Shown in pieces: positions 1 to 47,842 of a stretch of 47,842 nt of DNA (the first letter of the stretch is position 1; each line of letters starts with the position of its first letter). Both the position numbers and the translations under genes were made by a program. The notes under the pieces are model-generated. The model was given only the letters and a program-made list of their open reading frames with translations, searched no databases and had not been told where the DNA came from. Origin of the DNA: an uncultured Pelagibacteraceae bacterium (GTDB lineage Bacteria; Pseudomonadota; Alphaproteobacteria; Pelagibacterales; Pelagibacteraceae); contig CACORI010000005.1 in the NCBI GenBank assembly GCA_902629585.1, positions 1 to 47,842 on the forward strand, in the 5' to 3' direction.

Positions 1-203
1 ATTTTATTTTGCCATAACCAATAATGAAAAGAATATTCACCATAATATTTATTTTTGAACGAAATATTTTTTCCAATATTATCTCTCAACCATCCTTTTT
101 GATAATTACTTTCACCAAGACCTACAGGTATATAGTTAAGCTTCTTTACTTTGTCTAACAGTTCATCATTAATACATAAACAGTAAATTTTTAAATTACT
201 CAT
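1..203 (-). CDS. DUF4422-type putative glycosyltransferase, N-terminal part only
   Basis: Reading leftward from an ATG at 203, an open frame of 67 codons runs off the window edge, so only the N-terminus is visible. The end of the visible part contains RDNIGKNIS, then KNKYYGEYS and YWLWQNK. This resembles the start of DUF4422 proteins, a family found in capsule and LPS gene clusters and usually assumed to be glycosyltransferases. The start codon directly abuts the rfbC stop codon at 204, so it is very probably the last visible member of the rfbB-rfbA-rfbC transcript. Family assignment rests on this short motif; substrate is unknown. Confidence 0.6.
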   Translation of the reverse strand, partial: MSNLKIYCLCINDELLDKVKKLNYIPVGLGESNYQKGWLRDNIGKNISFKNKYYGEYSFHYWLWQNK

Positions 204-722
204 TTAAAATTTAAAATCTCTAAAACGTAAATTAATTTTATCTTTTGGTGAAAGAATAGGTTTTTTAATATTCCAATCAATTTTCAGATCTTTATCATTC
301 CAAAGAACTCCTATTTCAGAATTCTTATCTCTATATTCAGTGCAACTATATATAACAATATTTTCATTTTCTAGGCCAACAAAACCGTGAATAAAACCTG
401 GTGGAACATAGATTGATTTTGAATTTTTTTGACTAATAATAGTTTTAAAATGTTTTCCAAAAGTTTTTGATTTTTTTCTACAATCAACCACTACATCTAA
501 TATTTTTCCTTTAACAACAGATATATACTTACCTTGTTGAAATTTTCTTTGCATATGCAAACCTCTTAGAACATTTTTTTTGGATTTAGATACAACCGTA
601 AATTTAAATTTTTTCTTAATAAGTTTCTCAATTAAAAGTTCTCTAAAATATCCTCTATTGTCATAAAAATTTTTTGAATTGCATAATAATAAATCTTTAA
701 ATTTTGTTCTGGTTATTTTCAT
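204..722 (-). CDS. rfbC: dTDP-4-dehydrorhamnose 3,5-epimerase
   Basis: RmlC-family cupin that epimerises dTDP-4-keto-6-deoxyglucose at C3 and C5 in cytoplasmic dTDP-L-rhamnose synthesis. Family signatures visible are RGLHMQ (usual RGLHYQ, catalytic His), VVDCRKKSKTFG, and YVPPGFIHGF in the second half, followed by LWNDKDLKIDW near the C-terminus. At 172 aa it is close to the usual length of about 180. It starts one base before the rfbA stop region (722/723), so it is translated directly after rfbA in an rfbB-rfbA-rfbC order. The fourth enzyme, RfbD reductase, is not in the window. Confidence 0.93.
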   Translation of the reverse strand: MKITRTKFKDLLLCNSKNFYDNRGYFRELLIEKLIKKKFKFTVVSKSKKNVLRGLHMQRKFQQGKYISVVKGKILDVVVDCRKKSKTFGKHFKTIISQKNSKSIYVPPGFIHGFVGLENENIVIYSCTEYRDKNSEIGVLWNDKDLKIDWNIKKPILSPKDKINLRFRDFKF

Positions 723-1589
723 TTATATAAGCTTAGCCAAGTATTTAGAATAATCACAGTTTCCATAAAATTTAATTGATTGTTTTAAATGTTTCTTATT
801 TATCCATTTGTTATTAAATGCTATCTCTTCAAGACAAGCGATCTTAAGTCCTTGTCGATTTTCAATTGCTGAAACAAATGACGTTGTTTTATAAAAATCA
901 TCCATAGAGCCAGTATCTAACCATGCGCCACCTCTACCAATTAAATCAGCTTTTAATTGATTCTTTGATTTGTAAAAATTTAATAAATCAACAATCTCTA
1001 ATTCTCCTCTCTTCGAAGGCTTAAGTTTTTTTGCGTACTTAACAACTTTATTATCAAAAAAATATAGCCCCGTAATTGCAAGGTCTGAAAAGAATTTTTT
1101 AGGTTTTTCTTTAATCTTTGTAATTTTATGATGATTATTTATTTTCGCAACTCCAAATAATTCTGGTTTCAAAACTTTATGCAAAACTACTTTAGCTCCT
1201 TTATTAAGTTTAGTATTATTTAACAGTAAACTAGATAAATTTTGTCCATAAAAAAAATTATCTCCTAAAATCATAGCAACATTTTCTTTTCCAATAAATT
1301 TTTCGCCTATAATAAATGCATCTGGTAGACCTCTTGGTTTAGATTGTTCTAAGTAAGTAATTTTAATCCCTAAATTGTTTCCATCAGGTAAAATTTTTTT
1401 ATATTGGTTTAGTTGACCTTTATTTACGATAATTAAAACATCTTTTATTTTTGACAACATTAGAATTGACAAAGGATAAAAAATCAGTGGTTTATCATAA
1501 ATTGGCAATAATTGTTTATTGACCGCCTTAGTCAAAGGACTCATTCTAGTCCCTTTTCCTCCTGCTAAAATAATTCCTTTTCTAATCAT
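723..1589 (-). CDS. rfbA: Glucose-1-phosphate thymidylyltransferase
   Basis: RmlA, first step of dTDP-sugar synthesis: glucose-1-phosphate plus dTTP gives dTDP-glucose. The N-terminal nucleotide-binding signature GIILAGGKGTRMSPLT is present, followed by KQLLPIYDKPLIFYPLS, and LGDNFFYG in the middle is the metal and nucleotide site typical of the family. The WLDTGS motif toward the C-terminus is also characteristic. Length (288 aa) matches the short RmlA class. Its ATG overlaps the rfbB stop as ATGA, which indicates translational coupling within the rfb operon. Confidence 0.96.
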   Translation of the reverse strand: MIRKGIILAGGKGTRMSPLTKAVNKQLLPIYDKPLIFYPLSILMLSKIKDVLIIVNKGQLNQYKKILPDGNNLGIKITYLEQSKPRGLPDAFIIGEKFIGKENVAMILGDNFFYGQNLSSLLLNNTKLNKGAKVVLHKVLKPELFGVAKINNHHKITKIKEKPKKFFSDLAITGLYFFDNKVVKYAKKLKPSKRGELEIVDLLNFYKSKNQLKADLIGRGGAWLDTGSMDDFYKTTSFVSAIENRQGLKIACLEEIAFNNKWINKKHLKQSIKFYGNCDYSKYLAKLI

Positions 1590-2599
1590 AACTTGCCTAA
1601 TCTCTCTATAATATCTTTTTTCGAAAGTGATTTATAATAAGATTTGTTTTTAAAATACCATTGAAGAGTCAGTTTTATTCCTTTATCAAAATTTGTACTT
1701 GGATACCACCCAAGTTTGTTTCTAATTTTGTTACTATTTAAAGCATATCTAATGTCATGGCCAGGACGATCTTTTACAAATCTTATTTTTACATTTTTTC
1801 CAAGTTTCATAAATTTCTTTGATCCCTGTAAAAGTTTTCTTGTTACTTGTAAGTTATTCAAATTTTTATTCGAGCCAATATTGTAAAATTCTCCTATCTT
1901 GCCTTTAAGAAAGATTTTAATTAATGCCTCACAATGATCTTTAACATAAATCCATTCCCTTGAATTAGTACCCTTCCCATAAATTGGTAAAAATTTATTA
2001 TTCATAATATTATAAATTAATTTTGGAATAAGTTTTTCAGGATGTTGTTTAGGACCATAATTGTTTGAACAATTAGTAACAATAGCAGGTAAATTATAAG
2101 TCCTTACATAAGAGCTTACCAAATGATCAGATGCAGCTTTACTCGCTGCATAAGGCGAGCTTGGTTGATAAGGATATTTTTCATGAGATCTACCTTTTAA
2201 AATATCACCAAATACTTCATCAGTAGAAATATGAATTAATTTAGATTTATGTTTTCGAGAAAAATATTTAAAATTTTCAAGTAGATTATAAACACCAACT
2301 ATATTGCTTTGAATAAAACTGTCAGGGTTATCGATCGATCTATCCACATGAGTTTCTGCAGCTAGATTAAATATTCCAATAGGTTTGTATTTGAATAATA
2401 TTTTTTTTATTTTTTTTTCTTTAATATCTAATTTTATAAATTTATAATTTTTAAATTTTTTAAATTCTTTCACATTGTAAAAATTTGATGAATATGTAGC
2501 TTTATCTAAATTTATTACATAAAAATTTTTTTTTAATAATAAATCTATCAAATTACTTCCAATAAATCCCAAACCCCCAGTGACTATGATTTTTTTCAT
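1586..2599 (-). CDS. rfbB: dTDP-glucose 4,6-dehydratase
   Basis: RmlB, an extended short-chain dehydrogenase converting dTDP-glucose to dTDP-4-keto-6-deoxyglucose with bound NAD. The Rossmann motif TGGLGFIGSN sits at residues 7-16, the catalytic T-D-E at 126-128 (STDEVFGD), and the YxxxK pair at Tyr150 and Lys154. NLAAETHVDRSI is a further family signature. Length 337 aa is normal. It is the first gene of the minus-strand rfb transcript; the 55-base gap to the divergent GT2 gene (2600-2654) must carry promoters for both directions. No convincing -35/-10 pair stands out there above the AT-rich background. Confidence 0.96.
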   Translation of the reverse strand: MKKIIVTGGLGFIGSNLIDLLLKKNFYVINLDKATYSSNFYNVKEFKKFKNYKFIKLDIKEKKIKKILFKYKPIGIFNLAAETHVDRSIDNPDSFIQSNIVGVYNLLENFKYFSRKHKSKLIHISTDEVFGDILKGRSHEKYPYQPSSPYAASKAASDHLVSSYVRTYNLPAIVTNCSNNYGPKQHPEKLIPKLIYNIMNNKFLPIYGKGTNSREWIYVKDHCEALIKIFLKGKIGEFYNIGSNKNLNNLQVTRKLLQGSKKFMKLGKNVKIRFVKDRPGHDIRYALNSNKIRNKLGWYPSTNFDKGIKLTLQWYFKNKSYYKSLSKKDIIERLGKL

Positions 2600-2654
2600 T
2601 ATTTTAATTTCTACATTACAAAAAAGTGTTAGTATAGATCAATATACAAGCATC

Positions 2655-3533
2655 ATGTCAATAAGTAGGCAAAATATTTCAGTTGTAATAGTTAGCTTTA
2701 AAAGCGATCAAGTTATTGAAAGATGCATTAATTCGATTGATGAAGAAATAGAAATTATAGTAATTGATAACTCAAATAGTGAAAAATTTAAAAAAAAAAT
2801 TGAAAATAAATATAAAAATGTTCGATGTATTTTGTCATCAGAAAATATTGGCATGGGAGCTGGTAACAATCTTGGAATTAAAAATGTAACAAAAGATTAC
2901 GCTTTTATATTAAATCCAGATGTAATTTTAGAAAGTGATTGTATTAACGAAATTTTAATCTCATGCTCAGAAATTAATTCTTTTGCAATTTTAGCTCCAA
3001 TATCAAGTGAAGAAAAATTTCCAAATTATAAATTAGAACAAAATTATGAATTTAGCTCTCTTAAACCTTTTAAGGTAAAAAGCGTTGATGGGTACGCAAT
3101 GCTTTTTAATCTTAAAAGATTAAAACAATTAAATGATTTTGATTTTTTTGATGAAAATTTTTTTTTATATCTTGAAAATGACGATTTGTGTGAGAGATTG
3201 AACAAGAGAGGTGAAAACATTTTTATTGTTCCAAAAGCTAAAATCAATCATCTTGGTGGAGAAGGTGTAAATTCTAAATATAAAGAGGAAATAGAATTTT
3301 CAAGAAACTGGCATTGGATGTGGTCAAAATTTTATTTTAATAAAAAACATTATGGTTACCTAAATGCTTATAAAAAAGTTTTTTTAAATTTGATATCAGC
3401 TAAATTGAAATTTCTATATTATTTAATCACATTTAATTCATATAAAAAAAAAATTTACAAAATGAGATTATCTGGACTTGTAAATTCAATGATTGGAAAA
3501 AAATCCTATTATAGACCAAAATTGGATGATTAA
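2655..3533 (+). CDS. Family 2 glycosyltransferase, rhamnosyltransferase-like
   Basis: GT-A fold glycosyltransferase. The protein opens with the GT2 pattern ISVVIVSFKSDQVIERCINS, then IIVIDNSNS, the SSENIGMGAGNNLGI segment, and LNPDVIL as the DxD-like element; FLYLENDDLCERL is the pattern seen in WbbL-type rhamnosyltransferases. A hydrophobic or amphipathic C-terminal stretch may contact the membrane. The start is set at the ATG at 2655 (292 aa): an in-frame ATG at 2580 would lie inside rfbB and add 25 residues unlike any GT2 N-terminus. Lying beside rfbBAC, it plausibly uses dTDP-rhamnose, but the acceptor is unknown. It ends in a 4-base convergent overlap with apt. Confidence 0.85.
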   Translation: MSISRQNISVVIVSFKSDQVIERCINSIDEEIEIIVIDNSNSEKFKKKIENKYKNVRCILSSENIGMGAGNNLGIKNVTKDYAFILNPDVILESDCINEILISCSEINSFAILAPISSEEKFPNYKLEQNYEFSSLKPFKVKSVDGYAMLFNLKRLKQLNDFDFFDENFFLYLENDDLCERLNKRGENIFIVPKAKINHLGGEGVNSKYKEEIEFSRNWHWMWSKFYFNKKHYGYLNAYKKVFLNLISAKLKFLYYLITFNSYKKKIYKMRLSGLVNSMIGKKSYYRPKLDD

Positions 3534-4057
3534 TGCCCTGGAAATTCGATGAGATTTTCAACTTTATAATTTTTTTTCAGAAGATTATCACAACCACCTA
3601 AATCAAACAGATTTATAACAAAAATAAAAGCTGCAACTTTACTTTTTGATATTTCTATAAGTTTTGCAGCAGCCTCAGCAGTACCTCCTGTTGCAACTAA
3701 ATCATCAATTACTAAAACTCTGTCATTTTCATCAAAGGAGTCTTTATGCACCTCAATTGTTGCAGTTCCATATTCTAATTCAAAATCAACTGAATGAACA
3801 TCAGCTGGTAGTTTATTTTTTTTTCTTAACATTATAAAAGGCTTATTTAAGATATAGGAAACTGCAGACGCAAATACAAATCCTCTAGACTCAATTGCTG
3901 CTATCTTATTAAAATCAAATTTTTTTGATTTTTCGACTATTTGATTTATTGTTTCAGCAAATGCTTTTTCCTCTTTAATTAACGTAGTGATATCTCTAAA
4001 TAAAATTCCTTTTTTTGGATAATCTGGGATAGATCTAATAAAGTCTTTTAAATTCAT
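3530..4057 (-). CDS. apt: Adenine phosphoribosyltransferase
   Basis: Converts adenine plus PRPP to AMP. The PRPP-binding signature VLVIDDLVATGGTA is at residues 114-127, and IESRGFVFA near 55-63 and the flexible catalytic loop LRKKNKLP at 77-84 are both typical of bacterial Apt. Length 175 aa is standard. It is divergent from mtnP with only 41 bases between start codons. This placement makes biochemical sense: MtnP releases free adenine from methylthioadenosine, which Apt would recapture. A TATAAT-like hexamer lies on the minus strand at 4071-4066, but without a good -35 it is weak. Confidence 0.95.
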   Translation of the reverse strand: MNLKDFIRSIPDYPKKGILFRDITTLIKEEKAFAETINQIVEKSKKFDFNKIAAIESRGFVFASAVSYILNKPFIMLRKKNKLPADVHSVDFELEYGTATIEVHKDSFDENDRVLVIDDLVATGGTAEAAAKLIEISKSKVAAFIFVINLFDLGGCDNLLKKNYKVENLIEFPGH

Positions 4058-4098
4058 AAGAGTAAATTATAAAAGTATAAATAAATTAATTTTTAAAC

Positions 4099-4971
4099 AT
4101 GACAATAAATAAATTAGCAATTATTGGTGGCAGTGGCCTTTATGATGTTGAAGACTTCAAAAATAGAGAATTATTAGATTTAACTACACCCTGGGGAAAA
4201 CCCTCAGATCAAATATTAAAAACAAACTACAATAATAAGGAAGTTTACTTCCTACCAAGACATGGCAGAGGTCATTTTGTTTCTCCTTCAAAAATAAATT
4301 TTAGAGCAAATATCGATGCTCTTAAACAATTAGGAGTAACAGACATTGTATCAGTATCAGCAGTTGGATCTCTAAAAGAAGATTTGTTTCCTGGAAAATT
4401 TGTAATTGTTGACCAATTTATAGATCGAACATTTGCAAGAAAAAAAACATTTTTTGATGATGAAATTGTTGCTCATGTTTCTATGGCACATCCAACATCA
4501 AATGGTCTTATGAATGCATGTGAGGAGGCAATAAAAAAAGAAAAAATTGATTATCAAAGAAATGGAACATACATTGTTATGGAAGGACCACAATTTTCTA
4601 CGTTAGCAGAGTCAAATCTTTATAGGTCTTGGAAAGCAGATGTTATTGGAATGACCAATATGCCAGAAGCAAAATTAGCAAGAGAGGCGGAAATAAGATA
4701 TGCTTCAGTATCAATGGTAACTGATTATGATTGTTGGCATCCTGATCATGAAAATGTTGATGTTCAACAAGTTATAAAGGTTTTATTAGGTAATGCTGCT
4801 AAAGCAAAAAATATGATTAAAAACTTAATAGAAAATTTTGAAAATCATATTGATCCAAATGATCCAACTAATAATTGTTTAGATGTAGCTATCATAACTG
4901 CTCCAGATAAGAGAACAAATAAAACTAAAGATAAATTAAATACAATAGCCGGCAGGGTTTTAAATAAATGA
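4099..4971 (+). CDS. mtnP: 5'-methylthioadenosine phosphorylase
   Basis: Phosphorolysis of MTA to adenine and 5-methylthioribose-1-phosphate in the cytoplasm. The N-terminal IIGGSGLYDVE phosphate loop, PRHGRGH, the MEGPQFST substrate segment, IGMTNMPEAKLAREAE, and TDYDCWH are all present. The Asp-rich DYDCW motif is the one associated with 6-aminopurine preference in MTA phosphorylases, rather than the Asn of inosine/guanosine enzymes. Length (290 aa) is normal. It is the first gene of a plus-strand run whose next members (4968, 5877, 6944, 7602) overlap or abut, ending in a polyamine-synthesis fusion that would itself produce MTA. Confidence 0.95.
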   Translation: MTINKLAIIGGSGLYDVEDFKNRELLDLTTPWGKPSDQILKTNYNNKEVYFLPRHGRGHFVSPSKINFRANIDALKQLGVTDIVSVSAVGSLKEDLFPGKFVIVDQFIDRTFARKKTFFDDEIVAHVSMAHPTSNGLMNACEEAIKKEKIDYQRNGTYIVMEGPQFSTLAESNLYRSWKADVIGMTNMPEAKLAREAEIRYASVSMVTDYDCWHPDHENVDVQQVIKVLLGNAAKAKNMIKNLIENFENHIDPNDPTNNCLDVAIITAPDKRTNKTKDKLNTIAGRVLNK

Positions 4972-5876
4972 AAAAACTTATAACAATATCAATTATCATT
5001 TTTTTTAGTACTAATGCTTTGGCTGATAAAATGACAAAGAGTGGATTTTTGAATAATAAAGTTAGCTATTTAAAAGAACAAAAAATAGATAATCCACAAA
5101 ATAAAATCCTATTAATTTATAATCATGGTCAAACTACTCATGATGGTCCTTCTAATGATTGTGCATGGAAAGGTGGAATGAATAATATTTCATCTTTAGT
5201 TGGAAAAAAAGTTAAAGATAAAGAGATTGTCGTTTATCTTTTTTGCACAGGTAAACTCAAAGGAGATGATTATAAAAGATTATGGAATAAAAAAAAATTT
5301 AAAGAGCCATATCAGGGCAAGCCAAAACTTGAAAAAAGATTAGATGCAAATTTAAAACTTATTGAGGATTTTACTACTCAGGGATTCAATAAAAAACAAA
5401 TATTTTTAACTGGACGATCTTGCGGTGGATGGATGACTATGATGTTGCTAAGCAGATATCAAGATATTGTCGCTGGTGGTATTTCTTTTGTACCTGAATG
5501 TTATGGTCGTTTAACAAAAGCTTACAAAGTTAAAAAAGTTGGAGTGGAGAGTGCTTTGAAAAAATTTAAAGATAAAGATGGTCCTGGTCCAGCCAATATG
5601 AGACAAATGCAAATAGATGAAATTAAAAAAAGCCCTAATTTACCTGTATTAGTTTTTACTCATCCTAAAGATCCATTTGGTGGATTAGTATCTGAATGGG
5701 TTGAAGAAGTTTCTGGTGTCGAAAGAATAGTTATTTCTAAGGATAACAAGGTTAATGGAAAAAGCTGTAGTGTATGGGGAAAACCAATTAAAAATTATCA
5801 TGATATAGACAGAGCAAATTGTTTCAAAGAATTTAATCCAAAAATATTGGATTTTATTGCTTCAAGAGTTGATTAA
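4968..5876 (+). CDS. Exported alpha/beta hydrolase of unknown substrate
   Basis: Residues 1-19 form a typical signal peptide (basic MKK, hydrophobic core, ALA cleavage site), so the protein is predicted to be periplasmic. A GxSxG nucleophile elbow GRSCGGW gives Ser151; Asp235 in THPKDPFGG and His278 in NYHDID are the likely remaining triad members. Several cysteines (65, 93, 152, 178, 267, 285) may form disulfides. The fold resembles dienelactone-hydrolase or esterase-like proteins, but I do not recognise a named family. It overlaps mtnP by 4 bases and abuts mtnA, so it is embedded in the MTA-salvage run although its predicted location is outside the cytoplasm. Its role there is unexplained. 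Confidence 0.75.
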   Translation: MKKLITISIIIFFSTNALADKMTKSGFLNNKVSYLKEQKIDNPQNKILLIYNHGQTTHDGPSNDCAWKGGMNNISSLVGKKVKDKEIVVYLFCTGKLKGDDYKRLWNKKKFKEPYQGKPKLEKRLDANLKLIEDFTTQGFNKKQIFLTGRSCGGWMTMMLLSRYQDIVAGGISFVPECYGRLTKAYKVKKVGVESALKKFKDKDGPGPANMRQMQIDEIKKSPNLPVLVFTHPKDPFGGLVSEWVEEVSGVERIVISKDNKVNGKSCSVWGKPIKNYHDIDRANCFKEFNPKILDFIASRVD

Positions 5877-6947
5877 ATGAAAATAGAAGGAAAAGAATAT
5901 CGTACGATTTGGTTTGATAACAATGTTGTAAAAATTATTGATCAAACGAAACTTCCACATCAATTTGTTATAAAAGATTTAAAAAATATTGAGGATGCAG
6001 TAAATGCAATTAAAGTAATGGAAGTAAGAGGCGCACCTTTAATTGGAGCGACAGCAGCTTATGGATTAGTTTTATCACTCTTAGAGAATAATGATCAATC
6101 ATTCTTAAAAAAATCAGCAGAAAGTTTGATTAATTCAAGACCAACAGCAATAAATTTAAAGTGGGCTGTTGATAGAATGATGAAAAAATTATCAGGTGTA
6201 AATAGTGATAAAATTTTAGAAATAGCTCTACGCGAAGCAAAAAACATATGTGAGGAAGATATTAAATTTTGTGAAAACATAGGATTAAATGGACTAAAAA
6301 TTATTGAAGAAATATATAATAAAAAAAAAGATACAGTAAATATTTTAACTCATTGTAATGCAGGTTGGCTAGCAACAATTAATTGGGGGACTGCAACTTC
6401 TCCAATTTACCATGCACACAAGAAAGGCATACCAGTTCATGTTTGGGCAGATGAGACTAGACCAAGAAATCAAGGTGCAAATCTTACTTCTTATGAATTA
6501 AATGAAGAGGGAATTAAGAACACAATCATTTCTGATAATACAGGTGGTATTTTAATGCAAAGAGGTGAAGTTGACATGTGTATAGTTGGAACAGACAGAA
6601 CTCTAGCTAATGGAGATGTTTGTAATAAAGTTGGAACTTATCTTAAAGCATTAGCAGCATATGATAATGATATTCCATTTTATGTAGCACTTCCAAGTTC
6701 AACAATTGATTGGAATATAAAAAACCATAAAGATATTCCGATTGAAGAAAGAAATTCACACGAATTATCACATATGGAAGGTATTGATGAAGAAGGAAAT
6801 ATAAAAAAAATACAAATATATCCAAAAAAAAGTAAAGCTATGAATTTAGCTTTTGATGTAACCCCATCAAAATATGTTACAGGATTAATTACCGAAAAGG
6901 GGATATGTGAAGCATCAGAAAAAGGACTAAAAGTATTATTCAAATGA
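5877..6947 (+). CDS. mtnA: Methylthioribose-1-phosphate isomerase
   Basis: Isomerises 5-methylthioribose-1-phosphate, the MtnP product, to 5-methylthioribulose-1-phosphate. Family motifs include VRGAPLIGATAAYG near residues 50-63, the catalytic Cys160 in THCNAGWLAT and catalytic Asp240 in VGTDRTLANGD; both positions match the residue numbers known for the Bacillus enzyme. The ADETRPRNQGA segment (191-201) is also characteristic and separates it from the related eIF2B subunits. Length 356 aa is normal. The ATG follows the previous stop codon with no spacer, and the stop overlaps the aldolase start by 4 bases. Confidence 0.96.
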   Translation: MKIEGKEYRTIWFDNNVVKIIDQTKLPHQFVIKDLKNIEDAVNAIKVMEVRGAPLIGATAAYGLVLSLLENNDQSFLKKSAESLINSRPTAINLKWAVDRMMKKLSGVNSDKILEIALREAKNICEEDIKFCENIGLNGLKIIEEIYNKKKDTVNILTHCNAGWLATINWGTATSPIYHAHKKGIPVHVWADETRPRNQGANLTSYELNEEGIKNTIISDNTGGILMQRGEVDMCIVGTDRTLANGDVCNKVGTYLKALAAYDNDIPFYVALPSSTIDWNIKNHKDIPIEERNSHELSHMEGIDEEGNIKKIQIYPKKSKAMNLAFDVTPSKYVTGLITEKGICEASEKGLKVLFK

Positions 6948-7600
6948 AGAATTTAGACCAAAGAAAGCAAATTATTGAATATTCATTAAAATTAAATTCT
7001 ACAAATCTTTCACCTCTCAGGTCAGGTAATATATCATTGAGAGGAGTAGAGGATGATAAAGAGGGATACTTAATTACTCCGTCAGGAAAAAAATATGAAA
7101 CACTTAAACCTGAAGATATTGTTTTTATGGGTTTAAATGAAGATGAAGAAAAAAATGACTCTATAAATAAGCCCTCTTCTGAATGGAGATTTCATCGAGA
7201 TATTTATACAAATAAAAATGAAGCACAGGCTATTGTCCATGCTCATTCTCCACACGCCACAGCTGTATCTTCACATGGAAAACCCATTCCACCGTTTCAT
7301 TATATGATTGCTCTTGCAGGAGGAGATGACATTAAATGTGCCGATTACGCTACTTTTGGAACAAAAGAATTATCTAAAAATGTAATTAAAGCTTTGGAAA
7401 ATAGAACTGCTTGTTTAATGTCTAATCACGGCCAGGTTGCTTTTGGAAAAAATTTAGACGAAGCATTTGAACTTGCACAAGAGATAGAAAATATTTGTCA
7501 TCAATACACTATTGCTCTAAAGTTAGGCCAACCTAAGATTCTTTCATTTGAAGAAATGAAAAAAGTTTTAGATAAGGCTAAGAATTATAAAAAAGGGTAA
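6944..7600 (+). CDS. Class II aldolase (fuculose-1-phosphate aldolase family), probable methylthioribulose-phosphate aldolase
   Basis: Zinc-dependent aldolase of the FucA/AraD fold. Zinc ligands and acid map exactly onto L-fuculose-1-phosphate aldolase spacing: Glu80 in SSEWRFH, His99 and His101 in VHAHSPH, His162 in SNHGQV. PPFHYMIALAGGDD and CADYATFGTKELS are strongly FucA-like. Length (218 aa) fits. Placed directly after mtnA, the expected substrate is 5-methylthioribulose-1-phosphate, split to dihydroxyacetone phosphate and a methylthio-aldehyde, as in the 'DHAP shunt' described for Rhodospirillum rubrum. MtnB dehydratase, the alternative in the aerobic methionine salvage pathway, shares the fold, but no mtnC/D genes follow. 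Substrate is inferred from context. Confidence 0.85.
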   Translation: MKNLDQRKQIIEYSLKLNSTNLSPLRSGNISLRGVEDDKEGYLITPSGKKYETLKPEDIVFMGLNEDEEKNDSINKPSSEWRFHRDIYTNKNEAQAIVHAHSPHATAVSSHGKPIPPFHYMIALAGGDDIKCADYATFGTKELSKNVIKALENRTACLMSNHGQVAFGKNLDEAFELAQEIENICHQYTIALKLGQPKILSFEEMKKVLDKAKNYKKG

Positions 7601-7601
7601 G

Positions 7602-8642
7602 ATGATTAAAGTTGGGGAGCATATTACTTTAGATATAATTGGAACTACGAGGGAATATGATCCTTCAGTTTTTGAGAAAGTAATTAAAGAAATAGCCAAA
7701 GTTGCAAATGTTACAATTTTGAATATTTCTAAATATAAATTTGAACCTCAAGGCTTTACAATTTTAGCTTTATTGGCTGAGAGCCATATTAGTTTTCATA
7801 CGTTTCCTGAAAAAGGAATTATAAGCTTTGACTTTTTTACTTGTGGAAAAATTAGTCCTTCTGTTGCAATTGATATTATCCAAAGAGAATTTGAACATAA
7901 AAGGATAGTTAAGAAAGAATTTAATAGAGATACTAAATCTTTGTATCATGACATTTATAGTTCTCCAGGTTTGCAAAAATCATATGTCGTGAATGATGTA
8001 TTAGAGGATTTTAAATCTAAAGTTGGTCAGCACATAGAAATTTTAGATTTAGAACAATTCGGAAAATCATTGTTCATAGATGGCGAGATACAAGTAGCCA
8101 CTTCTGATGAACACTTGTATAGCTCAACTTTTGTTGGAGCTGGGTTGAAATTGAATAAAGCAAATGATAAAGCGGCAATCATCGGTGGCGGTGATGGTGG
8201 AGTAGCTAGAGAGTGTATTTTTAAAAAATTTAATTTTATTGATTGGTATGAGCTTGATCATGAGGTGGTTGAAGTATGTAGTAAGCATTTAGGGAATATT
8301 GGAAATAAAGCTACAGAAAAAAATTCTGTAAAATGTGTATGGGGAGATGCTTTTGAAAGTATAAAATCTGTAAGTGATGATACTTATGACCACATATTTG
8401 TTGACTTAAATGATGATCAATTTTGTATTAATCTAGCTGCAAAAAATATGGATTCATTAGTAAGAATTCTTAAACCTAAAGGAGTTATTACTACTCAAGT
8501 TGGCAGCCAAGACAAAAAACCTCTTCAAGTTGAAAATTGGCTTAATGTTTTTAATCATTATTTTGGAAATACCAAATTATCCAGAGTTTATATACCTAGT
8601 TTTGACTGTTCTTGGAATTTTTCTTCTTCAATAAATCATTAA
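7602..8642 (+). CDS. SpeD-SpeE fusion: S-adenosylmethionine decarboxylase domain plus spermidine/spermine synthase domain
   Basis: Residues about 1-115 are a bacterial AdoMet decarboxylase (SpeD) domain: LLAESHISFHTFPE contains the Glu60-Ser61 self-cleavage site that would give the pyruvoyl group, with His66 and Cys81 (FFTCG) at the conserved catalytic positions. Residues about 120-346 are an aminopropyltransferase: IIGGGDGGVARE at 193-204, Glu217 for AdoMet ribose, GDAF at 248-251, and VDLND with catalytic Asp268. If cleaved, the pyruvoyl would lie at the N-terminus of a chain that still carries the synthase. Human spermine synthase has the same order with an inactive SpeD-like domain; here the decarboxylase residues are intact. 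The ATG lies one base after the aldolase stop. Confidence 0.9.
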   Translation: MIKVGEHITLDIIGTTREYDPSVFEKVIKEIAKVANVTILNISKYKFEPQGFTILALLAESHISFHTFPEKGIISFDFFTCGKISPSVAIDIIQREFEHKRIVKKEFNRDTKSLYHDIYSSPGLQKSYVVNDVLEDFKSKVGQHIEILDLEQFGKSLFIDGEIQVATSDEHLYSSTFVGAGLKLNKANDKAAIIGGGDGGVARECIFKKFNFIDWYELDHEVVEVCSKHLGNIGNKATEKNSVKCVWGDAFESIKSVSDDTYDHIFVDLNDDQFCINLAAKNMDSLVRILKPKGVITTQVGSQDKKPLQVENWLNVFNHYFGNTKLSRVYIPSFDCSWNFSSSINH

Positions 8643-8690
8643 TTTTTTCTTTTTAAATTCTTTAAATTATGAAATACTTTGATTTTTATT

Positions 8691-8697
8691 AAAGGAG
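8691..8697 (+). promoter_or_regulatory. Strong ribosome binding site of the amino-acid binding protein
   Basis: AAAGGAG lies 6 bases before the ATG at 8704. This is a near-perfect Shine-Dalgarno sequence, whereas most genes in the window have weak or no visible ones, and it fits the high expression expected of a periplasmic binding protein. The 61-base gap (8643-8703) otherwise shows no clear terminator hairpin. Confidence 0.7.
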
Positions 8698-8703
8698 ATC
8701 ATA

Positions 8704-9531
8704 ATGAGTATATTTAAAAAAACATTTTTTTCAGTTTTACTTTCTCTATTGTTAATAGGAAATGTTAATGCTGATAAAATTAAAATTGGAACAGAGGGCG
8801 CTTATCCTCCATGGAACTCAAAAACCGAAGCTGGTAAGTTAATTGGATTTGAAGTTGAATTAGCTTATACTTTATGTCGTTATATTGGACGACAATGTGA
8901 AATAGTTGAGCAAGATTGGGATGGTATGATACCAGCTTTAATCATGAGAAAGTTTGACGCGATAATGGCAGGAATGTCAATTACTGCAGAAAGACAAAAA
9001 GCTATAAACTTTTCACAAGGATATGCAGATGAAGTAGCATCACTCGCAGTGATGAAAGGTTCAAGCCTTGAAGGAATGGACACACCTGCAGGTATAAACT
9101 TAACAAAACCTAATGCGGCTGCAAAAAAAGCTCTTAAAACTCTTACCGGGGCTTTAGCAGGCAAAACAGTTTGTGTTCAAACAGCAACTATTCACCAAAA
9201 CTTTTTAGATTCAGGTGATGTAGGAAAGGTAAATGTAAGAACTTACAAAACACAAGATGAAGTAAATCTAGATTTAGCATCTGGGAGATGTGATGCTGCA
9301 TTAGCTGCTGCCGTTGCATTCAGCGATTATGCAGAAAAATCTGGCAAACCTGTTGTTTTAGTTGGACCAACTTTTTCAGGAGGTGCATTTGGTAATGGTG
9401 TTGGAGTAGGTATTAGAAAAGATGATACTGAGCTTTTAAAAGCATTTAATAAAGCAATTGATAAAGCGAGAAAGAACGGAGATATTAGTAGAATAGCTAC
9501 TAAGTGGTTCGGTTTTGACGCTTCTATGTAA
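8704..9531 (+). CDS. Periplasmic amino-acid-binding protein of an ABC transporter
   Basis: Type II (family 3) extracellular solute-binding protein for polar amino acids. Residues 1-23 are a signal peptide ending in NVNA. The mature part begins DKIKIGTEGAYPPWN, the standard family opening, followed by GFEVELAYTLCRYIG, WDGMIPAL, and MSITAERQKAINFS. Length (275 aa) is typical of HisJ/ArgT/OccT proteins for basic or opine-like amino acids; the exact ligand cannot be read. It precedes two permease genes at 9576 and 10268, with a perfect hairpin between it and the first permease. Two alanine-rich central stretches are unusual but within family variation. Confidence 0.9.
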   Translation: MSIFKKTFFSVLLSLLLIGNVNADKIKIGTEGAYPPWNSKTEAGKLIGFEVELAYTLCRYIGRQCEIVEQDWDGMIPALIMRKFDAIMAGMSITAERQKAINFSQGYADEVASLAVMKGSSLEGMDTPAGINLTKPNAAAKKALKTLTGALAGKTVCVQTATIHQNFLDSGDVGKVNVRTYKTQDEVNLDLASGRCDAALAAAVAFSDYAEKSGKPVVLVGPTFSGGAFGNGVGVGIRKDDTELLKAFNKAIDKARKNGDISRIATKWFGFDASM

Positions 9532-9543
9532 TTAATTTTAGAT

Positions 9544-9570
9544 TTGGCGACTATAATGTATAGTCGCCAA
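9544..9570 (+). terminator. Perfect 12-bp hairpin between binding-protein and permease genes
   Basis: The arms TTGGCGACTATA (9544-9555) and TATAGTCGCCAA (9559-9570) are exact reverse complements around a 3-base loop, followed by TCTTT. It sits 12 bases after the binding-protein stop codon and 5 bases before the permease start codon. In ABC operons such a structure commonly stabilises the 3' end of the binding-protein message or partially terminates, giving more binding protein than permease. The short T run argues for partial termination or RNA stabilisation rather than full termination. Confidence 0.75.
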
Positions 9571-9575
9571 TCTTT

Positions 9576-10268
9576 ATGGAACTTCTAGCATTTGGAGATA
9601 CTGGTTGGGGTGATGAATTATTTTACGCAACCCTAATGACAATAGCTGTTTCTATAACAGCAATGATAATTGGTTTTTGTTTTGCAGCAATTTTTACTCC
9701 ACTTAAACTTTCAAAGAGTAAATTTTTTAATTTAATAGCGAATTCTTACACAACAGTAATTAGAGGTGTGCCAGAATTATTGGTTATTTACCTCTTCTTT
9801 TTTGGTGGAAGTGGTGCAGTAATGTACGTTGCTTCAATATTTGGATATAATGAATATATTGAAATAAATGCATTTATCACGGGCGCCTTTGCAATTGGCA
9901 TAATTTCTGGAGCTTACTCAACAGAGGTTTTTAGAGGCGCAGTTCAGTCAATTGATAAAGGCCAGTTTGAGGCAGCGAAGGTTTTAGGTTTAAGTAAATT
10001 TGCCCAATTTTTTAAAATAATTCTTCCCCAAGTTTTACGACTAGCTATTCCAAATTTAAGTAATGTTTGGCAAATAACTTTAAAAGATACATCTTTAATT
10101 TCTGTAACAGGTTTGGTTGAAATTATGAGACAATCTTATATTGCAGCAGGTTCCACTAGAGATCCATTATTTTTTTACTCTTTTGCAGCAGTTTTATATT
10201 TGTTGCTGACATTTTTAAGTATGAAATTAATTAATAAATTAGAAATAAGATACAGCAGAGGTTATTGA
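9576..10268 (+). CDS. Amino-acid ABC transporter permease (HisQ-like)
   Basis: Membrane subunit of a polar amino-acid uptake system. The region NSYTTVIRGVPELLVIYLFF is the family opening after the first transmembrane helix, and the EAA loop (EAAKVLGLSKFAQFFKIILP, about residues 130-150) is the docking site for the ATPase. About five hydrophobic helices are visible. The length of 230 aa is normal. The paired permease gene overlaps its stop codon by one base. No ATP-binding subunit gene occurs beside the pair. Confidence 0.9.
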   Translation: MELLAFGDTGWGDELFYATLMTIAVSITAMIIGFCFAAIFTPLKLSKSKFFNLIANSYTTVIRGVPELLVIYLFFFGGSGAVMYVASIFGYNEYIEINAFITGAFAIGIISGAYSTEVFRGAVQSIDKGQFEAAKVLGLSKFAQFFKIILPQVLRLAIPNLSNVWQITLKDTSLISVTGLVEIMRQSYIAAGSTRDPLFFYSFAAVLYLLLTFLSMKLINKLEIRYSRGY

Positions 10269-10939
10269 TGGATTTTGAATTAATGTTTACAAGCTTTCCT
10301 AAGTTGTTAAGTGCAACTTTAATTACCTTAAAACTTTTATCAGTTTCTTTAATTATTGGATTATTTATTGGTCTTTTATTTGCAATTTTAAGACTAAACA
10401 AAAATATTTTTGTTAATAAATTTGCGTATGGCTATTCATACATATTTAGAGGTACACCACTATTAGTTCAAATATTTATTATTTATTTTGGTTTAGGTCA
10501 AATCGAATATTTAAGATCAACTTTTCTCTGGGTAATATTAAAGGAACCTTATTGGTGTGCAATTATTGCTTTTGCTTTAAATACTGGTGCTTATACTTCT
10601 GAGATATTGAGATCAGCATTTCAAACAATTAAATTAGGCATGATAGAAGCAGGTAAAAGTTTAGGAATTTCTAATAAAATAATATTTTATAAAATTCAAA
10701 TACCTATAGCAATTAGACAATCACTTCCAGCTTATGGAAATGAGATAATATTAATGATGAAAGGGACGTCATTAGCTAGCACAGTAACCTTAATGGATTT
10801 AACAGGTGTTGCAAAATATATTATTTCAACAACCTTTAAGCCTATTGAGGTATTTATTGTTGCGGGTGGAATTTATCTATTTATGACCTTTTGCATTCAT
10901 AACATAATAAAATTCCTTGAAAAAAAATATTCATTTTGA
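10268..10939 (+). CDS. Amino-acid ABC transporter permease (HisM-like)
   Basis: Second membrane subunit, paired with the gene at 9576. It shows the family features YSYIFRGTPLLVQIFIIYFG and an EAA loop (EAGKSLGISNKIIFYKIQIP) that would contact the ATPase. I place the start at the ATG at 10268, whose A is the last base of the preceding TGA (TGATG), giving 223 aa; a TTG one codon earlier is possible. The expected third gene, an ATPase, is absent: the next gene at 11000 is a glycan-type protein. The subunit must come from elsewhere in the genome. Confidence 0.9.
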   Translation: MDFELMFTSFPKLLSATLITLKLLSVSLIIGLFIGLLFAILRLNKNIFVNKFAYGYSYIFRGTPLLVQIFIIYFGLGQIEYLRSTFLWVILKEPYWCAIIAFALNTGAYTSEILRSAFQTIKLGMIEAGKSLGISNKIIFYKIQIPIAIRQSLPAYGNEIILMMKGTSLASTVTLMDLTGVAKYIISTTFKPIEVFIVAGGIYLFMTFCIHNIIKFLEKKYSF

Positions 10940-10999
10940 ATTTTAAAGAAAAAAAAATTAAGCTACATAATACAAAAGATACTTAAACAAAGATAAAAA

Positions 11000-12199
11000 A
11001 TGTCCAATATTAAAACAAAAGCCATATTTTATGCCTATTCCAACAATGCATTAGATCATTTAGCTCCCTATGCGGTTTTGTGTCATGAAAAAAAAATAGA
11101 ATGTGTAATTATTTATGGTGAAGATTTTATAAAGCTAAAAGTTGTTCCAAAAAACAATATAGTTCAAATATTCAAAGATTTAAATATTTCATCATACAAT
11201 TATCCTAAATTTGAAAAAAATGGATTTATTGAGAAACTTTATTCTTATATTTGGTATTTAGCCAATGTGATTGAAAAAATAAATTTTATACCAATTTTTT
11301 TTAAAAATAAAGCTAAAGGACTTTGTAATAAATTTTTTCAAATTTTAAATGGTGATTTACTGGGTAAAAATACTGCAGAAAAATTGTTAGAAAATACTGA
11401 TAAAGTTTTAGTTTTTACAGATAGTTGGAGTCAAAACAAAAAAATACAAAATGGATTTTTATCTTATGTAAAAGGTAAGGCTACAATTATATCTACTAAT
11501 CATACTCCTTGGCATTTTCATCGTTCACAACCTATCAAGCCATCATCTTTAAATGAGGATGTTGCATTAGTTTCTAATAAGTGGGAAGCAGATGCTAAAA
11601 AATTTATAAAAAAAAGAGAAGTTATAGGAACTCTTCGTTATTCAAAAAAATGGTTAAGTTTACTTGACAAATATAATAAAGAAAAAATTATTAAAGAAGA
11701 TAATAAAAAAAATATTCTTGTTCTTGCTCACAGCGAAACGCATACTAGTGATTGGAAAAGAATGATAAATTTACTTCATAAACTTGTTGTAAAAAAAGAT
11801 TTTAATCTCTCTATTCTCCCGCATGTTAGAGGAATGGCAAATATGAAACCACCAAAAGAGCTAAAAAAAGTTTGGGACAATAGCTCTTCCTTAGACGCAG
11901 CTGTAAAAAAATCTGATATAGTAATTTTTTGGACAACTTCAGCAATATTTGAAGCTGTGGTAAGAAATAAAAAGATATTTTATTTATCTTTTCTAAGTAA
12001 GCTTGATGGAAATTATATCTGGCAAAAAGATGCACCTACAAATATTATAATAAAAGATGAAATAGAATTATTTAGTGAAATTGCTAAATATGAAATAAAA
12101 GATTTACCAAATAATATTTGTTTTCAAAAAATAATTTGGCCAGAGGGAGATCCCTGGTCCAATGCATCCAATTTTTTAGATAGATTTTTAACTAAATAG
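11000..12199 (+). CDS. Putative GT-B-like glycan protein, function unknown
   Basis: 399 aa, no signal peptide. I do not recognise a named family. Visible features suggest a two-domain Rossmann (GT-B or polysaccharide-type) protein: an N-terminal segment with AIFYAYSNNALDHLAPY, a central KVLVFTDSWSQ and ISTNHTPWHFHRS, and a C-terminal half with ILVLAHSETHTSDWKR, LSILPHVRG, and SDIVIFWTTSAIFEAVVRNK, the last resembling the 'suspect a stored or exported chain, find the source' helix of CDP-glycerol or polysialate-type transferases. It lies in an envelope-glycan neighbourhood and ends one base before the convergent DUF6165 gene. Confidence 0.5.
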   Translation: MSNIKTKAIFYAYSNNALDHLAPYAVLCHEKKIECVIIYGEDFIKLKVVPKNNIVQIFKDLNISSYNYPKFEKNGFIEKLYSYIWYLANVIEKINFIPIFFKNKAKGLCNKFFQILNGDLLGKNTAEKLLENTDKVLVFTDSWSQNKKIQNGFLSYVKGKATIISTNHTPWHFHRSQPIKPSSLNEDVALVSNKWEADAKKFIKKREVIGTLRYSKKWLSLLDKYNKEKIIKEDNKKNILVLAHSETHTSDWKRMINLLHKLVVKKDFNLSILPHVRGMANMKPPKELKKVWDNSSSLDAAVKKSDIVIFWTTSAIFEAVVRNKKIFYLSFLSKLDGNYIWQKDAPTNIIIKDEIELFSEIAKYEIKDLPNNICFQKIIWPEGDPWSNASNFLDRFLTK

Positions 12200-12200
12200 A

Positions 12201-12590
12201 TTAGTAATTTGTATATTCTTTAATCTCTTTAATTTTAGAACCAGTATAATCATTTATTTCCAATTTAATTTTAGCTCTATCGTCATTTAAAAAATGTACA
12301 TCCCTTGAAAGTTTGATAAATTTGGCACCAAAATTTTTTTCATTTTCACACTGTCGCTTACCATCCTCTATGTCCCATAATTTAGCATTTATTTCTTTTA
12401 GAGTTTTAAAGAGTTTGTTGAGTTTATCATCATTCTTAACATTATTTTTAAGCTGCTTTTTTAAAACAGAATATTCGTCTGAGATAAATTTTAATTTGTT
12501 AATATCTTTTATCTTTTCTAGTTTTATTTCTAAAATTGAAATTTTATCTAAAAGTTCACCAATTGAAATTTCGACTATAATTTTATTCAT
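12201..12590 (-). CDS. DUF6165 family protein
   Basis: Small (129 aa), highly charged, probably helical cytoplasmic protein. It opens with VEISIGELLDKISILEIKLE and contains LWDIEDGKRQCE, FIKLSRDVHFLNDDRAKIK and a closing GSKIKEIKEY; this pattern is what I recall for DUF6165, a family often found beside glycosyltransferases. Function is unknown. It is convergent with the 11000 gene (1-base gap) and divergent from the GT9 gene (30-base gap). The opposite-strand open frame at 12313-12636 is a shadow: its predicted product is only low-complexity hydrophobic sequence. Confidence 0.65.
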   Translation of the reverse strand: MNKIIVEISIGELLDKISILEIKLEKIKDINKLKFISDEYSVLKKQLKNNVKNDDKLNKLFKTLKEINAKLWDIEDGKRQCENEKNFGAKFIKLSRDVHFLNDDRAKIKLEINDYTGSKIKEIKEYTNY

Positions 12591-12620
12591 AAAACAAAAT
12601 ACTGTGTTATCTTATAATAT

Positions 12621-13559
12621 ATGTCTAATATATTAATTATTAAACATGGTTCCTTAGGAGATATAGCGCAAGCTAGTGGGGCAATTCAAGATATATTTGA
12701 AAACCATAAAGATGATCAAATTTTTTTTCTAACAACAAAACCATATATTGAACTATTTAAAAAAAATCCTTTTATCAATGGAGTAATTTTAGACAAAAGA
12801 CTGTCTAGATTCAATCTACTATATTTATATTCACTGATGAGAACAATTAAAAAATACAATTTTACAAAAATTTTTGATCTTCAAAACTCTTCAAGAACAT
12901 TATTCTATAAAAAAATTTTATTTCCAAATGCAAAGTATGATATTTGGTCGAGTTCTTTAACAACTTTGCCCGCAAACAAGACAAAAGAAGATTATGATAA
13001 AATATCAGTTTTAGAAAGATTTGACCATCAGTTAAAGTTTTCAGGCTTAAAAACAATTAATACAATGATACCAAACTTTGATTGGGCTATTTCAGATATT
13101 AGTAAAATTAAAAACCAATATGATTTAAAAAATTATATAATATTGTTTCCATTTTGCTCACCTCATCTCGAATTAAAAAAATGGCCTTATTATAATGAAC
13201 TGATTAAAAAAATATTAAATAAATTTGAAAATAAATATAAGATTATTACTGTACCTGGACCAAATGAAATAAGTCTTTCAAATGATATTGATGCAGTCAC
13301 CATTTTAGACAATGGAGAAGCTTTAGATATTTCTCAACTAACTGCTCTTATAAAGGACAGTGCTTTTGTAGTAGCAAATGACACAGGTCCAGCTCATATA
13401 ACAGCCCATGTAGGAGCTAAGGGCTTAACTTTATTTGGAAAACATACCACACCTTATAAAGTTAGTATTGAAACAAAAAATTTTAAAGCAATTCATGTAA
13501 ACGACCTAAAAGAGTTAAGTTCGGATAAAGTATTTGAAAAACTTTGTAAGTTAATCTAA
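12621..13559 (+). CDS. Family 9 glycosyltransferase (heptosyltransferase-like)
   Basis: GT9 proteins add heptose or related sugars to the LPS core or other envelope glycans. The N-terminus ILIIKHGSLGDIAQASGAI is the diagnostic GT9 acceptor-side loop (usual form LGDV at this position), and VVANDTGPAHITAHVG near residue 252 is the matching donor-site motif. The 312 aa length is typical. It is divergent from the DUF6165 gene. A TATAAT hexamer at 12613-12618 is too close to the ATG at 12621 to be its -10 box. Donor sugar cannot be read. Confidence 0.88.
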   Translation: MSNILIIKHGSLGDIAQASGAIQDIFENHKDDQIFFLTTKPYIELFKKNPFINGVILDKRLSRFNLLYLYSLMRTIKKYNFTKIFDLQNSSRTLFYKKILFPNAKYDIWSSSLTTLPANKTKEDYDKISVLERFDHQLKFSGLKTINTMIPNFDWAISDISKIKNQYDLKNYIILFPFCSPHLELKKWPYYNELIKKILNKFENKYKIITVPGPNEISLSNDIDAVTILDNGEALDISQLTALIKDSAFVVANDTGPAHITAHVGAKGLTLFGKHTTPYKVSIETKNFKAIHVNDLKELSSDKVFEKLCKLI

Positions 13560-13593
13560 TTCGTAGTAAGAAATAAAACTATAAATTTGTTTT

Positions 13594-14727
13594 ATGAAAA
13601 CTATACCTACATCTTGGCCGTATATCAGTAAAAATGAAATTTTAAGTGCTAGAAAAGTTTTAAATGAGGGATGGCTTGGTTTAGGAAGTTATGTAGAAAA
13701 ATTTGAAAAAAAATTATCCCATTATTTAAATTTAAAAAATAGATTCATTTGTTGTGTCAGCACTGGAACTGATGCATTGTTAATGAGCTTATTTGTTGCC
13801 AAAATAAAAAGAGGTGATGAAGTAATTTTACCTTCTTTAAATTTTTTAGCATGCGCTCAATCAATTTTACTATGTGGGGCTAAACCAGTTTTTTGTGATG
13901 TGGATGAAAAAACCTTATGCATAGATGTGGAAAAATTAAAAAAACTAATAAACAAAAAAACAAAAGCAGTAATAGCAGTAGATTACTCAGGTAATATAGC
14001 AGACTATAAAAAATTAAATATTTTAAAGAAAAAATATAAATTTAAGATTATTCAAGATGCTGCTCACTCCTTTGGTTCAGTTTATGACAATAAACAAGTT
14101 GGGAATTTTTCTGATATAACAATTTTTAGTTTTGATCCAATTAAGACTATTACAACAATAGATGGAGGGGCTATTGTAGTGAAGAGTTTAAAAGATTTAG
14201 AATATTTAAAGTCTATTAGACAACTAGGCTATTCTGTGCAACCGAATGTAGCCTTTAGAAATAAAAAAAAACTAGCTTACGATGTGAAAAATTTAGGTTT
14301 TCAAAACAGAATGTCAAACGTTCATGCAGCTATTGGATTAGCACAAATAGATAAGATTAGCAGTATTATTTCAAAGAAAAGAAATCTATGCAAAAATTAT
14401 AATTATCTATTTAAGAAAATTGACAAAGTGATAACACCTTTTTCAACATATGAAAAAGTAACACCATTTATTTATTATATAAGAGTTAAAAAAAAATATA
14501 GAGATAGGTTGAGAAGCTATTTAAGAAAAAAGAATATTTTTACAGGATTACACTGGTACCCTAATCATAAACTAACTTTATTCAAAAAATGTAAAAAGGG
14601 TGATTTGTCTGTAACAAATAAAGTAGCATCAGAACTCATAACCTTACCACTATTTTATAAACTTGAAAAAAAAGAACAAATATATATTTTTAACCATGTA
14701 CGAAATTTTCTAAAAAATGAAAAATAA
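13594..14727 (+). CDS. DegT/DnrJ/EryC1/StrS family sugar aminotransferase
   Basis: PLP enzyme that aminates a nucleotide-linked keto-sugar. VSTGTDALLMSL at 55-66 binds the PLP phosphate, QDAAHSFGS at 154-162 holds the ring-binding Asp155, and Lys184 in FSFDPIKTITTIDGGA is the predicted PLP lysine. PSLNFLACAQSI is the usual family segment. Length of 377 aa is normal. The stop overlaps the radical SAM gene by 11 bases, so the two are translated together. Together with the formyltransferase at 15910, it suggests synthesis of an amino- or N-formylamino-sugar for the envelope. Confidence 0.9.
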   Translation: MKTIPTSWPYISKNEILSARKVLNEGWLGLGSYVEKFEKKLSHYLNLKNRFICCVSTGTDALLMSLFVAKIKRGDEVILPSLNFLACAQSILLCGAKPVFCDVDEKTLCIDVEKLKKLINKKTKAVIAVDYSGNIADYKKLNILKKKYKFKIIQDAAHSFGSVYDNKQVGNFSDITIFSFDPIKTITTIDGGAIVVKSLKDLEYLKSIRQLGYSVQPNVAFRNKKKLAYDVKNLGFQNRMSNVHAAIGLAQIDKISSIISKKRNLCKNYNYLFKKIDKVITPFSTYEKVTPFIYYIRVKKKYRDRLRSYLRKKNIFTGLHWYPNHKLTLFKKCKKGDLSVTNKVASELITLPLFYKLEKKEQIYIFNHVRNFLKNEK

Positions 14728-15904
14728 TTCTTTTTATGATATATCAGGAGTGCAAGATAAGTCGATTAAATCAAGCACACATAAAGCAGCATATTTATCA
14801 AAAGCTGGAGATTTCAATATTTCTTTAAAAGATTTAAAAAATGCAAATTTTAAAATGTCTTTATCTTTTGAGGATAAAGAAATTTTAAATAAAATCATAA
14901 TTGGAATTGAAAAAACTAATGAATTACCATTTCCATGGACACCACAAGAAGATTTTTATTGTAATCAAATTAAAGATTTGAATAAAAAAATACTATATAT
15001 AATTTATAGATATAAGTTCAAAGTCTACCCAGATAAAAGAATACTATCAGATTTTCCGATACATGTTTTATTAGAGCCTGCAGGTATATGCAATCTAAGA
15101 TGTACAATGTGTTATCAAAGCGACAGAACTTTTACTGGAGATAATATAAAAAAAAATTCTAACAAACAGTTTATGGGTATGATGGATTTTAACCTATTTA
15201 CAAAAGTAATTGATGAATGTGATGCAGAGGGATGTAACGCAATTAGCTTAGGTAGTAGAGGCGAGCCGATGCTAAATAAAAATTTCAATAAAATGTTAAA
15301 TTATATTAATGAAAAGAAAAATTTTTTTGATGTTAAAATTAATTCAAATGGAAGTGCTTTGAATGAAAAAAATTGTCATACAATCTTAAGCAGCAACGTG
15401 AATATATTGGTAATTAGCTGCGAAGGTGAATATAAGGAATTATATGAAAAAATTAGATTAGGAGGTAACTTTGATAAACTAGTTGAAAATGTAAAATTAC
15501 TTAAAGATATAAGAGAAAAACATTATAAAGATTCTAAACTTGAAATAAGAATTTCAGGTGTTCATTTTCACAAAGATCAAAAAAGAGAACCTTTTTTAAA
15601 TTTTTGGAAAAATTATGTTGATGTAGTGTCTTATGTTAAAGCACAAATAAGATGGGATACTTATAATAATGAAATTCTCGAAAAAAATAATGAATGTGAT
15701 TTTTTATGGGAAAAATTATATGTTTGGTGGGACGGAGTAACTAATCCTTGTGATGAAGATTACAAAAGTATGTTAAGTCCTGGAAATGTAAAATATGACA
15801 CAATCAAAAATATTTGGAAAAGTCAAAAACTACAAAACTTAAGAGATTTGCATAAAAATGGCAAAAGAAAAACTGTTCTGCCATGTGATAGATGTGGTGT
15901 ATAA
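14717..15904 (+). CDS. Radical SAM protein with SPASM-like C-terminus
   Basis: 395 aa. The iron-sulfur motif C125-x3-C129-x2-C132 (AGICNLRCTMC) binds the SAM-cleaving cluster. The C-terminal part has WDGVTNPCDEDY, a GNVKYDTIKNIWKS segment and a final PCDRCGV, which is the arrangement seen in SPASM/twitch proteins that hold a further cluster. The first 115 residues are an extra N-terminal region with no recognised domain. Members in glycan clusters are thought to act on sugars or lipid-linked intermediates, but the substrate here is unknown. Overlap with the aminotransferase gene by 11 bases points to a joint role. Confidence 0.85.
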   Translation: MKNNSFYDISGVQDKSIKSSTHKAAYLSKAGDFNISLKDLKNANFKMSLSFEDKEILNKIIIGIEKTNELPFPWTPQEDFYCNQIKDLNKKILYIIYRYKFKVYPDKRILSDFPIHVLLEPAGICNLRCTMCYQSDRTFTGDNIKKNSNKQFMGMMDFNLFTKVIDECDAEGCNAISLGSRGEPMLNKNFNKMLNYINEKKNFFDVKINSNGSALNEKNCHTILSSNVNILVISCEGEYKELYEKIRLGGNFDKLVENVKLLKDIREKHYKDSKLEIRISGVHFHKDQKREPFLNFWKNYVDVVSYVKAQIRWDTYNNEILEKNNECDFLWEKLYVWWDGVTNPCDEDYKSMLSPGNVKYDTIKNIWKSQKLQNLRDLHKNGKRKTVLPCDRCGV

Positions 15905-15909
15905 ATGCT

Positions 15910-16734
15910 TTATTTTAATTTAATTAATTTTGGTTTTTTACAAATTATTTTCTTATCTAAATAAGCGTCCACTATCTTATCTTTATAAAGAGTATAAATG
16001 ATATCCAAGAATTCTGGTTTCCAGTCTTTTTTATAAAATAATTTTCCCGAATTTATTAATGACAAATCCATCTTAGGTTTTATTTTTAATTTAAGTCGCT
16101 TTTCTATTTCCTTAATAACTTTAGGTAAATCTTTATGTGCTGATAATAATGCTTTACATGAAACATCATGAATGCCATCTCCTCTTTTAAGTGTTGGTAC
16201 ATTGTTATGCAAAATTTCTCCAGTATCTACATACTTATCTATTATATGATAAGTGGTTCCTGCCATTGTTGGCTCTAAAAAATAAAATGGCCAAAACATA
16301 GTAATTAATCCTTTATAGTGGGGAATTAATCCCAAATGAAGATTTATTGTATTTTTAGGAAGATGTTTCAAAAGTTGTTCTTTAATGATTGGAGCACCAC
16401 TAATAAAACAAGAGTCAAATTTTGTTTTTTTTAAATAATTTACAATTTTTTTACTATTTAATTCATTCGCACTAGCTATTTCTATTTTTTTTGGAAATTT
16501 TTCGATAATTTTACTTTTAAAATTAAAATATTTTTTTTCTGCAATTAATCTTTTGTTAAAATGTATTTTCCAGAGTTTTTTTAAATGTTTTGATAGTTTT
16601 TTATCACTTTTAGGTACTAATTTTTCTCTTTTAAATATAATTAATCCTTTAATATTTATATTTTTTTGAGAAGATAGTTTCTCCAGAAAAGCTATATTTC
16701 TCGGATGGTTGCCAATCATTACTAAAATATTCAT
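15910..16734 (-). CDS. Formyltransferase-fold protein, probable sugar N-formyltransferase
   Basis: Belongs to the methionyl-tRNA/GART formyltransferase fold. The catalytic triad is visible: Asn131 and His133 in INLHLGLIPHYKG, and Asp170 in YVDTGEIL. It lacks the C-terminal tRNA-binding domain of Fmt, and lies among sugar genes, so a nucleotide-sugar or glycan amine is a better guess for the acceptor than tRNA. The first half (residues 1-100) is highly basic and diverged. It is convergent with the radical SAM gene (5-base gap). N10-formyl-tetrahydrofolate would be the donor by family knowledge. Confidence 0.8.
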   Translation of the reverse strand: MNILVMIGNHPRNIAFLEKLSSQKNINIKGLIIFKREKLVPKSDKKLSKHLKKLWKIHFNKRLIAEKKYFNFKSKIIEKFPKKIEIASANELNSKKIVNYLKKTKFDSCFISGAPIIKEQLLKHLPKNTINLHLGLIPHYKGLITMFWPFYFLEPTMAGTTYHIIDKYVDTGEILHNNVPTLKRGDGIHDVSCKALLSAHKDLPKVIKEIEKRLKLKIKPKMDLSLINSGKLFYKKDWKPEFLDIIYTLYKDKIVDAYLDKKIICKKPKLIKLK

Positions 16735-16793
16735 GCTAGTGTTTTTTAAATCGATTGAGTTATTTTAAAATATTCAATTAAACAATAGAGTGT

Positions 16794-17873
16794 TTATAAC
16801 AGTTTTAAATATTTTTGTATAATGTTTTCCCATTCAAAATTTTTAGCATGTTTCTTAGCATTAGTTCCCAATTTTTTATAAAATTCATTTTTCAAAACCT
16901 CATCAATACTTGAATAAATTTCCTCTAAATTATTACCGTCACACAAATTTCCAGTTTCCTTATCAATTATAGCATCAGATGCCCCACCAACCTTTCCACC
17001 TATTGAAGGTAAACCATATTGAGCTGCTTCAATATAAGCTATACCAAATCCTTCTACTGATGATTTGAATATAACAGTAGGCATAACAAATAAATTAGAT
17101 TTAGCCAGCAGAGCATTTTTTAAATCATCACTAATATCTTTAAAGAACATTACTTGAGTTTCTAGACCCAATTCTTTAACAAGCTTTTTGATATTACTTT
17201 CTTCATCACCATGACCAATACAAATATAAACAATGTTGGGATAAATTTGTTTCAGATTTCTAAGAGCCATAATTACTTTTTCATGATTTTTTCTTTTGTC
17301 AAATCTTGAAACTGTTATTAATCTAGGTGTTTTAATTTTTAATAAACTTTCAACTTTTTCAAGAGATTTATTATTTAATTTTTTAACGGGATCTATCCCT
17401 GGATTAATAACAATGATTTTCTCTTTATTTATACCGTTATTAATAGCTAGATTTTTTGTGTATTCTGAGTTTGCTATTACTTTATTTACTTGATTTAATA
17501 CTTTATTTGCCCTCTTATTTAATACACTTCCTTTTGAATGATTTATTTCTTTTCCATGTATTAAACAATACTTCTGCTTATCAGTATTGATAAGTTCTAG
17601 ACTTTTCCAATGGTCAGCAATAATACCTTTAACCTTGTTTTCTCTTAAAAATTCATTAATTAATTGCGCTTTTCTAATTTTTCTTAAAAATTTTAATCCA
17701 CCAACTCTCTCTATAGAGAAATTTTCTTTTCTATCGAATTCTTTGTGATTCTCTTGGTAATCTGCGAAAACTTTAATCATTAAATGTTTAGATAGTTCTT
17801 TTGTCAAACCCCACATAAGACTTTGCATCCCACCTATCTCAGGTGGATAAGCTCTTGTTACAATCAAATACAT
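16794..17873 (-). CDS. Family 4 glycosyltransferase
   Basis: GT-B retaining glycosyltransferase. VTRAYPPEIGGMQSLMWGL at the N-terminus is the glycine-rich acceptor loop, VSRFDKRKNHEKVI near 198-211 is the donor-domain start, and EGFGIAYIEAAQYGLPSIGG carries the ExxxxxxxE donor-site signature. 359 aa, standard length. Its ATG overlaps the redoxin stop codon by one base (TAATG on the minus strand), so it is co-translated with that gene although they are functionally unrelated. Donor and acceptor unknown; the neighbourhood suggests an envelope polysaccharide. Confidence 0.9.
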   Translation of the reverse strand: MYLIVTRAYPPEIGGMQSLMWGLTKELSKHLMIKVFADYQENHKEFDRKENFSIERVGGLKFLRKIRKAQLINEFLRENKVKGIIADHWKSLELINTDKQKYCLIHGKEINHSKGSVLNKRANKVLNQVNKVIANSEYTKNLAINNGINKEKIIVINPGIDPVKKLNNKSLEKVESLLKIKTPRLITVSRFDKRKNHEKVIMALRNLKQIYPNIVYICIGHGDEESNIKKLVKELGLETQVMFFKDISDDLKNALLAKSNLFVMPTVIFKSSVEGFGIAYIEAAQYGLPSIGGKVGGASDAIIDKETGNLCDGNNLEEIYSSIDEVLKNEFYKKLGTNAKKHAKNFEWENIIQKYLKLL

Positions 17874-18427
17874 TAATTATTTTTCCACTTGATACTGCAT
17901 CCAGCACTAGGAATTTGTTTTTCAGGTCCTTTACCTGTATCTGCTATTTGTTTCATTGCATTATACAAATCACTATCACCATTTCTAATTGGTGTTAGGT
18001 TTTTAAGCTCTCTAAGTCTTCCTCTATATTGAAGCTCTAAATCTTTATTGTAACCAAAGAAATCAGGAGTACATACCGCATCAAAAGTTTTGGCAATTTC
18101 CTGTGTTTCATCCATCAAATAAGGAAAATTGAAATTATTTTTTTTTGCGAATTCAATCATATTTTCAAATGAATCCTCTGGATAATTTTCTGCATCATTT
18201 GCACAAATTGCTACTGAATTAATGCCCAATTCTCTTAATTTCTTACAATCCTCAACAATGTCTTTTGTTACAGCCTTTACATAGGGGCAATGATTACAAA
18301 TAAACATTATAAGAGTCCCATTTTCACCTTTAACATCATTAAGTGAAATTATTTTATTCTCAGTTGATTTAAGCTTGAAGTCATGTGCCTTTTGGCCGAA
18401 ATCACATATTGGAGTTTGTATTGGCAT
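17873..18427 (-). CDS. Thioredoxin-fold redoxin (AhpC/TSA-like)
   Basis: 184 aa cytoplasmic redoxin. The N-terminal beta strand and GTLIMFICNHCPYVKAV place Cys44 and Cys47 as a CNHC redox pair, the pattern of a recognised group of thioredoxin-family proteins annotated as redoxin or alkyl hydroperoxide reductase-like. A cis-proline region appears at DAVCTPDFFGY, with an additional cysteine. The exact partner is unknown. Its start codon is only 20 bases from the divergent start of the carbonic-anhydrase-like gene at 18448, leaving little room for two promoters. Confidence 0.85.
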   Translation of the reverse strand: MPIQTPICDFGQKAHDFKLKSTENKIISLNDVKGENGTLIMFICNHCPYVKAVTKDIVEDCKKLRELGINSVAICANDAENYPEDSFENMIEFAKKNNFNFPYLMDETQEIAKTFDAVCTPDFFGYNKDLELQYRGRLRELKNLTPIRNGDSDLYNAMKQIADTGKGPEKQIPSAGCSIKWKNN

Positions 18428-18447
18428 AATGTAATAATATATAAATT

Positions 18448-18960
18448 ATGTTTTACGATTTAAAAGATAAAAAACCAAAAAACTCTGGTGAAAATTGGGT
18501 AGCTCCTAATGCAGTAATAATTGGTGATGTTACATTAGAAAAAAATACCAGTATTTGGTTTAATGCAACCCTAAGAGGAGATATAGAAAATATTCACATC
18601 GGAGAAGGTTCAAATGTTCAAGATGGAAGCGTATTACATACGGATCCAGGATGTCCTTTAAAGGTTGGAAAAGATGTAACAGTTGGACACCTAGTTATGC
18701 TTCATGGATGTACAATAGGAGATAATAGTTTAATTGGGATTGGTGCAGTGATTCTAAATAAAGCCATGATTGGTAAAAATTGCATTATTGGTGCCAAAGC
18801 TTTAATTACAGAAAATAAAGTAATACCAGACAATTCATTAGTTGTTGGCTCTCCTGGAAAGATTGTTAGAGAAGTGACTGATGAGGAAAAAAAAGCAGTT
18901 TGGGAAAATACAAAACATTATCAAGATAATTGGAAAAAATACTCTAAGTCAATTTTTTAA
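18448..18960 (+). CDS. Gamma-carbonic anhydrase-like hexapeptide protein
   Basis: Left-handed beta-helix protein of the YrdA/PaaY/gamma-CA group. Zinc-binding histidines are visible at His64 (VLHTD), His81 (VGHLV) and His86 (LHGCTIG), and Gln58 and Arg43 (LRGD) are the conserved support residues. Length 170 aa is typical. Members have carbonic anhydrase or thioesterase-like activity or none measured; the residue set here is compatible with zinc binding. The 3' end overlaps the convergent methyltransferase gene by 17 bases. Confidence 0.9.
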   Translation: MFYDLKDKKPKNSGENWVAPNAVIIGDVTLEKNTSIWFNATLRGDIENIHIGEGSNVQDGSVLHTDPGCPLKVGKDVTVGHLVMLHGCTIGDNSLIGIGAVILNKAMIGKNCIIGAKALITENKVIPDNSLVVGSPGKIVREVTDEEKKAVWENTKHYQDNWKKYSKSIF

Positions 18961-19624
18961 CTATAAAATAAAATCCGCTACATTGCTTATAATTTATTTC
19001 ATCAGATATAAGTTTATCAAGGAAAAAATTTAATTTCGTTTTTTCAATATATTTTTTCCACTTATTTCCAAATAGCATATGTAAAGATGAAGATATCCTA
19101 CCCCTATATGGAAATAGTTGAACATGATCAAAATCTTTAAATAAATAAGCTAGACTATCTTTAGAAAATCGAAAGTAATCTTGGAAATTTAAATCATTTG
19201 GTGCATGATAACTATAAAGATATGGAACAAATCCATACATTACACCATCATTTTTCAACATTGATCTTAAATTTTGGATAGCATTAAAAGGATTATAAAC
19301 ATGTTCTAATATTGCAAGGCAAATAATTTTATCATACTTATTTTCAAGTCCATTTATATTTGAACAAATATCACAAATAATATCTGGATAATCACCAAAG
19401 TCGTTTACATCTAATGTTTCAACAAAATCTGCATTAATATCTTTATGTTTATCTCTCATAGCCATCCCTATATCTAGCACATGATCATTTGAGTTTATTT
19501 CTTTTAATATCTTATCTCTAAAATCTTTTTTATTTTTTAAATAAAAATCATCAATATTTGTTTTTTTTATTATATTGATTAAATCATTATTTATTTTATG
19601 CGGATCACCAATTATTTTTTTCAT
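18944..19624 (-). CDS. Class I SAM-dependent methyltransferase
   Basis: 226 aa. NDHVLDIGMAMRDKH near residue 50 is motif I, although the usual GxG is changed to GMAM, ICLAILEHVYNPFNAIQNLR is motif IV, and the LKNDGVMYGFVPYLYSYHAPND and DYFRFSKDSL region is typical of methyltransferases found in capsule and LPS clusters. The substrate is unknown. It is the last gene of a minus-strand run with the beta-barrel gene, 51 bases downstream of it. Overlap of 17 bases with the convergent gene at its 3' end means the two transcripts are antisense there. Confidence 0.8.
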   Translation of the reverse strand: MKKIIGDPHKINNDLINIIKKTNIDDFYLKNKKDFRDKILKEINSNDHVLDIGMAMRDKHKDINADFVETLDVNDFGDYPDIICDICSNINGLENKYDKIICLAILEHVYNPFNAIQNLRSMLKNDGVMYGFVPYLYSYHAPNDLNFQDYFRFSKDSLAYLFKDFDHVQLFPYRGRISSSLHMLFGNKWKKYIEKTKLNFFLDKLISDEINYKQCSGFYFIVKKLT

Positions 19625-19675
19625 AGCGTGTTAAATTAATAAACCATTCTCATAGTTTTTTATAGGAAATTTAAT

Positions 19676-20389
19676 TTAATTAAAAAATATTCTGTAATCA
19701 ATTCGATATTGTACAATATCAAAATCGGCTTCATAACCCTCTGTCATACTTCTATTATGATCATTATCACATTCTAAAATTAAATTTTCTATTGAAAAAC
19801 CAAACCCTTTAAAAAAACCAGAGCTTTTAAAAAATCCCAGGTTTGGAGTAATACCATAACATTCAACAAATGTTTCAGCTCCTCCTACTCCGTATATACC
19901 TGAGTTTACAGCAAAGTTTGTATCTGACTGAAAACCTAAAAAAGAAGATGCATTTAAACCTATATAAGGTGTAAAATTTAAAATTTCATTAAATCGATAA
20001 CTTGGACCTAATTCTAAAGTCAAACCTCTAAAATGTATATTAGGGAATTCTGAATTATATCCACCATCAAAAGTGATTGTCGTATCTGTAGTTTCATGGC
20101 GGGAAAATGAAATACCTGAATTTAAATATAAATTATTATTTAAATACTTGTTATAATCAACATTTATTGAATAAATTGTATTCATACTATCATCATCTAA
20201 AACTAAACTTTTAATATTAGTACCAGGATTGCCAGTTACAGGATTGTGCATTCCGCTGACATTTTCCATAACACCGTTTCCAACTGCTATACCTATTGAT
20301 AATTCATCCTGATTTTCAGCATGTACAGATATATAATTACTTAAAATAATTAATAATATTTTTACAATAAGTTTATTTAATTGACTCAC
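19676..20389 (-). CDS. Small outer-membrane beta-barrel protein
   Basis: 237 aa with an N-terminal signal peptide (residues 1 to about 24, ending SVHA). The rest alternates hydrophobic and polar residues in short strands with repeated aromatic-rich segments, e.g. YLNSGISFSRHE, LTLELGPSYRFNE, FTPYIGLNASSF, and ends in YRIDYRIFFN, close to the terminal aromatic signal expected of outer-membrane barrels. It resembles OmpA/OmpW-like eight-stranded barrels, but I cannot name the family. The start codon is GTG, one base after the oxidase-like gene's stop; no Shine-Dalgarno sequence is visible there. Confidence 0.65.
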   Translation of the reverse strand: MSQLNKLIVKILLIILSNYISVHAENQDELSIGIAVGNGVMENVSGMHNPVTGNPGTNIKSLVLDDDSMNTIYSINVDYNKYLNNNLYLNSGISFSRHETTDTTITFDGGYNSEFPNIHFRGLTLELGPSYRFNEILNFTPYIGLNASSFLGFQSDTNFAVNSGIYGVGGAETFVECYGITPNLGFFKSSGFFKGFGFSIENLILECDNDHNRSMTEGYEADFDIVQYRIDYRIFFN

Positions 20390-20390
20390 T

Positions 20391-20990
20391 TTAAGGAACT
20401 AACCAATTATTTTTATTATTCTCAATACAGAAAATGGCTCTTCGATGACCTTTAGCAGCAAGATAAAGCCACTCAATAGATTTAATTTTACATTTAATAA
20501 CAGTAAAGTTTTTATAACCATCTTCACTTTGCTCTATTGTGTAATCAAAATCTTCTAGTTTAGATATCATACCAGATGTTGGATTTTCTGATTTAGTTCC
20601 TGGAGGGTTATCTGTTAAATAGCATCTTCTACTTATATGTTGAGTTTTTTTCCAAGACTCTTCTGTTGTAGAATTTTGATTATTAACTTCACATTCAACT
20701 TTTACTCTTAATTGTATTTTTTCTTCTTTGTCGTAGAAAACAAGAGAGGCATTCTTATTTTTTTTTAAAATAGCCACTTTCGGAGATCTTAAATCAGTAT
20801 GAAATTGTAAAAGATTATTAACTCTATCTGATTTACGTAAAACAACAATTCTACCATCCACTTCATCTTGGTGAGCACATATAAAAACAGGTATTCTAAA
20901 TGGTGAACTTCTGTTAGTTACTGCGTCATCTAACAATGACCAATACTTATTCTGAATTTCCTCTAGATTTTCATAGTATGCTGGCTGCAT
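20391..20990 (-). CDS. Pyridoxamine 5'-phosphate oxidase-like FMN-binding protein
   Basis: 199 aa split-barrel flavoprotein fold. Features: RIVVLRKSDRVNNLLQFHTD, SPKVAILKKNKNASLVFYD and IQLRVKVECEVN form the FMN-binding core, and SIEWLYLAAKGHRRAIFCI closes the protein. It matches the PNPOx-related group found widely in alphaproteobacteria rather than the true vitamin B6 enzyme PdxH, whose longer C-terminal signature is missing. The physiological substrate is unknown. It is 3 bases after the dehydrogenase gene and 1 base before the barrel gene, so all three are likely co-transcribed. Confidence 0.8.
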   Translation of the reverse strand: MQPAYYENLEEIQNKYWSLLDDAVTNRSSPFRIPVFICAHQDEVDGRIVVLRKSDRVNNLLQFHTDLRSPKVAILKKNKNASLVFYDKEEKIQLRVKVECEVNNQNSTTEESWKKTQHISRRCYLTDNPPGTKSENPTSGMISKLEDFDYTIEQSEDGYKNFTVIKCKIKSIEWLYLAAKGHRRAIFCIENNKNNWLVP

Positions 20991-20993
20991 ACA

Positions 20994-21863
20994 TTACTTT
21001 CTAAATCTTTTAATTAAGCTTGAAGTATCCCAACGGTTTCCACCCAAACCTTGAACTTCTCCATAAAATTTATCTACAAGTTCTGTAACAGGTAATAATG
21101 ATCCATTATTTTTCGCTTCATCCATTGCTATCTTTAAATCTTTTCTCATCCAATCAACAGCAAAACCATAATCAAACTTATCTTCAATCATTGTTTTATA
21201 TCTATTTTCCATTTGCCATGACTGAGCAGCACCTTTTGAAATCACTTCAATAACATCTTCCATATTTAAACCAGCTTTCATACCAAAGTTAATTCCCTCA
21301 GATAATCCCTGAACTAATCCTGCTATACAAATTTGATTAACCATCTTAGCAAGTTGTCCACTTCCAGCTTTACCAAGTAATTTCATTTTCTTACTGTAGC
21401 AATCGATTTTATCTTTTGCTTTATCAAAGTCATTCTGATCACCACCAATCATAACAGTTAATGCACCATTCTCTGCACCAGCTTGTCCACCAGACACGGG
21501 AGCATCTAATGCACCAAATCCATTTTTTTTTGCGTATTCGTAAATTTCCCTTGCTATTGTTGCTGAGGCAGTAGTGTTATCAATATAAATTGCACCTTTC
21601 TTAATGGTTTTAAATGCACCATTGTTACCAAAGGTTACTTCTCTTAAATCATTATCATTTCCAACACACGTAAAAACATATTCAGCATCTTTTGCAGCTT
21701 CTGCAGGTGTTTCAGCTATTTTACCTTTGTATTCTTTAATCCACTTTTCTGCTTTAGATTTCGTTCTGTTAAAAACAGTTACATTGTGACTACCTTTTGA
21801 TATATAACCAGCCATCGGATAACCCATGACACCAAGACCTATGAAAGCAACATTACAAGTCAT
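20994..21863 (-). CDS. Beta-hydroxyacid dehydrogenase (3-hydroxyisobutyrate dehydrogenase family)
   Basis: 289 aa NAD(P)-dependent dehydrogenase. The Rossmann motif FIGLGVMGYPMAGY is at residues 7-20, NRTKSK at 32-37 would suit NADP (basic residue after beta-2), DAPVSGGQAGAENGALTVM at 120-138 is the substrate loop, and Lys173 in GSGQLAKMVNQ is the catalytic lysine. Possible substrates are 3-hydroxyisobutyrate, tartronate semialdehyde or a related short hydroxyacid. First gene of a minus-strand run; its ATG at 21863 is only 8 bases from the divergent MFS start at 21872. Confidence 0.9.
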   Translation of the reverse strand: MTCNVAFIGLGVMGYPMAGYISKGSHNVTVFNRTKSKAEKWIKEYKGKIAETPAEAAKDAEYVFTCVGNDNDLREVTFGNNGAFKTIKKGAIYIDNTTASATIAREIYEYAKKNGFGALDAPVSGGQAGAENGALTVMIGGDQNDFDKAKDKIDCYSKKMKLLGKAGSGQLAKMVNQICIAGLVQGLSEGINFGMKAGLNMEDVIEVISKGAAQSWQMENRYKTMIEDKFDYGFAVDWMRKDLKIAMDEAKNNGSLLPVTELVDKFYGEVQGLGGNRWDTSSLIKRFRK

Positions 21864-21871
21864 ATATTTTT

Positions 21872-23080
21872 ATGTTTAAGAGTTTAAGTTTAAAAGTAAT
21901 TATATTTGGATTTATATTTACATTTTTTTCCAGTTTTGGACAGAGTTTTTTTCTTGGTTTGTTTAATTCCAGTATTAGAGAAACACTTTCAATTACTCAT
22001 GGACAATTTGGCACAATTTATGCTTCAGCAACGTTATTAAGTAGCTTTATTTTAATTTGGGTAGGAAAAAAAATTGATGACATTAATATTTTTAGATTTG
22101 CTTTTTATGTAACTTTACTTCTATCTTTTTCTTGTTTCTTTTTTTCAAAAGCATCATCAATAGCTCTTTTATTTATTGCTGTTTTTTTGATGAGATTTTC
22201 TGGACAAGGACTGATGTCTCACACAGCAACAACAACTATTACAAGATATTTTACCAAATCAAGAGGTAAAGCATTAAGTGTAGGATGGTTTGGTCTTTCG
22301 ACAGCAGAATTTATTTTACCTGTATTAATCGTTTATTTATTAACAATTACTGCTTGGCAAAATATTTGGATATTTATATCTATTTTAATTTTAATTATTT
22401 TACCATCAGCTTCATTTTTTTTAATTAAAAAATTAGATTTCGATACAAGAGAACAAGTAGATTCAAATGATTTAAAAAAAAAAGAAATCAAACAATGGAA
22501 TAGAATTGAAGTTTTAAAAGATTACAGATTTTACATCATTTGTTTAAATATGCTAGCAATGCCATGGATTGCAACTGGTGTATTCGTTTATCAATCTTTT
22601 ATTACCGAATCTAAAGAATGGGGTTCATTTGTTATTGCTCAATCATTTATGTTTTATTCAATATTGTCTGTTGTTACTTTATTAGGATCAGGATTTTTAA
22701 TTGATAAATTTACTAGTAGAAAACTTTTAATCTTTATGAATTTGCCCTTGTTGTTTTCCACATTAATTTTATTTTACTTTGATAATTCTTTTACTTCTTT
22801 TATCTTTCTTGGCCTAATAGGAGTATCCAATGGTCTAGCTAATGTTTTGGGCTCATCAACATGGGCTGAACTTTATGGTGTAAAATTTATTGGATCAATT
22901 AAAGCTTTAACTACAGCTTTAATGGTTTTTTCCACTGCTTTTGGAACAGCTTTATTTGGTTTTTTGATAGATAGAGGTTTTTCTATAGAACAAATTGCAA
23001 TGTTGTCTTTTATTTATGTTTTTATATCTTTGATTTTGTTATTTTTTGTTAGAAACAAGCTAAATCCTAAATATATTTGA
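21872..23080 (+). CDS. Major facilitator superfamily transporter
   Basis: 402 aa with about twelve hydrophobic helices. The N-terminal half has the FFSSFGQSFFLGLFNSSIRE first helix and a WVGKKIDDIN loop in the position of the MFS motif A, and SRGKALSVGWFGLSTAEFILP resembles the motif C region. The central loop is charged (EQVDSNDLKKKEIKQWNRIE). The substrate is unknown. The start is taken at 21872 because the first helix follows at once; no in-frame ATG is nearby upstream, only 8 bases separate it from the divergent dehydrogenase start. Confidence 0.85.
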   Translation: MFKSLSLKVIIFGFIFTFFSSFGQSFFLGLFNSSIRETLSITHGQFGTIYASATLLSSFILIWVGKKIDDINIFRFAFYVTLLLSFSCFFFSKASSIALLFIAVFLMRFSGQGLMSHTATTTITRYFTKSRGKALSVGWFGLSTAEFILPVLIVYLLTITAWQNIWIFISILILIILPSASFFLIKKLDFDTREQVDSNDLKKKEIKQWNRIEVLKDYRFYIICLNMLAMPWIATGVFVYQSFITESKEWGSFVIAQSFMFYSILSVVTLLGSGFLIDKFTSRKLLIFMNLPLLFSTLILFYFDNSFTSFIFLGLIGVSNGLANVLGSSTWAELYGVKFIGSIKALTTALMVFSTAFGTALFGFLIDRGFSIEQIAMLSFIYVFISLILLFFVRNKLNPKYI

Positions 23081-23089
23081 AAAATCTCC

Positions 23090-23116
23090 TTGATTTTTTC
23101 TAACTCACTGTATAGA
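23090..23116 (+). promoter_or_regulatory. Candidate sigma-70 promoter of rpoZ
   Basis: TTGATT (23090-23095) is followed after 15 bases by TATAGA (23111-23116), predicting a transcript start near 23123, only about 2 bases before the ATG. The -10 lies inside a palindrome, CTGTATAGATACAG (23109-23122). The spacing is shorter than optimal, so this is a moderate prediction. Confidence 0.4.
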
Positions 23117-23124
23117 TACAGCGC

Positions 23125-23661
23125 ATGGCAAGAGTAACAGTAGAAGATTGTATTGATAAAGTTGAAAGTCCCTATGAATTAGTTCTTGTGGCCAAGGAGA
23201 GAGCAACTCAATTAAATGCAGGTGTTGAACCAACTATAGATAGAGATAATGATAAAAATACCGTCATTTCATTAAGAGAAATAGCTGAGGAAAAAATTAA
23301 AGTTTCAGATTTAACTGAAAGTGCAGTTTATAAACTTAGAAAGCATGTTGAACAAGTTGATGATAGTGCAGAGGATGATGAAGAGATAGGTGATGATTTT
23401 GAAAGCTTGTATAAAGGTGAGATTTCAAAAAGTGGTACACCAATTTTACCATCTAAGAGAGCAAGAAAAACTCCAGAAAAAATACAAGTTTCTAAAGAAG
23501 ATTTAGCTGAACTATCAGAAACAGCACAAACAGAGATAGATTCTTCAGTAGGTCAAGAAACAATGAATGAGCAAGGAGAAGTATCTTTAGACGAGGTATC
23601 AGAGTCAGAAAATCAAGACTCAGATATTGTTTCAGAGGATACAGAACCTTCAAACTCATAA
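23125..23661 (+). CDS. rpoZ: RNA polymerase omega subunit with long acidic C-terminal tail
   Basis: The first ~65 residues are the omega core: MARVTVEDCIDKV, ELVLVAKERATQLNAG, and KNTVISLREIAEEKI. Omega wraps the beta' subunit and helps assemble the core enzyme. The remaining ~110 residues are predicted disordered and very acidic (DDSAEDDEEIGDDFES, then many Glu/Asp/Ser/Gln to the end), making 178 aa in all, clearly longer than the usual 70 to 135. The tail contains a small basic patch, PSKRARKTPEK. No frameshift is needed. It is followed 22 bases later by dusA. Confidence 0.93.
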   Translation: MARVTVEDCIDKVESPYELVLVAKERATQLNAGVEPTIDRDNDKNTVISLREIAEEKIKVSDLTESAVYKLRKHVEQVDDSAEDDEEIGDDFESLYKGEISKSGTPILPSKRARKTPEKIQVSKEDLAELSETAQTEIDSSVGQETMNEQGEVSLDEVSESENQDSDIVSEDTEPSNS

Positions 23662-23683
23662 AAAAATAATATAAAGTTACGTT

Positions 23684-24676
23684 ATGAACAGTAAAGTATC
23701 TGTTGCACCTATGATGGATTGTACAGATCGTCATGAGCGCTTTTTTTTAAGGTTAATAAGTAAAAATACTCTTCTTTACACAGAGATGATTGTTGATGAA
23801 GCAATTATCAGAGGAGATAAGAAAAAATTATTGGAGTTTAATATTAACGAAAAACCAGTTGCTCTTCAGTTAGGTGGCTCATCACCAAAACTTTTAGCTG
23901 AAGCATCTAAAATAGGTGAGGATTTTGGTTATGATGAGATTAATCTTAATTTAGGTTGTCCGAGTAGAAAAGTCGAAAAAAATAAATTTGGTGCATGCTT
24001 GATGAAAGAACCAAATTTAGTTGCAGACTGCTTAAGCAAAATGCAATCAGTAACTAAACTTCCAGTAACAATAAAAACAAGAATTGGTTTTGATCAAGTA
24101 GAGGATTATGAAAATTTATACCATTTTATTTCAATTTTAAAATCAACTGGTGTAAAAAAATTTATAATTCACGCAAGGAAAGCTATGTTAGGAAAATTTA
24201 CACCAAAACAAAATTTAAATATTCCTCCACTTAAGTATGAATATGTTTACAAGTTAAAAAAAGATTTTCCAAATGAACGAGTTATTATTAATGGTGGAAT
24301 TACCTCAGTCAACGAAATTAAAACTCATCTAATTAAAACTGATGGTGTAATGATTGGCAGGGCTGCTTATCATTCTCCTTATATGTTAGCTGATATTGAA
24401 AGGGAGATATTTAATAATAACAAAATTCCAAGTCGACAAGATGTAATAGAACAACTAATTCCTTATGTAAAGGAGGAGCTAAAAAAAGGTACTCGATTAA
24501 ATCAAATTATGAGACATACTTTGGGTCTTTTCCATGGACAAACAGGATCAAGTTATTGGAAAAGATATCTAAGTGAAAATATGTGTGTGCGAGATGCGGA
24601 TGTTAAAAAAATTGATCATATTATAGATAAAATTAAATTCAACAGTGTTGATAAAGTAGTAGGTCAGTCTGCTTAA
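23684..24676 (+). CDS. dusA: tRNA-dihydrouridine synthase A
   Basis: FMN-dependent reductase that makes dihydrouridine at positions 20/20a of tRNA. SVAPMMDCTDRHERFFLRL at the start is the DusA form of the family signature; the catalytic Cys is in NKFGACLM, and INLNLGCPSRKVEKN and VIINGGI are FMN-site elements. The GQTGSSYWKRYLSEN motif at the C-terminus is the RNA-binding helical domain. Length 330 aa fits. It lies after rpoZ (22-base gap) in the same orientation and before the TauE/SafE gene, likely in one transcript. Confidence 0.94.
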   Translation: MNSKVSVAPMMDCTDRHERFFLRLISKNTLLYTEMIVDEAIIRGDKKKLLEFNINEKPVALQLGGSSPKLLAEASKIGEDFGYDEINLNLGCPSRKVEKNKFGACLMKEPNLVADCLSKMQSVTKLPVTIKTRIGFDQVEDYENLYHFISILKSTGVKKFIIHARKAMLGKFTPKQNLNIPPLKYEYVYKLKKDFPNERVIINGGITSVNEIKTHLIKTDGVMIGRAAYHSPYMLADIEREIFNNNKIPSRQDVIEQLIPYVKEELKKGTRLNQIMRHTLGLFHGQTGSSYWKRYLSENMCVRDADVKKIDHIIDKIKFNSVDKVVGQSA

Positions 24677-24716
24677 TTCAATTTTAGCAAACGAATATAG
24701 TTATATAATTTTGTTA

Positions 24717-25502
24717 ATGGCTTTAACGGCAATTCCAGTTGGTTTTGTTGCAGGATTATTTGGAATAGGTGGAGGATTAATAACAGTTCCATTCCTTTAT
24801 TATATTTTTGGGTCTTTAGGTATTGATCCTCAATATATAATGCATTTGGCTGTTGGAACATCTTTTGCAATCATAATCCCAACTTCAACAGTATCAGTTT
24901 TAACTCATCATAAATATAAGGCAGTTGATTTTAATATTGTCAAAAATTATGGAATATTTGTAATTTTAGGAGTTGTGGTGGGAACTATTTTTGCTGCATC
25001 TTTAAAAACTAAATCTTTAGTATTATTTTTCTCTATAGTTATCTTTTTTTTGGGAATTTATTTGCTATTATTAAAAGAGAGGGAAAAAGGTATAATTGTT
25101 GAAATAAAATTACATTTGAAAATTATTTTAGGTTTCATTGTTGGCTTTATTTCAGCCCCTATGGGAATTGGGGGTGCTGTTATGAACGTACCTATTTTAA
25201 AATTTTTTGGATACACAATTAATAAAGCTATCGGAAGCGCGGCTGCTATTGGTTTTTTAATAGCTGTTTTTGGAGCCGTTGGTTTTTTAATTTCAGGTAA
25301 TTATTTAAAGACAAATCTACCATTAAGCATTGGATTTCTTAATATTCCCGCTTTTCTGATATTTATTCCAATAACAACATTTATGGCTAGAATTGGCGCT
25401 AAAACTGTTCATAGAATAGATAAAAATAAAATTAGCAAACTTTTCGGAATTTTTTTATTAATTATATCTATTAAGTTTTTTTATGAATTTATGAAGCTAT
25501 AA
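24717..25502 (+). CDS. TauE/SafE family membrane permease
   Basis: About eight hydrophobic helices with the paired family motif: GFVAGLFGIGGGLITVPFL near the start and GFISAPMGIGGAVMNVPIL in the middle. Family members export sulfite, sulfoacetate or related anions, or act as general anion permeases. I chose the ATG at 24717 (261 aa); an in-frame TTG at 24711 is possible, and the frame stays open upstream to the dusA end, so a rarer start codon cannot be excluded. The substrate is unknown. A hairpin 19 bases after its stop may end this transcript. Confidence 0.85.
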   Translation: MALTAIPVGFVAGLFGIGGGLITVPFLYYIFGSLGIDPQYIMHLAVGTSFAIIIPTSTVSVLTHHKYKAVDFNIVKNYGIFVILGVVVGTIFAASLKTKSLVLFFSIVIFFLGIYLLLLKEREKGIIVEIKLHLKIILGFIVGFISAPMGIGGAVMNVPILKFFGYTINKAIGSAAAIGFLIAVFGAVGFLISGNYLKTNLPLSIGFLNIPAFLIFIPITTFMARIGAKTVHRIDKNKISKLFGIFLLIISIKFFYEFMKL

Positions 25503-25521
25503 TTTATTTAAGGAAAGAGTA

Positions 25522-25551
25522 GAGGTGATTTCAGTCTCCCTCCATCACCTC
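25522..25551. terminator. Hairpin between convergent genes, candidate terminator
   Basis: GAGGTGAT (25522-25529) and ATCACCTC (25544-25551) form an 8-bp perfect stem with a 14-base loop, followed on the plus strand by AATTTAATTTTT. It sits between the TauE/SafE gene and the convergent mutase gene, and could end either transcript. The large loop and impure T run make it a weak intrinsic terminator. The other 70 bases of the gap show nothing clear. Confidence 0.45.
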
Positions 25552-25621
25552 AATTTAATTTTTAAATGATTCTCTCAAATTTATTGAACACTTATTAGTT
25601 GAATATATACTTTACTAACCA

Positions 25622-27076
25622 TTATATCTTTTGGTCATATTCTCCAATTTTTCCAGATTTTTGTATTAAGTTGTCTATAAATTCGAATATTTTTTTTTTT
25701 CTGTTATCTGAAGCTGGGCTTTCTGTGACTATAACCAAAGATGGTTTGTTTGAAGATGCCCTGACTAAACCCCATGACCCATCTTCAAAAGAAAATCTTA
25801 CTCCATTTACGGTCGTTATTTCTGATATTATTTGACCATCAATTTTAAAATCTGTTTTTTGTAATTCCTGAATTTGCTTTACAATTTGATCAACAACTTC
25901 ATACTTGTCTTCATCTTTACAAAAAGGAGCCATTGTAGGTGTTTGAAAAGTAATGGGTATTTCATTAATAATTTCACTCATTTTTTTATTTGAGTTATCT
26001 ATTAAATGACAAATTTGAATTGCAGAGTTAATCCCATCATCATACCCATAACCGAGTGGCTCATTAAAGAAGAAGTGACCACTTTTTTCAAAGCCTGCTA
26101 ATGCACCTTCTAAATTTACTTTTCTTTTAATATGTGAATGGCCGGTTTTCCAATAGATAGTTTTACAATCATTTGCTAATAAGATTTTGTCACTTGAAAA
26201 AAGACCTGTAGATTTAACATCTACAATAAACTTTGACTTTTTATATTTTTTTGAAAGATTCCTTGCTATTAATAGACCAATTTTATCAGAAAATATCTCA
26301 TTCCCATGATTATCGATAACACCAACTCTATCACCATCTCCATCAAATCCAAAACCAATATCAGCATTATTTTCTTTAACTGATTTAGCTATTTCGTGTA
26401 ACATTTTTAAATCCTCTGGATTTGGGTTATATTTTGGAAATGTCCAATCTAAATTACAATCTAATTCTATTACTTCACATCCTATACCCCTTAGTATTTC
26501 GGGCGCGAATATGCCAGCCGTGCCGTTTCCACATGCTACCACAGCTTTAATTTTTTTTTTAATTTTATTTTTATTTATTAAATCATCTTTATAAATTTTT
26601 TGAAAATCTTTAATATTTTTTTCACTACCCTTTCCGAAAGAAAATTTTTGACTCAATGTTATATCCTTTAATTCTTTCATTTCTTCAGGAGCATGAGTGA
26701 GTCCTTTTTTGATACCCATTTTAACTCCAGTCCAACCATTTTCATTATGACTAGCTGTGACCATTGCTACTGCATCTGACTCTAAATTAAATTGAGCAAA
26801 ATAAACCATTGGAGATAAGGACAACCCTAGATCCTCAACACAACATCCACATTCTACTAGTCCTTTTTTTAAAGCAGATTTTATTTCCTCACTGTATGAC
26901 CTAAAATCATGTCCAACAACGACCCTTGGATTATCTTTTTTAGTGTGTTTTTTAATTTGTGTTCCTAAACCTCTACCTAGGTTAGTGATTCCATTTGAGT
27001 TGATATCTTTTCCATAAACCCATCGTGCGTCATATTCTCTAAAACCAAAGGGATCGATTTTTAATGATTGATTCAT
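25622..27076 (-). CDS. Phosphomannomutase/phosphoglucomutase
   Basis: 484 aa alpha-D-phosphohexomutase. The phosphoserine loop VTASHNENGWTG gives Ser109; GFGFDGDGDRVGVID supplies the metal-binding Asp residues; FEKSGHFFFNE is the sugar-binding loop and the C-terminal RASSNKPSL the phosphate-contact loop. The dual PMM/PGM (AlgC/ManB) subgroup fits best from GEKSGH-type residues and length. It would supply mannose- or glucose-1-phosphate for nucleotide sugars such as the RmlA substrate. It is divergent from nrdA, sharing the 157-base gap that carries the NrdR-like boxes. Confidence 0.92.
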   Translation of the reverse strand: MNQSLKIDPFGFREYDARWVYGKDINSNGITNLGRGLGTQIKKHTKKDNPRVVVGHDFRSYSEEIKSALKKGLVECGCCVEDLGLSLSPMVYFAQFNLESDAVAMVTASHNENGWTGVKMGIKKGLTHAPEEMKELKDITLSQKFSFGKGSEKNIKDFQKIYKDDLINKNKIKKKIKAVVACGNGTAGIFAPEILRGIGCEVIELDCNLDWTFPKYNPNPEDLKMLHEIAKSVKENNADIGFGFDGDGDRVGVIDNHGNEIFSDKIGLLIARNLSKKYKKSKFIVDVKSTGLFSSDKILLANDCKTIYWKTGHSHIKRKVNLEGALAGFEKSGHFFFNEPLGYGYDDGINSAIQICHLIDNSNKKMSEIINEIPITFQTPTMAPFCKDEDKYEVVDQIVKQIQELQKTDFKIDGQIISEITTVNGVRFSFEDGSWGLVRASSNKPSLVIVTESPASDNRKKKIFEFIDNLIQKSGKIGEYDQKI

Positions 27077-27155
27077 GCTGTTAATTACTTACCTTTTTTT
27101 TATTTTTATAGTTGAATTATTTTTTAACTGTTCTATAAATGTTCTGTTGATTTAC

Positions 27156-27202
27156 TGATCATATAGTATATTAACTACAAACGCATACAACATATAGTTG
27201 TT
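27156..27202 (+). promoter_or_regulatory. Tandem NrdR-like boxes upstream of nrdA
   Basis: The 8-base core CATATAGT occurs twice, at 27160-27167 and 27191-27198, exactly 31 bases apart. The second sits in a near-palindrome ACAACATATAGTTGT (27187-27201), like the NrdR box consensus (ACACTATATATAGTGT-like). NrdR boxes are known to occur in pairs at about three helical turns upstream of ribonucleotide reductase operons, so these are likely ATP/dATP-sensing NrdR repressor sites. The nrdR gene is not in the window. Confidence 0.7.
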
Positions 27203-27226
27203 TACGTCAAAATAACAAAATATAAT
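27198..27226 (+). promoter_or_regulatory. Candidate sigma-70 promoter of nrdA
   Basis: TTGTTT (27198-27203) then a 17-base spacer and a perfect TATAAT (27221-27226). Predicted transcript start is near 27233, one base before the nrdA ATG, so the message would be essentially leaderless. No Shine-Dalgarno sequence is visible before the ATG. The -35 overlaps the second NrdR-like box, suiting repression. Confidence 0.55.
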
Positions 27227-27233
27227 ACATATT

Positions 27234-29171
27234 ATGAATAAAATTTTATCGCAAGCATTAAAGAAAGCTGTCTCTGAATATAGCCCTGATGTTAAAGAAG
27301 TTCAAAAAGACAATAGACCAGATCTATTCTCTCTAAATAACGAAACTGAGCTATTTCAGAATGATAAAGGAATTATAATTAAAATTGACCGTTCAAGAGA
27401 TTCTAATCTAACAGATTTTGGAAAGGCTACTTTAAAAGATAGATACTTGGGACACAATGAGTCATTTCAAGATCTTTTTGCGAGAGTTGCTAGTACTTAT
27501 GCTGACGATAATTTACATGCACAAAGAATTTATAATTATATTAGTAATTTATGGTTTATGCCTGCAACACCAGTCTTATCAAATGGTGGTACCAAAAGAG
27601 GTTTACCAATTTCTTGTTTTCTTAATGAAGCATCAGATAGTTTAGGAGGAATTTTAGATCTTTGGAGCGAAAATGTTTGGCTAGCAGCAAAAGGTGGAGG
27701 TATTGGAAGTTATTGGGGTAACCTAAGATCAATTGGAGAAAAAATTGGAAAAGTTGGAAAAACATCTGGAATTATTCCATTCATAAAAGTTATGGATTCA
27801 TTAACAATGGCTATTAGTCAGGGTTCATTAAGAAGAGGTTCTGCAGCCTGTTATCTTCCAGTTGATCATCCTGAAATTGAGGAATTTATGGAAATGAGAA
27901 GACCCACAGGAGGAGATCCTAATAGAAAAGCTCTTAATTTACATCATGGTGTTTTAGTATCAGACGCTTTCATGCGTGCTGTTGAAAATGATGATCAGTG
28001 GGCATTAAAAAGTCCAGCTGATGGATCTATTCAACAAACTATATCAGCGAGAAATTTGTGGATAAGATTATTAACTGCTAGAATTGAAACAGGTGAACCT
28101 TATATAATTTATATTGATACTGTTAACAGACAAATTCCCCAACACCACAAGTTAGCGAATCTAACAGTTAAAACTTCTAATCTCTGTAGTGAAATCACTT
28201 TACCAACAGGCATTGATAAAGATGGAAGAGATAGAACAGCTGTTTGTTGTTTGTCTTCTCTAAATTTAGAAAAATATGATGAATGGAAAGATGATCCTAA
28301 TATGATTGGAGATGTAATGAGATTTTTAGATAACGTTTTATCAGACTTCATAAAGAAGGCCCCTGATCAGTTTAAAGATGCAAAATACTCTGCAGAAAGA
28401 GAAAGAAGTGTTGGACTTGGAGTGATGGGTTTCCATTCTTTTTTACAAAAAAACAGAATTCCACTTGAGTCAGTAATGGCAAAATCATGGAATAAAAAAA
28501 TCTTTAAGCAAATTGACGAACAAGTTAATAAAGCATCAAAAGATTTAGCAGAAGAAAGAGGTGCTTGTCCTGATGCTGCAGAGTATGGATTTAAAGAGAG
28601 ATTTTCTAATAAGACAGCAATAGCTCCAACAGCATCTATTTCTATTATATGTGGAGGCGCATCTCCGGGGGTAGAACCAATTGCTGCTAATAGTTATACT
28701 CATAAAACCTTGTCTGGTTCATTCAACGTAAGAAATAGATATTTAGAGGAGATTTTAGAAGGTCATGGTAAAAATGACGACGAAACATGGTCTACAATCA
28801 CTACAAATCAGGGTTCAGTATCTCATCTAAACTTTTTAACAGATTTAGAGAAAGATGTTTTTAAGACTGCTTTTGAATTAAACCAAAAATGGATAATCGA
28901 GTTAAGTGGTGATAGAACACCGTTTATTTCTCAAGCTCAATCAGTCAACTTGTTTTTACCAGCAGATGTTCATAAAAGAGAATTACATAGAATTCATTTT
29001 GATGCGTGGAAAAAAGGCTTAAAAAGCCTTTATTATTGCAGATCAAAATCAATTCAAAGAGCTGAAAATATCAATAATGCAAAATCAACTGATATTACGG
29101 CCAATGTATACAAATCAAAAAATCAACAAACCAACGAACCAGAATACGAGGAGTGTTTATCATGTCAGTAA
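27234..29171 (+). CDS. nrdA: Class Ia ribonucleotide reductase, alpha subunit, without N-terminal ATP-cone
   Basis: Reduces ribonucleoside diphosphates to deoxynucleotides. Catalytic residues: Cys128 (SCFLNE), Asn316-Cys318-Glu320 (NLCSEITLP), and Cys338 (AVCCLSSLNL), matching E. coli Cys225, Asn437-Cys439-Glu441 and Cys462. The C-terminal CLSCQ holds the mobile thiol pair. At 645 aa it is about 115 residues shorter than the E. coli protein: the N-terminal ATP-cone is missing, and an in-frame stop at 27213-27215 rules out a longer start. It overlaps nrdB by 10 bases. Expression is probably NrdR-controlled. Confidence 0.95.
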   Translation: MNKILSQALKKAVSEYSPDVKEVQKDNRPDLFSLNNETELFQNDKGIIIKIDRSRDSNLTDFGKATLKDRYLGHNESFQDLFARVASTYADDNLHAQRIYNYISNLWFMPATPVLSNGGTKRGLPISCFLNEASDSLGGILDLWSENVWLAAKGGGIGSYWGNLRSIGEKIGKVGKTSGIIPFIKVMDSLTMAISQGSLRRGSAACYLPVDHPEIEEFMEMRRPTGGDPNRKALNLHHGVLVSDAFMRAVENDDQWALKSPADGSIQQTISARNLWIRLLTARIETGEPYIIYIDTVNRQIPQHHKLANLTVKTSNLCSEITLPTGIDKDGRDRTAVCCLSSLNLEKYDEWKDDPNMIGDVMRFLDNVLSDFIKKAPDQFKDAKYSAERERSVGLGVMGFHSFLQKNRIPLESVMAKSWNKKIFKQIDEQVNKASKDLAEERGACPDAAEYGFKERFSNKTAIAPTASISIICGGASPGVEPIAANSYTHKTLSGSFNVRNRYLEEILEGHGKNDDETWSTITTNQGSVSHLNFLTDLEKDVFKTAFELNQKWIIELSGDRTPFISQAQSVNLFLPADVHKRELHRIHFDAWKKGLKSLYYCRSKSIQRAENINNAKSTDITANVYKSKNQQTNEPEYEECLSCQ

Positions 29172-30178
29172 CAGATAAAATTAAAACAGATAAGAAAGAG
29201 ATAATTCAACCAAAAAAAATGGGTTTATTAGTTGAAAATCCCGTTTACAAACCATTTAGATATCCATGGTGCTATGACGCTTGGTTAACTCAACAAAGAA
29301 TTCATTGGTTACCAGAGGAAGTTCCTCTTGGAGATGACGTAAGAGATTGGCAAAAAAACCTATCTGAACCAGAAAAGAATTTAGTTACACAAATTTTTAG
29401 ATTTTTCACTCAGGCTGATGTTGAGGTAAACAATTGTTACTTAAGACATTACACAACTGTTTTTAAACCAACTGAAGTTTTAATGATGATGACAGCTTTT
29501 GCTGCGATGGAAACAGTACATGTTGCTGCTTATTCACATTTACTCGATACAATAGGAATGCCCGAGTCAGAATATTCTGCTTTCATGAAATATAAAGAAA
29601 TGAAAGATAAATATGATTACATGCAAGGCTTTAATGTAAATTCAAAAGAAGATATAGCAAAAACAGTTGCAGTATTTAGCGCTTTTACAGAGGGTCTACA
29701 ATTGTTTGCAAGCTTTGCAATTCTTTTGAACTTTCCAAGACACAATAAATTAAAAGGAATGGGTCAAATAGTAACTTGGTCAGTTAGAGATGAAACTCTT
29801 CACTGTAATTCTATGATAAGAATTTTTAAAGAGTTTATTAAAGAAAACCCTGAAATATGGACTCCTAAATTAAAAAAAGAACTTTATGAGGCATGCAGAA
29901 CTATCATTTCACATGAAGATGCTTTTATTGATTTAGCTTTTGAGATGGGTCCAATGGAAGGGTTAACTGCACAAGAAGTAAAAGATTACATAAGATTCAT
30001 TGGAAACAGAAGATTAGTTCAATTAGGCTTAGAACCAATCTATGACGTAGAGAAGAATCCTCTTGGATGGCTTGATACAATGTTGAACGCAGTAGAACAT
30101 ATGAATTTCTTTGAAGGTCGGGCAACAGAGTATTCTAAAGCATCAACTCAAGGAACATGGGTAGAAGCATTTAGTTAA
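29162..30178 (+). CDS. nrdB: Class Ia ribonucleotide reductase, beta subunit
   Basis: Provides the diiron-tyrosyl radical for NrdA. Iron ligands and tyrosine are visible: Asp86 (TQADVEVN), Glu117 and His120 and radical Tyr124 (METVHVAAYSHLL), then Glu in FTEGLQLF, and Glu/His in RDETLHCNSM. Spacing of Asp86 to Glu117 equals that of E. coli. The start is placed at the ATG at 29162 because GAGGAG (29148-29153) lies 8 bases before it; a GTG at 29153 is inside that site. 338 aa, normal. It starts within the last codons of nrdA. Confidence 0.95.
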   Translation: MSVTDKIKTDKKEIIQPKKMGLLVENPVYKPFRYPWCYDAWLTQQRIHWLPEEVPLGDDVRDWQKNLSEPEKNLVTQIFRFFTQADVEVNNCYLRHYTTVFKPTEVLMMMTAFAAMETVHVAAYSHLLDTIGMPESEYSAFMKYKEMKDKYDYMQGFNVNSKEDIAKTVAVFSAFTEGLQLFASFAILLNFPRHNKLKGMGQIVTWSVRDETLHCNSMIRIFKEFIKENPEIWTPKLKKELYEACRTIISHEDAFIDLAFEMGPMEGLTAQEVKDYIRFIGNRRLVQLGLEPIYDVEKNPLGWLDTMLNAVEHMNFFEGRATEYSKASTQGTWVEAFS

Positions 30179-30188
30179 ATTATAACTT

Positions 30189-30758
30189 GTGAGTGAAAAA
30201 AGTAATTTTTTTTCTATTCGTAGGTCTGTTTTGGCAAGAAAGATGTCAAATGCAGAAATACCTAATGATCACTTAGATCTAATATTAAAAGCAGGAATTA
30301 GAGTGCCAGATCATGGGGCATTAAATCCTTGGAAGATAAAAGTTATAAAAGGCAAGTCATTAAAAGATATAGACGAAAACATAATTCTTAAAGAATTTTT
30401 AAAACAAAATCCTAAAGCTGATAATACTTTAATTGAACGAGAATCAACTCGTTTACAAAGAGCCTCAGTAGTAATAGCAGTAATCTCTACTCCTGTAGAA
30501 CATTTTAAAATAACTGAATGGGAAATGAGATTATCCTCAGGAGCTGTTTGTATGAATTTACTTTCATGTTCACAATCACTTAATTACGCTGCACAGTGGT
30601 TGACTGAATGGTATGCATACAACGATAATTTATTAAAATTTTTAGGCGGTGATCCCAAGAAAGATAAAATTGCAGGATTTATATATATTGGTCACAAAAA
30701 AGAAGAGCCTATAGAAAGAAAAAGACCAGATCCGAATAATATAATTACCTTTATTTAA
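30189..30758 (+). CDS. Nitroreductase-family FMN oxidoreductase
   Basis: 189 aa. FFSIRRSVLARKMSNAEI and AGIRVPDHGALNPWKIKVIKG are the FMN-binding family opening, with Arg-Arg-Ser for the cofactor phosphate; LSSGAVCMNLLSCSQSLNYAAQWLTEWY and FIYIGHKKEEPIERKRP close the fold, the last being a common C-terminal signature. It resembles YdjA-type proteins. The start codon is a GTG at 30189 (product read as Met), because the next ATG is at 30243 and would remove the FMN motif. Substrate unknown. It follows nrdB by 10 bases and may be co-transcribed. Confidence 0.85.
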   Translation: MSEKSNFFSIRRSVLARKMSNAEIPNDHLDLILKAGIRVPDHGALNPWKIKVIKGKSLKDIDENIILKEFLKQNPKADNTLIERESTRLQRASVVIAVISTPVEHFKITEWEMRLSSGAVCMNLLSCSQSLNYAAQWLTEWYAYNDNLLKFLGGDPKKDKIAGFIYIGHKKEEPIERKRPDPNNIITFI

Positions 30759-30797
30759 TTTCTTTTTAATTAAAAAAGTATTATTTAAAGTTATTAC

Positions 30798-31427
30798 ATG
30801 AAGTACAAAAAGTATTTTAGAAAAACTAGCTTAAAGCAAAAAGGAGATGGTGAATTTTTTTTAAACGAAGTTAGAAAGAAAAATCCAAAATATTTTTTAG
30901 AAATTGGCGTTTTTCACGGTGTTACAGCAAGAAATATTTGTGAATTACTAAAATCACTTCATAAAAAAGATTTTAAATATATTGGTTTAGATTTATTTGA
31001 GAATAGTGATGAAAATAAATCTGAAATAATACCTAGCAATAGTTTCTCAAACCCATTTAAAAACATTTATTTTAAATATATAAAAAAACAAGATCCCTAC
31101 AGTCTAGAAGCTGTACATGATTTGTTGAAAAACTTTAAAGACAATGTTCATTTAATAAAAGGAAATTCTAATAAAATATTAAAGAAAATTGATATGTCAA
31201 AAATAGATTATGTTTTTTTAGACGGTGGTCATGAATATGAAACAGTTAAAAATGATCTAAAATATTGTTTAGATGTTATCAAAAATTCAGGAACGATTCT
31301 TTGTGATGATTATAATTTATCTTATGCTCCAGGCGTAAAAAAAGCTATTGACGAATTTGTCACTCAAAATAAATTAAAATGTGAAATTTTACGAAATAGT
31401 AGATTTGCAAAAATAGAAAAAAATTAA
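30798..31427 (+). CDS. Class I methyltransferase, Methyltransf_24-like
   Basis: 209 aa. FLEIGVFHGVTARNICELL near residue 35 is the SAM-binding motif I, KYIGLDLFENS the second strand with its acidic tip, VHLIKGNS and IDYVFLDGGHEYETVKNDL the later strands, with a metal- or acid-bearing DGGHEYE, as in Methyltransf_24 O-methyltransferases. Catalysis is not proven; the substrate is unknown. It ends one base before the convergent prpC stop codon, so there is no room for a terminator between them. Confidence 0.75.
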   Translation: MKYKKYFRKTSLKQKGDGEFFLNEVRKKNPKYFLEIGVFHGVTARNICELLKSLHKKDFKYIGLDLFENSDENKSEIIPSNSFSNPFKNIYFKYIKKQDPYSLEAVHDLLKNFKDNVHLIKGNSNKILKKIDMSKIDYVFLDGGHEYETVKNDLKYCLDVIKNSGTILCDDYNLSYAPGVKKAIDEFVTQNKLKCEILRNSRFAKIEKN

Positions 31428-31428
31428 C

Positions 31429-32553
31429 TTACCTTTGGTTAAGCTGAACAACTTTTCTATGTTGGTTACCTTTATAGCTTGCAAGAGGTCTAATTAATTT
31501 GTTAGCAGCATGTTGTTCAATAATATGAGCAGACCAACCAGTTATTCTTGATATTACAAATATTGGAGTAAAAAAATCAGTATCAAATCCCATTAAGTGA
31601 TATGTTGGACCAGTAGGGTAATCGACATTTGGGTGAATGTTTTTTCGCTTAATCATAACTTTTTCAACAATATCATAAATTTTTTCAAACTTTTTATCTT
31701 TTTTAATTTTTGCCACTCTTCCAAAGTATTCCCTCATTGTTGGAACTCTAGAATCTCCGCTCTTATAAACCCTATGTCCAAATCCCATTACTACATCTTT
31801 ATTATCTAGTGCACTGTTAATCCATTTTAAAGCATTCTCAGGTTTTTTAATTTTATTCATCATGTGCATCACTTCTTCATTAGCACCTCCATGTAAAGGA
31901 CCTTTTAAACTAGCGATTGCTCCTGTTATAGCACCATGTATATCAGACAAACTACTCGTAATCGTTCTTGCGGTAAATGTTGATACATTGAAACTATGTT
32001 CAGCATAAAGAATAAGTGATACGTCAAATGCTTTTACAATATCTTTGTCAGGCACTTTACCAAAGCACATATAAAAAAAGTTCTCAGAAAATGATAAGCT
32101 TTTCTTTGGTGGTATAATTTTTTTTCCTTTTCTAGACCTATAAAAAGCTGCTAATGCAACTGGGGTTTTGGCAAAAATTCTCATAACTTTTCGCATATTA
32201 GCTTTAGGTGAGTTATCTTTTGTTTCTTTATCCTCTAAACCCATAATGCTCACAACTGTTCTTGCAACATCCATAGGATGAGCTTTTTTAGGAAATTTTT
32301 TTATATCCGCTAAAAGAGTTTTAGATAATGCTCTCTCTTTTTTTTCTTGATGTTCAAAGTTTTTTAATTGTTTTTTATTTGGAAGTTCACCGTTTAAAAT
32401 TAAATAAGCCACCTCTTCAAATTTACATTTTGCACATAAGTCTTGCGCTGCATAACCTCTATAAGTTAGAGAATTTATTTCAGGCATTACTTTTGAAACT
32501 TCAGTTTCGTCAACAACTATTCCAAGGAGACCTTTTTTTATTTCATCACTCAT
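31429..32553 (-). CDS. prpC: 2-Methylcitrate synthase
   Basis: Citrate synthase-fold enzyme condensing propionyl-CoA with oxaloacetate. Catalytic residues: His221 (GPLHGGANEEV), His260 (VMGFGHRVYKSGD), and Asp311 (HPNVDYPTG). Its opening (KGLLGIVVDETEVS, then INSLTYRGY) and the 374 aa length fit the PrpC subgroup better than the hexameric or larger Gram-negative citrate synthases. It is the last gene of prpD-prpB-prpC and overlaps the prpB stop by one base (TAATG). Activity with acetyl-CoA is also possible, but the operon points to propionate use. Confidence 0.92.
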   Translation of the reverse strand: MSDEIKKGLLGIVVDETEVSKVMPEINSLTYRGYAAQDLCAKCKFEEVAYLILNGELPNKKQLKNFEHQEKKERALSKTLLADIKKFPKKAHPMDVARTVVSIMGLEDKETKDNSPKANMRKVMRIFAKTPVALAAFYRSRKGKKIIPPKKSLSFSENFFYMCFGKVPDKDIVKAFDVSLILYAEHSFNVSTFTARTITSSLSDIHGAITGAIASLKGPLHGGANEEVMHMMNKIKKPENALKWINSALDNKDVVMGFGHRVYKSGDSRVPTMREYFGRVAKIKKDKKFEKIYDIVEKVMIKRKNIHPNVDYPTGPTYHLMGFDTDFFTPIFVISRITGWSAHIIEQHAANKLIRPLASYKGNQHRKVVQLNQR

Positions 32554-33449
32554 TATTCATGACCATCTGTACTAAAATTATAAATTTTTTCGTCTAAACT
32601 ATTATATTTCTCGTAATCAACAAGTTCATATAATCTTTTTCTAGTCTGCATTTTATCAATAATGTTATTCTGATGTCCATTTGTATAAATGTCTCTTAAG
32701 CCATCCTCAACATTTTTCATTGCCAATCTTTGAGTAGTAACAGGGTATATTACAATGTTATATCCCAAGTTTTCTAATTCTTTATAATTAAAGAGTTTTG
32801 ATTTTCCAAATTCAGTCATATTTGCAAGTAAATAGGAAGGTAATTCTTTTCTCACTTTTTCAAATTCTTTTTCATTTTGTAAAGCTTCTGGAAATATTAT
32901 TTCAGCTCCTGCATCAATATAAGCCTTACATCTATTAATCATCTTATCTATACCCTCAACACTTTTAGCATCTGATCGAGCAATAATTTTGAAATTTTCG
33001 TCTTTTTTTGAAGCAACACACTCTTTTATTTTTTTTACCATTTCTTCGATTGAAATTAATTCTTTGTTATCTAAATGCCCACACCTTTTTCTTTCAATTT
33101 GGTCTTCTAAATGAACTCCGGTAATTCCAAATTGCTCAAAAGTCTCAATAGTTTCTTTACAAGATTTAAATCCTGTATCGATATCAACAATTGTAGGTAA
33201 ATTTGTAACTCTGGATATAAGATAAGATCTAGTGCTAACGTCTTGTAATGTTGTTAAACCAATATCGGGAAATCCAAGGTCGTTTGCCATGACACCACCT
33301 GATACATAAACAGCATCAAAACCTATTTCTTCAATTAGTTTTGCAGTAAGAGGGTTATAAGCACCAGGCACTCTCAAAATTTTTTTTGATTTTAATTTTT
33401 CTGAAAAATCTTTCCTTTTTTGTATTGGTTCTTTTTCAACAAAATGCAT
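32553..33449 (-). CDS. prpB: 2-Methylisocitrate lyase
   Basis: Cleaves 2-methylisocitrate to pyruvate and succinate. The fold is the phosphoenolpyruvate mutase/isocitrate lyase superfamily: the signature KRCGHLDNK contains catalytic Cys123; VDIDTGF (88-94) and GVHLEDQ (111-117) carry the metal-site acids. FPEALQN and LLANMTEFGKS further fit PrpB, and the length (298 aa) is standard. It overlaps its neighbours by one base on each side, giving a tightly coupled prpD-prpB-prpC unit. Confidence 0.94.
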   Translation of the reverse strand: MHFVEKEPIQKRKDFSEKLKSKKILRVPGAYNPLTAKLIEEIGFDAVYVSGGVMANDLGFPDIGLTTLQDVSTRSYLISRVTNLPTIVDIDTGFKSCKETIETFEQFGITGVHLEDQIERKRCGHLDNKELISIEEMVKKIKECVASKKDENFKIIARSDAKSVEGIDKMINRCKAYIDAGAEIIFPEALQNEKEFEKVRKELPSYLLANMTEFGKSKLFNYKELENLGYNIVIYPVTTQRLAMKNVEDGLRDIYTNGHQNNIIDKMQTRKRLYELVDYEKYNSLDEKIYNFSTDGHE

Positions 33450-34951
33450 TAAAATATACCTTTTTTTAAATTTCGCTTAATTTTGCTTTTTTTTACTACG
33501 ATATTCAATCCATCTAATTGACCAGATTTTAATTTTCTCAAGTTTTGAACTGTCTTCAAAAATCTATCTATTTCTTTTTTATCTAATAAATTTTCAGTAA
33601 GAGTTAAAAATTTTTTGATATAGTTTTCTCTTTTAAATGGTCTTGATCCATAAGGGTGAGCATCAGCAACCCCTTGTTCCTCGATAATTTTTTTTCCATT
33701 TTTTAAAGTTAATACAACCTTTGCACCAAATGCTTTCTTTTTAGGATTTGGATCATGATATCTTTTGGTCCATTTTTTATCCTCGTGTGTTTTTATTGAT
33801 CTCCATATTTTAATTGTGCTTTTCTTTTTTGCTCTAGCCTTTGAGTAAGATTTTACATGATGCCAATCACCATCTTCTAATGCTACAGCAAAAATATACA
33901 TTATTGAATGATCTAATGTTTCCCTACTAGCATTTGGGTCCATTTTTTGAGGATCATTTGCACCAGTGCCAATGACATAATGAGTGTGGTGACTAGTGTA
34001 GATATCTATTTTTTTAATCTGATTGATATTTGGTACTTTTTTATTAAGTTTTTTTGCTAGATCAATTAATGCCTGGGATTGGTATTCCGCAGAATATTCC
34101 TTTGTATAAGTTTCAAGAATAGCTTTTTTAGTCTCATTTTTTTTTGGTAGTGGAACTTTATAGGAAGCTTTTTTTCCATCTAAAATTCTTGCAACAACAC
34201 TATCTTCACCTTCGTAAATTGGACTTGGGGCACCTTCACCACGCATAACTCTATCAACTGCTTCTATAGCAAGTTTTCCAGCATGTGCTGGTGCATAAGC
34301 TTTCCAACTTGATATTTCTCCTTTTCTAGATTGTCTGGTTGAAATAGTTGTATGCAAAGCTTGTTGTACAGCTTGATAGATTGTTTCTGTGTTAAGCTTT
34401 AACATCGATCCTATTCCAGCAGCAACACTTGGTCCTAGGTGAGCTATGTGGTCTACTTTATGTTTATGTAAACAAATTCCTTTTACTAGATTAACTTGCA
34501 CCTCATAAGCAGTTATTATTCCTCTTAAAAGTTCAATCCCATTTTTTTTATTCTGTTGCGCAACACTTATTAGAGGAGGGATATTGTCACCAGGATGACT
34601 ATAATCAGCTGCTAGAAAAGTATCATGAAAATCAAGTTCTCTAACAGCAGTTCCATTACTCCAAGCTGCCCATTCACAATCAAATTTCAATTTACTATTG
34701 ACCCCAAATAATGTTGCACCATTTTTTCTAGAATGTTTTAATGCCATTTCTCTTGAAGAAATTACTGGTTTTCTATTAAGAGATGCAATTGCAACAGAAG
34801 CATTATCAATAATTCTATTGATAACCATTTCTATAGCATCTTTATTTAATTTTGCATTGTCACTTGCAATTTCAGCAATTTTCCATGCAAGTTGATTTTT
34901 TTTAGGTAAATGTATTTTAGATGGATAAACTTTTACATTATGTAATATCAA
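33449..34951 (-). CDS. prpD: 2-Methylcitrate dehydratase
   Basis: MmgE/PrpD-family enzyme that dehydrates 2-methylcitrate toward 2-methylaconitate. Recognisable segments are [20 protein letters not shown] near residue 110, [32 protein letters not shown], and [20 protein letters not shown]. Length of 500 aa is normal. The start codon is TTG at 34951, supported by an AAAGGAG site 5 bases upstream; no ATG with such a site is nearby. First gene of the methylcitrate operon. No propionate regulator (prpR) or propionyl-CoA synthetase gene is in the window. Confidence 0.94.
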
Positions 34952-34956
34952 AATAA

Positions 34957-34963
34957 CTCCTTT
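34957..34963 (-). promoter_or_regulatory. Ribosome binding site that fixes the prpD TTG start
   Basis: On the minus strand AAAGGAG lies 5 bases before the TTG at 34951. Good Shine-Dalgarno sites are rare in this window, so it decides this non-ATG start. The remaining part of the 107-base gap (to 35058) is A/T-rich with no convincing promoter motif by eye. Confidence 0.6.
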
Positions 34964-35058
34964 AAAGTAATTTTGTTTTAATAGTTAAAAAAAAATAATC
35001 AATATTAAAGATATTTAATATAATTTTTTCTATAGCTTTGAAGTCCTTTATTTAGTGA

Positions 35059-35976
35059 TTATGGTTGATAATCAAAATACCAAAGCTCTTTGGCTAAACA
35101 TTGTGGATCTTTATCCCAACCAGAAAAAGTATCATAAAGATTAGTGCCATCAATCAATTTCTCATCTCCAGAAAAAAAAGTACCTTTATATTTATTAAGA
35201 ATACTTTCGTATTCTGGTCTGTAAGCATCAAATAAACAAATATGAAAATGATGTTTATATTTTTTATTAATTATTCTATCGATGATGTAATGCCTTGGTC
35301 CTCCATCTATCATAATTAATATCTTTTTGTTTTTAGTTTCATTTTCAAGAAATTTTATACCAGCTTCAACATAATCATCCTTATTTGGATTTTCTGCAAA
35401 TTGATCTTTGCCGCTTGGTGATATAAGTTTATAAGTAAATTCTAATTGATCTATCTCAGATTTCCATTCACTTTTCTCATTATTAAATTTATTAAAATTT
35501 TGAATAAAACCACTCACAAAGATAAGCAAAGGTCTTATAAGAGTATAAATAAAAGATAATTTAGAATTACTATAGCCTTCACATTTGTAAAAAGGCCCTA
35601 ACTTTAATCGATTTTTTATTTTATTAATTTTTGATTTTCCATCAATGATTTTTGTAAAAGGCTGTGTTGTGGTTTTATAAAAGTTTTTATAATCTTTTTT
35701 ATCCCAGTAAACCTTATTTAAAACATTATTTTTTGGATTAAAAATCTTTGATATACTTCTTATATTTTGATAAAACCAAATTTTATTATTTTCTACAGAT
35801 CTAAATTTAATTTTTTTATTTTTATAATTTTTTATAAAATATAAGGTTGAAGATCCACTTCCATATTCTATAATAATTTCTATATTTTTTTCATCTATAA
35901 TTTTTTCAACAAACATAACATTCTTCCTTGATAAAGTTGGGATTGGATCAGTGTTTGTTTTGTTTGGATGATTCAT
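35059..35976 (-). CDS. Uncharacterised protein with a methyltransferase-like fold
   Basis: 305 aa, no signal peptide, no named family recognised. IEIIIEYGSGSSTLYFIKN near residue 35 resembles a SAM-binding motif I, followed by FRSVENNKIWFYQ (acidic strand tip) and, much later, ILIMIDGGPRHYIIDRI and HICLFDAYRPEY. A long lysine-, asparagine- and aromatic-rich insert (about 95-210) separates the two halves and is probably not part of the core fold. The stretch FIYTLIRPLLIFVSGF inside it is hydrophobic enough for membrane contact. It overlaps gph by 4 bases, so both are translated from one message; a functional link to gph is not evident. Confidence 0.5.
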   Translation of the reverse strand: MNHPNKTNTDPIPTLSRKNVMFVEKIIDEKNIEIIIEYGSGSSTLYFIKNYKNKKIKFRSVENNKIWFYQNIRSISKIFNPKNNVLNKVYWDKKDYKNFYKTTTQPFTKIIDGKSKINKIKNRLKLGPFYKCEGYSNSKLSFIYTLIRPLLIFVSGFIQNFNKFNNEKSEWKSEIDQLEFTYKLISPSGKDQFAENPNKDDYVEAGIKFLENETKNKKILIMIDGGPRHYIIDRIINKKYKHHFHICLFDAYRPEYESILNKYKGTFFSGDEKLIDGTNLYDTFSGWDKDPQCLAKELWYFDYQP

Positions 35977-36659
35977 GCAAGATATTTATTAATTATTTTT
36001 TCAATGCCAATAAAATCTTTAACTAGATGATTATAATATATCTCAGATATATTTTTTTCTGTGTAACCATCCTCTAGTAAAATGACAGGAATTCCTGCAG
36101 CTTTTGCCGCATTAGCATCAGTTTCGCTATCACCAATCATCAAAGTTTTTTTAAGATCCCCATCTAAAATTTCAACTACAGACGTTAAGTGTCTTGGGTC
36201 GGGCTTACAGTAATCAAAAGTATTATGACCAGCAACGTAATCAAAAAAATCATAAATTCCAATTTTTTTTAAAAGATCAATTGCTAAATGTTCTTGTTTG
36301 TTTGTACAAACACCCATTGAAATTTTTTTTTCTTTAGACCATATTAAAAAATCTTTAACTCCATCAATTAGTTTACTTTCATTGACAATATTTTTTCCAT
36401 AATAATCTACAAATTCTTTAACCATTTCTTTTTTGATTTTTTCATCCTGGACTTTTCCAAATTCTTTTTTAGCCTGACCCCATATTGATCGACCAAGCAT
36501 TGCACCAGCTCCTTGACCTACCAAGTTTCTTATTTCTTCGGTAGATTTAGTTGGGTATCCAAATTTATTCATCACATGGTTGTGGGCTCTCATTAAGTCA
36601 GGGGCTGTGTCGACCAAAGTTCCATCTAAATCAAAAAGAATTGTGTAAATTTGTTTCAT
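35973..36659 (-). CDS. gph: HAD-family phosphatase, phosphoglycolate phosphatase-like
   Basis: 228 aa. FDLDGTLVDTAPDLMRAHN holds the nucleophile Asp and the following Asp of HAD motif I; GVCTNKQ carries motif II Thr; HNTFDYCKPDPRHL has the motif III Lys; and MIGDSETDANAAKAAGIP is motif IV with paired Asp. The helical cap with GQGAGAMLGRS is the pattern of bacterial Gph and the related sugar phosphatases. Substrate could be phosphoglycolate or another small phosphate ester. It starts 71 bases from the divergent glmU-like gene. Confidence 0.85.
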   Translation of the reverse strand: MKQIYTILFDLDGTLVDTAPDLMRAHNHVMNKFGYPTKSTEEIRNLVGQGAGAMLGRSIWGQAKKEFGKVQDEKIKKEMVKEFVDYYGKNIVNESKLIDGVKDFLIWSKEKKISMGVCTNKQEHLAIDLLKKIGIYDFFDYVAGHNTFDYCKPDPRHLTSVVEILDGDLKKTLMIGDSETDANAAKAAGIPVILLEDGYTEKNISEIYYNHLVKDFIGIEKIINKYLA

Positions 36660-36730
36660 AAATAAAAGTATTTTTAAGAAATATTTTGTGAATTAAGAAA
36701 GATATATACTTAATGTAATTAATTTTCTAG

Positions 36731-37354
36731 ATGAAACAATTGAAAATAAATAAGTTACAAAATTCACTGAGAATAAAATTTTTTAAATCCAAAGTAAACA
36801 TGATAGCTCCAGAAACAATCTATTTTTCTAAAGATACTAAAATAGGAAAAAATGTGGCTATAGAACCATACGTAGTTATTGGATCAAAAGTGAAGATTGG
36901 TAACAATGTTACCATAAAATCCTTCAGTCATTTAGAGAATTGTAAAATTGAAAATAATGTTGAAATAGGTCCTTATGCAAGAATAAGACCTGGTACTACT
37001 CTAAAGGAAGGTTCTAAGATTGGAAATTTTGTTGAAATTAAAAAAAGTATACTTGGAAAAAAATCTAAGGTAAATCATTTAACTTATATTGGTGACACTT
37101 CAATTGGTAAATCAGTTAACATTGGAGCAGGCACGATTACATGCAATTATGACGGGTTTAAAAAAAGTAAAACAGTAATAAAGGATGGTGTTTTTATTGG
37201 ATCTAATTCATCTTTAGTAGCGCCTGTAACTATTAGTGATGGAAGTGTAATAGGAGCAGGTTCAGTTATAACTAAGAATGTTAAAAAAAAATCTTTAGCG
37301 CTCACTAGAACAGAGCAAATAGAAGTACAAAACTACAAAAGAAAAAAAAAATAA
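36731..37354 (+). CDS. Stand-alone GlmU C-terminal acetyltransferase domain
   Basis: 207 aa left-handed beta-helix. [59 protein letters not shown], and TITCNYDG are the diagnostic segments of the GlmU glucosamine-1-phosphate N-acetyltransferase half, including the catalytic His (NHLTY). The first 23 residues ([14 protein letters not shown]) still resemble the interdomain linker helix, but the N-terminal UDP-sugar pyrophosphorylase half (about 230 aa) is absent: the upstream gap is only 71 bases. The protein is followed 3 bases later by glmS. It presumably makes GlcNAc-1-phosphate, with uridylylation by another protein. Confidence 0.9.
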
Positions 37355-37357
37355 TTT

Positions 37358-39178
37358 ATGTGTGGAATAATTGGTATATCAAGTAACAAGTCAGTATCTT
37401 CAAGCATTATTAATTCTTTAAAAAAGCTTGAGTATAGAGGGTATGACTCAGCAGGCTTAGCTACACTTTTTGATGGTGAAATTCATGAAATAAAGTCTGA
37501 GGGAAGAGTAAATCATTTAGAAAAAAATTTTGATTTGAAGAACTTAAAAGGAACTGTAGGCATTGGTCACGTAAGATGGGCAACCCACGGTATACCCAAT
37601 AGTATTAATGCACACCCTCACTCATCTCATAATGTCTCTGTAGTTCATAATGGCATAATAGAAAACTCTACTTTACTCAAAAAATCTTTGTCTGATAAAG
37701 GTCATAAATTTAAGTCTCAAACAGACACTGAAGTTATAACTCATTTAATAACAGAAAATTTAAAAACTAATGAGCTTGAGGAAGCTATTACTAAAACATT
37801 AAAACAACTTGATGGAAGTTTTGCTCTAGGTATTATTTTTAAAGAAATTCCTGATCTAATAGTAGGTGCAAGAAGAGGCTCACCTCTTGCAGTTGGTTAT
37901 GGTCCAAGTGAAAATTATTTAGGTTCAGATTCATATGCATTAAAATCCATGACAAATAAAATTACTTATCTTGATGATGGTGAATTTTGTATAATTAAAA
38001 AGGACCAAGTTAATTTTTTTAATCAAAACGGAAAAAAAATTAATAAAAAGATTCTTGAACTAACTTCAGATGAATTAAGTTACGAAAAAGGTGATTTTAA
38101 ACATTTTATGGCAAAAGAAATTGAAGAACAACCCACAACTATTAAGACTGGAATAAAAGAGTATATAGACAACTTAAATAATGATGTAAATATATTCAAT
38201 TTTCCTTGGAAAATTAATGAAATAAAATCAATTACTTTAATTGGTTGCGGGACCGCATACCATTCATGTTTAATGGCAAAATATTGGTTTGAAAAGTTAA
38301 CATCGTTAGATGTTACTATAGATATTGCTTCAGAATTTAGATATCGAAATAACAGGTTTAAAGATAATTCTTTATATATATTTGTTTCACAATCTGGTGA
38401 AACTGCTGATACCTATGCTGCATTAAATTTATGTAACCAAAATAAAATGAAAACTTGTGCAGTAGTTAACGTTATTGAAAGTTCAATAGCTAGAGATTCT
38501 AATTATGTTTTGCCAATACATTGTGGTCCAGAAATTGGGGTAGCATCCACTAAAGCTTTTTTAGGACAGATACTAATTCTATATATTTTAGCGCTAAAAT
38601 TTGGAATCTTAAAAAATGAAATAAAAAAAGATGATTATCTTCAAAAAATTAAAGATTTAAAAAATTTACCTATTTTACTTGAAAAAACGTTGTTATTAGA
38701 TAACGATATACAAGCAATATCTTCAACCTTTAATGAAGCAAAAGGTTCAATGTTTCTTGGCAGAGGTTTTTCTTATCCAATTGCTCTTGAAGGTGCGTTA
38801 AAATTAAAAGAGCTTTCTTATATACATGCTGAAGGTTATCCTGCGGGTGAAATGAAACATGGACCTTTAGCTCTCATAGAGGAAGGTATGCCAGTTGTAG
38901 TATTAGCTCCAAAAGACAGTTATTATAAGAAGACTATTTCAAATATGCAGGAAGTTATCGCAAGGGGTGCTAAGGTTTTATTAATAACTAATAAAAGTAC
39001 TGATGAGGTTTTTTCAGAGAATATTTGGCAAACTATTGAAGTAGAAAGCACAAATGAGGATCTCTTGCCTTTTCTTTTAACTGTGCCTCTTCAAAAATTA
39101 GCATATTATTCAGCCCTTAAAAAAGGTTATGACATAGATAAACCTAGAAATTTAGCCAAATCAGTAACCGTTGAATAA
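37358..39178 (+). CDS. glmS: Glutamine-fructose-6-phosphate aminotransferase
   Basis: 606 aa. Cys2 (MCGIIGI) is the N-terminal glutaminase nucleophile; GHVRWATHG and HNGIIENS form its substrate pocket. Residues after about 245 carry two SIS sugar-isomerase domains, with FVSQSGETADTY (phosphosugar loop), ASTKAF, and ELSYIHAEGYPAGEMKHGP and the closing RNLAKSVTVE. It makes glucosamine-6-phosphate, which GlmM and the adjacent GlmU half would carry to UDP-GlcNAc for peptidoglycan and lipid A. It is 3 bases after the GlmU-like gene, indicating one operon. Length equals the family standard. Confidence 0.96.
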   Translation: MCGIIGISSNKSVSSSIINSLKKLEYRGYDSAGLATLFDGEIHEIKSEGRVNHLEKNFDLKNLKGTVGIGHVRWATHGIPNSINAHPHSSHNVSVVHNGIIENSTLLKKSLSDKGHKFKSQTDTEVITHLITENLKTNELEEAITKTLKQLDGSFALGIIFKEIPDLIVGARRGSPLAVGYGPSENYLGSDSYALKSMTNKITYLDDGEFCIIKKDQVNFFNQNGKKINKKILELTSDELSYEKGDFKHFMAKEIEEQPTTIKTGIKEYIDNLNNDVNIFNFPWKINEIKSITLIGCGTAYHSCLMAKYWFEKLTSLDVTIDIASEFRYRNNRFKDNSLYIFVSQSGETADTYAALNLCNQNKMKTCAVVNVIESSIARDSNYVLPIHCGPEIGVASTKAFLGQILILYILALKFGILKNEIKKDDYLQKIKDLKNLPILLEKTLLLDNDIQAISSTFNEAKGSMFLGRGFSYPIALEGALKLKELSYIHAEGYPAGEMKHGPLALIEEGMPVVVLAPKDSYYKKTISNMQEVIARGAKVLLITNKSTDEVFSENIWQTIEVESTNEDLLPFLLTVPLQKLAYYSALKKGYDIDKPRNLAKSVTVE

Positions 39179-39213
39179 TAAAAAAACTCTGATACAACAA
39201 TCTTAGGTTGAAC

Positions 39214-40593
39214 ATGAAAAATTGGAAAATTAATAGTTGGAGAAAATATCCTGTAAAACATATTCCTGAATATCAGGATAAAAAAGAATTAGATCAAGTT
39301 TTAAATAAAATTAAAAGTTTTCCACCACTTGTATTTGCTGGAGAGACTAGACATCTAAAACAACAACTAGCAGAAGTAGTTGATGGAAAAGCATTTTTAC
39401 TACAAGGCGGTGACTGTGCTGAAAGTTTTGCTGAATTTAATCCTGATAATATTAGAGATACATTCAAAGTAATTCTTCAAATGTCTTTAGTTCTAACTTA
39501 TTCAGCTTCACTACCTGTAATTAAACTTGGTAGGATTGCTGGACAGTTTGCAAAGCCTAGAAGTGCACCAACCGAAAAGCAAGGAGAGATAGAATTACCT
39601 AGTTACTTAGGAGACAATGTTAATGGCATTGAATTTAATGAGAAAGCTCGTAAATACGATCCTAAGAGACTATTCAGAGCTTACTCTCAATCAGCATCAA
39701 CCCTAAACTTATTAAGAGCTTTTTCACATGGTGGTTTTGCAGATTTAAAAAAAGTTCACTTATGGAATTTAGGATATATTAAAAAAAGTCCTCAGGCTAA
39801 AAAATTTAAAGAACTAGAGGATAAAATTGCTGATGCATTAGCATTTATGGATGCATGTGGAATAAATTCTGATTTCAATAGGAGATTAAAGACTGTGAAT
39901 TTTTGGACATCACATGAGGCTTTACATTTACCTTTTGAAGAAAGTATGACAAGAATAGACTCAACAACTGGTGAACATCATGCGACATCTGCACATTTTG
40001 TCTGGATAGGTGACAGAACAAGACAATTGGATGGTGGTCATGTTGAATATTGCAGAGGCATTGAAAATCCTATTGGGATAAAATGCGGTCCAACAAGTAA
40101 CCCTGAAGAAATAGTAAAAATTTGCAACTTAATTAATCCAAAGAATGAAAAAGGTAAAATAACTTTAATTTCAAGATTTGGACACGATAGTGTAGAAAAA
40201 TTTTTACCTAAACTAGTTAGAACAATCAAGAAAGAGGGAGTGAATGTAATTTGGTCCTGTGATCCGATGCATGGAAATACAATCAAATCTACAACGGGTT
40301 TTAAAACAAGGCCATTCAGCAGGGTATTAAAAGAAGTTAAAGATGTATTTGCTGTCCATCAAAGTGAAGGATCATATGCCGGTGGATTGCATATAGAAAT
40401 GACTGGTCAAAATGTAACTGAATGCACAGGTGGTGCTAAAAATATTCAAGATGCAGATTTATCTAGTAGATATCACACTCATTGCGACCCCAGATTAAAT
40501 GCTGATCAAGCTTTAGAACTTGCTTTTTTAATTTCAGATGAGATAAAAAAGAATAGCAGCTATTCCAAAAATGCTATTCAAGCGGCATCTTAA
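39214..40593 (+). CDS. Class II (plant-type) 3-deoxy-7-phosphoheptulonate synthase
   Basis: First step of the shikimate pathway, from phosphoenolpyruvate and erythrose-4-phosphate. The class II family markers are visible: LLQGGDCAESFAEF with the metal Cys, KLGRIAGQFAKPRS, HVEYCRGIENPIGIKCGPTS, SRFGHDSVE and SCDPMHGNT. Length of 459 aa suits the class II form, not the ~350 aa AroF/G/H class I. I choose the ATG at 39214 (MKNWKINSW) since a TTG at 39208 adds nothing and overlaps a GG-containing ribosome-site-like stretch. It lies 35 bases after glmS. Confidence 0.93.
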   Translation: MKNWKINSWRKYPVKHIPEYQDKKELDQVLNKIKSFPPLVFAGETRHLKQQLAEVVDGKAFLLQGGDCAESFAEFNPDNIRDTFKVILQMSLVLTYSASLPVIKLGRIAGQFAKPRSAPTEKQGEIELPSYLGDNVNGIEFNEKARKYDPKRLFRAYSQSASTLNLLRAFSHGGFADLKKVHLWNLGYIKKSPQAKKFKELEDKIADALAFMDACGINSDFNRRLKTVNFWTSHEALHLPFEESMTRIDSTTGEHHATSAHFVWIGDRTRQLDGGHVEYCRGIENPIGIKCGPTSNPEEIVKICNLINPKNEKGKITLISRFGHDSVEKFLPKLVRTIKKEGVNVIWSCDPMHGNTIKSTTGFKTRPFSRVLKEVKDVFAVHQSEGSYAGGLHIEMTGQNVTECTGGAKNIQDADLSSRYHTHCDPRLNADQALELAFLISDEIKKNSSYSKNAIQAAS

Positions 40594-40632
40594 AACATTG
40601 CTTTAGAAAAAAAGATAGTTAAATAAAATTAT

Positions 40633-41370
40633 ATGAATTCATCAGAAAAAGTTAAATTTATATCAAACTGGATCAAAAGCTATGTTAATCAAATGCCAAG
40701 TAAGGCACAATCTTTAGTAATTGGCATATCTGGTGGGATAGATTCTTCAGTATCAAGTACCCTAAGTGCGATGACTGGATTAAAAACAATAGTTTTAACT
40801 ATGCCTATTAAACAAAAAGAAAATCAACATGATTTAAGTTTAAAACATCAAGAGTGGTTAACAAAAAAATTTAATAATGTTGAAGCATACACTATAAGTT
40901 TAGATAAACTTTTTGAGACATTTTCCTCAACTTTAAATAAATTTGATAATGAGCATGGTTTTGCAAATTCTAGAGCAAGACTTAGAATGACTACTCTTTA
41001 TCAAGTTGCGGCTGCAAATAGAGGTATAGTTGTAGGAACTGGAAATAAAGTAGAAGATTTCGGTGTAGGTTTTTATACAAAATATGGAGATGGAGGTGTC
41101 GATATATCTCCTATAGCTGATTGTAATAAAACAGAGGTTTGGGAATTAGGTAAAGAACTTGGAATATTAAAAGAAATTATTGACGCTCCACCAACAGATG
41201 GATTATGGGATGACGGAAGAACAGATGAGGGTCAATTAGGTTTTAAATATTCTGAGCTTGAGGATGCAATGGGTAACCCAAACTCCCCGCATAGAGGACA
41301 ATACGAAAAAATTCGAAATCAAAACTTGCATAAAATGGAACCAATTCCAGTATGCAAGATTCCGAGTTAA
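40633..41370 (+). CDS. nadE: NAD synthetase, ammonia-dependent
   Basis: Amidates nicotinic acid adenine dinucleotide to NAD. VIGISGGIDSSVSS is the ATP-pyrophosphatase P-loop; GTGNKVEDFGVGFYTKYGDGGVDISPIADCNKT is the NaAD/ATP site, with DGLWDDGRTDEGQLG close to the C-terminus. The 245 aa length means no glutaminase domain is present, so ammonia is the nitrogen source or a separate glutaminase acts. Orientation agrees with the next genes; 39 bases separate it from the DAHP synthase. Confidence 0.93.
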   Translation: MNSSEKVKFISNWIKSYVNQMPSKAQSLVIGISGGIDSSVSSTLSAMTGLKTIVLTMPIKQKENQHDLSLKHQEWLTKKFNNVEAYTISLDKLFETFSSTLNKFDNEHGFANSRARLRMTTLYQVAAANRGIVVGTGNKVEDFGVGFYTKYGDGGVDISPIADCNKTEVWELGKELGILKEIIDAPPTDGLWDDGRTDEGQLGFKYSELEDAMGNPNSPHRGQYEKIRNQNLHKMEPIPVCKIPS

Positions 41371-41415
41371 TCAATTAGATTAACAAATCTATAAATAAGG
41401 TATATTTCTTAATCA

Positions 41416-42765
41416 ATGAATATGGATATTTTTTTAACAAATAATTTGACTAACAAAAAAGAACAATTTGTTCCAAGAGATAAAAAAAGAGTAGGCATGT
41501 ATGTGTGTGGGCCTACTGTTTATGACGACCCACATATTGGTAACGCAAGGCCATTAATTATTTTCGATATTTTATTTAAAATACTAAGAAGTAAATTTTC
41601 TTCAGTCATATATGTCAGAAATATAACAGACATTGATGATAAGATAATTAAAGCCTCACAGGAGCAAAAAGTATCTACAAAACAATTAACTGAAAAAGTA
41701 ACAAAAGATTTTTTAGAGGATTGTAAATTTTTAAATTGTGATAACCCAACTCATCAACCAAAAGCTACTGAAAATATTAATTTGATGATTGAGATGATTA
41801 GTAAATTGATAAAAAAAGGTTATGCATATGAAAATAACAATCATGTTTATTTTGAAGTAAAAAAATTTTCTGATTACGGTAAATTATCCAATAAGAAATT
41901 AGAGGATTTAATCGCTGGTTCTAGAGTAGAAATTAGTGAAAATAAAAAAAATTCAGAAGATTTTGTTTTGTGGAAACCATCTATTAATGATGAACCCTCA
42001 TGGAATTCACCTTGGGGTAAAGGTAGACCAGGGTGGCATTTAGAATGTTCTGCAATGTCAAAAAAATTCTTGGGTGATGAATTTGATATACACGGTGGAG
42101 GTATAGATTTGATATTTCCTCATCATGAAAATGAAATTGCACAATCTAGATGTGCAAACGACACAAAAGTTTTTGCTAATTATTGGGTTCATAACGCTTT
42201 TATAACAATGTCCAATGAAAAAATGGCTAAGTCTCAGGGTAATATTCTTAAAATAAAAAATTTTAGAAATAAAATGAGTGGTCAAATAATTAGATTAGCT
42301 TTAATGAGCGCTCATTATAAGCAACCATTAGACTGGAACGACAAATTATTAGATGATTGTGAAAATACTTTAGATAAATGGTATCGCATGTATGACGAAA
42401 ATTTAAAAAAAATTAAAGTTTCAGAAGAAATTTTAAGGCCATTGTTTGAAGATCTAAATACCCCCGGATATATAGCTAATCTTCACAGTTTATACGAAAA
42501 AGCTACAAAAGGTAAAAATAAGGAATTATTTATCTCAGCATGTCAATTTATTGGATTATTAAACGAGAGCCCTAAGCAATGGCAAGATTTTAAAAAGAGC
42601 AGGTTGTCTATTAATGAGAGTGAAATTGAAAATATGATAAAATTAAGAAATAAAGCTAGAGAAAACAAGGAATATAAGGAAGCTGATAGAATTCGAAATG
42701 AACTTTTGGACAAAGGTATTTTAATAGAAGACAAAGATGGTAGAACACTTTGGAAATTTAAATGA
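41416..42765 (+). CDS. cysS: Cysteinyl-tRNA synthetase
   Basis: Class I aminoacyl-tRNA synthetase. CGPTVYDDPHIGNARP contains the zinc Cys and the HIGH variant HIGN; the second zinc region GWHLECSAM and HGGGIDLIFPHHENEIAQS follow, and EKMAKSQGN is the KMSKS variant. The length of 449 aa is typical. The start is taken at 41416, although an ATG two codons further (41422) is equally good. The stop overlaps the cimA start by 4 bases (ATGA), so the two are coupled. Confidence 0.96.
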   Translation: MNMDIFLTNNLTNKKEQFVPRDKKRVGMYVCGPTVYDDPHIGNARPLIIFDILFKILRSKFSSVIYVRNITDIDDKIIKASQEQKVSTKQLTEKVTKDFLEDCKFLNCDNPTHQPKATENINLMIEMISKLIKKGYAYENNNHVYFEVKKFSDYGKLSNKKLEDLIAGSRVEISENKKNSEDFVLWKPSINDEPSWNSPWGKGRPGWHLECSAMSKKFLGDEFDIHGGGIDLIFPHHENEIAQSRCANDTKVFANYWVHNAFITMSNEKMAKSQGNILKIKNFRNKMSGQIIRLALMSAHYKQPLDWNDKLLDDCENTLDKWYRMYDENLKKIKVSEEILRPLFEDLNTPGYIANLHSLYEKATKGKNKELFISACQFIGLLNESPKQWQDFKKSRLSINESEIENMIKLRNKARENKEYKEADRIRNELLDKGILIEDKDGRTLWKFK

Positions 42766-44363
42766 ATAAAGAAAGATTATACATATTTGATACAACTTTA
42801 AGAGATGGAGCTCAAACACAAGGTGTAGACTTTTCTTTAGAGGATAAAGAAAAGATTGCCTTTGCACTTGATGATTTAGGTGTAGACTATATTGAAGCTG
42901 GATGGCCAGGTGCAAATCCTACTGACACTCAGTTTTTTCAAAAAAAACATCATTTCAAAAACTCTACATTGACATCTTTTGGAATGACTAAAAGGGTAGG
43001 TAGAAGTGCAGAAAACGACCCTGGATTATCAGCTATAATGAACTCTAATACAAACTCTGTATGCATAGTAGGTAAGTCTTGGGATTTTCATGTTGATATT
43101 GCTCTTGGAATTAATAATGAGGAAAATATTGATAATATAAGTGAAAGTACGAAGCATTTTGTTAAGGCAAAAAAAGAATTTATGTTTGATGCCGAACATT
43201 TTTTTGATGGTTATAAAAATAATCCGAAATATGCAGTTGAATGTATTAAAGCAGCATATGATCAAGGAGCTAGATGGATTATTCTTTGCGACACAAATGG
43301 TGGAACTCTTCCTCATGAAATCTCAAAAATTGTATCTGAAGTAAGTAAAATTATACCAGGAAAAAATCTTGGCATTCATGCTCATAATGACACTGGTAAC
43401 GCAGTAGCAAATACCTTAGCAGCAGTTTTATCAGGGGTGAGGCATGTTCAGGGAACAATCAATGGTTTAGGCGAAAGATGTGGAAATGCAAATTTGATGT
43501 CTTTGATCCCTACCTTTTTTTTAAAAAAAGACTTTTCTTCAAAATTTATTACAAACATAAAATCTAGCAATATAAAAAAATTAACTGAATGCTCGAGACT
43601 ATTAGATGAGGTTTTAAATAGAAAGCCAAACATGCATTTACCGTATGTTGGAGCAGCAGCTTTTTCTCATAAAGGTGGACTTCATGTATCTGCTGTTCAA
43701 AAGGATCCAAAGACTTACGAGCATATTGATCCACAAGATGTAGGAAATAATAGAAATATAGTAATTTCTGATCAATCAGGTAAATCTAATATTATTTCAA
43801 GATTAAAAACAATAAATATAGATATTGATGAAAATGATCCAAAGATAAAAAAATTATTGAACGAAGTTAAAGATAGAGAGTTTATTGGTTATAGTTATGA
43901 TGGTGCTGATGCATCTTTTGAATTATTGGCTAGAAGAATAATAGGTGAGATACCAAGATATATTTCAATTACAGAATACGATGTTTCAGTAAAAAAAGAC
44001 AACTCTGGTGAAATAATTTCATCTGCTAAGGCTCAATTAGAAGTTGATGGTGAAAAAATTATATGTGAAGGTGAAGGCAACGGTCCAGTAAATGCTTTAG
44101 ACAATGCAATAAGACAAAATGTTGATCGTTTAGCAAAATACTCAAAATATTTAAAAGACTTAAAATTGGTAGATTATAAGGTAAGAATCTTAAATACAGG
44201 AACCGAAGCTGTAACAAGGGTATCTATCGAAAGCACAGATTCCAAAGGAAAAAATTGGTTTACTATAGGTGTGTCCACTAATATTATTGAAGCTTCATTT
44301 AAAGCACTAGTAGATAGTCTAGATTACAAGCTTTTTAAAGATAATGCTCCTGCTAGCAAATAA
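42762..44363 (+). CDS. cimA: (R)-citramalate synthase
   Basis: 533 aa member of the isopropylmalate synthase/HMGL family. LYIFDTTLRDGAQTQGVDFS is the family motif with catalytic Arg-Asp; GIHAHNDTGNAVANTLA holds the metal histidines, and GTINGLGERCGNANL is the active-site glycine loop. The C-terminal part (about 410-533) is the LeuA-like allosteric dimer domain. It condenses pyruvate and acetyl-CoA in the threonine-independent route to isoleucine; the length and the DFSLEDKEKIA pattern fit the CimA subgroup (alternative: a 2-isopropylmalate synthase-like enzyme). It is followed directly by the DUF1989 gene. Confidence 0.9.
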   Translation: MNKERLYIFDTTLRDGAQTQGVDFSLEDKEKIAFALDDLGVDYIEAGWPGANPTDTQFFQKKHHFKNSTLTSFGMTKRVGRSAENDPGLSAIMNSNTNSVCIVGKSWDFHVDIALGINNEENIDNISESTKHFVKAKKEFMFDAEHFFDGYKNNPKYAVECIKAAYDQGARWIILCDTNGGTLPHEISKIVSEVSKIIPGKNLGIHAHNDTGNAVANTLAAVLSGVRHVQGTINGLGERCGNANLMSLIPTFFLKKDFSSKFITNIKSSNIKKLTECSRLLDEVLNRKPNMHLPYVGAAAFSHKGGLHVSAVQKDPKTYEHIDPQDVGNNRNIVISDQSGKSNIISRLKTINIDIDENDPKIKKLLNEVKDREFIGYSYDGADASFELLARRIIGEIPRYISITEYDVSVKKDNSGEIISSAKAQLEVDGEKIICEGEGNGPVNALDNAIRQNVDRLAKYSKYLKDLKLVDYKVRILNTGTEAVTRVSIESTDSKGKNWFTIGVSTNIIEASFKALVDSLDYKLFKDNAPASK

Positions 44364-45227
44364 ATGAAAACAAAAAAATTTTCAAAAAAACCTAAAGATT
44401 TAAAAGAAAGAGTAGGAACAAAACCTGTTGTTTGTTATCCTAACGAAAATGTAAATGATAATCTAAAAATTTTACTCGAGGCAAGAAAACACCTTAAAAA
44501 AATTGATGAAATTATAATTCCTCCTCGAGATGCAAGAACATTTATAGTTAAATCCAATAATTTCTTCAGAATAGAGAGCTTGGAAGGACCACAAGTTGGT
44601 GATTTAAACTTATTTCAAGCTGATAATCTAGATGAGAAGTTTTATTCAGGTAAGACAAGAGCTCTTTATGGTACACACATTTCAGTAGGTGATAAGATGT
44701 TTAGTAGTTTTCCGTACTTTCGATCATTAGCTACAATAACCTGGGATACTTTAGATTGGTATGGATATGATGAAGACGGAGGATCAGTGCATGACGTGAT
44801 AGGAACTCGTTGTGACCCATATACTTCAAAATTAATATCAGGAAAAGATTACCATTATTGTTGTCATTCAAATTTAACAAGGGCACTAATAAAAGAAAAA
44901 AATTTGAATAAAAATGATGCAGAAAAAATTGTCCATGATGTTTTGAATGTTTTTATGCTAACTGGATTTACAAATGATACCAAGCAATATTTTATGAAAT
45001 CATCTCCAGTGAGACCAGGTGATTTTCTAGAATTTTTTGCTGAAACAGATCTCTTAGGTGTTCTTTCAGCATGTCCTGGCGGTGATTGTGGTTCAGAACA
45101 TTCTTCAGATGTAGCAAAATGCTATCCTTTAAAGGTATCTATATGGAGTGTTGAAAAAAAATATTTAGATGGAATTGAGTTCTCAAAAGTATCATCTTAT
45201 AACAGAGATCATGGTTTAGTTGACTGA
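44364..45227 (+). CDS. DUF1989 (urea carboxylase-associated) family protein
   Basis: 287 aa cytoplasmic protein. Family pattern: IPPRDARTFIVKSNNFFRIES, GPQVGDLNLFQADNLDE, YGTHISVGDKMFSS, IGTRCDPY, the Cys-His patch HYCCHSNLTRAL, and LSACPGGDCGSEHSSD. DUF1989 proteins often accompany urea carboxylase or aminomethyltransferase genes, but their biochemical role is unsettled. Here the gene begins at the base after the cimA stop, and trmJ follows 1 base after its stop, with no urea or guanidine genes in sight. A cupin-like small-molecule-binding or enzymatic role is conceivable, not shown. Confidence 0.82.
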   Translation: MKTKKFSKKPKDLKERVGTKPVVCYPNENVNDNLKILLEARKHLKKIDEIIIPPRDARTFIVKSNNFFRIESLEGPQVGDLNLFQADNLDEKFYSGKTRALYGTHISVGDKMFSSFPYFRSLATITWDTLDWYGYDEDGGSVHDVIGTRCDPYTSKLISGKDYHYCCHSNLTRALIKEKNLNKNDAEKIVHDVLNVFMLTGFTNDTKQYFMKSSPVRPGDFLEFFAETDLLGVLSACPGGDCGSEHSSDVAKCYPLKVSIWSVEKKYLDGIEFSKVSSYNRDHGLVD

Positions 45228-45228
45228 A

Positions 45229-45942
45229 ATGTCTAAAAATAATATTTCATTCATATTACATAAACCTCAGTTATCAGAAAACATTGGAGCTTGTGCCAGG
45301 GCAATTAAAAATTTTAATTTTAAAAACTTAGTTTTAGTTAATCCAAAACCCATCTTTCCAAATGATAAAATTTTCGCAACTTCAGTTGGAGCAAAAAATA
45401 TAATTGATCAAAGTAAAGTTTATGAAAATTTTGAGAGAGCTCTTGATAATATGGATATTGTTATCGCTACATCAGCAAGGTTTAGAAATAAAAATATTAA
45501 ACATATCAATTTAGAGGATTTAAAGAAAATCGATTTCAAAAAAAAAGTAGCTTTCTTATTTGGCTCTGAGTCATCTGGTTTGACTAATAATGAAATCAGT
45601 TATGCAAATTATACACTTCAAATCCCATCTAACCCAAATTTTAAATCTTTAAATCTTTCTCATAGTTTAATAATTATTGCTCAAATGGTCTCAAGTATTT
45701 TAGTTGTTAAATCAAAACCTTTTATGAAGTCAAAAAAAATTAGATCTGCTTCTAAAAAAGAAATTCATTCTATGATCAAATTATGTGTTAAAAATTTAGA
45801 AAATATTAACTTTTTTAAACCTAAAGAAAAGAGACCGATTATGTTGCAAAATTTAAGAAATATATTTTATAAAATGGATCTGTCTGATAAAGAAACTCGT
45901 ATTTTATCAAGTGTATTTGCAAGTTTAGGTAAAAAACGTTGA
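45229..45942 (+). CDS. trmJ: tRNA 2'-O-methyltransferase TrmJ-like (SPOUT)
   Basis: 237 aa SPOUT methyltransferase. The family motifs are ISFILHKPQLSENIGACARA (motif 1), FLFGSESSGLTNNEI (motif 2) and LNLSHSLIIIAQ (motif 3), which fold into the trefoil knot that binds SAM. TrmJ methylates the ribose at position 32 of tRNA. The C-terminal helical tail (about 155-237) fits. The start is the ATG at 45229, one base after the DUF1989 stop; a TTG at 45220 lies inside that gene. The rpsD promoter begins immediately after its stop codon. Confidence 0.88.
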   Translation: MSKNNISFILHKPQLSENIGACARAIKNFNFKNLVLVNPKPIFPNDKIFATSVGAKNIIDQSKVYENFERALDNMDIVIATSARFRNKNIKHINLEDLKKIDFKKKVAFLFGSESSGLTNNEISYANYTLQIPSNPNFKSLNLSHSLIIIAQMVSSILVVKSKPFMKSKKIRSASKKEIHSMIKLCVKNLENINFFKPKEKRPIMLQNLRNIFYKMDLSDKETRILSSVFASLGKKR

Positions 45943-45970
45943 TTGACAAAATATTTTGTAAGCTTATAAG
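45943..45970 (+). promoter_or_regulatory. Sigma-70 promoter of rpsD
   Basis: A perfect TTGACA (45943-45948), 16-base spacer, and TATAAG (45965-45970). The predicted transcript start is around 45977, about 6 bases before the rpsD ATG at 45983. It begins right after the trmJ stop codon and is the clearest promoter in the window. No Shine-Dalgarno sequence fits in so short a leader. Confidence 0.75.
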
Positions 45971-45982
45971 ACCCATAATTAA

Positions 45983-46600
45983 ATGACAAAAAGATTAAAC
46001 TCTAAACATAAAATCGATAGAAGGCTTAAAGTAAACTTATGGGGTAGACCAAAAAGTCCCTTTAATACTAGAGCATATGGTCCTGGACAACATGGACAAA
46101 CAAAAACCTCCAAACCATCAAACTATGGTATTCAGCTTAATGCCAAACAAAAATTAAAAGCCTACTATGGAAATATAAATGAAAGACAATTTAGAAATAT
46201 TTATAAAAAAGCAGCAATGCTTAGAGGTGATACTAGTGAAAATCTTATTGGATTATTAGAAAGAAGACTAGATGCAATTATCTATAGAGCAAAGTTCGCA
46301 ACTACAATATTTTCAGCGAGACAATTAATTAATCATGGTCATGTAAAAGTTAACAATAAAAAAGTAAATATTTCTTCATATTTAGTTAGAGAAGAAGATA
46401 CAATTGAGATTAGAGATAAATCAAAACAATTAGCTATTATAGATATCGCTCTCGCAAACAAAGAGAGAGAAACTCCAGAATATATTCAAATGGATGAAAA
46501 GAATAAAAAACTCAAGTTTGTTAGAATTCCTAAATTCGACGAAGTTCCTTACCCTATAGTTATGGAGCCTAATTTAGTCGTTGAATACTATTCAAGATAA
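45983..46600 (+). CDS. rpsD: Small ribosomal subunit protein uS4
   Basis: 205 aa 30S primary assembly protein that binds the 5' domain of 16S rRNA. Usual landmarks: KHKIDRRLKVNLWGRPKSPF at the start, AYGPGQHGQ, QLNAKQKLKAYYG, and the S4 RNA-binding domain with RRLDAIIYRAKFATTIFSAR, QLINHGHVKVNNKKVNI. The zinc-cysteine motif of some homologues is absent, which is common in alphaproteobacteria. Its own strong promoter lies directly upstream. The stop codon is 2 bases from the convergent grxD stop codon. Confidence 0.97.
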   Translation: MTKRLNSKHKIDRRLKVNLWGRPKSPFNTRAYGPGQHGQTKTSKPSNYGIQLNAKQKLKAYYGNINERQFRNIYKKAAMLRGDTSENLIGLLERRLDAIIYRAKFATTIFSARQLINHGHVKVNNKKVNISSYLVREEDTIEIRDKSKQLAIIDIALANKERETPEYIQMDEKNKKLKFVRIPKFDEVPYPIVMEPNLVVEYYSR

Positions 46601-46602
46601 TA

Positions 46603-46935
46603 TTATTTTTTATACTCAATTCCCTTATTCTCTAAAACTTTTTTAAGCTCACCGCTCTCGTACATTTCTTTTACAATATCACATCCGCCTACAAATTCTT
46701 TCTTTATGTAAAGTTGTGGTATAGTTGGCCAATCACTAAAGATTTTTATTCCTTCCCTAATATTTTGATCTTCTAAAACATTAATACCTGTAAATTTCAC
46801 TTCCAAAATTTTCAACATATTGGATACTGCCATTGAAAATCCACATTGTGGAGCATCTGGTGTTCCTTTCATAAATAAGCATACGTCATTATTGTCTATA
46901 TGAGATTTAATTGTATTTTTTGTCTGATCATCCAT
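46603..46935 (-). CDS. grxD: Monothiol glutaredoxin Grx4-type
   Basis: 110 aa. MKGTPDAPQCGFSMAV has the CGFS active site (Cys31) that, with glutathione, carries a [2Fe-2S] cluster; DWPTIPQLYIKKEFVGGCDIVKEMYESGEL is the cis-Pro and GG glutathione-binding part. Such proteins work with BolA in iron-sulfur cluster delivery and iron sensing, and bolA is the immediately preceding gene (TAATG overlap). This agrees with the purL-bolA-grxD order common in alphaproteobacteria. Confidence 0.96.
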   Translation of the reverse strand: MDDQTKNTIKSHIDNNDVCLFMKGTPDAPQCGFSMAVSNMLKILEVKFTGINVLEDQNIREGIKIFSDWPTIPQLYIKKEFVGGCDIVKEMYESGELKKVLENKGIEYKK

Positions 46936-47165
46936 TATTGCTCCTTTGTTTTAATGGCTAACGCATGTAACTCATTTCCCATTTTACCTTTAAGAGAATT
47001 ATACACCATTTTGTGTTGTTCAATTTTACTTTTACCTGAAAATTCTGATGATATTACAGTAGCAGAATAATGATCTCCATCACCAGCAAGGTCTTGGATT
47101 ATTATTTGTGCATCTGGTAAAGCTTCTTTAATATGCTTTTCAATTTCTTTTAAATCCATTGCCAT
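46935..47165 (-). CDS. bolA: BolA family protein
   Basis: Small (76 aa) KH-like fold protein, partner of the CGFS glutaredoxin. AMDLKEIEKHIKEALPDAQI, GDGDHYSATVISSEFSGKSKIEQHKMVYNSL with His as candidate cluster ligand, and ELHALAIKT are the standard BolA/IbaG segments. I take the ATG at 47165, 2 bases after the purL stop (TAA AA ATG); an ATG two codons later is also possible. An in-frame GTG/ATG extension to 47192 would overlap purL and lacks family similarity. Confidence 0.93.
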   Translation of the reverse strand: MAMDLKEIEKHIKEALPDAQIIIQDLAGDGDHYSATVISSEFSGKSKIEQHKMVYNSLKGKMGNELHALAIKTKEQ

Positions 47166-47167
47166 TT

Positions 47168-47842
47168 TTAATTCATAAAGTTTTTTAACCAATTAGTATA
47201 ATAAGATTTTAATTCGTCAATTGTAACTTTTGTCTTTTTGTCAATAATCATCTCTTTCTCTATAATTACACCTAATTCTTCATGGTGAACAGAATTTTTA
47301 TCTAAAATTTTAGAAACTTCGTTTAAATTTTTTTGTTCGATTTCAATAATATATCTTCCTTGGTCTTCAGCAAAAAAGTATTCAATATCATTCATTAAAT
47401 TTTTTGATTTTTTAATCTTGACCCCTTTGTTTCCCTTAATACTCATTTTACTAATTGCAGTTATAATTCCTCCTAGCGAAACATCGTGGGCACTTCTAAT
47501 ATAACCCTTATCAATAAGAGCAAGTAAAGACTCACCATTATTTTTTTCATTAAATAAATTTACTTCTGGAGGTGGGCCATTTTTTTCATCAAGTATAGTC
47601 CTAGCAAATAAGCTTTGATCTAAGTGTCCTTCAGTTTTACCAATGCATAAAACTAAATTATCAATTTCCTTAAAGTCCATTGTAACCATTTTTTTATAAT
47701 CTTTTATTAAACCAACCCCTCCAATTGTAGGGGTTGGCTTGATTCCAATTTCTTTAGTTTGATTGTAAAAAGAAACATTTCCAGAGACCACAGGAAAGTT
47801 GAGATATTTACTTGCTTCACCAATTCCTTGCACACATTCAAC
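47168..47842 (-). CDS. purL: Phosphoribosylformylglycinamidine synthase subunit II, 3' part
   Basis: C-terminal 224 codons of PurL, entering from beyond the right window edge (frame open to the last base). PurL makes FGAM from FGAR, ATP and ammonia. VSGNVSFYNQTKEIGIKPTPTIGGVG is the AIR-synthase-like C-domain segment, and DKGYIRSAHDVSLGGIITAISKMS is the typical late motif with the metal Asp. The small-PurL layout of alphaproteobacteria (separate PurQ and PurS) is implied but not visible here. bolA and grxD follow on the same strand. Confidence 0.94.
   Translation of the reverse strand, partial: VECVQGIGEASKYLNFPVVSGNVSFYNQTKEIGIKPTPTIGGVGLIKDYKKMVTMDFKEIDNLVLCIGKTEGHLDQSLFARTILDEKNGPPPEVNLFNEKNNGESLLALIDKGYIRSAHDVSLGGIITAISKMSIKGNKGVKIKKSKNLMNDIEYFFAEDQGRYIIEIEQKNLNEVSKILDKNSVHHEELGVIIEKEMIIDKKTKVTIDELKSYYTNWLKNFMN

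Follow-up and report, generated by a model that had tools for sequence, protein, structure and literature searches.

DHAP shunts of two forms have been described in bacteria: MtnP, MtnA and the aldolase Ald2 constitute the shunt of Rhodopseudomonas palustris (accessible text of PMC5893883), and MtnK, MtnA and Ald2 that of Escherichia coli (accessible text of PMC10986504). In SAR11, SpeE is reported to be multidomain through gene fusion and to have a broad substrate range (Green et al. 2011, cited in the accessible part of PMC8437039); a figure legend of the latter paper identifies methylthioadenosine (MTA) as a by-product, and the main text contains no "mtn" string. Our literature search found no description of an MTA/DHAP-shunt locus in SAR11 or of an aldolase/dehydrogenase fusion in MTA turnover, and an earlier mention may exist in North et al. 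2020 or Green et al. 2011.

The window analyzed here is a stretch of 47,842 nucleotides from an uncultured Pelagibacteraceae bacterium. ORF positions and family scores confirmed the gene content given for positions 3530-8642 in a preliminary description: the ORF list contains apt on the minus strand, followed by mtnP, an exported hydrolase, mtnA, a class II aldolase gene and a speD-speE fusion. The apt gene (3530..4057, minus strand; adenine phosphoribosyltransferase, 175 aa; NF002634, 209.0 bits, cut-off 170) is divergent from the operon, and the 41-bp stretch between them (4058..4098, from ORF coordinates) presumably contains both promoters. The five plus-strand genes are tightly spaced, lying -4 to 1 bp apart (counted from apt rightwards, the spacings are 41, -4, 0, -4 and 1 bp). 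The mtnP gene (4099..4971, plus strand; S-methyl-5'-thioadenosine phosphorylase, 290 aa) scores 443.8 bits against NF006492 (cut-off 437) and also exceeds the cut-off of TIGR01694 (308.1 vs 274.85), and mtnA (5877..6947, plus strand; S-methyl-5-thioribose-1-phosphate isomerase, 356 aa) scores 418.4 bits against TIGR00512 (cut-off 279). Sugar-nucleotide and glycosyltransferase genes lie upstream of the block. On its right side, an amino-acid ABC transporter (binding protein and two permeases; 8704..10939, plus strand) scores below the cut-off of TIGR01096 (231.4 vs 256.35 bits) and resembles NF008337 and NF008336, both below cut-off; it is a common neighbour, present or replaced among loci, and we do not assign it to the pathway. 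Searched against Rfam at gathering thresholds, the whole window gave no RNA families, and riboswitch control of the block was set aside.

The last gene of the array (7602..8642, plus strand, 346 aa) encodes a pyruvoyl AdoMet decarboxylase domain fused to an aminopropyltransferase. It exceeds the cut-off of TIGR03330 (99.2 vs 75.65 bits) and matches PF02675 (95.8 bits) and PF01564 (86.3 bits, cut-off 22.9); the SpeE part does not reach the cut-off of the full-length speE equivalog (97.2 vs 249.55). Membership of the SpeD domain in its family is indicated by the passed cut-off together with the self-cleavage serine and its His and Cys partners: S61, H66 and C81, assigned these roles after Thermotoga SpeD, are invariant in 10/10 aligned copies. 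Some SpeD relatives have shifted to ornithine or arginine decarboxylation, with which these residues would also be compatible. From its domains, this fusion would be the source of MTA, and it forms the right border of a slot whose left border is apt.

Reading activities and products from gene content, order, linkage, swaps and conserved residues, we consider it probable that the block is a spermidine-making housekeeping module combined with by-product disposal through a phosphorylase-form DHAP shunt, the last step of which is replaced in relatives. The SpeD domain would decarboxylate AdoMet, and the SpeE domain would release MTA on transferring the aminopropyl group to a diamine. MtnP would then phosphorolyse MTA to adenine and 5-methylthioribose-1-phosphate, Apt would convert adenine to AMP, and MtnA would isomerize the sugar phosphate, giving 5-methylthioribulose-1-phosphate. 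Cleavage of the latter by the class II aldolase would yield DHAP, which is recovered, and 2-(methylthio)acetaldehyde; in the source genome, the aldehyde would be handled by unlinked enzymes. Since the bond cleaved would be a C-C bond, the C-S bond would survive in 2-(methylthio)acetaldehyde, so that the "C-S split" of the preliminary description holds insofar as carbon and sulfur would reach different products, but not as a name for the bond broken. Compared with the MtnP-MtnA-Ald2 shunt of R. palustris and Rhodospirillum rubrum (accessible text of PMC5893883), both have a phosphorylase, an isomerase, a class II aldolase and a MetY-type sulfhydrylase, with no mtnB or mtnD found, whereas the SAR11 genes form one tight array with a SpeD-SpeE fusion and no PF00148 match above cut-off. 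The shunt of extraintestinal E. coli and the DrdK-DrdI-DrdA route of Bacillus thuringiensis share an MtnA-type isomerase and a FucA-like aldolase with this block, as far as described in PMC10986504 and PMC6079011; the entry step in these two is a kinase (in E. coli a nucleosidase and then a kinase), whereas it is a phosphorylase in SAR11.

As the source assembly is 84.61% complete, statements on absent genes rest on a sample of 197 genomes of the family, including 77 with a completeness of 90% or more. For locus mapping, 60 stretches were picked to cover all states, two of which (L144 and L145) are other loci; the mapped loci, including the window, number 59, and since they were picked to span states their proportions are not frequencies. 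Among the matches listed, which comprised mtnA in 148/150 genomes, the SpeD domain in 150/158 and class II aldolases to about E 1e-20, mtnA and speDE share a contig and are no more than 13 kb apart in all 135 genomes having both, a linkage far above chance. A class II aldolase was found near the block in at least 104 of the 197 genomes among the matches listed, where "near" means any listed PF00596 match within 10.5 kb, including partial or interrupted copies (G013, G047, G093 and G167); it shares the strand of mtnA in 101/101 comparable cases among these matches. The apt gene occurs in 56 of the 59 mapped loci, and in the remaining three (L108, L117 and L126) the stretch is short and lies at the end of a contig. 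The hydrolase (4968..5876, plus strand, 302 aa), an alpha/beta-hydrolase-like protein whose signal peptide was judged by eye, matches no Pfam family at E 0.001; it weakly resembles PHB depolymerases/esterases (24.1 bits vs a cut-off of 150). It was found in 7 of the 59 mapped loci with differing neighbours, one copy at just 25% identity; it was therefore rejected as a member of the pathway and is a passenger.

At most 32 of the 197 genomes have none of the block genes among the matches listed, including G019, G158, G164 and G184, which are 94-96% complete, and the block is thus not universal; G039, for example, has matches beyond those listed. In G100, mtnP and mtnA are present, and neither aldolase, fusion nor speDE was found on the 6.5 kb of contig past mtnA. 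Both observations are counted against the main reading.

The DHAP shunt described in the accessible text of PMC10986504 is bifunctional, and DrdA of B. thuringiensis, a relative of the aldolase, acts in 5-deoxyribose salvage (accessible text of PMC6079011). It could accordingly be argued that the module serves mainly to convert 5'-deoxyadenosine from radical SAM enzymes to adenine, DHAP and acetaldehyde, with MTA as a side substrate. We regard this as improbable: the constant partner is the MTA-producing SpeD-SpeE fusion (135/135 among the matches listed), a nucleosidase-like gene adjoins the same fusion in one exchanged module, and 5'-deoxyadenosine output is described as low in aerobic E. 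coli (accessible text of PMC10986504).

The single-domain class II aldolase (6944..7600, plus strand, 218 aa), proposed as a 5-methylthioribulose-1-phosphate aldolase, scores 178.9 bits against PF00596 (cut-off 22.2), overlaps mtnA by 4 bp and has intact metal/catalytic residues, in agreement with membership in a DHAP shunt. E80, H99, H101 and H162, assigned metal/catalytic roles after FucA, are invariant in 10/10 aligned SAR11 copies. The residue Glu76 is described for DrdA in the accessible text of PMC6079011. Among the best 25 of 30 NCBIfam families, none had its cut-off reached; the top one was PRK06833, "L-fuculose-phosphate aldolase", and the nearest solved structures are likewise L-fuculose-1-phosphate aldolases (e.g., 1fua, 161 bits), with DrdA (6btd) at 136.6 bits. 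The lack of a defined-substrate cut-off and the greater closeness to FucA than to DrdA count against the main reading, as does an aldolase interrupted by one TAA in G047. These top matches and the sugar-nucleotide and glycosyltransferase genes upstream would fit a FucA-like sugar-catabolic enzyme for an imported sugar, placed beside mtnA through history alone. Such an origin appears very unlikely, since the aldolase scores under all FucA model cut-offs (196.6/264 for PRK06833, 192.8/264 and 173.7/400.25), keeps to the mtnA strand in all comparable cases among the matches listed, and is exchanged in its slot for another aldolase. Phage carriage of the aldolase was set aside (seven pattern matches, no relatives).

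The universal methionine salvage pathway (mtnB, C, D and E) has mtnP and mtnA in common with this locus, and the mtnB and mtnD that it requires were not found here, in an assembly of the completeness given above. PF00596 has one match in the source genome, the block aldolase, which is the sole class II aldolase found there, so no separate mtnB was found. For mtnD (ARD, PF03079), there was no match in the source genome, and 0 of the 197 family genomes had one above cut-off (three weak partial matches), in a search that placed just 2 of 14 control genomes above cut-off. The absence of both genes noted in the preliminary description is thus borne out. MtnB belongs to the same superfamily as the aldolase and matches part of it, which would allow the aldolase to be an MtnB-like dehydratase, with a degenerate methionine salvage continuing via unrecognised enzymes; this is extremely unlikely, as the score against TIGR03328 is 67.7 bits, half of the cut-off of 137.05, and mtnD is above cut-off in none of the 197 genomes. 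The possibility that further class II aldolases of relatives conceal an mtnB was set aside for the two checked (L144 and L145): these fit other families, with MtnB at 48.8 of 137.05 bits or absent among the matches listed.

A MetY-type sulfhydrylase is encoded in the source genome (570.1 bits, cut-off 495.1; four further matches are weaker and below cut-off, so that one counts), and loss of the sulfur would therefore not be obligatory. In R. palustris, an enzyme of this type can use methanethiol from the DHAP shunt (accessible text of PMC5893883). PF00148, the nitrogenase-type family, is above cut-off in 0/197 genomes, weak partial matches below cut-off in 117 genomes being disregarded; the nitrogenase-like methylthio-alkane route was set aside. 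As the enzymes of the anaerobic ethylene branch are nitrogenase-like, this branch is not expected.

Further examination of relatives revealed alternative MTA endings in the slot between apt and speD-speE, which also takes up passenger genes. State A is the single-domain aldolase near the block, with the count of at least 104/197 given above. State B is an opposite-strand, 677-aa fusion of an aldolase and a short-chain dehydrogenase, found in 48 of the 197 genomes among the matches listed; within these matches, all 48 SAR11 copies lie at the apt/speD-speE locus, 47 of them without a single-domain aldolase there, and G151 is the one genome with both. The mutual exclusion of aldolase and fusion among the matches listed has a Fisher p of 2e-34, uncorrected for relatedness. 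State C, at six loci, is an MTA/SAH-nucleosidase-like gene without mtnP and mtnA. It matches solved MTA/SAH nucleosidases (E 1e-10 to 3bl6) and lies below NCBIfam cut-offs (PRK05634, 90.4 and 92.5/129; TIGR01704, 45.0 and 40.1/73.8), and its DMEA and SD motifs, taken to be catalytic, are conserved in the alignment; a nucleosidase-like match in G010 (47% identity, on another contig, 8% contamination) was excluded. The G152/G166 pair has 18 genes in common at 80-99% identity, with the aldolase in one and the fusion in the other in the same place. On the SpeD-SpeE tree of 59 loci, 57 carry a single label (G151 has both genes and G047 a broken aldolase), and ten changes among the three states were counted, or 11 with G151 as its own state. 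Close relatives have thus exchanged the last MTA-disposal enzyme in one spot several times, and the sulfur would consequently go to different end products. The DHAP-shunt reading of the preliminary description accordingly stands in that the MtnP/MtnA/aldolase set is tied to an MTA-producing enzyme in the source genome and much of the family, but not as one fixed pathway, the last step or the whole mtnP/mtnA/aldolase set being replaced in relatives.

Both domains of the state-B fusion are intact: the aldolase motifs GGGNTS, SVET, DHxH and HG and the dehydrogenase residues S578, Y591 and K595 are invariant in 14 sequences. In a predicted model of the L329 fusion (mean pLDDT 83.2), residues 1-228 match 3m4r (Z 30.4, 1.9 A over 212), and residues ~424-677 match short-chain dehydrogenases (Z about 29) among the matches listed, most of which one domain occupies, so that matches to further families may exist. 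The same two-domain architecture is found in RhaEW, a rhamnulose-1-phosphate aldolase/lactaldehyde dehydrogenase for which NAD-dependent oxidation was shown and which was inactive with NADH (accessible text of PMC3870299). By analogy, the NAD-type dehydrogenase fused to the aldolase in these sister lineages would directly oxidise 2-(methylthio)acetaldehyde to (methylthio)acetate, and in state C the module would be reduced to a nucleosidase freeing adenine alone.

Because RhaEW, the tested relative, acts on rhamnulose-1-phosphate (accessible text of PMC3870299) and the slot accepts passengers, the fusion might instead be an enzyme for rhamnulose- or another sugar phosphate, unrelated to MTA, which landed in a gene-exchange hot spot. 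In G226, a genome in which no mtnA was found, the neighbours of the fusion are an FGGY sugar kinase and an ABC ATPase of the MalK type. This explanation is unlikely. RhaEW orthologues are always inside rha loci according to the accessible text of PMC3870299, whereas the SAR11 fusion resides in mtn loci (48/48 copies at the locus and 47/48 without a single-domain aldolase there, as above); it falls below the cut-off of RhaD_aldol-ADH (TIGR02632; 445.4 vs 567.75) and exceeds that of NF006192 (885.8 bits vs 639), whose name gives no substrate. Of 36 alphaproteobacterial genomes outside SAR11 that have the fusion, 24 carry mtnA or mtnP next to it, and the Mesorhizobium copy (L304) has mtnK and mtnA nearby; the named loci considered, 80 in number, are the best of at least 593. 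Moreover, mtnA is present in 34/36 genomes with the fusion versus 62/174 without it (p 1.6e-11). The other 12 of the 36 have no mtn gene adjoining the fusion, which, together with G226, is counted against the main reading. A family devoted to MTA only is unsupported, given the sugar-kinase context in G226 and the at least 25 changes that an mtn-linked label needs on a FastTree tree of 128 fusion proteins. We tentatively propose, with a little less than even confidence, that the NF006192 fusion is an unrecognised alphaproteobacterial MTA-recycling enzyme, converting 5-methylthioribulose-1-phosphate to DHAP and (methylthio)acetate with a gain of NADH, and that SAR11 lineages repeatedly exchange three endings in one slot, leading to methylthio-aldehyde/alcohol in state A, (methylthio)acetate in state B or methylthioribose in state C.

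SAR11 bacteria are among the most abundant in the ocean and require reduced organic sulfur. If the proposed scheme is true, every spermidine made would send a methylthio group past classical salvage into a small organosulfur compound, the identity of which would be set by the ending in one gene slot, giving a lineage-specific marine source. The large annotated family NF006192 would gain a substrate, and the swaps between close relatives would represent a natural experiment on the handling of toxic by-products in streamlined genomes. SAR11 populations would thus be sources of differing small organosulfur compounds.

The block at window positions 3530-8642 lies on contig 5 of a genome of 1,068,427 bases, which is assembled into 39 contigs and is 84.61% complete. 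The window genes have orthologues with 78-91% identity in two stretches (L317 and L329) from uncultured Pelagibacteraceae genomes, and on this basis we assign the window to SAR11. ORF positions confirmed the six genes placed here by the preliminary description: apt, mtnP, an exported hydrolase gene, mtnA, a class II aldolase gene (6944-7600) and a SpeD-SpeE fusion gene (speDE). According to ORF coordinates, apt diverges from mtnP with 41 bp between them, and the five plus-strand genes are joined at -4, 0, -4 and 1 bp. In a profile search of the window proteins, Apt, MtnP, MtnA and the SpeD domain passed curated NCBIfam cut-offs, and the SpeE domain was recognised by Pfam. The locus combines a maker and a disposer of methylthioadenosine (MTA) in one gene array, its pathway being otherwise of a known type. 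We consider it likely that the block is the phosphorylase form of the DHAP shunt for MTA, in which MtnP, MtnA and a class II aldolase yield adenine, DHAP and 2-(methylthio)acetaldehyde. To the left of the block (window 204-3533) are rhamnose-type sugar-nucleotide and glycosyltransferase genes, and several genes to its right (11000-19600) have no counterpart in the other mapped loci; these flanks suggest that the block is an island within a variable region.

The aldolase was assigned to class II by Pfam and exceeded no cut-off among the NCBIfam families listed, scoring 196.6 against PRK06833 fuculose-phosphate aldolase (cut-off 264) and 67.7 against MtnB (cut-off 137.05). The solved structures closest to it are those of L-fuculose-1-phosphate aldolases, for example 1fua of E. 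coli (161 bits), followed by that of DrdA from Bacillus thuringiensis (6btd, 136.6 bits), which serves as aldolase in the known 5-deoxyribose pathway. Residues E80, H99, H101 and H162 are invariant in all 10 aligned SAR11 copies. The predicted step would cut a C-C bond, with three carbons going to DHAP, and 2-(methylthio)acetaldehyde would retain two carbons and the entire methylthio group. The "C-S split" proposed earlier thus holds as a description of the fate of the elements, which would end in separate products, but not as the bond that is cleaved.

The absence of mtnB and mtnD for classical methionine salvage, also claimed earlier, was supported. The window gene is the only class II aldolase found in its genome, leaving no separate MtnB, and mtnD (ARD) had no match there. 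Among the 197 genomes of the family as drawn by the search tool, of which 77 have a completeness of 90% or more, neither mtnD, with three weak partial matches, nor nitrogenase-type PF00148 exceeded its cut-off in any. In R. palustris (PMC5893883), the MtnP-MtnA-Ald2 shunt in air is described as giving 2-(methylthio)ethanol and methanethiol, the latter of which a MetY-type enzyme can convert to methionine. Because our genome encodes a MetY-type sulfhydrylase (570.1 bits, cut-off 495.1), sulfur would, by analogy with this precedent, not necessarily be lost.

The gene-neighbour comparison proposed in the preliminary description showed that the locus is conserved. Matches to the class II aldolase, mtnA and the AdoMet decarboxylase domain were found in 156, 150 and 158 of the 197 family genomes, respectively, and among the matches listed, all 135 genomes with both mtnA and speDE carry them on one contig less than 13 kb apart. 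When 60 chosen stretches and the window were mapped, 59 held the MTA locus, usually in the order apt (minus strand), mtnP, mtnA, aldolase, speDE. It is often flanked by polysaccharide genes on its left side and by a gene for a transporter or an amidase on its right. Among these loci, apt was present in 56, mtnP in 51 and mtnA in 53; mtnP and mtnA are missing from six loci with a third type of ending (state C, see below), whereas all other gaps occur where a stretch lies at the end of a contig. The exported hydrolase, previously counted as a block member, occurs in only 7 of the 59 with differing neighbours and is therefore a passenger. Further passengers include a crotonase and a small multidrug-resistance pump. 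A gene of the latter family (cluster c28, 112 aa; L146, L149, L125) follows mtnA in eight mapped loci, and one copy has weak similarity, under the cut-off, to the spermidine exporter subunit MdtI. In genomes G152 (L111, 7604-16577) and G166 (L112), FAA-hydrolase, dioxygenase-like, FAD-binding monooxygenase-type and sulfatase genes, together with a TRAP transporter, form an apparent aromatic-catabolism island that separates mtnA from the aldolase slot.

SpeD-SpeE was also observed in viral sequences. Eight IMG/VR contigs (L335-L342) encode a SAR11-type fusion with about 60% identity to that of the window (e.g., L337, 4758-5801), and three copies tested reached up to 69% identity to SAR11 genome G006. 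In the four mapped (L335, L337, L338 and L340), it is flanked by a gene of 779-782 aa (cut in L340) and one of 367 aa, which in L337 are the large and small subunits of ribonucleotide reductase. Of 50,697 phage records, 134 matched SpeD-SpeE, none over 80% of the fusion, and the 30 listed matched the SpeD part only.

Three alternative endings occupy the slot between apt and speDE. State A is the single-domain aldolase of the window type, found close to mtnA or speDE in 104 of the 197 genomes (among the matches listed) and on the strand of mtnA in 101 of 101 comparable cases. In state B, it is replaced on the opposite strand by a 677-aa protein (cluster c17), exemplified by L329 6001-8031 and present in 48 of the 197 genomes, always near mtnA or speDE (48/48) and opposite to mtnA (46/46). 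In state C (six loci), a nucleosidase-like gene of 174-178 aa lies between apt and speDE without mtnP, mtnA or aldolase; it is exemplified by L138 8501-9031, is similar to solved MTA/SAH nucleosidases and scores below NCBIfam cut-offs. A and B are mutually exclusive among listed genomes with mtnA: 100 have A only, 45 B only, two neither and one, G151, both (Fisher p = 2e-34, uncorrected for kinship). Some loci are degraded. G048 (L330, approximately 8900-10050) retains apt, mtnP and speDE, with no mtnA match and a 43-residue stretch of aldolase similarity ahead of speDE, and the aldolase of G047 is interrupted. In G100, mtnP and mtnA are followed by 6.5 kb with nothing recognisable. A nucleosidase-like gene also lies beside apt in G005 (L246, 7530-8618), a 99% complete genome in which the SpeD domain search found none.

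The state-B protein scores 885.8 bits against NF006192 (cut-off 639), a family named "bifunctional aldolase/short-chain dehydrogenase"; its N-terminal domain is a class II aldolase and its C-terminal domain a short-chain dehydrogenase. The motifs of the aldolase and the Ser-Tyr-Lys triad of the dehydrogenase do not vary among 14 aligned fusions. In the predicted structure of the L329 fusion (mean pLDDT 83.2), residues 1-228 match the Thermoplasma class II aldolase domain 3m4r (Z 30.4, 1.9 Å over 212 residues), and residues from about 424 to 677 match short-chain dehydrogenases (Z about 29). The tested relative RhaEW also joins an aldolase to a dehydrogenase; according to PMC3870299, it splits rhamnulose-1-phosphate, uses NAD+ to oxidise the aldehyde, no activity being seen with NADH, and always lies within rha loci. 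The SAR11 fusion, in contrast, lies in the mtn locus and falls under the RhaD_aldol-ADH cut-off (445.4 of 567.75). By analogy, we infer that it would convert 5-methylthioribulose-1-phosphate to DHAP and (methylthio)acetate.

Exchanges of the endings are recent and repeated. G152 (state A) and G166 (state B) have 18 genes of the region in common (80-99% identity), apt, mtnP, mtnA and speDE among them, and between the same pair of neighbours the former has the single-domain aldolase and the latter the fusion. On the SpeD-SpeE protein tree, the 57 labelled loci require no fewer than 10 changes among the three states, compared with a shuffled mean of 22.8; this number is not a rate, because the choice of loci favours diversity. 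Branches with strong support by themselves imply a minimum of six changes for A, four for B and three for C. The noteworthy variant is this exchange, above all the fused oxidative version; neither was found described among the papers listed by our literature searches.

Beyond SAR11, the fusion was found in 36 of 210 alphaproteobacterial genomes (three of the 210 are SAR11 and lack it). Of these 36 genomes, 24 have it next to mtnA or mtnP: 19 of 30 mapped loci, G252 and G274 with a distance of no more than 1.7 kb and, judged by coordinates, G342, G382 and G391. When the adjacent gene is mtnA, it shares the strand of the fusion (20/20), unlike the opposite arrangement in SAR11. Of the 36 genomes with the fusion, 34 have mtnA, versus 62 of 174 without it (p = 1.6e-11, genome size uncontrolled), and mtnD exceeded its cut-off in seven of the 36. 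Among the best 80 of at least 593 named fusion loci, 32, two of them SAR11, have mtnA or mtnP within the fetched stretch; Ferrovibrio, Magnetovibrio and a Longimicrobiales genome are represented among the linked loci. Approximately 4-5 kb after the fusion of Mesorhizobium sp. ES1-4 come the gene for a 5-methylthioribose kinase (513.9 bits, cut-off 275) and mtnA. In Reyranella soli (L257, 4481-8040), the fusion follows phosphoribosyltransferase-family and alcohol-dehydrogenase/quinone-reductase-like genes, and mtnA was unmatched within the stretch. In G226, a 1.4-Mb alphaproteobacterium with no mtnA match, a homologue (L239, 6690-13605) lies beside an FGGY sugar kinase gene, with MalK-type ABC ATPase, iron-alcohol-dehydrogenase-type and glycerol-3-phosphate dehydrogenase genes also nearby. 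Since the remaining fusion-bearing genomes of the 36 have other neighbours and G226 combines the FGGY kinase with a lack of mtnA, MTA turnover is probably a main role of the NF006192 family and not its sole role. It appears quite possible, if not quite probable, that the NF006192 fusion is an alphaproteobacterial MTA-recycling enzyme yielding (methylthio)acetate and that SAR11 bacteria exchange it with two other endings of MTA disposal in a single slot.
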